Origin: Siderastrea siderea
Taxonomy: Eukaryota > Cnidaria > Anthozoa > Scleractinia > Rhizangiidae
Assembly (NCBI GenBank): GCA_964030785.1
Contig: OZ034971.1
Span: 39,698,804-39,762,803, forward strand
DNA length: 64,000 bases
Reading direction: 5' to 3'
A program made the position numbers and the translations under genes. The notes under the pieces were generated by a model, which was given only the letters and a program-made list of their open reading frames with translations, was not told where the DNA came from and made no database searches. Numbering within the stretch: position 1 is the first letter of the stretch; every line of letters begins with the position of its first letter. Positions 1 to 64,000 of the stretch are shown here, one piece after another.

Positions 1-83
1 CGTCAGGAAAACCCCATTGTGTCAACAAGCTTGATGGTGTAATGTTTTCTGTGTTTGGATATGAATTTATTACTGTTGTTTAA

Positions 84-467
84 AGGGGCATGGTCACGAG
101 GATTTCGCAGATTTTTGGTCAAAACTGTGCTAAAATTATCGATAGCTAACTTTATCCATGCCCAACATTGTGTTCGAACATTTAAAGGAACATATTAACT
201 TAATTTCATTAAGAAAAAACAAAGCATGACCATTTAATATCGATTTAATGTCAACACGCTGAAAGAATTTGAAAAGTTTAGCCTAATTTTTTCAAATTGC
301 AATCCACTTCCATCCGTGCCATCCGTAGCATCAGACGACAGAAAATAGTTTCAGTGAAGTAATATAGTCTTTGGTAACAAAACTAAACCATTATTTGCGG
401 GCGTTCATTGATGCGAGAACATATTTCTTATTTTTAAAGTGAACTAAAATAGCGTGACTATGCCCCT
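84..467. mobile_element. MITE flanked by TTAA duplications
   Basis: The two ends are inverted copies of AGGGGCATRGTCACG, starting at 84 and ending at 467. Both ends are directly flanked by TTAA (80-83 and 468-471), as expected for a piggyBac-type target duplication. The 384-bp interior is AT-rich, with no open frame that looks coding. It is a non-autonomous element; the superfamily call rests only on the TTAA target and the short terminal inverted repeats. Confidence 0.75.
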
Positions 468-471
468 TTAA

Positions 472-715
472 ATAATCTACAAGAATAGAAACAACTATTT
501 TCCGAAATTGAGAAAAACAAAAGATACGAAAACAAGAAAAACAACATGAAAATGGGATTAACATTTGCCATAAAAATGAGAAAATTGTTGCGAAGAATGT
601 AAGCAGGCAAAAGGAATGAAGAACGTGCACTGGAAAGAACATAATTATTAAAACGACAAGCGGATGACATTAGGTTTACTATTAGTCAGCCATATTTGTT
701 GGTTCCCTGGTGGAA
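472..715. other. Non-coding spacer
   Basis: AT-rich sequence between the first MITE and the BamHI-type palindrome array. I see no exon, RNA gene or repeat structure in it. Confidence 0.5.
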
Positions 716-1143
716 ATCCTATACAGGATCCTACAGGATTTTCTAGGATCCTGTAGGATCCTACAGGATCCTGTAAGTTCACACAGGATCCTACCCAGGA
801 TCCTAAATGGCACCATGTTGTTTAGGATCCTACTCAGGATCCTGTAAAGTCTTTCAGGATCCTGCTTAAGATTGTCCAGGATCCTGTTTAGGATCCTGTA
901 GGATCTTGTTTAGGATCCTGTAGGATCCTATAGGATCCTATAGGATCCTGCTTAGCATCCTGTAGGATCCTACAGGATCCTGTAGGATCCTATAGGATCT
1001 TAAACAGGATCCTATAGGATCCTAACAGGATCCTAACAGGATCCTATAGGATCCTACAGGATCTTATATAGGATCTTATCAGGATCCTGGTTAAGATCCT
1101 ACAGGATCCTGTTAGGATCCTATTAGGATCTTATTAGGTTCCT
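716..1143. repeat. GGATCC palindrome array
   Basis: Within about 430 bp there are 26 exact GGATCC hexamers by eye count, plus variants such as GGATCT. They are mostly set in the 10-bp palindrome CAGGATCCTG or the related TAGGATCCTA. Spacing is irregular (commonly 10 bp, sometimes 15-25 bp), so this is not a simple tandem satellite. The sequence can form many alternative hairpins. The edges read TTCCCTGG on the left and TTCCTGGG then CCAGGG on the right, so the CCTGG/CAGG half-word extends past the array. Similar arrays built from other words lie at 15661-15910, 30451-30965 and 42600-43177. Confidence 0.9.
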
Positions 1144-1347
1144 GGGCAGAATTTTTTCCAGGGTTGCAGGAATACAAGAGGTTCGGGACAAGTGACTGAC
1201 TTAATGAACCTCTTGAATCAGATGACGTGTATTGGTTGCTGAATAAACACTGCTTGCAATCTAACCTGTATGCATATGCAAGATTCTTTATTTTAAGGTT
1301 GAAATTGTCATTTTGTAATTTTTATTTCTTTTATTATTACTTAACAG

Positions 1348-4300
1348 GAATCACACTATGTTTCTCTCCAAAGGAAAAGTTGTTTATTTAGCTCTGATGT
1401 TGATTCTGAACTGAACCCTGTTTGGGTTTATTGCTGCTCATGCAACAAACACCACACTGAAATGGTGGCTGCATTGAGTCCTCATGTTAATATGAAACAT
1501 GAAGGTACTGTACATGCATGCACATGCTTTCTATACACAAATTAAACATTTTAATGGTGGGGGGCAGCTGCAGGATTTCCGTCTTACAATAGTCTGGGGA
1601 ACTAACAACATGTGGTTCCAAAATAAACACAACATGAACAAAGGGGGGATTATTGAGCTCCAGAGAAACAAACAAATTCTCAACTACAGCTGAGAGTATG
1701 ATAGTGATAATGGTGACTGAAACAAATTTCAGCCCATGTTAAATAGCTCCAAACAATGTTGGCAGGGTCTGGCTTTCAAACATTGCAAACAAGAATTCAA
1801 AACACTTAACAAAGCCTACATATTTAACTATTTATAGTGGCTGAATGCTATTGCAAAAAGCTAAGGAAAACACCATAGAGTTTTTAAAAACATACCCAAT
1901 TCCCAAACAGATGAACAAGAGGTCAATAAATGCAAAATAAAGATTTATGCAAGGGTCGCATCAGTCACAATCCAAACCATTTTATACCAGCAACAAATTT
2001 ACAATAAACAAAATCGGTTGTAAGAATGTAAAAGACATGCTTAGCCAAACTGTCTTAGCCAAACTGTATTAGGCTTTGAACAATACAATGGCCACATGGC
2101 AGGATTTGCATTGTATTTGCACCCTTTTTTCAAACACAGCAAAAGCATACAAAATGTATCTGACATGAGAATTTAATGAGTCCATTTGAGAGATGACATA
2201 GTGACATAACATGTTTTAATAGTTTTATTTGTCACCATTCAATTTTTTTTTCATTTTTCCAGGACAATTGCTAAACGTTTTTTTAGCAATTTTTGAATAT
2301 AATAATAATTATTATTGATGATAGGAAGACCACTACATATTAAAAGCTCGCCATAAATTATTGGTATGCAGTCAGTAATGATCTGTTTTGCAATTGAACT
2401 AATTTACTGGTATATACAAAACTTGTATACTCATTGATTGGTGTTTCATCCATGTAAGTGTAAGCGCGCAAAATGGCATATTTTGCAAACCTTTTTCTGT
2501 TTTTATTTTATCTTAGACTGGTTGCAAATGAACCCTGGGTGCCTCCATATAAATGTACTCAAAACTGCAATTGAAAACTTTGACATTATGTTTTCAATTA
2601 CACCAGTCCATGATGATCATCCTAGTGAAGGTGTGTATATCAAGTTGTATCAATATTGTTAAAGCAATACCTGAGAAAACAGACATCCTTTTGCTCTGCC
2701 GCTGCTGTGTCTCCACGAAGATGTCTAAGTAACCTGTGCTTTTTTTTCTGTACTTGTATGGTAATGCTACCCAGATCTGGGTAGTTCTTCTGATTGGTGG
2801 TGTTAGCATTGTATTGTTTTAAGGACGTTCACACTCATTGTTTGTGTGCATCCTTACTGTGCACGTAATTCACATTGCAATGTCATGCGAGTTCTTGTAT
2901 TGAGCATGTGCACTAAGTAAGAAATATAGACAAATACGGTGGTTGTGGGTATTTTTATCTCCATAAACGTGCTTAACTCTCTTAAATACCTGGTGACTCC
3001 ATTCTTTTTCAATAAATCACTTCCTTTACTGGTCTGGTTCTCTGCATTTTGTCCAAAAAAAAAACGTTCTGAACGCGAGAAGTTGAAATTTTACTGCTAT
3101 ATTTACTCAAACACAAATTCTACGAATGCAGCTATACATGACTTGAATTCAAGGCTAAAAATAAACTTCAGTGCTTGGTCGCCACTCGGGCCAGTATCCC
3201 TGAATTCTTAGTGGCCCAGGCCAAAATAAAATGACCCTCAAATTTCTTCTACTAACACAAAAAATTTTTAAACCATTTTTACTTGAATAAATGCCCCACG
3301 GCTTTTAACTTATGCCCCCAGAAATGGATGAAATGTTCATTTACACTGATGTGTCTGAATTGTTTTAATGAACACAATTTTTGTTGAGTGATTTTGCCGA
3401 TATTCATGTTTAAAAAACGTACCGCATAGAACTCTGGGTAAGTCTGGAGTCACGTATCAATGAACTCAAAATGGCATCTACATATCAGAGCGATCTAAAG
3501 ACTCGATCTTGCACTTTAGTTTAGAACTAAACTTTTACTACATTGATGAACTTAGAGTTGAGGATAGAAAGGAAAGAAAAAAAGTGCTTAGAGGAAAGAA
3601 CATTTTATTTTATTGTTCTTCTTCTTCTTTTTTTTTTCTCCAATCGTAGTCACCCTTCGGGCAATCAAACCTCAACTTTTAGTGGCCCTGCACATTTTTT
3701 AATCGCCACTGGCGACCGTGCGACCGCCAAGTTTTAACCCTGTACATTTATCCTTCTGTGAGGCTAATTTTACCTGAAGAATCTATAATACCTGAAAAAT
3801 GTACGAAATAGCCCTATTTGCGATGAAATCAGTAAATCAGCGTTATCTAGAGCCCTCCACGTAACTTATTTAATTTATTCCTTGTACTGTAGCAAGAAAG
3901 CTGATTTTGCCTTACAAAGCCAAAGCTTCTAAAAACATAACATTTCCAATATGCTTTTTGTCCGAAGTGAGCATGGTGACCCCCCAATTTTTTTTTTGCT
4001 TTTCTGACATGAGTTGGTCATTATCTAACTGCAGCAAAAAAGTTTGGAAAAAATCTGAACTTGGGAAGTTTTTGGGCGCGAACGTCGTCAGTATGGAAAA
4101 AAATGGGCTCGTGGAGACGTCAGACGCCTCTTTTGTGGAGACTCAGCAGTGGCAGAGGAAAAGGACGTCCGTTTTGTCACCCTATCAAACCAATTATTGT
4201 AAAACATCAAAAACTACGCACAGTATTTAGTGAACATTTTACAGTTATGTGTAATAAACAAATTCTTGTCACTGCCAATTTCAAGTCAAGTTACTGGAAA

Positions 4301-5238
4301 TGTTTATGTATTCAACCCTAATATGTGTAATATTGTCAGAGATATAGACTAGTCCATGCAGTAAGGTGACTCATTTTATTGTCAAATTCGGCTTCCATGA
4401 CGTACATATTATAATGTACATATTATAGTTTGCACTGAACATTGCATTGGGTTTGCATTTTGATTGGCATTAAACTTAAAATAACAATATAGATTAATTG
4501 GGCACCAGAGTGAAAATGAAAATATTGCATAACTGCAGCAGGCACTCTCTCCCCTTTCCACTCCCCTTTCAGCCTCACCACTCACTTTTGTGACCTTGTT
4601 GTTCTTGTTGAGTACAAGCATGAAACTTGGCAGAGTGATAGAGCTTCAGTGCTGCGTAATTCTTGACATAGAGGCATTTGTTAAACGTGACTGTTCGGTG
4701 TTAAAAACGATGTTAAAATTTGCTAAATTGTACTACCACAATGAATCAATAATCAGTAACCACTTAGACTTTTAGAAGGTTTTTACTGTCTTGTTCTTTA
4801 CTTTTACAGCTGCTGATTCTGATGACGATGACTATGATGGTGAACACCAGACATTTCTCAATGTTAATGCAAAGGTTGTGTGTGTGAGGCCACCCTCAAG
4901 TTCATGGGGCATTTTAACAAGAAGTTCACAGGGCATCAAATGCATTACCCGTGGACGTAGCTGTGGACATGCCAAATTTCTGTTGGATTCACTAGAAAGT
5001 GAACCATTCCCTGACTTCATTTCTGAATTTGTTGATAAATGCCAACAAGGTACTATAAAGAACATAAAGAATTCTAAGTTAGGTATGGTTCAAGGTAGTA
5101 TACAAGTATGGCCCTTTCAGGTTACTTTCAAATCAACCTGACTTCACTCTCCCAGTTATGAAACTCTCTCATACATGTCCACCAAGAAAAATGATCGCTT
5201 ATGGGAAGTGGCTGTTCGCGTGAAATAAAATAATCCCA

Positions 5239-5271
<33 letters not shown>

Positions 5272-6371
5272 ATAATAATAATAATAACAATAGTCAGCAA
5301 CTAAGTAAAAAATAACCTTTTTTGCATTATCAAGTAAGGCTAGGCAAATATACAAGGAAGGTTCATGCAACTAGGTGTCTACCTTTTGTACATGCAGTGT
5401 TCTTACCAGACCGCAGCATTGCGGCATTGCCGCACTCTCAGGAAATGCTGCACTAGAATTAGCCTGAGGGGTCCCAAGGGCAGAGAGAAAGAAAAAATAC
5501 ACGCCATTTGTAACATATATACATTTCTTTTTAATATAAACCAAAATTTTATTAGTTATGGCGTCTTCATTCACACATTAAACATTTATTATCTAAAAAA
5601 AGTATGAGGTATTAACTCTAACTCAGAGCTGCACATGTAAGTAAATTAAAAAAAAATTCTGACCCTCTTTTGTCCCTCGTGACCCCCTTTTAGCTTCTCT
5701 ATGGGTACTGTGGACCCCAAAGTAGAAAATCCTGGTAAGAAAACTGTTGCTGAATATTTGTGTTTAGGAATGTGTTCATTGTAAAACCACCTGATTATTC
5801 TTCTGATTATTCTTCCACTTACTAATTTCTTTCAGAGTAACAATTTTAGTTAAAATATCTAATGTTCTGTTTACTGTTATTTTAAAAATTGAACTTTTGT
5901 GACATCTGAGTAGTGATTTTCTCACAATTTATTGGCGGTCACTTATTAAGGATAGGAAAAGTAAATGAGTGAGCAATAAAACCAATTTTTTTTTTTAGTG
6001 GTCGCTTACTGAAAATGAATTCTTATGGGAGATGGTCACTGTGAGAGAGACGACCTCACTTAAAGTATGTTCCTCAGGACCTGTATGTAGTGCATGTATG
6101 TCACAATTAACATGACAATTTCCTTCAATCCTAGCCGTGTCCAACCATCAACAAACAGAGTGGAGGCCAAAATGTCTGTCGTATACAGAAGTCCCTTTTG
6201 TCCAACCTGGTTCATTAGGTGGATTGTTTCACAATGTTAACCGATTGACAGTGTTTTCTGCCATTGAGGAGGTGGACGAGTGTCCATTTTGTAATGCAGG
6301 TTCCGTTGTTGCAAACAGAGAAGGAAAAGAAGTCTCCCTTTTCACGCCATATCAAAGGGCCACAGTGCAAG
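1348..6371 (+). CDS. Four-exon Cys/His-rich protein, partial (possibly HMGXB3/KDZ-like)
   Basis: Four exons fit together: 1348-1504, 2517-2630, 4810-5049 and 6135-6371. Each has an AG acceptor and a GT donor, and each junction is phase 1, so one frame stays open across about 250 codons. The first exon starts in phase 0, so at least one upstream exon is missing. The protein has a CCSCNKHH cluster in exon 1, an acidic stretch DSDDDDYDGE opening exon 3, and a CITRGRSCGHAKFL motif resembling a SWIM-type C-x-C-H zinc site. Exon 4 has a CPFC knuckle. Metazoan HMG-box-containing protein 3 relatives carry KDZ-transposase-derived regions, and this may be one, but I infer that only from the style of the motifs. 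No exon continuing in phase 1 was found downstream, so the 3' end is missing, frameshifted, or continues into the 6891 exon chain after a lost frame. Confidence 0.6.
2820..4090 (-). mobile_element. Diverged copy of the TTAAGGACGTT element
   Basis: The left edge TTAAGGACGTTCACACTCAT and the following 100 bp match the reverse complement of the right end of the element at 31872-32526. Stretches at 2945-3010 and 3960-4090 match other parts of it, including GTGACCCCCCAATTTTT, and the far end reads GCGCGAACGTC. The copy is longer than the 31.9-kb one because unrelated repeat sequence (about 3130-3770) sits in its middle. It lies in the intron between exons 2 and 3 of the Cys/His-rich gene. A further inverted fragment of its right part occurs near 2660-2730, where GTGGAGACACAGCAG-like sequence appears on the minus strand. 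Confidence 0.6.
5242..5292. repeat. (AAT)n microsatellite
   Basis: About 16 AAT trinucleotides interrupted by two AAC units, within the intron following exon 3 of the Cys/His-rich gene. Confidence 0.95.
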
Positions 6372-6890
6372 GTGAGATGAATTTTTTGTAGAAATGTACA
6401 ACTGTAATGATTAGATTAACCCAACCTTTCAAAAAAGGTTGTCATCGTTGGATTGTTTGCTTTTACCATTCTTTTACCATTATGTTACTTTTCCCTTATT
6501 GCTTATAGAACATAATAAGTCAAACCTTGTAAAAACAATCCATAGCCCCAATTGCTGTGCATGAGTTAATGGATTAAATCTTAACACTTCAATGGAGCAT
6601 AGTAGACTGGGGCACCCAAGGAATAGCTCTATACATACATACTATACAATCATACATACTCGTGTACACATACACACATACACATACACACATAATACAT
6701 ACTCTTTGTTAACCTGTCTAGTCATTCTAGTGCCAGTGGTACTGATTGGGGACACAAACTGATAACTATGATCAGAACTTAAATGCCTAAATTCCAATTA
6801 TTTCTTTACAACAAAACGTTATTTACAATATGTTACTCAAAACATCTAGAGTGTGTAACTAGTTATAACATAAATTGTTTTTCTTTTTAG

Positions 6891-9308
<2,418 letters not shown>

Positions 9309-9475
9309 AGAAGAATCAAGAAAGAACCGAGAATAAATAATAAAGAAAAAAATAAGAAGAAAAGAAAGAAAGTGTAAAATTTAAAATAAATAATTAAGAA
9401 AAAGGATGAGTGTGCCATTGTTGAAAAAGTACTTTAATAAAACGTGGGTAATTACACAATCTGTCTTTCGATACC

Positions 9476-12310
9476 GATTTCTAGGATAAAGGCGAAATTT
9501 GCAAAAGTAATTGTACAGATGAAACGTTTCTGATCTGTGTACCCTCCAATTGTTTTATGTTGTATTCCTATTAATACCAAACGAAAGGAGTATGCTACAC
9601 ATTTATCTTAGTCGATTTTCAAAGCAGTCAAACTTAAATTTCGTGCCTCCATCATTTCCTCTAGCTAGGGAATTCGTTTAAATACACGATTTCGAGATTT
9701 CTATGGCCGTTTGTTGAATAGGCATCGTCAAGAGCAACTATGGTGGCTGCTGAGCAAATTGCGATAGCTATGACGTTTTTATTGAACCCGCTGAGGTAAT
9801 TTCACAATTATCCGAATTCTAGGATTAAGGCGCAATTTGAAAAAGTAATTGTATAGGGTTGGCAATTGAGCCTACAGGCCCCTCTGAATACGCTTTTACA
9901 ATTGGTATTGAAAAAAAATTAATTATAAAGAAAGCTTCAGATACCACGAACAATGTTATTCGAGAGAAACAGGGCCCTTATACGTTAATTGGTAGTAAAA
10001 TGCTTCATCTGTTAAAAGTTCTTTTCCCGTAGACATCATCTAGTCACACGTGCAGTACCTTGCAAAGACAGCTATTCTGATTTACTAGCAGCCATGTCGC
10101 GACGCAGTTTAGTGCAATTTCATATGGAATATTTACCTGACCCTTTGAAAATCTCCACAAACTCTTTCCTGTTTACGTGGAAGGCTTTCATGTGCCGGAG
10201 TTAGTGGAATATCTTTTCAACCTTCTACCTTCCCCTACTATCATCCTTAGAAATGCCGCCCGGCTTAAAAAATTTATAAATCCAACGTAGTTTTTGTTGT
10301 AAGCGAGAGATCATCTTGTAGATGTATTGGAGCGTGGCCTTAGGTTTTATCCACACTAAAATGTCAGGTAGGACATCGTTTCAAGCTTTTAGAAGCCATC
10401 GTGAAAGAAAACGTGTTTGTCTACAACACGGACGGCCGCAAGCTATTTTGTGTCGAAGAAACTGAGCAACCAATATTGATCGTAGTACCTAAGCACTGCA
10501 ACACGTTGTGGATCAATCGAAGTTTCCTGTACACAAAAATTTCTTTTTGAAGGAAAAATTCTTTCTATGACATCTACCAAGGATGTTCAGGGCATGGTGC
10601 ATTAGGTTTAATTTTTGACACCCCTAGCTCCACCACCGGAGTTTTTAGCTTTCGGTAAGCATTAACGGGATGACTTTATGTGCGGAGTCAATACGCTTTC
10701 AATATAGGTATTGAAAAAAATATATATTAAAAAAAGCCTTACCACGCAAAACGTTTTTCGAGAGAAATAATGCCCAAATATGTTAATTGGTAGTAAAACG
10801 CTACATCTGTTGAAAGTTGATTTCCCATACAAAACATCTAGTCACACGTGCAGTACCTTGCAAAGACAGTTTTTGTGATTTACTAGCGGGCATAGTTCAA
10901 TTTCATATGGAATATTTACCTGACCCTTTGAAAATCGCCACAAACTCTTTCCTTTTTACGTGGAAGGCTTTCCTGTGCCGGAGTTAGTCAAATATCTTTT
11001 TCAACCTTCTACCTTCCGTTACTACCATCCTTAAAAATGTCCGGCTTAAAAAATAATTGTAAATCGTACGTATTTGTTGTTATAAGCTAGAGATAAACTC
11101 ATAGTTAAATTGGAGCGTATCCTTAGGTTTTATCCGCACTAAAATGTCAGGAAGGAACTCGTTTCAAGCTTTCGAAGCCATCGGAAAAGAAAACGTGTTT
11201 GTGTACAACATGGACGGCCGCAAGCTATTCTGTGTCGAAGAAGCTGAGCACCCAATAAAGTTTGTAGTATCTAAACATTGCAAGAAGATGTGGATGCGTA
11301 ACTATCAGAGTTTCCTGTATACAAAACTTTCCTTTTGAAGGGAAAATTCTTTCTATGACATCTACCAGGGATGTTAAGGCCATGGTGAATTAGGTTTAGT
11401 TTTTGACACCCTTCCGCCACCGACGTTTTTAGCTTTCGGTAAGCTATAACGGGAAGACCTTATATGTGCATAGTAAATACACTTTTACAATTGGTATTGA
11501 AAAAAATTAATTATAAAGAAAACCTCATATACCACGAACAATGTTATTCGAGAGAAACAGGGCCCTTATACGTTAATTGGTAGTGAAATGCTTCATCTGT
11601 TAAAAGTCCTTTTCCCGTAGACATCATCTAGTCACACGTGCAGTACCTTGCAAAGACAGCTTTTCTGATTTACTAACAGCCATGTCGCGACTGCAGTTTA
11701 GTGCAATTTCATGGAATGTTTACCTGGCCCTTTGAAAATTTCCACAAACTCTTTCTTGTTCACGTGGAATGCTTTTATGTGCCGGGGTTAGTAGGATATC
11801 TTTTTCAACCTTATCTGTCTACCATTCCCTAAAATGTTCAGCTCTAAAATTTATAAATCCAACCGGTTTTTGTTGTTATAACACCCCTCTACCACCGGAG
11901 TTTTTAGCTTTCGGTAAGCTTCAACGGGAGGACTTTATGTCTAGAGTCAATGCGCTTTGACGATTGGTATTGAAAAACAACAATAATAAAAAAAATCATC
12001 ATATACCACGAACAATGTTTTTCACTGAGAAACAAGGCCCGATTGCGGGGTTAGTAGAATTTCTTTTTTAACCGACGGCAAGAAATTTCCGCGTCGAATC
12101 AACGTAGCGCCCAACATAAATTGTAGTATCGAAGCATTTTAAAACGTTATAAATTCCATACTAAAGAAGGTTCGTTAGTGAAACAAGTGTCCTTTTCAAC
12201 GAAAACCTCTTTCTTTAACATCAGGTTTTGACACCCGTTTACCATCAGTGTTTTAGTGAGCTTTTGCACGCTCTAACGGGAGCACCCAATACTCTTGAAC
12301 AATGGCTATT
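9476..12310. repeat. Tandem array of ~800-bp units that shorten along its length
   Basis: Landmark sequence TAGTCACACGTGCAGTACCT occurs at 10041, 10839 and 11629, giving periods of 798 and 790 bp. A second landmark, GGTATTGAAAAAAA, recurs at about 9900, 10700, 11490 and 11963, with a degenerate form at 12302. Units 1 and 2 are full length. The third is about 470 bp and the fourth about 340 bp, through internal deletions. A 5' landmark, CTAGGATWAAGGCGMAATTT, is itself duplicated at 9481 and 9827. Each full unit has a conserved stretch starting ATGTCAGG that is open for 64 codons at 11144-11338 (FEAIGKENVFVYNMDGRKLF) but frameshifted in the copy at 10362. I do not recognise this product. Confidence 0.8.
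11144..11338 (+). pseudogene. 64-codon open frame in tandem unit 2, probable relic
   Basis: It runs from an ATG in the phrase CACTAAAATGTCAGG to a TGA and contains VFVYNMDGRKLFCVEEAE. The equivalent segment of unit 1 (10362-10550) keeps most of the codons, including the same Asp-Gly-Arg-Lys-Leu core, but is shifted by an extra base near 10390. Units 3 and 4 have lost the region by deletion. Conservation of amino-acid-like sequence between units may simply reflect recent duplication, and I see no splice or promoter context. It could be an exon of a host gene trapped in the tandem unit. Confidence 0.3.
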
Positions 12311-14600
12311 AAAAAATTTATAATTCAAAAAAAAAAAAACTTTACATACAGGAAAAAATGGTTTCCGAGAGGAACAAGATGCGAATATGTTAACTGGTGG
12401 TTAAACGCAGCATCTCTTGAACATTCCTTTAACAGGAGAACGGCCCAGCGATTTCTATGCGCCTTTAAATTATTTGTAAATGAAACCTTCATACATTGGC
12501 ATCGATAATGTTTCCGAAAAGAAGAAGGACCTAATATATTAATTAGTGGTAGTAGACAAAACTTAACTTAACTTAAGACCAATAGGAGGACCTTCAATCC
12601 TGGCCAATTAGTTAAGGGACACTTAGCTTTTCGTGAACAATTTGAAAATAGGCGATAACATAACCCCCGAAAAGCATTTTACAAAGTTCTTTCCCCCGCT
12701 CCCCTTAAACAATGTTGAAGTACAGAAACTGTACAAGATATCCGAGATGTGTTGGACTCTTGACAGTCAACATTGTTTGGGGGGGAGGGGGAGTAGATAT
12801 TATTGGCGTGTTAATAAAAATATTAACATACGTTCTGGCCACGATTGTTGTCGTTAACCTTTTACTATTTTAGTTTATATCATATCTAATAATATCATCA
12901 TCACAGCTAGTAGTTAATAATATTAATTTTATACACTAATTTATTTGGATCTTAATTTTTAAGTTAACATTAGTCGTGGAATATCTGTAAACTACCCGTG
13001 TGGCTAAGTATATTACCACGTTAAATGAAGTGTCCTATGTCCTATGTGCTAATTGATACTGAGGAATTCCGTGGTAAACACTGCCTTTTTGAATTGGTAC
13101 CAGAGTAACTAACAAAAGCGGCTTAAAAAAAGATTTAACTCACCACAACAATTTTACATCATATGTAGTCTTATAGACTCGCATAGAATGACAGCAAAAT
13201 GTTCAAAACTCAAGCGGAACCAGGTTCCGGTTTGCAAAGCTTTGAAACTGACCCTTTCATTTTTTTGCAGACAGTGTCGGGGTAGCGGGGGATTTCTTTC
13301 AAGACTAAGCTTACTTTTTAAAGGAAGAGGTTCTTTATAAATTGTCTAATTTTGGACAACTGCCATTTCATTAAATTGTTCATACAAAGTTGGGGCTAAA
13401 TTACTGATTTCAAAAAATGGTTGCGAGCCGTCAGGGAAATTTATTAGTTGAGAGCCCCACGAGTGGCTGTTATATACGATATAAATAGCCATCTCAGTAA
13501 GCTGTAAAGTAATCGGTGTAGGTTCAACTTGATCACTCCATCGTATAAACGCGTTAGTTTAAAGTGAAACATGTTGCTGAGTACGACAACGGTGGAATGA
13601 ACGTATACGAGCAAACTGGCGTTTGGAGCGCTATAAGTCAGGAGCGTAACCGGAATAGAAACCTCCGTAAAAACAGTTTGCGTTTGTCTGATGAATCCAT
13701 ACTGAGATGGCTAAGAATGCTACACATTCCCGTAATTCTGTTTGTAATTATATTACCTCAGCAAATTAAGAATTTCGTTTGGCTAAGACCCTGCAGAGGT
13801 CAAAGTATCAGTTAACCGTCCCAATATCATTTTTCGAGAAAAATATCGCGACTAATAGACAATTTTTAAAGGATATATCCAGGATGGTAGCGCGAGATTT
13901 ATTTTAGCCTTTCAGGCACCATGGTGGTGCAGTGACACTTTTACGCGTTAACTTTACCACGGCTACGAAATACTGCAAGGTCGCCCCTTAAAACCTAAAT
14001 AAACAAACCAAAACCCCCAAAAACTTATATCTTTTCCTAAAATAAATGATAGAATAGTTCGGGAGTCTCAGAGAGTCGTTTATCGTTGATATTATGGCGT
14101 GGTACAAACAGCCACATTTATGGCCCTCTACTACACTTTTTACCATGGTATTGTACCATATTTTTGTACTGTTTCTTAAGGGGAGGAGCGGTGGCCGCTT
14201 GGCGTACAACTTCGAAACTCTTGACGTATCTTTTGGCGTGGAACGTACACGGAATGCACCCTGGCTTCTGAGTTAAGCAGCTTAAATGTTTGCAAATGTT
14301 TGAGGATCTGAAGCAGGCAGACTGACGTCCTTTAATAAAGCTTGAGCTTAAATCTGGATACTTTTTTCTACCAGGCTTGTGTACATTTTTGTCAACGTAA
14401 CTAAGAGTGACAGAGGATTTGAGTCAGTGGTTTAAATGCTGAAAGGATTTCCTAAATTATGAAATGTCTGGGGTAAATGAAACGAGCTTACAGCTTGTGG
14501 ACTGTTAGAGTAGTATAAGGCTTCATTTAAAAGAATGTTGCTCTTTAAGCATGTTTCAAATGCAGCATCATTCAGATAAGCTGGATTTGACCACTCATTT
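12311..14600. other. Long non-coding stretch
   Basis: AT-rich sequence with short open frames only. I see no exon with good borders, no inverted-repeat element and no RNA gene. A C-rich-to-G-rich pair (CCCCCGCTCCCC near 12700 and GGGGGGAGGGGG near 12780) could pair as a weak hairpin. Confidence 0.5.
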
Positions 14601-14613
14601 ATGTTTTGTTGTA

Positions 14614-15495
14614 GGTATTGGCTGTATTCAACACATTGTTCAGTGTCTTCAGCTGAGAGGGAGACTCAAACAGCAAAGCAACACCAAGTCACCAATCCTG
14701 GTTCATCGTAAGCTAAGTTGCTTAAACGTGGCGCTAAATTCTGTTGATGCCATTTTCTTTTGCATTATTTGACTCATAATTACAGAACACAATGTTCAAA
14801 TGTAGATTTAAGACAACAAATAGTGACCAAGTCTTTCAATGCAATCTAATCGTTGAAAAAAGTGAGAGATTAAAACTGGGACCAAAAATTGATCAGCATA
14901 TTTTGATTGCTCCATTCAAATAAGTATATTAGCTCAAAAGCTTATAGCTCTGTATTTCCATAACGCATTTATTAACATATATGTTTTAGTTTATGGTGTC
15001 AGCTTGCAATCTACCAATATTGCAATTTCCTTGATGTTTTATTCAGTTGAACCGGATTACTGATTGCATTGGTTTGCTGGACAATGTAAAACCTTGTTTT
15101 AACTGAATGGAATTTAAATTTAGGGGGTATTTTTGTCTAAATTCTAATACTCTTCATGTTTGTCTATTATACATTGTATGTTTAGTCACATGGGGACAAA
15201 CATTCAACACACTTTTCATAGCTGTCTAGAAATTAAAACTACCGGTACTTCTTGTTTTAGAAGGTCATGAAAAGAGCAAATACATGTATATCAGAAAAAT
15301 AAGTCAAACCATTTTTTTTTTTTTTTTTTTCTCTTCTTGGGCACTATTCCTTTCTGAACAAAATTCTATTTATTATATTGTATTGTACATTGTATATAAC
15401 CATTAATGAGAAGATGCTGTTATAAAATTATTGTAAATAATGCAACTGAATGAAAAACTTTCAATGTATGATGTGCAACAATGTATAATAAATCA
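14614..15495 (+). CDS. Possible terminal exon with 3' UTR
   Basis: A T-rich tract ends in TTTTGTTGTAG at 14613. The sequence that follows is open in two frames. One stops at a TAA at 14710-14712 after about 32 codons (YWLYSTHCSVSSAERETQ); the other stays open to 14769-14771. AT-rich sequence resembling a 3' UTR follows, with an AATAAA at about 15486. No upstream coding exon could be linked, and the two competing frames show how weak this call is. Confidence 0.25.
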
Positions 15496-15660
15496 CTGTA
15501 TTAAATGTTATTCTGATAGTATTTTTGAAATGGCATTCAATTTTACTAATAGTAATGTCTGGGCAATTTGCCTGGCAACTAACTAACCTGCCAGTAATTA
15601 ATTTCCTGGTTACTTTTATTATTTTGTCTGAGTACTGACAAATTTAATTCAGCTGATCTT

Positions 15661-15910
15661 GGCAGCCACAGTTGTCTTACTTTTGTCACTGGCCAGGCTG
15701 GCCTTGGTGTTTAATGCCCGGCCAGTCTGGCCTGTGACCTGGCTCAACAAGGTTTTCAAGCCCGGCTTTGGCCCCGGTCTGCCACGGCCAGGTCAGGCCG
15801 GGCTCTGCCGCCTGACCACAGCTTCCCTGGTTTTTTTATCCCTTGGCCAGCCCGGCCAAAGCCTGGGCTGTGGCCAGGCTTTGGCCCCGGTCTACCCCGG
15901 TCTGGCCAGG
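15661..15910. repeat. GC-rich GGCCAGGC palindromic word array
   Basis: About 250 bp are packed with CTGGCC, GGCCAG, CCCGGCC and GGCCCCGG words on both strands, at irregular spacing in a region that is otherwise AT-rich. Its words share the CCTGG/CCAGG half-site with the arrays at 716-1143, 30451-30965 and 42600-43177, but the core differs. The open frames across it on both strands are composition artefacts. Confidence 0.85.
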
Positions 15911-16002
15911 CTCCTGATACAACCACCCACGTAAATATTACTTGGCCAGTGGGAATGCAATATGCCTTAGTGCCAGGCTTCTGTTGCATGCAACATCCAA
16001 TA

Positions 16003-16041
16003 TGGCAGCCAACATGATGATCGGAGGACGAACGCAAACAA
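16003..16041 (+). other. Candidate first coding exon or TSS-proximal exon
   Basis: An ATG in a purine-context start (ATGGCAGCCAACATGATG) is open for 13 codons (MAANMMIGGRTQT) and meets a good donor, AAG/GTATGT, at 16042. I could not find the exon it joins, so this remains a single-exon candidate. Confidence 0.25.
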
Positions 16042-16399
16042 GGTATGTGTGGATTTAAATAAATCCATGCTTTCAACTCATTGTTTCACTCGTCTTCCAG
16101 TCGTAAGTTTTGAAATAGTTTCTGACTGGAAAGTATCATTTTTCAAGCTGACACTTTCAGACAGACTTGGAAGACTACTGAGGCTAATTTCACTTGCTCG
16201 CTGGGCCACCAAACTTCTATTTTCACTTGCCCAAAAACAAAATTTACTTGCCCTAGGCAATGGAACTTGGGTTTTTTCCTGCCGAGGAATCTATTGCCTG
16301 TGTATGAAGTACCTCCCTGCAGTATCTTTTCATTACTAAGACATGCAGATAGTTCTAAATTTAGAGTTTGCAGACTAGATGACAGATGACATCCCAAAG

Positions 16400-16858
16400 T
16401 GTTTTACCTAGGGGGCTCCCCTGACGTTTCACCCCACCCTGCTTCTCAAGGGCTGCATGCTGTTCATTTTGTTCGCTGTCAGAGCTATCACTGTTAGTAT
16501 TCTGTTGATCGTCTTCGTGTTTCTGTGAACCCTGGGTTTTCAAATCTTTTCGTCGTACATCATATTCTTTGTTGGCATCCCTTTCATGAGATCTGGATGA
16601 TCTATGGCCTTCTTCACGCTCGTAATCACGAGTAACATTCCTTTAAGTCCGTTTATCTCCATTTGAATGTAACTTTGCTTTAGTCTCACTGTGTCATCTT
16701 CTTCTTCAAGATGACTTCGCTTTCTCTCTCGGTGTAAAATATTTTTACCTTCTTCTTGATCTTCGCTATCACTGCTACTGCTAGTCCGTCGTCTTCTTTG
16801 TACGTTTCTTCTGTTTTTATCAATACTATGATCACCTGCAAGCTTAACTTGTTCAACT
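16400..16858 (-). pseudogene. RS/acidic-repeat coding relic with a frameshift
   Basis: Read on the minus strand, about 150 codons have the composition of an SR-type nuclear protein: RRRRTSSSSDSEDQEEG, RERKRSHLEEEDD, then RDYEREEGHRSSRSHERD and NTNSDSSDSEQNEQH. The two halves are in different frames, with the shift near 16635, and no start or splice site brackets them well. It looks like a processed or degraded fragment of an RS-domain splicing-factor-like gene. The parent cannot be named from composition alone. Confidence 0.4.
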
Positions 16859-16898
16859 TGGTCAATCTATGCGTCCAAAACGCCCAAATTGAACACTA

Positions 16899-17210
16899 CT
16901 AAAAAGAATAAATCCCCCCCCAAAAAAACATGTTTTTGTATAGCATGATTTTGTATAGCTTACAACATTTTAAGGCTTTGCAGCTCCATATTGAACTATT
17001 ACAACAATAACCGCAATGTAAATGTAAATACACTCTGTAAATGTAAACACATGATACTTTTTTTAGGAAAAAAAATCCTGCAGAGAAATGAAGAGGAAAA
17101 AATATATTCTGCAGAGCATTTAGAAGGAAAAAAAATATCCTGCCCACCAGGTTGCTAGAAAAAAAAGCTTGCTGACCAGAAATCATCCACCCCCCCCCCC
17201 CCCCCCCCAA
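16899..17210. repeat. Poly-A/TCCTGC repeat cluster with poly-C tract
   Basis: Three or four imperfect units of about 45 bp carry the phrase GGAAAAAAAATCCTGC (17060-17170). They are followed by a run of about 20 C at 17190-17208. A second C run begins at 16914. The sequence is probably the edge of a dispersed repeat, and I see no coding content. Confidence 0.55.
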
Positions 17211-17720
17211 GAGTTAAATGGTCGGCCCCTAAACAATCTTCGTTTAGAGTCGAGTATTGCGAAGCACCAAAAAAGGTAACACACCTGTAAAACATAACAT
17301 GACATGACGTGACATTTTTTTTCCGCTCAAAGTAATAAAGTCAGTGCGTAACTGTGAAACGGTATAACTTGGCAGAAAAAGTCGAAAAAAACAAATGAAA
17401 GTAACAAAGGATTCCACAAATGAACGTTACTTGGAGCGACGCAATCTTACGTCTTACAAAAATCCAGACAAAACCGGACGCTCGAAAGGGACTAGAGACC
17501 GACAGAGTTAAAAAAAACACAAGGACGGCTCGTCAAAAATGTCTAGTTATGTAGCCTTGAAGGTATAAACTGAACATGTCCTAATGAGTATGGTAAGACG
17601 GATAAGTGACACAAATGTCTAACCAGTTGAGGCGCGGTAAAAAAGGTACATCATCATCTCAACCAACCCCACTCTTCCGAATCTCATCTCCTTCAGCTTA
17701 GCAAAGTTGCTGATTTAACA

Positions 17721-17913
17721 TCCACTCTCTCTAAAGCGGACACCCTCGGGACCAGCTCTAGATATCCGCCTTATATTAAAGAGGTGCCCGCCTTACTTTT
17801 TGAGAGAGTTAAGCTAGAGACAAACCAATGAAATTCGCTTGGGACCAGCCATATATGTCCGTCCGCTTAGAGAGATGTCCGCCTTGCAGTGGTGTCCGCT
17901 TACAGAGAGTTGA
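17721..17913. mobile_element. Short MITE with CTCTCTAAGCGGACACC ends
   Basis: The left end TCCACTCTCTCTAAAGCGGA and the right end (reverse complement TCAACTCTCTGTAAGCGGAC) are inverted repeats of about 23 bp. The interior repeats GTCCGCCTT-type words on both strands. At about 190 bp it is too short to code for anything. Confidence 0.6.
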
Positions 17914-18713
17914 CTGTAGTTGACCTCTTGCACTGGCACTTGATACATCTAATATACAACCAGCTACGGTTACTTTCTCAGGTGTTATCAAACTGCATGC
18001 ACGGAAATCTCTCGTGCAGATGTTCAATGTTTGTTTTTTGTTTGTGAGCCCGGGTTTTAAACTATCTGTTTGTCATCACCAGGATTAAGAAAAATGTTGA
18101 AGGAAAAGAAACAGCTATTGGCCACTGGTTTATATGTGCTTTCTGTGAGTTTTTGCATTTCATGCGTGGTTTCACGTTCGAGAAAGCTTATTTCCTTCGC
18201 AGATCAGCAAGTGCTTGATTGACGTCAGATTTAAAAGGTAAACCGTTGTGGCAGGAGCCCCGTTAATGAACTCCTTATGATTCATCAACAGGATGGGTTG
18301 GCAGTTGGGGTCTTGAGATATGGGGGCACTGCTATAAGATACCACTAAAATGTTCCGCAAGAAAGCGGTGCTAGGTAACGCTGACTACCTAAAATACTAC
18401 AAAATGGGACGCCTCTACTTATCCCCAAAAACTAAAGCTCCAAGAAAAGTCAAAAAGACGATTACTGTGATTACTAGTCACTAAACCCTCATCGCGGGAA
18501 GAGCCAGGCCACATGTATTTGTGATAGAAAAGCAGTGAGAAAGCGCATTACTCCCATATAAGCAATTGTGGCCCTAAAAAATTAGCTACATTTCATGTTG
18601 GATGTGATTTCCACTTATAATAGCTCAATGTAAGGGAGCAAAACAGAATGAATAAACGTTAACGTATTTTTATTGTAAATTAATTACTTATGGAAAACAG
18701 TGCTACATCTGCT
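17914..18713. other. Non-coding spacer
   Basis: Short open frames only. No exon borders, RNA gene or repeat structure recognised. Confidence 0.45.
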
Positions 18714-18985
18714 AAGGGGGCGCGTTGGTGTAGTGGTTAGCGCGTTGGACTTCAGATCTGAAATTCCGTGGTTCGACAAGGAACCTTACCCCCCATTTTA
18801 TACACCCATGTGTATAAATGGGTACCAGCGACATCTGCACTGCTGGGGGTAACCCTGCGATGGACTACCATCCCATCCAGGAGGGAGTAGCAATACTCTC
18901 AGTTGCTTCATGCTACAGAAACCGGGATAAGCTCCGGCTGCGTGGGGCTCCTTGGCTCGTGTGCTACTTTACCTTACCTTTACCA
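18714..18985 (+). mobile_element. tRNA-derived SINE
   Basis: The head carries a pol III A-box, TGGTGTAGTGG (18727-18737), and a B-box-like GGTTCGACAA about 35 bp further on, inside a GTTAGCGCGTTGGACTTCAG context typical of a tRNA-like head. A body of about 200 bp follows, ending in a TTACCTTACCTTTACC tail. The B-box has one mismatch to GWTCRANNC and the cloverleaf does not close well, so this is a SINE and not a functional tRNA gene. A degraded related head (GTTAGCGCGTCGGGG) sits at 28105-28150. Confidence 0.75.
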
Positions 18986-19524
18986 ATGCTACAAAGCTAG
19001 CTTTTGGCGGAAAGCTACAATTACTGACACAAGTCGTTGAAACGCCCTCCACTCCTACCCCTATTCAATGTTGCATAGTGTTGTCAGAGAGCGCTTGTCT
19101 TCATCTATTTGGTTGAAACTTTTTTACAACATTGCCATGTGGGAGAGGGAGGGAGACACAATTGCACCGACAGTGTTTCAACAAAGTGACACTGGTTGTA
19201 GCTAGCCAACGATGACAACACTTTTACTTCGCAATCATTCTTTAACAGACATTTCGAAGACTTATGGTAGTAAGTTCGAGGGACGAGGGGTGTAGGCAGG
19301 TTCTGACACCCGCAATAGTAACAATAGTGGATGTCAGAAACTTTAGAAAGGAACCTATACTCGCCTCAAGTCGACTTCTTAAGCCAAGACGTAGAACATA
19401 ACCGACGAATCACAGTTGAAAAAAAAAACTGCGATGGCAATGACTGTAAAACAGACTGTAAGTGAGTTGCTCTCTTTGAATGTTAGCCTCCGACCATAAA
19501 CAGTTTGATATTTCAGGGAAAACA
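18986..19524. other. Non-coding spacer
   Basis: I recognise nothing in this stretch. Confidence 0.4.
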
Positions 19525-19690
19525 AAGATCACTTTGCACACGAGGGGACCTTATTGTTTGCTTGTTCAGCACAATTATCCATTCAAAAGTCAGACGAGTT
19601 GCACTCGTCGTCCCACTACCATCTGTTCGCAACAGGGTCTGGGTGCGACTATCTCGTGGATGTCCTAAACTCAGCCTCGCTAACTGAGAG
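19525..19690 (+). pseudogene. Fragment of the NOX/ferric-reductase-like gene
   Basis: About 165 bp align by eye with 51540-51700 of the intact gene, including the coding block for the nucleotide-binding Gly-rich motif (CCCACTACCATCTGTTCGCA against CCCACTACCTTCTGTTCGCA). The flanks do not continue the match and the frame is broken. It is a third, much older or partial copy, separate from the large duplicated block at 22.5 kb, which shows repeated local copying of this gene. Confidence 0.65.
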
Positions 19691-22490
19691 TAATAAAATT
19701 TATATTTTCTACTTGGTCACCATGAACCCTTACACTCGACCTCAGCGTCAAACAGCTTGTTTAAGTTAGCAAGATTCTGACATAACTGACGGGACCTTAA
19801 AAGATCTTAAACGACCTTAAACGATGAAAAGGTCCCATCCATGCCCATCAGTTTGAATCGTTAATTTTAACATCGCGGACTTTTTTCCTGCTAAACATTG
19901 TCCACCAGTGCATGTGAACGAAAGCGATTGAACACGGAAAATGACCAAAGATTTTCAAAAGCGCATTCTAAAGAGATTACTGCAATCGCCGCGGTACCGA
20001 GTATATCCACAGGGTCCAGAGGAGTTAAATATGTACGCTAGAATTATCCTTCGTACATCTTACCTTATAAAATACATAACCACATCATTTTATCAATAAA
20101 TTTGCCTAATGCAACCTTTGTGAATCCAATTTGAACTGCTTTCTTCTCTTTGCATACGCTGTATTTCTCGATCTCGATCTCGCTTAGTACGCCATATCGT
20201 CCGCAATATTGAAAATTGCTATTAACCGCAGACCATTCTTCCGCGGTCGCCTAACACGTTGCCCGAAGGGCAACGGCTTTTGTTCGGAAAGGCGAAGCTT
20301 TCCGAACGAGGTACGAAGTGCCGAGTAAAAATAGTATTATTTAGTGTAAGTCGATCTCAGTGATCCTAAGAGCCCACAGTAATTTGACCTGCGGTAAAAA
20401 TATGGGTAACGCGAGTAACGCAAGTTCGCAGCAAATTATGTCGGTTGTCTTTCGCAAGGAAAACTGAACGTTCTGTGTTGTGTACTGGGGTTCGGTGTAC
20501 TACTATAGAGTACGCACAGAAGACTGACAAGTGCTTTACACAACTGCTTTATTGGACTGAATCATTCAAAGCTATTTACAATGATATATAGTGGTATAAT
20601 CACATGATTGCGGTTAAGGTATTCCATCCAATGATAATCTAATGACTAAGGAATTCATCCTAAAATAGTAATGAACACTACATTCTGCTCGAACTTCGCT
20701 CCTCTGGGCCCTGTGGTATATCCTTTACGTGAGGACGGCAATAGCACGCAAAAACTAGATATTTTCATGTGGTTTGGTCTCCTGTTCACACGCAGAAGAT
20801 AAAAAACTCAGGTTTTCGAAAACGATGACGTCACAACAGTGAAGACAAAATAAATCGCTACAAAGAAGTAAAAAAAGAAAAACGATTGGAACCGGTACTC
20901 GTGGACAGGGCTTGAATCTTGTGATGAACTAATCGTCAAGGGTGGCCATTCAATGTTCAATGTTCAAAGTTAAAGGTCAAAAGTTTATTCTTCAATTTTA
21001 TAAGTAAAATAAAAAGGATTACACTATCCCGCAAATAGCAGTAGCTAATCTGGGCGGGTAGTGTTTACATTAGTATAGATGTAGATATAGAGGTATATAG
21101 TATATAATGTTCAATGACTATTCTATGATCAATGACTAATGACTATTTTGCTGTGCTTCTGTTGTGATGCTGTTCGTTTCTCGAAAAATATTAGCACAAA
21201 AGTATTGTTTTACTTCTTTCAGTCTTTACATGTAAAAGAGCCTTTCATAGTTGTGAGTATGGACACTCTAAGGTGTGTAACACGAACATTCACCTCAAGC
21301 ACCTTCCCTTACTTCCCACCTCCCCATACTCCTTTCATGCATAAATATCGCGTACTATCACCCTCACCCCCCCCGCCCCTTTACCCACCCCAACCCCTTC
21401 CACTCCTACGCCCCTACTTTTATTTCCCATTTTATTCCAAGCCGGTTCACGCCAAGGAGCGTTACAATTGACTGTATTCTGAATTTAGAGAAAATATCAC
21501 TCAGATATCACAATAAAAGGTGCTGCCATTTTTATTGGAGAGCATGACCCCTCGTAGAGGTTTTTGGCCGTTTTGGTTTGAAAATTCGCAAAAATTTACG
21601 GTTGTAACCATTTTGATTTCAAAGTGAAAGTGAGTACGGATTTTACAGGCCAGGTTTGAAATAAGTGTTGATTTTAAAGGCCAGACCTGAAAACGGATCT
21701 TGGAAAATTACATACCATAACCATGGTCTGTAATAAGGAAAATTGGTATGGAGAACCGGGCGGCACTCCACCACCAAACATTGAGAGTTGTACCCACCTT
21801 CCTCGGTCATTTTCGAGCAAAAATAGCATGGATTCCATTCTCCTCGGGCGCCAATGTGGGACAACCTGCCATGAAGCCAACATAACTGACTAAATTAGTT
21901 TTCGCAGCGCTAACGAGTAAAACAAAATAGAAAGGCCCCGATAAAGTTTTGATCGATCAAAGTTTCCAGTTAAGCTGTTTACATAGTAGGTGATCTGACG
22001 CCATTTAATTCGAGGCTTCAACTCGCCTCCATTTTAACCCTTTCGCTCCCAGAGTCAATTATGAAAACTTCCAATATATAGTTTAACCTTTTGAGTCTGT
22101 GAACGAAACCCTATAGGGTGACCACTCAAATGAAGCCTCTTCAGCCGCGCTTTTACTATATACCATTTCTTTTTCAATATTTTGCAAAATGAAATTTGAT
22201 ATTTTTCTCTTCTTTGGGTTTGGACTCTCTTGGAAGTTAAAGGGTTTATAAGCCCCAACTTGCTCCCCACCAAACCACTGTTTGACCCTCCTAACTGTGA
22301 TTTCAATTTGAAAATATATCGATTTTTACAAAATTTGCTTTCACAGTTTCCGACTGTCTTTGCACCGGACGTATAGCACACTTGACCTATGCATATCAAA
22401 ATAAACGTTTGAACAATTGCTCACTACAACATATTCACGTTATGCACTGAACTTATGACGCACGCTTTTCGCCATTATCGAAAATCACAA
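19691..22490. other. Non-coding stretch with short hairpins and repeat fragments
   Basis: At 20256-20330 there are two neighbouring perfect hairpins (GTTGCCCGAAGGGCAAC and GTTCGGAAAGGCGAAGCTTT). A weak inverted pair (TATATCCACAGGGTCCAGAGG near 20004 and its partner near 20694-20720) may mark a decayed element. C-rich sequence lies at 21360-21420. From 21490 to 21880 there are repeat phrases about AGGCCAGGTTTGAAATA that resemble the region at 55230-55680. No exon was recognised. Confidence 0.45.
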
Positions 22491-22497
22491 ACACCTT

Positions 22498-23505
22498 ATC
22501 ATCTGGTGCGTGGACCGCGTGCTGTCCAAAGTTCATAAGGTCGCATTGTTCCAAACGTCCAAACATTGTTCCAAGTACGTCGTCTTGTACGTCAAACTCA
22601 ACAAGGCCATAAAATATGCTGTTGGCGATGTTTAGTCTCTTCATCATTAAGTCAAAGAAAGCGCAGGAATGCTACCTCAACGATCTCATCCCTTCACGAC
22701 CTTTGCAAATTTATCACAGGATTCGACATGGGACATTGGTTTTGTGATATCGATCATGGAAGACGAAGAGCCAATGTTTTCCCCATAGACAAACTGGTTG
22801 GCAAATGATGACCACACTTGTTCTTTGCACACGTGGCGCCCTTATCGTTCTTCTGTCAGTCAGCTGTCCAACCAACTCATAGAAGAGGCAGAGGGGATGC
22901 AGTCGCCGTCCCATGCACTACCTTCTGTTCGCAACTGAATCAGGATGCGGCTATCTTCTAGATGTCCTAAGCTGCCTCACCTACAGAACACAACCTTCGT
23001 TTCTCTGTAAAAGCCAAAGAAAGAAGCACATTATCGACATTTTCTACTCTGTCCGATGCAAGGCATTTTACAACTTTTTGCGTAAGCCAATCGACGATTT
23101 CCTGAGAAAGATCACTAAAAGTTACAGTAACTGTAACTTTTAATTTCTACTTCACCAGTCCAGAGGAAGAACAAGATGATTCCGATGCACCAGACACCCA
23201 AATCCAGCTCATTATTAGTCGAATATATTTCGAAGAAGTTCTCAAGTCCGCCAATGAAAATCCTCGATTTTATTTTGTAGGGAGACCGGCGATTGCCGAA
23301 AACGTGGAAAACATATGCAAGAGAAAAGGAATGAGGTTAGTGAAGGATTACACTAACGGACGGGGAAGCGACTGAGAAGACCGCCGTTTGTTGATAAAGT
23401 GTCTTAAGATAAGCTTCTGGGTTTTATTTTTCATTATTGCCATTTGCGTTGTAGCCGGTCTTGTTATAGATGTTAGGAGCATCAGATCAAAAATTCGCTA
23501 AAACG
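22498..23505 (+). pseudogene. NOX/ferric-reductase-like pseudogene (C-terminal half)
   Basis: This matches 51204-52240 of the intact gene at high identity by eye, beginning at ATCTGGTGCGTGGACCGCGT. It lacks the N-terminal exons and the first four membrane segments. It has a rearranged segment at 22525-22570, several indels, a 3-bp insertion that brings TGA into frame at 23373-23375, and a changed stop region. FAD- and nucleotide-binding motif codons (HPFTTFANL region, Gly-rich ATxSGCGYLLD) are still readable. Homology continues about 2.3 kb past the gene into the 3' flank, so this came from a DNA duplication and not from retroposition. Confidence 0.9.
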
Positions 23506-25801
23506 CATGGCTTGAATGCGACATAGTATTGATAGCCGAAGGACTAAGCTGTATTAGAAGCTTTGAAACACATTGTCGTAGAATACGCTTAGGAATTTCG
23601 CCAGGAAGTAATTGTTTTATGATTCTTTCTTGATTAGAATTCAGACTATATTTACTGCATGCTCATTTGTCTCAAGTTTGCTCTGAATGACGCCTTCGAA
23701 ACAATGGAAAGTCGAACAAAAAAAAAACGTACACACAAGCTTAGCTACGAAAAATGTTTCGAGATTTTTTTTTAAAAGAAATGTCAAACCTTCAGGGCCT
23801 TACAGGTGAAAACCAAGTGAAAGGACTTGAGCGACGCGAATATATCTTGTAATAGAAAACATATTCACCCTCTTAGTCGTCTGAAGACTTTTTAGATTTA
23901 CCTACGTATGATTATTCCATAATAAGGTTTGTTTAACATAGTTTCGTATTAAATAATCGCCTTTCTATGTAGCTCTATGTAGTCAGTACACGCTCAACAC
24001 GGCTGAAAGATAGCGATGAGACGGCGTCGCATTTCCAATAGTAGATGAAAAATCTGTAGCTATTCGCCGTTAGTCTTTCTACTTCCACAACAAAATGGAA
24101 ATATTTTATAGTTTGTTATTTAAGATATACTAATCCACCCAGCAAAGAGTAGGTGTCGCAGTTTTCTACTTGTTCCTATACACTCAGGCCACAGACTCAG
24201 TCACAATCAGTGAGAACACAAGCCAACGCTGTTTTTTTCCTCTTTCGCGCTCCTCTTGTCCCTCACAATTCAGACAGACATTCTTGTAAACCAACATTGA
24301 TAGGACAGGGAGACAGATTGTGTCCCACCTAATGCGTCTTACTGCAGTTTATGCCCCAGCAACGTTTTAATCACGTGTTCTTAGCGACGTTAAGGTCAAC
24401 GTAGCTCGGCGCTTAAATAGTTTTTGCTTCGTTGTCACTGCAGCTTTTCTGTGCACCTTTTACGGACTTAAGACGGCAAAAGGAACACTCTACGACGCAG
24501 TGGTTAATTACGGATAACACATGGAACTAACCAAAGGAACTGCGTAAACGAAATTACTGACTGTGGTACAAATGTACTTCACGCTGCAAACAGGGAAAAT
24601 ATTTGCTGACGTCATGACCCGGGCATCAAACGTGTACCTTATTGGATTAAAGACGGTTCTACAGTAGCTATACTTTGCATAACAACTGCTTTAGTTAATA
24701 GAGTGTGTATTCTATAAAATAAACGTCTGCCATCTTAACCCAATCCGTATCTGTGTGAGTTGGTCGGCAAGTTTCCTTGCTTTGCATGGGCCAGTCTGTC
24801 CGACTACAAGCTCAAGAACTATGAAAGAAGGTAAGCGATTGAAAACGCTCCGAAAATGGGGATTTTGGAAACGCAGTCCAAAATAAAGATTTCGTCGTTT
24901 ATAAGTGCCCGGCAGAATTTAAAGATTTGTTGAGATTCAACCTTCCATTCTCGCGTTAACGATCGAAAACAAAGGTTTTGGAAAACGATAACATTGAACA
25001 GTAAACAAGTCAGTACAAAGTAGTCAAAGTAGCTTTTTCGAATGGAAGAAAAAAAAAACCGATTCACAGCGGAAAGAGGTGGGTGGGCCTTCATTTGTGG
25101 TAAAATACCAGGGTGTGCCTTCTCAGACGGTCCGAGGTCCGCCTGAGAATCAGGCTAAAGGTGTGCCATGTATTGAACTGAACTGAAAGCTATCAGTTTT
25201 AATTGCCTAACCATTTACTGTTTTCATACTGCAGCTCGTTTCCATGACTTCACAAATAATGTTTCCTTGAACCTCTGCTAATTTTTTAGCTTAAAAACTC
25301 CAACGTGTGTTAGCGGACCGTTCACCTAACGCACCTCCTCCTGCATGTACTCATCCTCTCCGCGAGTTCTTCTCTTCTAATGTCGAGTTGGCTCATTCTC
25401 GCTTTCATCCCCACCTTCTCCCCACCCCCAGTTGGTTTTACTTTGCACTTCCAATCGCATGCAACTGAATTCTAAACTAAGAATACGTTATTAAAATACG
25501 AGTCCACTGTTTAAGGTACATGTGATACTTAAACGCTTGCTGACATAAGATATCTAGAATACATTTGATATTCTAGTGTTGTATCTCTCGCGTAGTAATC
25601 AGTGAACTAAAATCAGTATATAATATAGTTAAAGGTGCCTTAAATTTGTCAGTAGTCAAAGGTGTTCTAAACAATTCCAACTTGTATCTTGATCATGCTT
25701 AGTGTCAATATCTCAGAGATTTTAGTTTATTATTAAAAGGCCAAAACTGCCAGTTGAAGTGCGTTTACCAATTTACCCTGTGAAAAATGGTACGAGTACG
25801 C
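22498..25801 (+). repeat. Segmental duplication, left copy
   Basis: Paired with 51204-54597 in direct orientation. Identity is high along the coding and flanking parts, with small indels. The left copy keeps about 190 bp (25555-25746) that the right copy lacks. The right copy has a 303-bp MITE at 54219-54521 that the left copy lacks. Homology ends at AGTACGC on both sides, on the left just where the foldback element begins. Confidence 0.9.
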
Positions 25802-25802
25802 C

Positions 25803-28800
25803 GGGTGTTACTAAAACGAGTAATGCAGTAACGAGTAACGAGTAACGCAGTAACGAGAAAACGAGTAACGGGAAAAATTTTTCAAGGGTAAAAAATAGAA
25901 AACGAGTAACGGGAAAAAAATTGAAAGGCAAAAATGAAAAGAAAAAGAGTAACGGTAAAAAATGAAAAGGGTGAAAATTACACTGAATAATAATAGTTAC
26001 TTAGGCAATGTAGAACTGTAATAAAACGAATAATGTGACCTGAAAGCCTTTGATGTGTGTTGGTGAAAAATGTTGTATTTAATGTCATTCTCGGGCAGGC
26101 TCCATAAAGAAGCGGCTATGAAGAAGTTTTTTCCGAATTTAGGGAATTAATCGATTTACATTTCAATTCCCTGTTCTCACTGCAGTGTACAGCGATGGTG
26201 CATTCGCTAGACATTTTTAATGACAGGGTTTAGATACCCGACAGCCGGGCACGGATATTTCAAGACTAAATACCAGGTAGTCCGAAATTTTCGATGGGTT
26301 TTGACCGAAAGGCTTATTCTAACGTTCTGCAAGACTTCGATATTTGTTTAGAATTGCCAAGTGATTCAGAAAAGTATTTTAGTTGGTAGTTGACGAGTTT
26401 TCTGAGCTTGTGCATACTAGAAAATTGCGATGTTTGCGACACTTATTAGTGGCCAGACCCGCTAGTCAGAAACACACAGAATTCCTCCGCTCTGGAAGAA
26501 CTGGATTCTGTAAGGATTCGGTATTCGTTAAGAATTGCCAGGCTATTCAGAAAAGTATTTTAGTTTGGTAGTCGACGAGTTTTCTGAGCGTGTGCTCTGA
26601 GTGTGCATACTAGAAAATCGTGATGTTTGCGACGCTTTATTTTTCGAGTTTAGTAGCTTAAGACCTGCAAGTCAGAAAAGCACAGAATTTCTCATTGAAA
26701 CGTCCTGGGGGTATTGGAAGTTTGTTTAGAATTACTAAGCAATTTAAAAGACTAATTTTGTTTTGTAGTTGACAAATTTTCTGAGTTTGTGCGCAGTAGA
26801 AAATCGCTATTTTCGCGACACTTTTAGCCAGAGCTGCCAAGTTTGAGTTTCGGTTCATTTCATTCATTCCTGCAATCGTTTTTATGTATAAATAGATTCA
26901 TTAACAGAAACACTGATTATTCATTTCTGTATCAATATCACTGAAATATTAGTTCAATAATTTGAAAAATGTATTTTAAACCTCTGAGCCGCCAAACTCG
27001 TGAACTGCCGGGCAGTTAATTTAGCTTTTTCCGGCGAAACTGCGCCCGGCTGCCGGGCATGAAGACACGGTTATTAAGGTCAGCTGAATACCCGGCACTC
27101 TGGTTTCAGAGAATTATACAGTAATTATTGAGGCAACCCTTCCTAACTTTGTATAGTGGTGGTAAGTGATTCGAGACTATCGTGGTTTTTTTGGGCCACA
27201 TTTACAACTCTACAGCGTCCGTGACATGTCACAGTATGGTGGCGTGACGGCTCGGGTCAGATAGGGATCAAGAAAGCTACCAGGGTCTGGTGAGCTACAG
27301 CTATTGTATAGCTTGCTAAAGCTCTGAACGTTCGCCAGCTACAAAACCAAATTGGTCTTTTAGTCGCTTAGTAATTGTAAACAATCTTCCAGTTCTTCCA
27401 GAGCGGAGGAATTCTGTGTGTTTCTGACTAGCGGGTCTGGCCACTAATAAGTGTCGCAAACATCGCAACTTTCCAGTATGCACAAGCTCAGAAAACTCGT
27501 CAACTACCTACCTAAAATACTTTTCTGAGTCGCTTGGCAATTCTAAACAAATATCGAATACTTTCAGGACGTTAGAATAAACCTTTCGGTCAAAACCCAT
27601 CGAAGATGTCGGACTGCCGGGTATTTAATAGTCTTGAAACATTCGAACCCGGCTACAGGGTATCTAGACACTGCAAAGAGGGTCCACAATAGGGTTCTCA
27701 GATCCCGCCATCCCGCCTATTTTTTCCTGTTAATCCCGCCGTTCCGCCCTTCTTTGCGTCGAAATCCCGATCCCGCCCAAATTTTTTAATATTCTTCTAT
27801 GTTCATGTTGAAAACATCACATACCTTTTATACAACGGATAGAAGACAAGTTTTTATGGATAGCAGACAAGTTTTTATACAGCGGATAGCAGACAAACAC
27901 GTTTTTATGGTCGACGTTTTTGTGGTCTCGATATCGCCACTAATGACCCTAATGTGTGTTTTGTTTGTGTTATTCTGTTTTACCTTATCTTGTCCAGGTA
28001 TTAGTGAAAAGTAAAGATTGACAAAGATTGTTTGTTACGATATTCTCGGTCCTGCTTTTTTTGGAAGACAACCGAGTGTTTAAAAGAAAGGGTGGTTGTA
28101 CAGCCGTTAGCGCGTCGGGGTTTTGATCTGAAGGTCCGTGCGTTCCTTAGACACAAAAGTTTTCTCCACATTGTTTCTCTACACCCAGCTGTATGTAAAT
28201 GGGTTTCATCTTTAGACAAGTATAGGGGCACAACAGTCATACAAGATTGGTCCAGTTATGAGGTCTGCAAAAATGAAATATACTGAAAAGATTTATAAAA
28301 GTGGACTCACCTAAAAGTTTATTTCAAAGCTTTCAGCGTCTTTATTTACCTTCAGAAAATCTCTGCTCGGAAGTATTCTTTTCGAAGAAAGGCATTCCTG
28401 CTCGCACTCCTTTATAATATATAGCAACAAAATTTATGATGTCGAATACCTGGTTTTCGGCGACCGTCGTTACATTCCCGTTCGCCGGGATTGCCATACC
28501 GGCTAGACTAACCATAGCTGTTCCTACCAACGCTCCATGGAAAGGGTCAGAAAAGTCAAGAACGCAGACAAGAAATGCAACAGGACATGTGACTTGATAC
28601 CTCTTTCTTGTGATGAAAGTGACGAGAATAGAAATGTCCGAAATCAACACAAAACATCACAAAAGGACTCATACTAGCTTGACATTTAGGCTACTCTGCC
28701 TTGGCCGATTCATTACTTGAAAGCCGGCCCACTTCATACACATAGGGTCCATTTTTGTCAGCCTACGCTGGTACATAAAATCCCCGGGATAAAATCATGC

Positions 28801-29426
28801 AGTCTCGTAATAATTCAAATACCGTATCCCGCTACTTTCCCCTTGCGATTCTCGCATCACGACCCCTTAAAAACACAAAATCCCGCTCCCGCTCGTATTT
28901 GAAATTCCCGCTTCCCGCTTCTGTTTTCAGCTCCCATCCCGAATATCGCCACAAAAATGACCCAAATCCAGCATCCCGCCAAACCTATTGTGGACCCTCT
29001 GCAAATTACTATTCGAAGTCTAGCGAATGCACCGTCGCTGCACACTGCAGTGAGAACGGGGATTTGAAATATATATATCGATTAATTCATTAAATTCGGA
29101 AAAAACTTCTTCATAGCTTCTTTATGGAGCCTGCCCGACAATGACATTAAATACAACATTTTTCACCAACATACATCAAAGGCTTTCAGGTCACATTATT
29201 CGTTTTATTACAGTTCTACATTGCCTAAGTAATTATTATTATTCAGTGTAATTTTCACCCTTTTCATTTTTTGCCGTTACTCTTTTTCTTCTAAGTTTTG
29301 CCTTTCCATCTTTTTCCCGTTACTCGTTTTCTATCTTTTACCCTTGGAAAATTTTTCCCGTTACTCGTTTTCTCGTTACTGCGTTACTCGTTACTCGTTA
29401 CTGCATTACTCGTTTTAGTAACACCC
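25803..29426. mobile_element. Foldback element with ~700-bp inverted arms
   Basis: The left arm is 25803-26505. The right arm is the reverse complement in two parts, 27390-27677 and 29006-29426, interrupted by another insertion. Both arms total about 705 bp. Tips read GGGTGTTACTAAAACGAGTA, followed by a cluster of AACGAGTAACG words. The central loop (26506-27389) contains about three degenerate 190-bp tandem units starting near 26353, 26533 and 26728, plus CCCGGCTGCCGGGC palindromes. There is no transposase-like frame. No target duplication is visible: the left flank is ACGCC and the right flank is CAAACC. Confidence 0.85.
27678..28999. mobile_element. Element nested in the foldback right arm, 6-bp TSD
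   Basis: The terminal inverted repeats GAGGGTCCACAATAGG (27678) and CCTATTGTGGACCCTC (ending 28999) are flanked by the direct repeat TGCAAA at 27672-27677 and 29000-29005. Removing 1,322 bp plus one copy of TGCAAA restores the arm homology exactly, confirming the boundaries. Subterminal sequence is rich in TCCCGCC words on both sides. A degraded tRNA-SINE-like head lies inside at about 28100-28150. No transposase frame was seen. Confidence 0.85.
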
Positions 29427-30450
29427 CAAACCGAATAACGTTTCTTTAACAGATGGATGGTGATTGGAGTTGTTCACGCTATTAAACCATTGAATAACTC
29501 TCCTTTGTAAAGCTTTTGAAAATGAAAGTATGCTAAATAGAGTCTTCATTTCCGCAATATAAACAATCCCCGTCATCTTTAATACCAAAACGGTGTAGCT
29601 CCTTCTTAGTGATTATAATTCTATGTAAGAACTTGTAGTGGAATTCTTTCAATTTATGTTCTTTACAAATTCGTTTTGTCAACTTAAAAAAGTGCCCCCA
29701 ATAAGTGGAGTTTAGATTCAAATTTTTGCTCCATTTCGTTGGGCCGGTAGGAAAAGAATGATTAACCTTATTATTTAGTAGCCAGTAGAAATCTTTTGCC
29801 TTTGCTTTCTCTAAGTCAATTTCGATGTTTTCCTCTAGTTGGAACTTGGATTGATCTCCCAAATAACTTTCTTTTGGAAGTTTTCCAAAATTACGTGCCC
29901 TTGTTAGAAGCGTTTTAGGGATGGCATTTATAACTTGATAAAATTTCAAAAAATTGGTTTTACAGTCATATTTCCTTTGGAACTGTTGAAAAGAAATTAG
30001 CTGTCCGTTTTCATTTAAAAGGTCCTGAATAGATATGATTCCTTTGGAAAACCATTCTCGAAGAAAGAATGGCTTTCCCCCTGTAAGGATAGCTTTGTTG
30101 TTAAAAAGAATTGTTTCCTGTCCTTGTTGGTAGTTGTACTTAGACTTTAGTTCCGAAAAAAAAGATAAAATGTCTTTGTAAAAGATGGGTAATTTAGGAT
30201 CTAAGTATTTTGCATCGTAATTACACCTAAGGAAAAAATTTAATCCTCCAAGTTTTGTGAAAAAATAATTTGATACTGATTTCCAACTGCGTCTTTCAGG
30301 GTTAAGTAGTCTTGAGATCCAAGCCAGTCTTAACCCCTTTATCGTAAGATCGATATCCGTCATACGGATTCCATCTCGATCATAATCCTGATAAATGCTT
30401 TCTCTTTTAATTTTGTCCTTTTTTTTGTTCCATAAGAAACTGAAAAGCTT
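29427..30450 (-). pseudogene. L1-type LINE ORF2, C-terminal segment
   Basis: Minus-strand frame from 30450 to a TAG at 29533-29535, starting KLFSFLWNKKKDKIKRE and containing GLRLAWISRLLNP and the terminal Cys motif CLYCGNEDSI. It corresponds to the region after the RT domain of L1-clade ORF2. The first codons continue exactly where the ORF2 segment at 43178-45696 stops. After the TAG, similarity to coding sequence continues with frame loss to about 29427, where the foldback element tip begins. The 3' UTR and poly-A tail are missing. It is inactive. Confidence 0.85.
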
Positions 30451-30965
30451 ACCCTTGCACCAAGAGCCTGGTAAAAAGTCTGGTAAACCTGGTCAAGTCT
30501 GGTTCAACCAGACTTACCAGGCTTTTGTGAAGAAAACAAGTCTGGTAAAAAGTCTGGTAAGGCTGGTTTTACCAGGCTTTTAGGGTAAGCCTGGTTGTAT
30601 TGTACCACAGAAGCCTGGTAAGGCCGGTTTAGGGACGAAAATTATAACCTGAAAAGTCAGGTTAGTCTGGTTTAACCAGGCTTTTATGGCGAGTCTGGTT
30701 CGAAAAAATTACCTGAAAAGCTTGGTTAGCCTGGTTTAACCAGGCTTTCTTGGTACGTCTGGTTCAAAACCAATACCTCAAAAACCTTGTTTGTCTGGTT
30801 TTACCAGGGTTTTCCAGAAAGTCTGGTTCGAACACATCATATGCACCTGAAAAGCCTGGTTAGTGTGGTTGGAAAACATCACAGTACTTGAAAAGCCTCA
30901 ACCCCAATGTTCTAAGAATTCAAAAACCTAGAAGCCCAGGTTTCCCTGGGCTTTCCAGGCTTTTG
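30451..30965. repeat. CCTGGTTTAACCAGG array, left end of the 12.7-kb block
   Basis: Words AGTCTGGT, AAGCCTGGT and ACCAGGCTTTT alternate on both strands. A higher-order unit of about 64 bp starts with CCTGAAAAG at 30648, 30712, 30776 (variant) and about 30846. The array shares the phrases AGTCTGGTAA and AAGCCTGGTTT with the array at 42600-43177, in the same orientation in part and inverted in part. Confidence 0.9.
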
Positions 30966-31871
30966 GTTAACAGTGTTTGATAAACGGTCCAAGCAATTCT
31001 TATGTGCCTCAATGATAATTTTTATTGCAAACTGTAGTGCAATTTCTAATACATATTCTATGGAAATTCAAATGGCCAGGGTATAAAATATAAACATGCA
31101 CTGCAATTGCCATACCACCAAAACCAACAACGTACAGTGAATAATGATTATATAATGTATATCTTAACAAAACTTTCTAATACCAAATCGATTTTAAACA
31201 TGGAGCAACCCTATAAACATTAACTGAACTCTAAGTTGGCTTATGACTTTTCAGCTTGACAAGTGACGGCCTAGGGATTAAAAATGGTTGTGACATTCGA
31301 CACATTTACAGGTACACACACTGTACTTTGCAAAATTTTACTTTGGTTGACTGAAATATTTTAGTCTCTACTGAAGAGCCAAACAAAAAAAAAATACAGT
31401 TAAAACTAAAGTGTTGCATTGCACTGTCGTCTGAAGATGTTGATTAAGATACTTTACAGAACGTGATACATTTGCAAAATAATACTTATCAGCCAGAGCT
31501 TTTACGACTGCAAATCAAACTCAGCAGAGGAACCAAAAATGTTTCCATTGCTAGACTATTAAGTCATCAACCACTCCATAGGACCGTCTGCACACAGGCT
31601 ACTGTAACGTCCATTGTTTTGACAAACACTTGTACAAACCATTAATTAAAGCTTAACAATTCTAGTAGAGGGTTAAAAATTTTATTTCTTTCAAAAAATA
31701 TGAATTCTCCTGTACATCTTCCAATTGCCACTGGATTTGATTCTTTATGCAGTGGTCTCACAAACTGTGATTCAGATTTTTTGCATCTGTTTTTGCATCT
31801 GTGTTTGTTTGTAAGCTGCTAATGTTCCATGTGTCAGTATGGATTAGAGATAAAAAAGTACTACTTGTACC
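30966..31871. other. AT-rich interior, possible minus-strand 3' UTR end
   Basis: There are no coding features. A TTTATT at about 31019 gives AATAAA on the minus strand and could be the poly-A signal of a minus-strand transcript starting in the CpG-rich segment near 35.4-35.9 kb. This is speculative. Confidence 0.25.
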
Positions 31872-32526
31872 TTAAGGACGTTCGCGCGAAAAACTTCTAC
31901 AATACAGATTTTTTTAATAGTTCGGCTACAGTCAGATAATGAGTTACCTATGTCACAAATGCAAAAAAATTGGGGGGTCACCGACTTCGTTTACGAAATA
32001 AAGCGCGTGGAAAACTACCCCAATTTTGACACATCAGTTCTCGTAACTCGACATGGCCTCGGTGCTTGTTAGTTAAAAATGATTAGCTGTAGACCCACTT
32101 TCCTAGTCACATTTTATTTAAGTGGGTCTGTCAAGTAAACAATGTGAACCGGTGTCATCCTTTTAGTTAAACTCAACCTCTAAGATGGACTTTTACGAAC
32201 TCCGTGCAGCTACAATAATAACAAAATTTGATGATGCGAGGGCAGAAAAGTTGAAAAAAATCAAACTTCCACAATACAGATTTCTTTAATTTTTCACAAA
32301 ACGTAGATAATCGACAAAGAAAGTGATCTATCAAAAGAATATATGGGGTCACCGAACATTTAAGAGAGTTAAACCCATGCATAGATATTAAGGTGCCCAC
32401 TAGCGCTATATATTTCCACATTTCTTCAACAGCGCACGCGCTCAATGCATGACGTGGCATGACATCGCGAAGTGGATTGCGTGCGCAGTAAGGATGGGCA
32501 GAAACAATTAGCGCGAACGTCCTTAA
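31872..32526. mobile_element. TTAAGGACGTTCGCGC MITE
   Basis: Perfect 16-bp inverted ends, TTAAGGACGTTCGCGC and GCGCGAACGTCCTTAA, bound 655 bp. The TTAA may be target duplication rather than element. The interior has two related half-copies containing ACAATACAGATTT and GGGGTCACCGA. It is nested in the 12.7-kb block. A larger, diverged copy lies at 2820-4090. Confidence 0.85.
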
Positions 32527-35330
32527 GAAAATAAGCTAAAACTTTGAAATAAAATTAAAAATTCACACTGTAAGGCTGAGAGATAAAAGGCACTACATGT
32601 ACCTCTGGAAAAAAGCCAAACCTTTCAAATAGAAGGAAAATTGAAATTTGCGGACATGGTATTGCTGAAAAACTATATTACAACTTTGGCTGAATTTCAT
32701 CAAATTGGTTTAGGAGCTGCTCACTTAGAATTTAAAAACACATGCACAATTGCCACTCACGCACAACTGCAAAGCAAGCTCTTGTGCAGTGATTACAATG
32801 TATGTACTTTGATATTACAAGTACATATTATATTTCAATCTAATTTTGCTAGCATTTGTCAAAAACAAATTAAAAAGATATGCCCCCCAAAATCTCTTAT
32901 GTACATTACAATGTAACTTAACTTAGAAGTATGTTTTTGTGCTTAGAGTTTTTTTTTTTTTTGCCAAAAGATATGAAAAATTATCAAGTTATGTAAAACA
33001 GTCAATTTGCCACTGGTTGATATCTTACATCATCATGTAATAAACTGAAGCTTTAGACTGAAAAAATGATTTTTCTCATACCTATTCATTTTTGTCACTT
33101 CACCTACAACGCAAAAATGAAAGGAATCTGTGAAGGTATAACTTCGGTGGGCTGTAGTTTCAGTTACTTGATCTCATTCAATACATGTACAGTGTATTAA
33201 CCATTACACGCAAGATAGAAAGCTGTTTCCACAAAAAAATCTGGAAAGAGAACGACGTACGTTGTGTGTACATGTTGACTTCAATTTGGTTTATTTTGAT
33301 GTCTCATTATGCTGGTTGCCACCTTCATCATGCTAGCTGACTTTGATTTTTAATTATTACATTCTTTCCTTCACAGCCCCAGTTTTCTTTTGAGCCTGGT
33401 TTTTTTGCCTCTTGATTCTTTTCCTCATTTATAACTTTTTGTGGCAAAAGTCCATGGCTAAACGAACATTTTAAACTTATCATTTTGATCTGAGTTTCAT
33501 CATGTAAAAATCTTACAAATATGTCTGAACTGCTAATGTGGCTTAATGTGTACATCTAACAAGTGATCCAAGCAAAAGTGTCTCACCCTACAGGATTGCT
33601 CCATGTTTAAACTAATGCCTCTGTTCTGTTCTTTTCAGTTTCAGGTCTAATTGAAAAAGTAACAAAAGTACACTGTACATATAAAGGGCCAATTTAGACT
33701 ATGTTGTATGCGACATGCTAATGAACAGCCTACAATGCAAGTTGTTCCATGCAAATAAAAGCTAAAACTTTCTCATGTCCGTCGTGCATGGCATAAAAAA
33801 TGCTGGAGGATTCTGAAATGTGTTAAAACCTTACGACAATCATAGCCAGAGGCAATGATAAATGAAGTGAACTCGTTGCAATATTTCCAATGATATGCCA
33901 GACCAGCAGCATAAGCAAAACTCAGACTATCTAAATAGGCCCTGAACTGCAAATGTTCTGATATTTCTTATCTGCTTTGTTGCCAAGGATTCCCTGTTAG
34001 ACTTGGAAGTACTGTTTTCAGTTTTTAATAAATGCACCTGGAAAAAAATACAAAGTAAAATAAACATAAATAAAATACCAAGGGATATAACCAAAAAACT
34101 GCAACCATATTGTACAGTTCCTCTCAGAGGAATAGGAGTAGCTAGTGCCTTTGGTACAGCATCTACATGCACACCTTTTGCGTGCTCTTATACATGTAAT
34201 TATGTACATGCAGCCCCTAATAAATGGTGTATTTTTAAACAGTGGAAAATACTATTGTATGCTTAACAAGCCAAATAGTCACTGAATGGACCCGTATATA
34301 CATGTACATGTGTATAGTATATACTCTCAGCCACTGACAAAATTTGAGGCAAAAAAGTACTGTAACAAAACAGAAGTTGATTGGTGAACTGTAACTCAGT
34401 GACTTGCAAAGGTCTTTGAAGGGCCAGCTCTACATGAAAGAGTGGGTGGACTGGCTAGTTTATTAGATTTCTCACCCAAAAAGGGTTAAAATGCTTGTCT
34501 TGTCCTTTATGTATAGATGTAGCCACCATTTAGTTACAAAACTGAAACAGTTGGTGGGTGACCATCTTGTATGTACAGTATTTAGCAAATAACAAAATAA
34601 ATAAAATAAATAAATAAATAAATAAATAAATAAAACATAAATAAAGTAGGGTTATTCATCCAGACAGGAAATCCATGCAAAGAGGCCCCACATAAATACT
34701 TTCCTTCAGCAACCATGCACGCTAAAGTATGTTTAAATAACAGTTTCAACTAATAGAACTTGACAGTACTGCTATTGCAGACCACCAGAAATTGAATTGG
34801 AAGTAAAATCTGAAGTTGACACATGTACATTATTTCTTATATGACCAAAAAGTGACATGTCAATAAAAGTTATCCTAAATTAATAATTCCCAGTCATTCA
34901 TGGTAGAAGGAATGCAAGAACACAATATCGGTAAGTTGATAAAAATTCACACCAAAACTGGTTCACTTTGATTTTACAGAAGGTAATGTTGATTGAGAAA
35001 TTTTAGAATATCCAGCCACTTATTTACTTGTGTATTAATGTTTTATGAACAAAAGAGACCATTCTTATTCAGTGACATGCAAATATCTTGCCAGATAGAT
35101 TCTAATTTAGCCTGTCTATATTTGCTCACCAAGTCCAATTTTTTGATCGTTCCGATTGGCTGCAGAACGAGAGTGCTGCTTGACTATAACACAGTCATTG
35201 AAATTTATTCGACCTATTTACTTGCAAGAAAAGTCAATATCTAAGAATTATTATTCTATATTCTTGCAAAAATCTAACTTATTAGGTAAAATTCGAATAT
35301 GCTGCAAATGAAGCTCACTTTTTTCACTGG
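32527..35330. other. AT-rich non-coding interior of the 12.7-kb block
   Basis: Short open frames only, with many ACATGTA/TACATGT words. An (AAAT)n microsatellite lies at 34594-34633. No exon with both borders was recognised. Confidence 0.45.
34594..34633. repeat. (AAAT)n microsatellite
   Basis: About nine AAAT units with slight interruptions. Confidence 0.95.
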
Positions 35331-35339
35331 ACATTTATG

Positions 35340-35935
35340 TTTGGTCGCCAAACTCGGCCGAGTATCTTACATGCACTTTTCTCACCTCAGCCGGACCGAA
35401 CGAACCAAAATGGCCGCCAAAGAGGAGGTAGAATCTATTCAAGAAATTTAAGAGTAATACTGTACCTTTGTGTAAGGGAGGGTAGCTCTGCATCGAATCC
35501 CACAACTCTTCAACTACTGGAGTAAAAAACTATCCACGTTTCACTTTCTGGCGCACACAAACACGGAGAAAACCAGCCACATTTTATCCTCCAGCTCCAA
35601 TAGTTGCTCCAGTATACACATTCACCGGTTACTTGCGCCTGCAATTCTCGAGCGTGCGGTTGTAAATCACATGACCCCTTGAAAGCGGCCCGGTCGCATA
35701 GCTGGGTAGCCGGCGGCGAGTTTCAAATAAAATGGGGTTGTGTCGGGTGATCGTACGTCAAAGTGGTTTATTACGCTATTCTTTAGATTATTTTCGCTTA
35801 CGATTAGCAAGGCTCAACTCAGAACGTGCTCTGTTGGAAGATGATTGTAAAGATGGTTGATGATTGCTCGATTCAAGTATGAACGGACTGAATTACCAAC
35901 GGACTGATCGATCGATTTCAAGGCCGGTGAGTACA
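35340..35935. promoter_or_regulatory. CpG-rich, possibly bidirectional promoter segment
   Basis: In an AT-rich setting, this segment is rich in CG dinucleotides (GGTCGCC, GGCCGAG, CGGACCGAACG, GCCGGCGGCG). On the plus strand a donor-like GCCG/GTGAGT occurs at about 35927. On the minus strand CCGGCTGAG/GTGAGA occurs at about 35391. A plus-strand ATGGCCGCCAAAGAGGAG lies at about 35410. These fit two divergent first exons. No downstream coding exon could be linked in either direction, so it may drive non-coding RNA or be a captured host promoter. Confidence 0.35.
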
Positions 35936-38900
35936 TGTAACCTCATTCCTCATAATACGTAGCTGGTATGACAAACATTTCATGTACATTTAATTTTCTA
36001 TGGAGGGCTTAAAGTTCCTTTCTTTGTAATATTCTGCCAAATGAGTGTAACAAGCTTTAACACACAGTGTAAGCGACGCTTACACTGTGAAAATTTGCAC
36101 GTTGCAAATCATAATCAAAAACGGCCTTTGTGAAATTGACCCCAAGTGGGACAGTGGTATCAAATAACAACGAAAGCCATTGTTCACACATGTGGCATTC
36201 TGTGACTTACACTTTTCACATCAAAGTGTGATAAGCCCGGCGTAGTAAAAGAAGCGTTTACCGACCAAGAAGTAGTCGACGTACCACTATCAGAACTTCG
36301 CAAATCCGAATAATTCGGATCAATTTGAGGAGTAGGCATTTCACATGTAAGCACGTACGTGTATCTCCATGCATCTACATGTATCATTGGTGATTAGTTG
36401 TAGATCATTTCATAGTGCCTACACGCTAACCAACAGTTCAGTTGAAATGCGTTTCACTCAGATACGTGTACACATTAACTTGAATACAATGAAAGCCTAA
36501 ATTTTTCTTTAATCACTCGTCAAAGCGGAGTAAACATGAAATGAAACATGCATAATTTGCCAATTAGTGAGTTCTTTAACGATTTATGAGATTTCTTGAT
36601 TTTTTTTAAGCAAAGATAGTGATGTGTACTAACATGATCAGATTTGATATTATTTGAATAGTAACAACTCCAGGTCTTGACACCATAGCATTTTTATTCT
36701 AGTGGCATACGGTGGAAATGTGTGCATTTCTCAAAGTCCTCTTTTCAAGGGAGTTTGCATATGGGAGTTTTTCATTGCAATCAGCAGTTCTAAAATGGTC
36801 ACCAGATTTGTGAACTTTCATCCCAACCTAATGTCCAATGTATACTTAAATACTAAACAGTAATTTATCCATGACAAACTCACAGTGGAGACCCTATACA
36901 CGTAGTAGTAATACATGTACACTAAATTCTCAATTTCAGGAATTGAATTCCTTCCTTTTGTATACAGTAGATGCCAGGGTATGAGGGGACATGTTGCAGG
37001 GACGTGTCACAGAGACACACAGCAGTGCGACACTGCAATTGTTATGCTAAAGGCATGTACTGTAGCAGGAACATCAGCAGAGAGGAAATCGAAAGGTGCT
37101 GACATTTTTGCAACAACATGTGACACCCTTTGGTGTGTGGCTGGTGCTTTTTGAGCTCATGCAACACAAATTTCAACATGTCCTTTCATGCACTGGCACC
37201 TTAAATTTGATTTTACTGCATGCATGGAAACTGCATGCCAAGTACCATGGCATTCAAAATAGCATGTCGTCCAAGTAAAAGCTAGAAGCTTGTCCAAAAT
37301 ACAGCCACCCATAACTCAGAAAAGATAACTAAAGTTGAGATTTAATAAAGGAATATTATTAATTCTGTTGTGCTTGTTCAGGATATGAGGTGATTTTTAT
37401 CAACTTTGTGCTATGCACCTTGTTGGGTACTTACCACCCTATACCCAGTACATACATGCTCATGGAGTGTTACATGTCACAGACATTAGGGTGAATAATG
37501 GTTCTCTTAGTATAATAATTATTATGCCACACAAGTTAATATCCAGCCCCACAGACTGGTACAGGTAACTTGTTATCAGATATGGACAAAAAACTGTGGA
37601 GGTGACCACTGTTGTGCTCAGAGGTGAATGGCATGTGATATACTAATTACACCTGTAGTGTGCAGAAAACACTATGAAAACAATGTACCTACTTGTTTGG
37701 AGTAGTCTACATGTAGATGAAAGAACTTTATAAATCCAGGAGGGCATTTGAGTGTCTCATGAATGTTAACTTTTTTTGAAAATCATCAAAACTGCTCAAT
37801 CATGTTATGGGAAAACAGCCTTCAAAATGGCAACTTTTCAATTTTTGGAATTCAAAAAATTATGTGCTTACTGACCTAAAGCAAGGGCTTTAAGGGGATG
37901 GTGTTCAGTGTGTCAAACTGTCTCCAGTGAGTTTTTTGTACTTTTGCCAAGAACCAAATATTAACTTACACATGTATTTTATCACACTATTTTTTTTATT
38001 CTTGATTTGTTTGCAAAATTATTGAAAGGTCAATCACACAATCAACTGGGCTAGATGACTGGCACTGTTTAGTTACATCCTATATAGAAGTTAAATTTCA
38101 GTTCAAACCTGAACCTCATACATCTACATGTACACTGCTCCTTCAACAATCTCCTGGGATCTGTAAAGTAGTTCATGTACTGTGGTATAGATGAAATTAA
38201 AGTATGATTTACATTCACCTTTATAGCTACATGTATGTGAGTAGTAAGTTTATTTTTTATGATCCATTTATTAATTTTACTCTTAAAATTTTTCATCAGG
38301 TTTCTACATTTGTTCACATTGTATCAGTATGACTCCAAGTTCTACAGCAAAACAGTTTCTTGATGCATGTTGTACATAGCAGGGAATGCATCACACATGG
38401 TCAGGTAGGTTACTCAAACATACAGCTACAATTAACGTTGTCAGAAAACCTACCCAATAAGACCACTAGGTGCTATGGGTAATCTATTAATAAATTTACC
38501 AAACTTAGCTGTGGCTCACCCCTACACAAATTAAATCACACAGGCAAGTGTTTATCATACTCTCAGCCCTCCTAGGGTAGTGACAACTGCGAAATTACAG
38601 CCGAATCACAAACGATTTTCAGCTACCTTTACTACCTTTTGGTCTCCTCGTGTAAGCTCAAGGCTGTAAAATCAGACAACGTTTTAGCTGACAGGTATAC
38701 ATTAGAATCCTCATGTTATGCTTCAAATTTGTGTTGCTTACGTGTAGATCTGTTTTCTTTAAACAAAGGACACGTACATGTACAGTGTATTGGGCGTTGG
38801 TTGCAGGCATTCCTTTTAAAGATTTTGACAGAATGGCATATGGATTCATGTCCTATGAAGACATTATCTCCTTGGTGATCATTGAATGCTTGAATTTTTA

Positions 38901-41167
38901 AGACATGAATACTAGATTATTGTGGACAAACCACAATCCCAAACAGTACACTGAAACAAAAGCCCTGCTGATATAGAGCCATGGTTATTAATATTGTAAA
39001 ATAATTACTGAAGTTGTAAATAATTACTAAGATTGGTCATTTATTAACCAAAAGAATGATGATACATGTACATGTGCTCAACAGGAAGCAATTGTGGGAT
39101 TAGGACACCAAGTTAAATCCCTAACTGAAGTCATACCCATGACCTTCTGCACTCCAGCTACATGATTGTAGTAATCTACAAGAAAACTGTTAGTGAAGTA
39201 GGTCATCTTACTAGGTTCATACTGTATCATGTCCTGCGCAGTGCTAGAAAGGGCAGTGTTGAAGGCATCTGACTGAATGGTGACCTTGTACTGTAAGTAA
39301 TGCCCTACAATACAGCTGTACACCTGTAGCTCACGTCTAGACTCCTATGTAATCTACATTCTGTACAATGTAGGTTCCTGTACATGTAGTGGTTAGAACT
39401 CCTGACTGGTATAGGTAACACCTCAGGTTCAGCTTCTCTTGGGGTCTCATTTCATTTCAATACATAACATCTACACCCAGTTACAACCACGTTAGACCAC
39501 CAGAGGCTAACTGCTTGGGATAACAGGGTTAAGACTACAATAGTAGTGTACATTGTATTTCCTTGCATCTGGGCTTTGAATTTCATGTCCACCATTTTCA
39601 TTTTTCAGTCACTTGATAACTCAACTTCTTATACCACCGTACATCCCCGCCAACACAATATTATATAAAAAAACTAGCTGGTACCCATGAACAATTCACC
39701 ACTCAACAACATGATATCTTGAACACTGACATCAATTTGCATAAGCAGTTGAAAGTAGTCACACATCAACAGCCATGGCACAGTGTTGCACATCCCTGCC
39801 AGGAAAGTATAGAAGTGGTGTGGTTTTGGCTTTTTGTAACTAAGCCGTTTTTCCATGATGGGTGGACAACAGTTCTCTCCTAGTGTATTATATACGATAC
39901 AGATGTATTCCGAGTTGATGTGTGTAGGGCCAGGTGGGTTGATGCAAGCCAGTCTGGAAAAAGCCATCCAGTCTTGCACACATCATCGGTTCATTCAACA
40001 CACGTGCACTTTAACATGCTTTGAGTATTTTTAAGCATAGTTTTGAAATTTTTCAAAAATGCATGTATTTACATGTAGCATGAAATTGGTGGTATGATAA
40101 ATGTGTATTGACAGAGTTAGGACAAGCCGGTTGTGGCACACAGACCTCGCTGTGCTCAGTCTGTACACCATGACCTTAAGCCAAATATTTTCCTGTCTGG
40201 ACCTCTCACTCAGTCAATAGGCACATCATTTTTGGAGATTTGTTGGAGTTCACCTAGTACATGAACATGTGAAAACCAGATCATCGTGTATTCACTGAGT
40301 GCAATACATGCAAACAGGATGTGTTCTGTTATGGTGTACTAGAAAATTGTATTCTGATCAGGGTTATTAAGGTTTTGAAATGGACTATCACTGTAATGCT
40401 TACGATGTTTGTCGATGCCACTAAAGCGACAGTTTATTTTAAGAAATCTTTCTTATTTTGCCACTCCGCAGCTTTGGAACCCAATACTTGACTAAAAGTC
40501 ATTAAATTAATATTTACACCTTTTACTAATTTTGTTCACTGCTTGAACTGTATTCATAATATTATTGTAAATTTACATGAACCGTTATATATGTTATTGA
40601 AAATTAACATTGCAACCTAATAATGTTGAGTGTTTGACAGGCCTGGAACTTTTTTTTAATTTCTTCTCAATATTTTTTCTAGGACTATGTCTACATGTAT
40701 AAGGCCATAAGAGGACTGAACTCAGAAGATTGTTAACCGCAAGTGAAATGAAGGCAGCCAAAACAGATACATTGTAAGACCGTAAATGTAAAATCAGTGA
40801 ATGTGTATACTCCCTGTTACTCATTGATTCTTTTCATTTGGTTTTGCCTCATATGCACAGATACACTGTAAATATTAAATTGATTTTATCTTTTAACTGA
40901 TATTGGAGATTTGTTAAAAAATAGACATTCTGAGGTAAACTGAATGTGGCCACAAAGTGACTGGCATAGAATACAAAGCGTCATACAGTGTACATGTACA
41001 TTTAATGTACACTGGGCTTGGGGTTTGCTGTAGTAGTCTTGAATGCAAGATAAACCTGGACAAATATTATTTTTTTATATTTTATCATTTCTCATTACAA
41101 CCTACAATGTATACCTTGTACTTGAAGATTTAATCAACTAGGTAGTATGCTGGTGCAGTATTATATA
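35936..41167. other. Non-coding interior of the 12.7-kb block
   Basis: AT-rich and dense in TACATGTA-type words. A perfect hairpin, CAGTGTAAGCGACGCTTACACTG, lies at about 36065-36088 (CAGTGTAAGC arm and its complement). At 36975-37060 there is a GACATGTTGCAGGGACGTGT-type dispersed repeat. Short open frames such as 36915-37154 have no borders or recognisable product. Confidence 0.45.
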
Positions 41168-42231
41168 AAGAACCAGTGTCACCCAAAGTGCTTTGCGTGG
41201 TTGTGCTTTTGTTTTGAAGTTTGGCTGGCACATTTGCCGGACATTTTGCAAATTATACCCTGCCGCACTGGCCTTTCAGCAAGCTGATATTCACAGTAGT
41301 AGCCCCTGAAAATGGTAATATCTTCCTCGCTAGATGTTACCAGAGAAAACAACTCTAGATCTGACTTTGTAGTCGACGCGTATGGAGCTTTTATAACAAC
41401 CGATCGATCTCGATCGATCGATCGATCAATCGATCTCGATTGATGTAAACCAGAGTAGCCACTTCCACTCAATATAAAAATAATAAGACAAAAACAAATA
41501 GTAAGAATATTGACGTCTTCATTGCTAGATGTCACTGGAGAAAACTGCTCAAGATCTGAGTTTGCATTCAATGCATATACATGGATCTATTACAGTCTGT
41601 GATCGATTGATTGCACGATTGATCGCATCGACCGATGTCGATGGACACAAAACCAGAATAGCCACTTATGCTTTTTGTAAAAATAAAACATAAGCAGACA
41701 GTGAACACAAGGAATAATTAAGCAAAACAGCACAAGCTCATGACCATAAGCATTATTTTGGAGCAAGCCCGTAGCTACCGTTATTTTGTGGTAAATTAAC
41801 GTTCCTTCTGTTTTCATTCGGCCACGAATGTAGCACTATTTCGGCAAACGCACTGTCAGTACTATTGCTGAAACCCGTAGATGTTTTTCTTTCCCTGCGC
41901 TACTGATACACGGACTCCTCCAGCTGTACAACTTTGGCAGAGCCCGGAAGACTCGGCCTTCGCCTCAACTTTCCTGAACCCTACAAGGCATCCAATTTAA
42001 AGATCTCCTTCTCCACCGCGAAAACACTTCAGAATTCGGAAATATACAACGAAATCGATACGGCGACACTTAAATGCCAAGTCAAAATTCACACTAGTGC
42101 TTTCGGATCGCTAATGGCAGCGATGGAAGAAGATACAAATCAGACTTCACGACAATCAAGAAAATGGTGTATTTTTCATATATGAAAAATGTACCTCGGC
42201 GCGCAAAGCACTTTGGGTGACACTGGCTCTT
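41168..42231. mobile_element. TA-flanked inverted-repeat element with internal tandem
   Basis: The left end AAGAACCAGTGTCACCCAAA and the right end (reverse complement AAGAGCCAGTGTCACCCAAA) extend as inverted repeats for about 30 bp to CTTTGCG. TA dinucleotides flank both ends, as for Tc1/mariner-type targets. Inside are two ~200-bp tandem units (about 41310-41500 and 41505-41710), the first carrying a run of CGATCGATC. A plus-strand open frame (41934-42185) is present but unrecognised. It is nested in the 12.7-kb block. Confidence 0.8.
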
Positions 42232-42313
42232 TAAGTAATTGTGTGTGCACATGTACATGTGGGCCTTTCATGATACATGTACTGTGTAACTCCTAGTTTT
42301 TGCATTTAGTTCA

Positions 42314-42555
42314 CCAGGGCCTGGCTCCATAAAGCAACTTAAGATTAAGTGCGAATTTTCTGCAACCATTTCCTTTGTTCTGGAGGACTTTTTGGCACAG
42401 TATCGCGGATAACTCGGCCGAAGACAGATTAGTGAGTATAGAGTAGAGTACTTTAGGAAACACAAAGAGAACACGAAGAAATCCTCCAGAACAAAGGGAA
42501 TGGATGCAAAAAAATCCCTTTTAATCTCAAGTTGCTTAATGCAACTGGGCCCAGG
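42314..42555. mobile_element. 240-bp MITE near the right array
   Basis: The two ends are inverted copies of a phrase containing AGCAACTTAAGATTAA and, further in, TTTGTTCTGGAGGA. The arms run about 70 bp each. It is nested just inside the right array of the 12.7-kb block. Confidence 0.8.
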
Positions 42556-42599
42556 ACTAATTATCCATGTTATCCATAGTTAAGGATACTGTGCTTTTT

Positions 42600-43177
42600 A
42601 GTCTTTTTGAACATTGGATACAAACCTCAGTTTACTGGTTTCCAATGCTTTCTTGAAATTTCCCAGCATCACCAGGCTTCTTAGAAAAACCAAGGTTACC
42701 GGGGTTGACCCAGATGTTATAGTAAAAAATAATGTACCTGAGTAACCCTGGTTATTCGGACAACCACGGTTACTGGGCTTACCAGGGAAACCGGGGTTAA
42801 CCAGTCTTTTTTGCACATAGGGTTCGAGTCTGGTAAGCCTGGTTTTCAGTAAAATGTGCTAACCAGGTTCACCAGGGTTACCCTGGTCAACCCAGACCTT
42901 AAGAGCCTGGTTAAACCCGGGTAACCCTGGTAATTTAGAAAACCAGGGTCACCAGACTTACCAGGGTACCAGGGTAACCTAGGTTAGCCCAGACTTCTCA
43001 GAGTCTGGTTAAACCCTGGTTACCCTGGTACGTCTGGCAACCCTGGTTTTCTAAATAACCAGGGTAACCAGGGTTACCAGACTTTTTTGCACATAGGGTT
43101 TGAGTCTGGTAAGCCTGGTTTAAGAACCAGGGTACCCTGGTTTTTTAACCAGGCTTTGACCAGGGTAAAACCCTGGT
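42600..43177. repeat. ACCAGGGTAACCCTGGT array, right end of the 12.7-kb block
   Basis: CCAGGGTAACC, AACCCTGGTT and AGTCTGGTAAGCCTGGTT words recur on both strands. A longer phrase, TTTTTTGCACATAGGGTT, followed by GAGTCTGGTAAGCCTGG, occurs at about 42808 and again at 43083, a period of about 276 bp. The minus-strand ORF2 frame runs on into the array by chance, adding about 15 non-homologous residues. Confidence 0.9.
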
Positions 43178-45696
43178 TTTCTTTGGATGGTGAATTGGAC
43201 TTCGGTTGGAGTGTTCAAATTAAAAGCTGCATAGACTATTTGGGATAGCCCAAGAGATTTAATAATCAAAGCCTTTCCAAACAAGCTCAGGTTTCTTGCT
43301 TTCCATAAATCCAGTTTCGTTTGTAATTTTTTGACTTTTAAATCGAAATTAAAATGTTTGTTCTTATTATCATCATATGAGAAATATAACCCTAGAATTT
43401 TGACAGGTTTGTTTACCCACTGTAATTGTAACGGTGTAGTTTTGTTCTTTGACCATTTTCCCAACCATATCGCCTTAGTGTTTTTTACATTTAATTTTAA
43501 GCCTGAGATGACTCCAAAGTTATTGACTATGTTGAGAGAATTTTCTACTGAAATAACATCTGTACAAAATAAGTTAGTATCATCTGCAAATTGACTAATT
43601 TTAACCTCATTTCCAAATAAATTAATCCCATTGATTTCAGTTGTCTGGCGAAGCTTGTTTGATAATATTTCTGCGCTCAATATGAAAAGATATGGGGAAA
43701 GCGGGCAGCCTTGCCTAACCCCTCTTGTCGGTTCAATCCAATTGGTGGTAAAGCCATTATTCAATACCGTACTTTCGATATTTGTATAAAAAATTCTAAT
43801 CCATCTTTTGACATTCTCGCCGAAATTGAAGAGATCTAATACCTTCATTATGAATTGCCATTCCAAGGTGTCAAAGGCTTTCTCAAAGTCTAGTGACACC
43901 AGAATGCTCCCTTTCTTTTCGGACATGGTGTACTCCATTACATCGTTTATCAGGCGTATATTTTCTCCAATATAACGACCTTTCATGAATCCGGTTTGAT
44001 CGGAGTGAACTAATTTTGGGAGTACTGATTCTATTCTTTTGGCTAATGCTTTAGATGCAATCTTATAATCAATGTTGAGTAAGGTTATAGGTCTCCAATT
44101 CTGAATGTTTAGTAGGTCAGAGTCTTCTTTAGGTATCAAAGTAATTACACCTCTTCGCTGTGAAATGGAGAGTTCTTTTTCTTCAAAGGCTTGATTAAGA
44201 CTTTGGATCAGATCGAATCCTATTAAATCAAAGAAGTGTTTATAGAACGCAGCGGTGAATCCGTCTTCACCTGGAGATTTATTGTCTTCAAAAGATTCTA
44301 ATATCTTTTTACACTCCTCCAAGGTAAAAATCCCTTCCATTTGTTCCTGTTCTTCGTTATTAAGTTCTGGGATTTCGATTTCCCGAATAAATTCATCAAA
44401 AGCTTCTTGGGTCACAGTTATTTTAGAGCTGTAAAGGTCCTCATAGAATTTCTCTATTTGTTGTAAGATTTTAACTTCTTCTTTTATTGTTACGTTATCG
44501 CTAGTTTGAAGTTCGGTTATTGTCTTCCTATTATAGTTTTGCTTCTCTAAATTAAAGAAATATTTAGTCGGCCGCTCTCCTTTCTCTACCCACCTGCATT
44601 TCGATCGGAAAATTGCAGCGCGTCTTTTTTCTTCGTATATATTGATTGAAACTCTGTTTTGAGGTTGTCGTACTCGGTTAACGTATTCTCTATATCTGAT
44701 AAATTATCACTGTTACATATTTCATGGTCTAGCTCTTCCAGTCGCTTGGAGATTGGTACTTCCCGTTTTAAAGCAGCTCTCGCTTTTCTTTTAGCAAAAG
44801 AGATGGTGTTGTCACGAATTTCCATTTTAATTAATTCCCATACTAGTCTTTTGTCTTTCAAAGATGCATACTTCTCACGTAATCGAGGAATAAGATCGCG
44901 GATTTTAAATATATAGCTGTCATCTTTCAGTAAGGTGTTATTGAACTTCCAGAATCCTGGTCCCCTTGGAGAATTGTTTGGTAATGACAGACAAAGAAAA
45001 ACTGTTTTATGATCTGGTGCTATTGAATTAGTAATTCCGATGCTTTTAATATGTTTTGTCAAGTTCTTTGCAATTAAAATAAAATCCAATCTAGATTTGA
45101 CGTTTAAGGCTTTGGATACATATGAATATATATTCAAATTGGGGTGACGAACTCTTTGTATATCTATTAAATCAAAAATTTCCATTGTCATAAGAAGAAG
45201 CTGACTCAAATGTGATGGTTTCCATGGTGTTCCGCCTTTTTTGTCTTTTTTTGATAGCGTGCAGTTCCAGTCACCTCCAACAATAAGGTTTGTCAATTCC
45301 GATTTGTCGATGATACAATTATTAAGCTCTTGTATAAATTCTAGTTGTTCGGATGGATTATTTGGTGCGTAGATATTACAGAATGACATTTTTAAACCAT
45401 TGATATTGACTGTAATAAGAGTAATTCTTCCTGTTTTGTCACTAAATGAGCAGTCTACCCTATGATTAATCGATGGATCTATTAATATGCAAGTGCCTTT
45501 GCTGTGTCGGGACCCATGGGAAAAATACATTTCGCCTCCCCATTCGTTTTGCCAAATTGTTTCGTCGTTTAGTTCTGCATATGTTTCTTGAAGGAAATAA
45601 ATACTTGCTTTTTGATCTTTTAAATATGTAAAGATGCTCCTTCTCTTAGTTTGGTCACGTATTCCCCTTACGTTTAGCGAAATTACCTTACATATT
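43178..45696 (-). pseudogene. L1-type LINE ORF2, endonuclease and RT segment
   Basis: Minus strand. The frame opens near 45696 with ICKVISLNVRGIRD (the expected start ATG reads ATA) and carries APE endonuclease signs: FLQET, GGDWNC and APDHKTV. A +1 frameshift near 44605 breaks the frame (CNSDNLS...FSDRNAGG then stop). The RT domain is open downstream: KSPGEDGFTAAFY, LLNIDYKIASKALAKR, DQTGFMKGR, ARGVRQGCPLSPY-type block and the catalytic QFADDTNLF. It stops at VQFTIQRK, where the palindromic array begins. The missing C-terminal part lies at 29427-30450. It is not active. Confidence 0.9.
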
Positions 45697-45908
45697 GAAT
45701 TGTTTTACATTTGAATGTAATTGTAGAAAAAAAACGCAAAAATAAAACCAAAACAAACACTTATGAATACAAAAGATAAACTAACGAAAAAAAATAAAGA
45801 GATTAAGCTTTCGCTTCGCCTTCTCAGTCCTCTTTGAGACTTCCCTCATGTTTAGACTATGTATAAAATAAGATGTAATACAACCTGCCAGCAACGTTTA
45901 TTTACTTA

Positions 45909-46778
45909 AAGTTCATCTAAATCATCTTCTGTATTAATTCGCAACGGCCTACCCTCAGGTGAAGTCTTCACAAAAATTTTTCCGTCTACAGTCCACACTC
46001 CTTTCAAAATTCCATCTTGCTTCATATCGTTCGCCATTCGCACCAGGTTTCGGCGATGTGCCGTCAAATTTTCATTGATGAAGATTCGGTTCGAGGATGG
46101 TCTTGCTGTTGCCGGAGCACTTGGGAACAGCTGCGAACCGCTGATATTCTTTAGTTTAACTCGTTACTTGTAGAGTGCCCTCTTCACCTTATGGTTTATA
46201 AATCTCACTATGATAGGATTCGACTTTTTTCGTTTAATCCTGTGACAGATGTCGATATCTTCTCGTTTCACGTTGACGTTCAAGACCTGTGCGACTTTCA
46301 AAACCGCTTCCTCGTCGTCACAAATATTTTCTGGAATACCTTCAATCTCTAGAGAATTTTTCCTTGTGTACTGTTCTAACGCGTCCAAATTTTCATTAAG
46401 ATCGTCATTTTCGACTTCAAGTTCTTTAACCCGTCTCTTGGTCGCTTGCAATTCGGTTTTGAGCTGTTCATTGTACTTGAGTGCTGCGTTCAATGATTCT
46501 TTAGCAGTTTTTAGTTCCAATTCCTGTTGCTTGAAAGAGGTTTTTAATTCTGCAACTTCCTTAGAAAGGTTGTTCATTGACTTCTGAATATCTTTTAGTA
46601 TTGCGTGGATGTCCGCTAGGTCTGATTGGACGTCCTCGCGCTCCTCTGAGTCTTCAGGCTCGAAATCGGCGGACGCCATGTTAACACGTTTTGATTCTGT
46701 AGTTTCGTCGTCCGTGGATCCTCTTTCACCACGTTTGTTCTTACGGCCTAACTTTACAGGAGGCATATTTTTGAACAA
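45909..46778 (-). pseudogene. L1-type LINE ORF1
   Basis: Minus strand. The ATG at 46778 opens MFKNMPPVKLGRKNKRGERG. A heptad-rich coiled coil spans residues about 55-145 (VAELKTSFKQQELELKTAKE), then an RRM-like core, KNSLEIEGIPE and IDICHRIKRKKSNPIIVRF, typical of L1 ORF1p nucleic-acid chaperones. An in-frame TAA at 46161-46163 interrupts it after RALYK. The same frame continues with RVKLKNISGSQLFP to a true stop near 45909. It lies about 210 bp upstream of ORF2, as in L1 elements. Confidence 0.88.
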
Positions 46779-46903
46779 TTTTCATGCTGTAGATAGGTTT
46801 TTTCGTCTGAAATTGAGTAATTCGAGGGAAGAGGTCTCCCTTCACAGAAAAACGTGGCCGTCTTCGGCCACTCCGCGCATGCTCTCTATATGGATGCTAC
46901 TAT

Positions 46904-47036
46904 ATTCAAAGTAATGCGTTGTTCATTGGTTCGTGATTTTTATCCGGTTTCTTTGTTCTTTGTTGCACTGTAGATTACAACGAAAAGTAAAAATCACGGA
47001 GGAATGCATTGCGCATTACTTTGAATATATTAGCAT
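46904..47036. mobile_element. Short hairpin MITE
   Basis: TATATTCAAAGTAATGCG (46911-46928) and its exact reverse complement (47012-47029) bound a small insert. Outer ATGCTA/TAGCAT and inner GTGATTTTTA/TAAAAATCAC also pair, so nearly the whole 133 bp folds on itself. It sits at the 5' side of the LINE and could be part of its 5' region. Confidence 0.7.
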
Positions 47037-47097
47037 TTACTTGCCAACTGTTTATATGTAACGCAAGCCTTTCCGTCGGTTCATACATCCTCTTTAA

Positions 47098-47576
47098 AGG
47101 GAAGGGTTCACGGTTTAGCGCATGCTCATGAATCTAAATGCTGTTTTTCACCTGTGTTGGTTGTAGCGAGTATGCAAGCAATTTTATTGCATAACATTGT
47201 TAAAGAACCAATCAGAAGCGAGTAGATTGCTTGGGTGTGAAATTTTCTTGCCAAAGTTTTGCGTTTAATGATTTCTCAACTATCTTATCTGCACGCGCCC
47301 CTGACAGCCATTTGACTAAAGCGCGTGCAAATAGCGGGAAATTCATCAACCATGGAATAAAACCTTCGGGTCAACAATAAATTCAACGTTGGCAGTGTTG
47401 GTGCAATCCACTAATATTTCCTGCGAATTTAGTCCTCCGCCGTTCTACGTGGGCTTACTATAGTATGTGATCGCTGAGATACATGTGAGTGGGATTAGTA
47501 ACAGATAGAATTACTAATAAATCGGAAAAAAAGTAATTTGATTCATGCACATGCGCCAAGCCGTGAACCTGTCCCT
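47098..47576. mobile_element. MITE flanked by TTAA duplications
   Basis: The left end AGGGAAGGGTTCACGGTTTA and the right end (reverse complement AGGGACAGGTTCACGGCTTG) continue as inverted repeats through GCGCATG and CATGAATC. TTAA occurs directly outside both ends (47094-47097 and 47577-47580). At 479 bp with no coding potential, it resembles a piggyBac-type non-autonomous element and has ends unlike those of the MITE at 84-467. Confidence 0.85.
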
Positions 47577-47599
47577 TTAACGTTAAATCTAAAAGTGTT

Positions 47600-48477
47600 C
47601 CAGTGAATCAATGTTAATAAGACTCAAAACTAAAATTGGTCACATCGTCAAGCACGCGTTTAATGTTTTAAAAAAATCTATCGAGCCGTTCTTAAGATTT
47701 TCGCAAAAGCGCTCAAATTAAAAAAATACCACAAAATTATTATGCGAATGATCTTAGAAAAACAAGTCGTTCTCGAGATCGCGAACACCAGTTTCAACAA
47801 AACTTTCTAGGCGTAAAATAGTAAGTAAAAGACACATTTTAACAGTATTTATTAGCCATTTCATCAAAGCGTTGATTATTTTTCGGTGCATTTACTATTA
47901 CTAGGCCAAAACTAAGGTTGAAAATGTTTTTGCGATTTACTTCAAAACAAACATACAGAATTTTTTGTTCTTGTATATTTTGTTTGCCATACACCACAGT
48001 TTAAGATGCTGGTGTTTGCTTTTCGAAGCGAAATCTGGATCGTGCAAAATTTCAATTTTACTTTTTTCGAGGATTTTTGTTTATCGTTGTCATGGAAATA
48101 TCGATTTTTACATAATGTAAACCACGCTAAAGTTCATGCAATCCAAAACCAACAAGTATTGCAAATTTCACGTTGATCTGACAAGGAGAAGACTGTCTAA
48201 AAGCCGATTCAAAAAGTTAGGTATGGTCCCAAAAAAACTGTATCGAAACACCTTAAATTGTACATGAATGTGTAGCTGGTTTGGGCCCTGGCCGCGGTCG
48301 TCCTGTTGTTTCCGTAGAGAAAGCGTGTTATCCAGGCCTTGGGAAAGGCAAAAGGAGCTAAAGCTGTATCCCTCCCTAGTCACTTTTTTGCTGCTGACAT
48401 TTACATAAGTCCTTTCGCTTGCCGGAGAGCACGACTATTTCAAGCCCAATCTTTTGTACTTCTGGTCGTTTCAACAG
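47600..48477. other. Upstream region of the NOX-like gene
   Basis: This must hold or precede the missing 5' exon(s), because the exon at 48478 begins in phase 1. I could not identify them. AT-rich up to about 48200, then mixed composition with GGCCGCGGTCG at 48290. Confidence 0.35.
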
Positions 48478-51400
48478 GAATTAATGCTAAACCTGAACAG
48501 AGCAGCTCCACCAAGAACTCAGAGAAGGATTCCGAAATGATACTTAAGAAAGTTGCACAATCGTTGAAGGAAAAGGTAGACATCACGAATTTGTTGGCGC
48601 GTGTTTCCTCCCAGGATTCCAATGGGTACTTGCATATCTTTGTAATTATAACGCATATACACACAAGATGATATATGTATCTGATGATATAAAAATCTTA
48701 AAGGTTTATGTAAGATATCTCCGATGGTGAGAAAGATACAGCTGATGTATAGAGCATTGGTTTTAGCTAAAAAAGGATGCGAATGTGACAAAGCCACAGC
48801 ACCGCCCGTACTCTGCAAATACAGCAACCAGAGATATATATATTCATAAACTGAATTTGTTGATTGCGTTGGTTATCATTACAGTTTTCTAATAAGTCTT
48901 CGCAACTGATGTTGCCAATGGAATCGAAAACGGTAAAGTCAACAGAGACAAGATATGATCTATCCACGCACCACATGGGTTATTAACCTCGTTCTCTGTT
49001 TTAAGTTGCATTTAGTTTCAGTAATATCATTACGAAGTATAGTCTTAGTCGATACAAGATGGTTTATATGCAAACGTTACATGTGATAATTTTAGCACAG
49101 CCATATTTCTTCATTCCATTTTTTTAAACTTAAAAATGTAGTTCAACCCTCCCGCTGTCCCCTCCCCTCCCCACCCACCCCCCCCCCCCCCCCCATGGCT
49201 AACGTTATTAAAGTGAATTTGTGATGTATCGTATATAAATATGCTAATGGTTTCTTTTCTTTTCCTTTCTGTTCTTTTTTCATAGGTATAAAATCGACGG
49301 CGATGCGTTCGACACACATGCGGAAGAGCTATTTCAGCTGCTCAGTGAGGTCATTGAACAAGATGATTTAAAGGTGAGATAGACAAGGCATGCAGGGTTT
49401 ACCATAGGCTCATGAGGACCTTAGTCGTCATGCCCTGTTTTCATGAAATTGAGGCCAAGATATTAAGTGGTCTTGAATTAATGTACCGGGACATCAACTT
49501 TTATGAGATGCTCCAATAGCGAATTAAACTTGTGGTTGAAGTGTAGTTAGCAGAGCCGGTTAACAAAAAGCCAAATAATTACTTTTACATACGCGTGTAT
49601 TCTCAATAACGTTATCTTTGTTAAAATTTAAGAGCATCATGGATCTGTATACAGACGACATGGGTTTCAAATACCAAGAGTTTGCCCACGATTTGAAGGT
49701 AAGCATTCCTCTTTTTTTTCTTTTAAATCTATAGTGTATTGTTTCTTGGAGTAGAAACAGAAAACTCGTTCCTTGGAGTATGGACGGTAGACAACTGACA
49801 GCAAGGTACTGGGCTTCAAGAATGTCCACATCGGGCTGCATTTTGTATACGTGAAACGATGCTGTTGACGAGAATACTCACGTAATACATTCCATTTTTT
49901 ACACGTGAGACAAATAATAACCTTTTCCTGGTATGAAGACGACATTATATTGCTCTTCCACCCGCGTCTTTGACCTGTCTTTCCCGTTGGAGACACTTTT
50001 ACGACATTTGAGACAAGCAAAAAAACAAAGGTGTTTAGTTCAAAAAAGTATAACTTGCTGTCAAATACCGAGGGCAACACCGAACGCATTAGAGTGGATA
50101 ACCGTGATGAAACTACCTAAACAAAACGAAGCACTAACATAAGAAACCCCCTAACAATGATTTTTTGTTATGTTGCCGGCAACATAGAAGATTGCCATTT
50201 ATTCATTGTGTTGCTTCACTGCACAAATGTCACCTGTCAGTTATTGCTTCAACAGAGAAATTAGGGAGCCTAGAAAAGCGTCTTATTAATGGCAATTGAT
50301 CTTCTTTGTCAAAACAGGAAATTGAACAGTGCCATAAAAAATCTCGACCGCCATCAAGAAAAAGCAAAGTTACACCATCGACAATATCATTTTCCTTGGA
50401 AATTCCCGAACATCAAACGCGGTGTCCACCTCCAAAACTCGGTTCATCAGACATCCAGCGTAGTCGAAGGCGATTTTCCATCTCGTACGAAGTGTTGGTC
50501 TGGATTGTGTTTCTGGTCGTAACAGTATTGTGCGTGGTCGATCACTTTGTTCTCAAAGGTGACGTGGTGCTCGGGAGAGGAGGAAAGCATCCAAAAAGGC
50601 TCTGGGGCACTAACATTGGCGAAACATTGACCAACATCGTGTGGGCAGTCACTGCGCGCATCATTATCACTTCTCAAAATCTTATGTTCTACACGATGCT
50701 GTGGTGCTTTCCAAACTTCATCAGCGAGATCGCTCCAAAGTGGATCACAATTGATGGTATCCGTGACGTTCATGTCCGAATTCACAGATTCGCTGGCATC
50801 TTCCTGATTGCCATTCCTTCCGTTGCCCACGTCCTCGTGATCTTTGTTCCACCTCTTATTGACGGCACCGCATTAAAATACTACCCGCCCAGTACGTTCA
50901 ACTTCAGCACCTCCCCAGATCACTTAAATTGGTCAAAGTTCTGGGATCCTGCAGCCGTACAAGGTTGGACTTTCAACGATCACACCGGGGTCCACCTGAC
51001 CTCGGACGAGATCTACCGCTTCCTGCTCATGATCGTGTTATTCTGTTTCTTCTTTCCCCTGAGCAGATCCAACTACGCCAACCAAAAAAGCTACACGTTG
51101 GCCATAACCTTGCACGCGTTTGCTGGAATCTGGTATGCTATTGACAACATTCGGAAGATCACTCATGGGTTGGCGCATGTGGTTAATCTGCCCATGCTCA
51201 TCATCTGGTGCGTGGACCGCGTGCTCTCCATTTGGCTTTACCCACATCATCGAGGTCGCATTGTGCGGAAGAAAGTCCTTGGGAACAACGAATACGTCGT
51301 CTTGTACGTCAAACTCAACAAGGGCGTAAAATATGCCGTTGGCGATGTTTACTATCTTCATCATCAATTCAAAGAAAGCACGGGAATGATGCCTCAGCGA

Positions 51401-52243
51401 TCTCATCCCTTCACGACCTTTGCAAATTTATCACCGGATTCGACATGGGACATTGGTTTTGTGATATCGATCATGGAAGACGAAGAGCCATTGTTTTTGC
51501 CATGGACAAACTGGTTAGCAAATGATGACCACACTTGTAGTTTGCACACATGGGGCCCTTATCGTTCTTCTGTCAGTCAGCTGTCCACCCAACTCATACA
51601 AGAGGCAGAGGGAATGCAGTCGCCGTCCCACTACCTTCTGTTCGCAACTGGATCTGGATGCGGCTATCTTCTAGATGTCCTAAGCTGCCTCGCCTACAGA
51701 ACACAACCATCGTTTCAATGTGAAAGCCAGAGAAACAAGCACACTAAAATCGACATTTTCTACTCTGTCCGATGCAAGGCATTTTACAACTTTCTGTGTA
51801 AGCCAATCGACGAGCTCCTGAGAAAGATCAGCGACAAGAACACTGCCACTGTAACTTTTAAATTCTACGTCACCAATCCAGAGCAAGAACAAGATGATTC
51901 CGATGCAACAGACACCCAAATTCAGCTCATTAGTGGTCGAATAGATTTCGAAAAAGTTCTCAAGTCCGCCAATAAAAATTCTCGATGTTATTTTGTAGGG
52001 AGGCCGGCGATTGCCGAAAACGTGGAAAAAATATGCAAGAGAAAAGGGATGAGGTTAGTGAAGGATTACACTAACGGACGGGGAAGCGAAGAAGACCGCC
52101 GTTTGCTGATAAAGTATCTTAAGATAAGCTTCTGGGTTTTATTTTTCATTATTGCCATTTGCGTTGTAGCCGGTCTTGTTATAGATGTTAGGAGCATCAA
52201 AAATTCGCTTAATACGCATGGCTTGAATGTGACAAAGTATTGA
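48478..52243 (+). CDS. NOX/ferric-reductase-like transmembrane oxidoreductase
   Basis: Exons 48478-48625, 49286-49373, 49633-49698 and 50318-52243 have consensus borders and consistent phases; at least one 5' exon is missing. The first three short exons encode an acidic EF-hand-like segment (SQDSNGYKIDGDAF; TDDMGFKYQEF) that is degenerate. The last exon encodes about 640 residues: an N-terminal membrane segment (VLVWIVFLVVTVLCVV), then the heme region with VRIHRFAGIFLIAIPSVAHV and LHAFAGIWYAIDN, the FAD motif HPFTTFANL, the nucleotide-binding ATGSGCGYLLD, and YFVGRPAIAENV. This fits electron transfer from NAD(P)H through FAD and heme across a membrane, to oxygen or ferric iron. Two features are odd: the spacing of the candidate heme histidines is wider than in NOX2, and there is a C-terminal hydrophobic segment (FWVLFFIIAICVVAGLVIDV) after the dehydrogenase domain. 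EF-hand-like exons suggest calcium-regulated NOX5-type relatives. Confidence 0.85.
49176..49193. repeat. Poly-C tract
   Basis: A run of about 15 C in the intron upstream of the 49286 exon of the NOX-like gene. Confidence 0.9.
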
Positions 52244-53811
52244 TAGCCAAAGGACTAGCTGTATTAGAAGTTTTTAAAACACATTGTCGTAGAATACGCT
52301 TAGGATCGATTTTCGCCAGGAAGTAATTGTTTTATGATTCTTTCCTGATTAAAATTCAGACTATATTTACTGCATGCTCATTTGTCTCAAGTTTGCTCTG
52401 AATAACGCCTTCGAAGCAATGGATAGTCCAACAAAAAAAAAACGCACGCAAAAACGTAGCTAGTTTTTTAATAGAAATGTCAAACCTTCGGGGCCTTAAT
52501 ACAGGTGAAAACCAAGTGAAAGGACTTGAGCGACGTGAATATATCTTTTGAGAGGAAACATATTCACCCTCTTAGTCGTCTGAAGACTTTTTAGATTTAC
52601 CTACGTATGATTATTCCATAATAAGGTTTGTTTAACATAGTTTCGTATTAAATAATCGCCTTTCTATGTAGTACACGCTCAACACGGCTGAAAGATAGCG
52701 ATGACACGGCGTCGCATTTCCAATAGTAGGTGAAAAATCTGTAGCTATTCGCCGTTAGTTTTTCTACTTCCACAAAAAAATGGAAACATTTTATAGTTTG
52801 TTATTTAAGATATGCTAATCCACCCAGCAAAGAGTAGGTGTCGCAGTTTTCTACTTGTTCCTATACACTCGGGCCACAGACTCAGTCACAATCAGTGAGG
52901 ACACAAGCCAACGCTGTTTTTTTCCTTTTCGCGCTCCTCTTGTCCCTCACAATTCAGACAGACATTCTTGTAAACCAACATTGAAAGGACAGGGAGACAG
53001 ATTGTGTCCCACCTAATGTGTCTAATACTGCAGTTTATACCCCAGCAACGTTTTAATCACGTGTTCTTAGCGAGGTTAAGGTCAACGTAGCTCGGCGCTT
53101 AAATAGTTTTTGCTTCGTTGTCACTGTCTCTTTTCTGTGAACTTTTTACGGACTTTAGACGGCAAAAGGAACACTCTACGACGCAGTGGCTAATTACGGA
53201 TAACACATGGAACTAACCAAAGGAACTGCGTAAACGAAATTACTGACTGTGGTACAAATGTACTTCACGCTGCAAACAGGGAAAATATTTGCTGACGTCA
53301 TGACCCAGGCATCAAACGTGTACCTTATTGGATTAAAGACGGTTCTACAGTAGCTATACTTTGCATAACAACTGCTTTAGTTAATAGAGTGTGTATTCTA
53401 TAAAATAAACGTCTGCCATCTTAACCCAATCCGTATCTGTGTGAGTTGATCGGCAAGTTTCCTTGCTTTGCATGGGCCAGTCAGTCCGACTATAAGCTCA
53501 AGAACTATGAAAGAAGGTAAGCGATTGAAAACGCTCCGAAAATGGGGATTTTGGAAACGCAGTCCAAAATAAAGATTTCGTCGTTTATAAGTGCCCGGCA
53601 GAATTTAAAGATTTATTGAGATTCAACCTTCCATTCTCGCGTTAACGATCGAAAACAAAGGTTTTGGAAAACGATGACATTGAACAGTAAACAAGTCAGT
53701 ACAAAGTAGTCAAAGTAGCTTTTTTGAATGGAAGAAAAAAAAAACGATTCACAACGGAAAGAGGTGGATGGGCCTTCATTTGTGATAAAATCCCAGGGTG
53801 TGCCTAGCCTG

Positions 53812-53852
53812 ATTCTCAGACGGTCCGAGGTCCGCCTGAGAATCAGGCTAAA
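53812..53852. repeat. Perfect palindrome AGCCTGATTCTCAG
   Basis: AGCCTGATTCTCAGACGGTC and the reverse complement of the same arm (CGCCTGAGAATCAGGCT) meet around CCGAG. In the left duplicate copy (about 25117-25156) the outer eight bases of one arm are missing, leaving an asymmetric remnant. The arms look like a tiny foldback insertion. Confidence 0.7.
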
Positions 53853-54218
53853 GGTGTGCCATGTATTGAACTGAACTGAAAGCTATCAGTTTTAATTGCC
53901 TAACCATTTAGTTTTTTCATACTGCAGCTCGTTTCCATGACTTCAAAAAATAATGTTTCCTTGAACCTTGCTAATTTTTTAGCTTAAACACTCCAACGTG
54001 TGTTAGCGGACCGTTCACCTAACGCACCTCCTCCTGCATATATTCACCCTATCCACAAGTTCTTCTCTTCTAATGTCGAGTGGACTCATCCTCGCTTTCC
54101 TTTCCACCTTCTCCCCACCCCCAGTTGGTTTTACTTCCCACTTCCAATCGCGTGCAACTGAATTCTGAACTAAGAATACGTTATTAAAATACGAGTCCAC
54201 TGTTGCATGTGATACTTA

Positions 54219-54521
54219 AGCCGCGGCTACACGAGCGATTTCTTGCTTGCGATGGTGATGCGATTTTTTTGAAATTGTCGCGTCGCCGGCGCGCGGCGAA
54301 AATCGCATGTGTAGCCACCCTCTGACGAAGTCCGTGATTTTGTCACAAAAAATTCAACTCATTGAATTTCTCGCGATTTGTTTCTGCGATTTTTTCATCT
54401 GTCGCATCACCTGTGGGAGGGTGGCTACACATGCGATTATCTCCGCGCGCTGGTGACGCGACAATTTAAAAAAAAATCGCATCACCATCGCAAGCAAAAA
54501 ATCGCTCGTGTAGCCGCGGCT
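54219..54521. mobile_element. 303-bp palindromic MITE with a known empty site
   Basis: AGCCGCGGCTACACGAGCGA at the left end and its reverse complement at the right end are flanked by TTA at 54216-54218 and 54522-54524. The paralogous locus reads TGATACTTAAACGCTT (25521-25536) with one TTA and no insert, so the target duplication is seen directly. The 3-bp TTA and symmetric ends fit PIF/Harbinger. Reading the target as TTAA is also possible but makes the ends asymmetric by one base. Inner arms repeat GCGATGGTGATGCGATTTTT. Confidence 0.92.
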
Positions 54522-54597
54522 TTAAACGCTTACTGACATAAGATAAAACTGTTGAAGTGCGTTTGCCAATTATCTTGTGAAAATGGTATGAGTACGC

Positions 54598-56170
54598 TAT
54601 TACGCCCGTCTGCGATAACTTGCGATCAGAACCAAGTTTAGCAGTGGTCGAGTAACAGAAAATTAAAAAAAGCCATTAAAAAAATCCGTCCGGTTGAAGA
54701 TTGTAAAAAATAAATTCCAGTTGAGTGGTAGACATAGTAGGTGATCCGGCTGGTGGCGTTTAATTCGGGGATTCCCCCAAAGCCCTCAGATGACGTAACA
54801 CAATAACAAGTGTTTCCGCTTTTCTAGGAAAAGACTTTTACATACGTTCTGCGAAGACCGCTTGGGTAACAAAAATTTTAGCAAGAAATTAATTCTAATT
54901 ATTTCCATTCACCCATCATGTTTCCCCAAAAGAAATACGATTATCTTTCAAGGGAGATGCCTTAAGTTGTATTTAAAATGGACAATCTTGTTGTTGTTGT
55001 TGTTGTTTTTACGTGATCTAGTCGCGAACTCATCTCCCGATGAACATTGCTGATTCCTAGAAACCAGGTTCACCTTTCCGAGAATTAGTTTTGCAGTATT
55101 GAAAATAAAGTTGTGGGAAATGAATAGTAAATTGCGGTTTCATTCGTCTTGCTCCATCTGAATTCCTCATCAGTGGCCTCATGCTTTGGTATAAAAAAGG
55201 CTAATCGACAATTCGGCATCAAATCAAAGGCCCCTAAAACCGGTTGGGGGGGGTGGATACTTCCTTATATTAACTAGATACTCACACTATTTGCGGCCCC
55301 ACTCTAACCTGAAGTAGGGTACATTATGCATAGGCTCCTGTATAGATTTTGGCCATTTTGGTCTGAAATAGGGTGTGGTTTGTGATTCTGGTCTGGAACT
55401 GAGTGTTTTTAGAAGTTACGTTTTATTATCATCTTCTCTTGAGAAGCGCGTTTTGATTATCATCAGAACTTTGAAGCCCTTCTCAAATGTCTAGGCAAAC
55501 CGAAGCAGTTCCGAAATAGTCCGACGTTGAATTTTGGGTCAGGTTTAAAATAGGGTAGGGAAAGTAACATATTTTAATCTAAAATATGGTAAGCTAGGGT
55601 TTCAAGGAGTGTGTCCCATACCCCACCCAAATTTTAGGGGAGTACCTCTCCCCGGGCCCAAAACCGACGGGTCCCGCATCCCGTGTCTGATAGAATGCTC
55701 ATCCCTACTCGCTTGGCTTAGTGTGAATCCCAGAGCAGGGGGGGTGGGACACTTGACTAATGTTTGGCTATAGGGGTGCCACTGAAGATTTGAAACCCTG
55801 ACCCTGTTCAGGACAAAAAATGCCCTACAATACCTACCCTGTGAAGGACAACACCCTGCATTTCAGTTTAGGTCCCTAGGGCAAATGACAACACTCCCTT
55901 GTTTCACACAATTCTAAAGTGTTTCAAATACCAGCAAACGTCCCTCATCTAGGATTGCTAAATACTGTATCAGCCATACTTAACGACGGCAATCATACTG
56001 ACCATACCCTGTTTAGGACAGGTTCCCACTCTGTTTAGGACAGACTCACATAAAAAAAATTATATTCCCTGGTTCCATGAAGGACAAAGAGGCTAAAACT
56101 ATACCCTGTCCAGCAGCACCTCCCTGTAGAGGCCATATTAGAGAGTATCCCCATCCCCCGGGGGTGTGAG
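54598..56170. repeat. Dispersed repeat fragments
   Basis: A (TTG)n run lies near 54985. At 55230-55680 there are phrases such as GGTCTGAAATAGGGT and CTAGGGTTTCAAGGAG, and at 55735-56165 the repeated phrase CCCTGTTTAGGACAG (about 56007, 56033) with CCCCC-GGGGG edges. These look like old non-autonomous elements, but I could not match clear terminal repeats. No exon was recognised. Confidence 0.5.
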
Positions 56171-57295
56171 TTGACTGAGGTCGTGATATTTGCTGGATTT
56201 AACCCCACTTTGGCCTAGTGTGAGTTGACTTTGCTGTATTCCTTTTACAAAAGAGAGCAAATCCTGCTCTAGCCAGGGTGCAAACAGATCTTCTTTCACA
56301 ACATCCAGCAACTGTCAGGCATCTTTAAACTCCATCTAGCACCCCACCCTCATAACTGTGATTCGAATTATATCAATTTCTTAAATAAATTTTTCAAAGA
56401 CATCATACCATTTAATGCAGAGTTTTTGCCCTTGAATTAAAACAACCATTTTTGTTGTCTAAAATATTTCATTATAATTTTTGTCCATTCAGAAAGACAA
56501 GGAAAATCAAGGAGACAAAATAAGGGGGAATTTTAAGTTAAATGAAATACACTGTGACACGCAGTGAATGTAATCTAAAGCATTCCATTTTATTGGTCTA
56601 TAACAAGATTATACACAAAAAACTCGTGTACGTTCACAGTTAGCCTGATGAAAAACACACAAAAAGGTTTGGGAGAATTAGAAAGCTCAAGTGAACCAAT
56701 AAAATGGAAAAAGCAGTATACTCTGATATTCTCCATCCCAAACTGTCTATTGTGTCTTAACTTTAGACTACCAATTGAAAAATAAGAACGCAAATTAAAG
56801 TAGGGATATGATAAGCCATAAAAGTTTTACATAATGGCTAAATGTAAACATAAGTTAACAACAGTGTGTTTGTGACAACTTCAATTGTTTGTATGTGAAC
56901 CTTAAAAGGACATATTCTCCCAGAACCTCTCACTGGGAGTTAATCAGGTCCCAGAGGTTGTAAACACAGATTCGTGAAGAACAAAATCTAACAAGTTCTT
57001 AACAATGTTTAACATACACTGCAATGTTTACACCTGACTCACTCACGCAGTGTAATCTCAAACTTCTACTAACAAAGAAGGAGAACAATAAATTTATTGT
57101 CTGTAATAACAGTTTCTTGCACAGATTGGTGCATTTATGTACAATTGCAGTGTTTGAGAGAACTTGAATGATTCTGTGACCTTTCACATTTATTCTCCCT
57201 TAACTCTCTCCACTGTATAAACTGACAATGCACTAAGAAACTAAAAATTAAGACAATTTAACATGACATAATATACTGCAACAGTTTAAGGAGGC
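56171..57295. other. AT-rich non-coding stretch
   Basis: There is no coding feature. TTTATT at about 56588 (AATAAA on the minus strand) could end a minus-strand transcript. Confidence 0.4.
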
Positions 57296-57910
57296 TTGAA
57301 AGGGTCTTTAGTTCTGTGCACATAGCCTACACATGACATGGCAAGAATGCACATGTCAACCAAGTGAATCAAAATTTCTAGTAAAAGTCCCACCTGAAAG
57401 TACTGGAAGTGAAAATATGGCATAAAGTCTTACAAACCACAAATAAAACATGCACGAAACATTTGTTTTTATTAACAAATTTTGCTCGGCGACCCAGCCT
57501 GACTTTTCGCATGCATGTAGCCTTAAGTGTGCCAATTCAAATAGAAATGTTTGGAGGACAGTTTTTCAGTGGAACTTTTTGTAATTCAAGAAAACAACTT
57601 TTTCAATATAATTTAAGTTCTACTGAATAAATTTTTGTCAAATCACCAGAGAAGTTAAAGAATTTAGGGCGCTTTCTAAAAATACAATAAAAAGGGTAGG
57701 TCACCAACTTAGTTTTTCAGATAATTGGCAAAAACTGAAATTTGGTGGTTCTTTTTGTGGGCCTTGGTGTTGCCATGGTAATGGCTATGACGTCACATAG
57801 GAGGTGTTAAGAGATGCATGGTTTGCCCACATTGTCAGAAATACTTTTTTGTACCCGTTCCTTGTTTCAAAAGGATTAAAACAATTAAAAACCCTTTTGA
57901 GCCACCTTAA
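57296..57910. mobile_element. TTAAGGWGGCTYRAAAGGGT element
   Basis: Inverted ends TTAAGGAGGCTTGAAAGGGT (57296) and, on the other strand, TTAAGGTGGCTCAAAAGGGT (57910) differ at four positions over 20 bp. The outer TTAA may be target duplication. It is about 615 bp with no coding frame. Confidence 0.7.
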
Positions 57911-59259
57911 CACACATGCCCGATACAAATATGACAATGAATTTGCAAGAAATTCAGTGTTTGCGTAAACCAAAGCCAATACATCACACTTACATTGTAT
58001 TAGAAAAAACATAAATTACGGTAAGCAAGAAATAATAACTGTATTTACTAGGCTAATGTATTAAAACACAGGAGAGGGACTCTCATTTAAAAGTGACAGA
58101 GATACTTGTTGGAGAATGAATACTAAGGAAAAAACAAGAAAGAAAGAAAAATTAACCCCTCAATGCACCAGAACCATGTTTTGAGCATATGATACCAGTT
58201 TGTTTTTACCCAGCAAATAATAAAACAAAACATTAACTGAAAATTGTCTAACTTTTTACATTGGCAATCAAATCAACTGAATTATGTAATTTTAGATGGC
58301 ACTGTTTTAGTATTTACACACAAGGTAAAATACCACAACACACTGTAATTAGGTCTGACTCAGTAAATGTAGAAACTAAACAACCTTATAGTGGTACCAA
58401 AATCGTATTTTAAATCCTGAACGTACAATGTGCAATCACTACGGTTACTTTAAATAACAGACTGGAGTGACCTCCCTGACTGCTAATCTAGGATGCCAGT
58501 TATACAGGGTGTGTTTAGCTTAATCACTCCTGTCACTTTTAAACAAATAGTTCCCCACACCCCTCCTTCCAAAAAAAGATATTATTAAACAATTATTCTA
58601 CAAGGAACTACTTCATTGGATAATTAGTGAAAAATAAACAACTCCTATCAAACAGGTGCAATTATTATTGTTTTATTAAATTGTTGTTGATTTTTTGTCT
58701 TTAAATTTTTTGGACAAATGTTTGTTTTACGGATAAGCTTTTGAATGCTGTGGCACCTGACATAGCATTCATTGAGGCAAAAAGCAAGGTTATTCACAGA
58801 ATGATAAAGTGTGTGCAGCATTCCAATGATTGACTGCTTTCAACCCTTTCAGGATAGTCGAGAGCGAGTCTGTAGCGAGGAGGAAAGACAACAAGAGACT
58901 GATCCCCCCTTGGCTCTTGGATCCAGGTTTTACTTTCTTCGCTTTTTTTTTTCTCACTTTCAGCTATCCAGAAAGGGACTGCTAGTAGTTTAATCAAATG
59001 AGAAAACTAGATTCAGAGTTTTTAAACAACACATGATTTAAAAACTTGTGACTTATGGTAAATAAGCTAAGACAGTAATCTATTATTTATAAAAAAGACC
59101 AGTGTTTAAACTTCAGTAATACTATAAACTGCCTAAAATATAAGTGATGTTCACACAAAAGTGAATTAAATGTTTGTCGCCCGACCATGGTCTCAATGAG
59201 TTCTTTTGGCCAAAAAGCCACAGTTCACATGCATCTACATGTAATAATTCTCTTACTAC
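57911..59259. other. AT-rich non-coding stretch
   Basis: Short open frames only, with nothing recognised. GATAGTCGAGAGCGAGTCTG and neighbours near 58850-58930 are less AT-rich and could include an unrecognised exon. Confidence 0.35.
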
Positions 59260-59267
59260 AGCTATAC

Positions 59268-59637
59268 CCCGGGGGGGGACTCCCATATGAAAATGAGGGG
59301 GATGCTCCTCGGAAAATTAGAATTATACCCCTAAAGGAGACCAATCTGGGCATGGTTCAGGTGTTATTTGACCCCTAAATGAGACCATGCTAAAACAGAC
59401 AACCAAATAAGAGCTTCAGTGATTTTAAATGCGCTAAAGATTGACGCTAAAGATTGACGTCGTTTGGTTTTTTCATATAGATATTTCCTTACGCACACCC
59501 TAAGCGATACCTGAATGGGTAAAAATATTGGCTTTCCTTCCTAAAAACCCTAAGCAAGACCAAAATCTGCAAATTACAACCCTAAGCGAGACGACGAGCA
59601 TCCCCGTCACTTTGATATGGGAGTCCCTCCCCCCGGG
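59268..59637. mobile_element. MITE with 8-bp target duplication
   Basis: The ends CCCGGGGGGGGACTCCCATA and (reverse complement of the right end) CCCGGGGGGAGGGACTCCCA are inverted. They are followed inwards by matched GGGGATGCTC/GAGCATCCCC. The direct repeat AGCTATAC flanks it at 59260-59267 and 59638-59645. Eight base pairs fits hAT-type targets. The 370-bp interior is non-coding, with CCCTAAG-type repeats. Confidence 0.9.
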
Positions 59638-59645
59638 AGCTATAC

Positions 59646-61217
59646 AAACTATATAAAGTGTCAGTAACTTAAGTGATACTGTATTGCCAACTAATTACAC
59701 TGTAATTGACAAGGAAAATGAGTGATAATATTCTTTTCTGAATCATTGTTAACAAGAAGTCGAAATAGACTGGTAACAGTCAGGCCACTTTCAATCCCCT
59801 ATGATGCTCCCCTTCCCCATGGCCAGTCAGCCCCCAAGGAAAAAACATAGATTATCCACATTATGTTGGACAGGCCACATAACTAGTTTTTCTTTAACAG
59901 CATATTTTAGGAGGAATTGTTGACACCCCTCGCTGATCTTACAAAAATATTAGAGCATGACAAAGTTTAATGTTATGCATGAATCCAAACATTTTTTAGC
60001 CTGGATGTCAAAAACAGACTGTAAAAGTCAATCTATGTAATGTGTATATCCAGTATTTCGAATATTTCAAATCCATTCTCCAAAATCACATGAGATACCG
60101 AATAAACTCTTCAAAATGACAAAGAAGAACTTGACAATTCCTGCAAGATTTTGAATTCCCACAGAAATTTATAGAAATTGAATCAGGCTAGTATTTCAAA
60201 CCGATTGTAAATTTATTTTTTATTTTAAGTTTGCCACAACCAGTTGAAACCATAGTTTGTATGTTGATGTCAAAGCAGCATAAAAAGTGAAGACAGTACA
60301 AAAATGACTTCTTAATTTACACTGCCTCAGTCAGTGACCTGAAAGCAGAGATTTCTCACACAATTCCGCTTAGGCGGGATAAAGAGAAATAGGAGAAATT
60401 AATTAAAACAACATATACAAGCTTTAGAGCTAAATAATACGGTATTACACCTTTATATAAATAATAAGCATGAGAAAAAATTATCTATCATAGAAATCTA
60501 CCATGGCAAACAATTTACAAATAAACAACACAAAATTGACTGCTCTGAAAGGGTCTAATTTTTTTTGGCTCCTGCTTTCTCACTTGAACACAAAAGCAGT
60601 TCAGGACAAAACTTTTCTTTTTGAAAAAAACAGGGAGCATTTTGATTTTTAACACTCTGTGGGCAGTGAAGCATAAGAAAGAACAACAAATCTGAAAGTG
60701 GAGAAGCTGAAAGTTTTAATTGACTTCATTTGAAAAGTAAATGTGTATCATGATTTTCACCTCTCCAAAATAGACAATTGCCAGTTAAAGTACAATTCAA
60801 AATGACAAATAAAGAACACAAGCAGAGGAAATCTTTTACAAATTCATTTAAAGCTTGATATCAAATTATTTTTACCCAAACAATTATAGTCTGTCAGAAG
60901 TCTGTAAGGTTATATTAAGGCTAGTTCATTATAACAACACTTGCAAAAAACATGGCAGAAGATTTTTAAAGGGTGCACTTAATTTGTTCGGTCTTTTATA
61001 ATATGAGTTTTAGACACAAAACTGCAATATTTAAACTGACAAGGAAAGTACTGTATGAATTTCTGTGATCTTTTTTTGTTTTTGTTTTATAGTGTATTCC
61101 AACAGCAATGATTGTGATATGCAACTGCTGTAAAAATACATTTACTTTACTGTGATGTTATTTAAGCTTAACTTATTGTCTTCTTGTTCTTGCGCTATAA
61201 AAAACACATGATGAGTT
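59646..61217. other. Probable 3' UTR or downstream flank of the NHL gene
   Basis: AT-rich, with no coding feature on either strand. A TTTATTTTTTATT tract at about 60212 offers AATAAA on the minus strand, so it may be the 3' end of the transcript of the NHL gene, about 1 kb after its stop. Confidence 0.35.
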
Positions 61218-62888
61218 TTAAAGAACAATTACCTTGCCATTGTCATCCTCATCTATTACAGCTACAGCAATGTGACCCTCCATGGTCACTGTAATCCCTC
61301 CAAGCCAACGAATCCTTTCTTCATCGAGTGCAACGGTTCGCACAAATTTGCCATCTTTAGTGTATATATCCACTCCCCGGCGGTCTGTTCCTAGTTCTTC
61401 ACAAGCGATGACGACATGTTCACCTGCAGGGTGGGAAGCCATTGTACAGATATATCCTTTGGTGTTAATGTTGAACTTGTTCAGCTGTGTTCCATCCTCG
61501 GTGAATACGTGAACACAGTCATCACCTCCGTCAAGCACCATCACACTGCCGTCAGGGACAGTGGTAATGTCCCATGCACTCTTCAATATTCCTTCTCCAA
61601 AGCTGCAGACATATCCTCCGTCATGGTTGAACACATCAACAACATGTTTGCCCTCATCAGTCTCCCACAATACCAGCACTTTGTTGCTGCTAACTGTCAC
61701 TATGCCGTCCCAGACCCCTTTCCTCACGGGAAACTTGTTCAGCCGGTCACCACTGTTCTGGTACACATGCATTTCCAGCTCCCATCTCACAGTCCCAGGC
61801 TTCTTCAGTGTGACCAGTACATAGATGTTACTGTTGTTCAGGTTAGTGGCGACATCACGAATATCTAACTCTGTATCGCCGTCATCAGTTTGAGGTTTAA
61901 AACTGTGAAGAAACTTTCCGCTGCTACTAAACACCTTGACTGTTTTATCCCCATCGTCGGCTATGATAAACTGTCCGTCGATGTTTGTAGCGATACCCCG
62001 CGGATTCTTCAGCTTGTGCTCCTCTTCACCCTCCTGACCAAATGACCATGGTACACAGCAGTGTTCCATGCCTTGTTTCTGCAGTACTTTAGCAACGCTT
62101 GCGTCACGGAGCGGGTCGACTTTCTTTTCTTCAGTGTCAACACATGGCCAGTTGTTTGCAGACAGCTCTTTTTTGCCCAAATTGGTCATAAGCGTGACAT
62201 CGTAGATGACGCGATTCACGTGACAAACAGTGGAAATGATTTTCCTTCGTTCATCTTTACTAAACCGAGCCCAGAAGCCTTTCTTAAGCTCGACAGTAAA
62301 ACATTCCTTAACAGCTGACAGACAGTGTAGTTCTTCAATGCACACTCTACACGCTGATAATGCATCTTCAGGATTGTCAACCGTCTCCAGTATTGTCGCC
62401 ATAACTCGATATTGCATGGCTAATAGGCGGTCTGACAATTCTAAAGCTTGATTAGCGAAGGCCTCTGTTGCTTTTTCACGAGCACGTTCAAACCTTTTCT
62501 TCGCGTTGGCCAGCGTTCTCGTAGCTGATTCATCCAGGTCAGTAAGATCCAACATTCTTATTCCTTGAGCAAGTGAAACTGCTTTAGCGCTATCTGTTGC
62601 AGCTGCTTGTGCTGTCGCCCCACCGCACTCGCTTCTGGGGCTTGCCTTTTGAAATACTTCATACAATAACTGGATTCCTTCCTTGAAAAAGCTCATGCTA
62701 GCTAACAAATCTTTTCTTGCTAATCCGTCTAACTTCGACTTGATGTTGTCGATTTCTCGCACGATCAAGCCACGGAATTTCTGATCTGTCACATCGCCTT
62801 CTTTCAGTCTTTCTGCCGCTACGTCTCTTCCTTTATTCACGAGCAGGCCGATAGTGGCTTTAAACACAGCTGTGACAATGGAAGACAT
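61218..62888 (-). CDS. NHL-repeat protein with N-terminal helical domain, 556 residues
   Basis: One uninterrupted minus-strand frame. Residues 1-80 are predicted to be helical (FKATIGLLVNKGRDVAAERL; EIDNIKSKLDGLARKDLLAS), and a second helical part runs to about 240 (FERAREKATEAFANQALELS). From about 285 six blades of an NHL-type beta-propeller follow, with blade starts such as LKNPRGIATNIDGQFIIADD, AWDITTVPDGSVMVLD and WLGGITVTMEGHIAVAVIDE. There is no RING, B-box or transmembrane segment, so this is not a complete TRIM protein, although its propeller resembles that of TRIM-NHL. The propeller is probably a protein- or RNA-binding surface and the helical part an oligomerisation or signalling module. 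The sixth blade closes with GKVIVL and a TAA, which supports the annotated end, but GGCAAG/GTAATT there could also be a donor to a further exon. Confidence 0.85.
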   Translation of the reverse strand: MSSIVTAVFKATIGLLVNKGRDVAAERLKEGDVTDQKFRGLIVREIDNIKSKLDGLARKDLLASMSFFKEGIQLLYEVFQKASPRSECGGATAQAAATDSAKAVSLAQGIRMLDLTDLDESATRTLANAKKRFERAREKATEAFANQALELSDRLLAMQYRVMATILETVDNPEDALSACRVCIEELHCLSAVKECFTVELKKGFWARFSKDERRKIISTVCHVNRVIYDVTLMTNLGKKELSANNWPCVDTEEKKVDPLRDASVAKVLQKQGMEHCCVPWSFGQEGEEEHKLKNPRGIATNIDGQFIIADDGDKTVKVFSSSGKFLHSFKPQTDDGDTELDIRDVATNLNNSNIYVLVTLKKPGTVRWELEMHVYQNSGDRLNKFPVRKGVWDGIVTVSSNKVLVLWETDEGKHVVDVFNHDGGYVCSFGEGILKSAWDITTVPDGSVMVLDGGDDCVHVFTEDGTQLNKFNINTKGYICTMASHPAGEHVVIACEELGTDRRGVDIYTKDGKFVRTVALDEERIRWLGGITVTMEGHIAVAVIDEDDNGKVIVL

Positions 62889-64000
62889 GACTTCTCGAGT
62901 GAAAACTAATCAACACTGCTGTATTTTCGAATTAACAGAGCTAATGATCAAAGTGTGGGCGTTGTTTTCAAATAAACAGGAAAAGATTCCACAAATTATT
63001 GCCTAAAAAGGAGACTGCAAACAAAGATCTAAATGATATAGTTCAGTGGCTCACAAAAGAAAAGAAAGTGCTTTTCACTAACCCAGTGCCATCAGGATTT
63101 GGAAAAAAGGAGCGAATTAAATAAAAGCGGAAACTTTGTTTCAAGTACTAAGACAATAGTTGTCAAAAGATTGATTTATTTGTTTTCTGTAAGGTTGAAG
63201 CCGGGCTTAAAAGGTGTGTTAATTAGCTTGTCCTATATAAAGACTGTATTAAACGTTGCACAATTCTTTCTTAAATGAATTTTCATTCAGTTATTGAAAG
63301 ATTTAAATCGAAATTATCTTCAGTACCTAATTATTTAACTTATTTCCGAACAACCAATTAAAAACTAATACCCAACAACTCTGTAAAACTCTATTTAATG
63401 AAAGAGCTCGGATTACACTGCTCTTCAACAGGATATGGCGAAGCAGACTATACCGCAACGCAAGCCTACATAGTTCCCCGCCAGTGACATCGTTCCCACA
63501 GTTTTTTTTTTTCTGAGGGAAAAAGACGTAACTGCCGGAAAATACCAACATATTTTTACTTAATGAAACTCATTCTTAACTCCCTATAACCATGAAACAG
63601 TTTTTCAGTTGTTTCCGTGATATATATCCTGTTAATATTCGATGTGAGGTTTAATAGGTGTAGTTGTTTCACTGTGATTTCAACCAAAACACGTCAGACA
63701 CCCTTCACGTTCTTCAGCTTTAAAGGTGCCGGTCCGTTTCTCCGTGAGTGAACGCATTGTTAGGGCATTAAAATACAACGGTTTTACTTTAGTTTCATGA
63801 CATGCCAAGACAGATAATTATTGAAGCCGCTTTTTTGCCTACAGCGTTAATTAATTCTTTTTAATTGTGGAGGGTACCACGCCAGTCAAAATACATAAAA
63901 TACTCTCCGAGCCGCCAACAATCAAGAGCACCGTCAGTTTCTGCTTGAGTGAACAAACTGCTGGAGCTTCTATACGTTGTAGCTTTTATAAATGAAAGCT
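62889..64000. other. 5' flank of the NHL gene
   Basis: The promoter and 5' UTR of the minus-strand NHL gene are expected here. I see no clear TATA box or upstream exon. The short minus-strand open frame at 63327-63551 has no recognisable product. Confidence 0.35.

Follow-up and report, generated by a model that had tools for sequence, protein, structure and literature searches.

A 12.7-kb block inside a coral LINE ORF2 is very probably one copy of a non-autonomous, CACTA/EnSpm-like DNA transposon family

The window, i.e., the whole stretch of 64,000 nucleotides analysed here, corresponds to C6:39698804-39762803 of the searched coral genome (830.9 Mb, 402 contigs). The closest named homologues of its genes come from stony corals (Oculina, Desmophyllum, Montipora, Acropora, and Stylophora). 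A previous sequence-only reading had claimed that the window contains one LINE ORF2 split by a 12.7-kb block, and this is seen in the letters themselves: on the minus strand, the ORF2 runs as ...TEVQFTIQRK to the edge of the block and resumes with KLFSFLWN at 30450. The features of the locus are the following:

29533-30451, minus strand: downstream part of the LINE ORF2, beyond the element (reading frame and protein homology)
30450-30451, no strand: target dinucleotide TA, left copy of a 2-bp duplication whose right copy is missing (empty sites)
30452-43180, no strand: whole element copy, 12,729 bp, right end 21 bp short, family terminal inverted repeat (TIR) at the left end only
30452-30476, plus strand: left TIR CCCTTGCACCAAGAGCCTGGTAAAA, its 20-mer found nowhere else in the window with up to 3 mismatches allowed
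30467-30860, no strand: left subterminal array of YCTGGT/ACCAGR hexamers in both orientations (hexamer count)
31877-32520, no strand: nested MITE-like insert, TTAA-type, termini TTAAGGACGTTCGCGC, absent from nine other copies examined
42660-43180, no strand: right subterminal array of the ACCAGGGT/ACCCTGGT type (hexamer count, self-comparison)
42781-42845 and 43058-43121: duplicated 65-bp unit inside the right subterminal array
43180-43181, no strand: truncation junction, where intact copies go on with ACCAGGCTCTTGGTGCAAGGG and the duplicated dinucleotide, then flank
43181-45704, minus strand: upstream part of the LINE ORF2, with endonuclease and reverse transcriptase, the frame broken near 44.6-44.7 kb

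Other repeats lie in the same window. An inverted pair at 25803-26212 and 29018-29426 (94%, CGAGTAACG arrays) perhaps represents the ends of another element beside the 3' part of the LINE. A 3-kb direct duplication (22495-25532 and 51197-54219, 91.6% identity) takes in part of a ferric-reductase-like gene at 50300-52243, and at positions 7819-8389 GACCCC is repeated 95 times without error, so that several reading frames stay open. An Rfam search of the window returned nothing.

The joined ORF2 flanks were used as the query in a protein search, which gave 1621 proteins at E <= 0.001 out of 7994 scored candidates. Among the best 120 of these 1621, the closest ORF2 homologue was P0001, with 97% identity over the searched part; it crosses the insertion site unbroken (...TEVQFTIKSKLFSFLWN), and 118 of the 120 carry an FLW..KR-type motif at this site. 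Joining 30451 to 43181 gives CTGAAAAGCTTACTTTGGATGGTGAA, which is present uninterrupted, and identical to the joined window flanks, at C6:39037409. Empty sites, which the sequence-only reading had proposed to look for in other haplotypes or related species, were sought in the same genome, where a 26-base pattern allowing up to 2 mismatches was found at 12 places, C6:39037409 included. Judging from these empty sites, the target is therefore ...GAAAAGCT[TA]CTTTGGATGG..., and together with the unbroken homologue they bear out the earlier claim of a single insertion. The block itself, placed before at 30451-43177, stands, and its edges are refined to 30452-43180. The in-frame, gapless join reported for it is correct as to the letters, but its exactness is partly an illusion: the native residues are IKSK-LF, and the window reads IQRK because AAAA is borrowed from the truncated end of the element. 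An assembly join or a segmental insertion with no transposon involved, against which the earlier reading had cautioned (the sole point in its favour), is contradicted by the empty sites and by copies of the block elsewhere in the chromosome-scale assembly, each with its own flanks and duplications. We consider this explanation almost certainly wrong.

When the translated right array was used as a query, seven proteins were returned. All seven extend past the right edge of the window copy, with QALGAR in six and QALDAR in P0121, before they diverge, and the right terminus in these relatives is the inverse complement of the left end of the window copy, CCCTTGCACCAAGAGCCTGG. This 20-mer terminus has 199 exact matches in the genome (112 on the plus and 87 on the minus strand; none for the reversed control), and the array word AGTCTGGTAAGCCTGG has 287 (control 0). 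Among the first 100 of the 199 ends, 37 neighbouring plus/minus pairs are less than 100 kb apart, 23 of them spaced by 11.0-14.5 kb. Other blocks with such ends, which the earlier reading had proposed to search for, are therefore present in the same genome. Nine full copies were read, of which seven measure 11.8-13.6 kb, while inserts enlarge the other two to 17.8 and 18.1 kb. Most of their length could be aligned with the window block, at about 87-97% in colinear stretches, and the interior of the block, which may be host DNA as the earlier reading had suggested, is common to the window copy and all nine. The divergence from an eight-copy consensus was 1.3-2.7% in seven of the eight copies and 6.0% in the eighth, whose insert probably disturbs the alignment. 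The typical length of the family is 12 kb; a short copy of 3,595 bp, flanked by a TA duplication, lacks most of the middle.

Another copy of this 12-kb family was met in P0124, a JGI contig of 3,629 bp, in which the end of the copy is fused to a type-B DNA polymerase-like stretch (a weak Pfam match below the cut-off); the family may therefore insert into further mobile or viral-like genes as well. No relative emerged from viral contigs scanned with P0001 and two array/terminus patterns.

The family ends are of the CCCTTGCACCAAGAGCC type, followed by YCTGGT arrays. Intact copies carry a perfect 25-bp TIR, identical at both ends of the one copy shown, and TIRs are present at both ends of independent copies, the window copy keeping only the left one. 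For target duplications, 31 of the 37 neighbouring pairs were assessed; the pairs at C1:11798264, C1:31077063, C2:3040873, C3:37328703, C4:18354867, and C5:49676092 were outside this test, the first of them (46.7 kb) having the same outer flanks as a tested pair. Also left out were L023/L024 (right terminus altered in the first bases), L025/L026 (two left ends), L068 (a single end), L045/L046 (an incomplete copy), and L003-L008 (further views or unpaired ends). The flanking dinucleotide was identical in 28 of the 31 pairs (one being 3 bp) and differed in three, as compared with a mean of 3.5 and a maximum of 10 matches among 5000 re-paired shuffles. The duplicated dinucleotides were varied, with 12 kinds in the 28 pairs (AA 5, TA 5, TT 4, CA 3, GA 3, AT 2, and six others once each). 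Aligning the array edges of the copies, another check outlined in the sequence-only reading, has hence defined a 25-bp TIR and a 2-bp target duplication, and the duplication of 0-2 bp suggested there does not hold.

The palindromic CCTGG/CCAGG arrays described earlier at both block ends are real. In the window block, YCTGGT/ACCAGR hexamers number 21 in the first 500 bp and 28 in the last two bins (500 and 226 bp), with at most 2 per 500-bp bin in the interior; in this copy and one other they occupy the outermost 400-550 bp of each end, in either orientation, and are scarce elsewhere. These arrays are the subterminal repeats of the element.

The left end of the window copy is normal, with TA followed by CCCTTG. 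At its right end, ...CCCTGGTTTT is directly joined to the flank CTTTGGATGG, so that 23 bp are missing, namely the 21-bp tip of the element and the second TA, and the loss reaches precisely to the target boundary. It is because of this loss that the junction appeared to be in frame with a 0-2 bp duplication. The break seems to involve zero shared bases. The 23-bp loss would fit an error in joining the right end when the element inserted; alternatively, the loss may be a deletion that followed insertion. As the earlier reading had it, the block might represent an undescribed class of mobile element, with arrays for termini and a target duplication of 0-2 bp; the window copy, viewed by itself, speaks for this in having neither a TIR pair nor a duplication at the right edge. 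This class, as it was stated, is already refuted by the other copies with their perfect TIRs and 2-bp duplications, and the window edge lies 21 bp short of the family terminus; we regard it as very improbable.

The nested MITE-like insert has a relative at about 2800-4090 of the window. Homology to this region first pointed to a second related element; this was rejected, as the shared part is the TTAA-type MITE, which sits inside the window copy and is missing from the other nine.

Coding capacity was assessed in the block and in the family. The longest ORF of the eight-copy consensus is 137 aa, and outside nested inserts the longest ORFs of ten copies do not exceed 143 aa, as compared with a mean of 116 aa and a maximum of 172 aa in 50 single-base shuffles of one copy. 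None of nine ORFs tested, of which four were from the window block (one inside the nested MITE), three from the consensus, and two from copy B, had a Pfam match at the cut-off. Longer ORFs in some copies are part of inserts; by eye, one of these resembles a Penelope-type reverse transcriptase and another a Harbinger protein, the latter with no Pfam match. The ORFs of the block and the consensus are not above chance and the 12-kb element is non-autonomous, as the earlier reading had thought possible, though the element may contain short exons of a spliced gene. At such low divergence, a coding ancestor should still show, and therefore the spreading copy was probably already non-coding.

The Transposase_21 domain (PF02992), which was not found among the nine ORFs tested from the window block, the consensus, and copy B, has 127 matches in the genome. 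Three of them sit inside long TIR pairs formed by the first 100 of the 199 ends. The first is a 34-kb pair, rejected as an autonomous partner, as its match (E 1.5e-10) belongs to a 16,620-bp element at C1:5777.8-5794.4 kb nested in the family copy C1:5770644-5804705. Since this segment has its own CCC TIRs, CCCGTACGAAA, and an AT duplication, it belongs to a different family and is nested here. It resembles the 12-kb family in its CCC..GGG ends, 2-bp duplication, and dense family-specific subterminal repeats at both ends (AGCGC/GCGCT words: 12 in the first 500 bp, 10 in the last 620 bp, at most 3 per 500 bp between), and differs in its own TIR and repeat sequence, its Transposase_21 match, and the lack of any DNA match to the 12-kb family. 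The second, a 932-aa match in an 86.7-kb pair, was also rejected: it lies beside a GTGATCA array, and 18 kb read there contain no match to the 12-kb family. At this locus (L093/L094, C1:31136000-31153999), the 932-aa ORF adjoins the palindromic GTGATCA array, beyond which a CTATACA repeat extends for kilobases; this may be a further CACTA family. Of the third interval (46.7 kb, C1:11798264-11845009), the ends alone were read.

With TIRs, 2-bp target duplications, an empty site, dispersed near-identical copies, and a lack of coding capacity established for the family, the block very probably represents a single copy of a repeated, non-autonomous DNA transposon that moves by cut and paste and is of the CCC-type CACTA/EnSpm kind known from animals. 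A CCC core at the TIR end and a 2-bp duplication of no fixed sequence are both present, as in animal CACTA/EnSpm (TRC) elements, and so are, near either end, subterminal repeats in direct and inverted orientation, as in CACTA/EnSpm. As no coding capacity was seen, the family can be described as working in the manner of a CACTA element; its superfamily is provisional, a placement that we infer from the ends since the transposase moving the family was not found. Another superfamily of TIR transposons that duplicates 2 bp, such as Tc1/mariner, ISL2EU or other PHIS, or an unnamed group, is an unlikely source, albeit one to be kept in mind: a 2-bp duplication by itself does not identify the superfamily, and the stretches read around the first 100 of the 199 ends contained no partner combining the family's own TIR with Transposase_21. 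Tc1/mariner elements duplicate TA, against the 12 different dinucleotides among the 28 matching pairs. The same variety argues against ISL2EU, which does not fit because it duplicates AT, according to an excerpt of PMC4482050. In an excerpt of PMC2872659, piggyBac elements have CC[C/T]T ends but TTAA duplications.

Assuming the CACTA/EnSpm-like reading, the transposase of a CACTA-like partner would bind the YCTGGT/ACCAGR repeats densely packed in the two subterminal regions, pair the ends of the element, and cut at CCC/GGG, and the cut ends would be joined to a target cut with a 2-bp stagger. In the window, the target was the TA in the LINE ORF2, the right tip and the second TA being lost at insertion or later.

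What appeared to be a classless insertion can now be assigned to a family with known ends, a target duplication, further copies, and an empty site. Its size is its unusual trait, at 12 kb with many copies and no coding capacity. On the view that non-autonomous copies simply become shorter, long and abundant coding-free copies would come as a surprise, and the family has spread to about 100 copies (199 exact ends), many near full length. The idea that the interior is useful, or is selected cargo derived from the host, strikes us as rather doubtful; if true, a non-coding interior would serve transposition, replication, or escape from silencing, or host-derived cargo would be under selection. There are also indications that CACTA-like elements of the coral bear long palindromic subterminal arrays, with a sequence private to each family. 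An array-only small relative exists at 705-1163 of the window, with 459 bp made up nearly entirely of AGGATCCT palindromes, CCCTGG..CCAGGG ends, and a TT duplication on its two sides. A third array at 15540-15953, of the GGCCAGGC type, ends in ..CTTGGCCAGTGGG, the reverse complement of which, CCCACTGGCCAAG, is CCC-type; no good partner end for it was found within the window.

The literature consulted on CACTA elements of corals or animals that bear arrays of this type, or on large coding-free DNA transposons, contained no description of the 12-kb family, which may have an entry in a repeat database such as Repbase. The earlier reading of an undescribed large mobile element is right as to a large mobile element; its termini, said to fit no known class, match the TIR CCC and 2-bp duplication of animal CACTA in an excerpt of PMC1636069, and plant CACTA elements have subterminal arrays too, according to an excerpt of PMC2613891. 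In the former, DeMarco and colleagues describe animal CACTA-related elements with CCC at the TIR end and a 2-bp duplication, found via a Transposase_21-type protein, including SmTRC1 of Schistosoma and elements of Tribolium and Aedes (4.5, 5.2, and 9.2 kb). These TRC/EnSpm elements are like the 12-kb family in the CCC core and the 2-bp target duplication, and the Tribolium TIR starts with CCCT and ends with GTAAAA, as does the TIR here; they differ in being 4.5-9.2 kb long with a protein, whereas the coral family, at 12 kb, has no recognisable coding sequence. The wider CMCT clade has mostly CA..TG termini, unlike the CCC..GGG termini of the 12-kb family (PMC12730594, in part). Plant CACTA elements differ in their CACTA core, 13-bp TIR, and 3-bp duplication, and the soybean element Tgmt*, at 20.5 kb, encodes a transposase, which the coral family does not (PMC2613891, in part). 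The same excerpt describes their arrays of short motifs as direct and inverted, capable of forming stem-loops, and divergent between families, and it is in this combination of a TIR with subterminal arrays in both orientations that En/Spm and Tgmt* resemble the 12-kb family.
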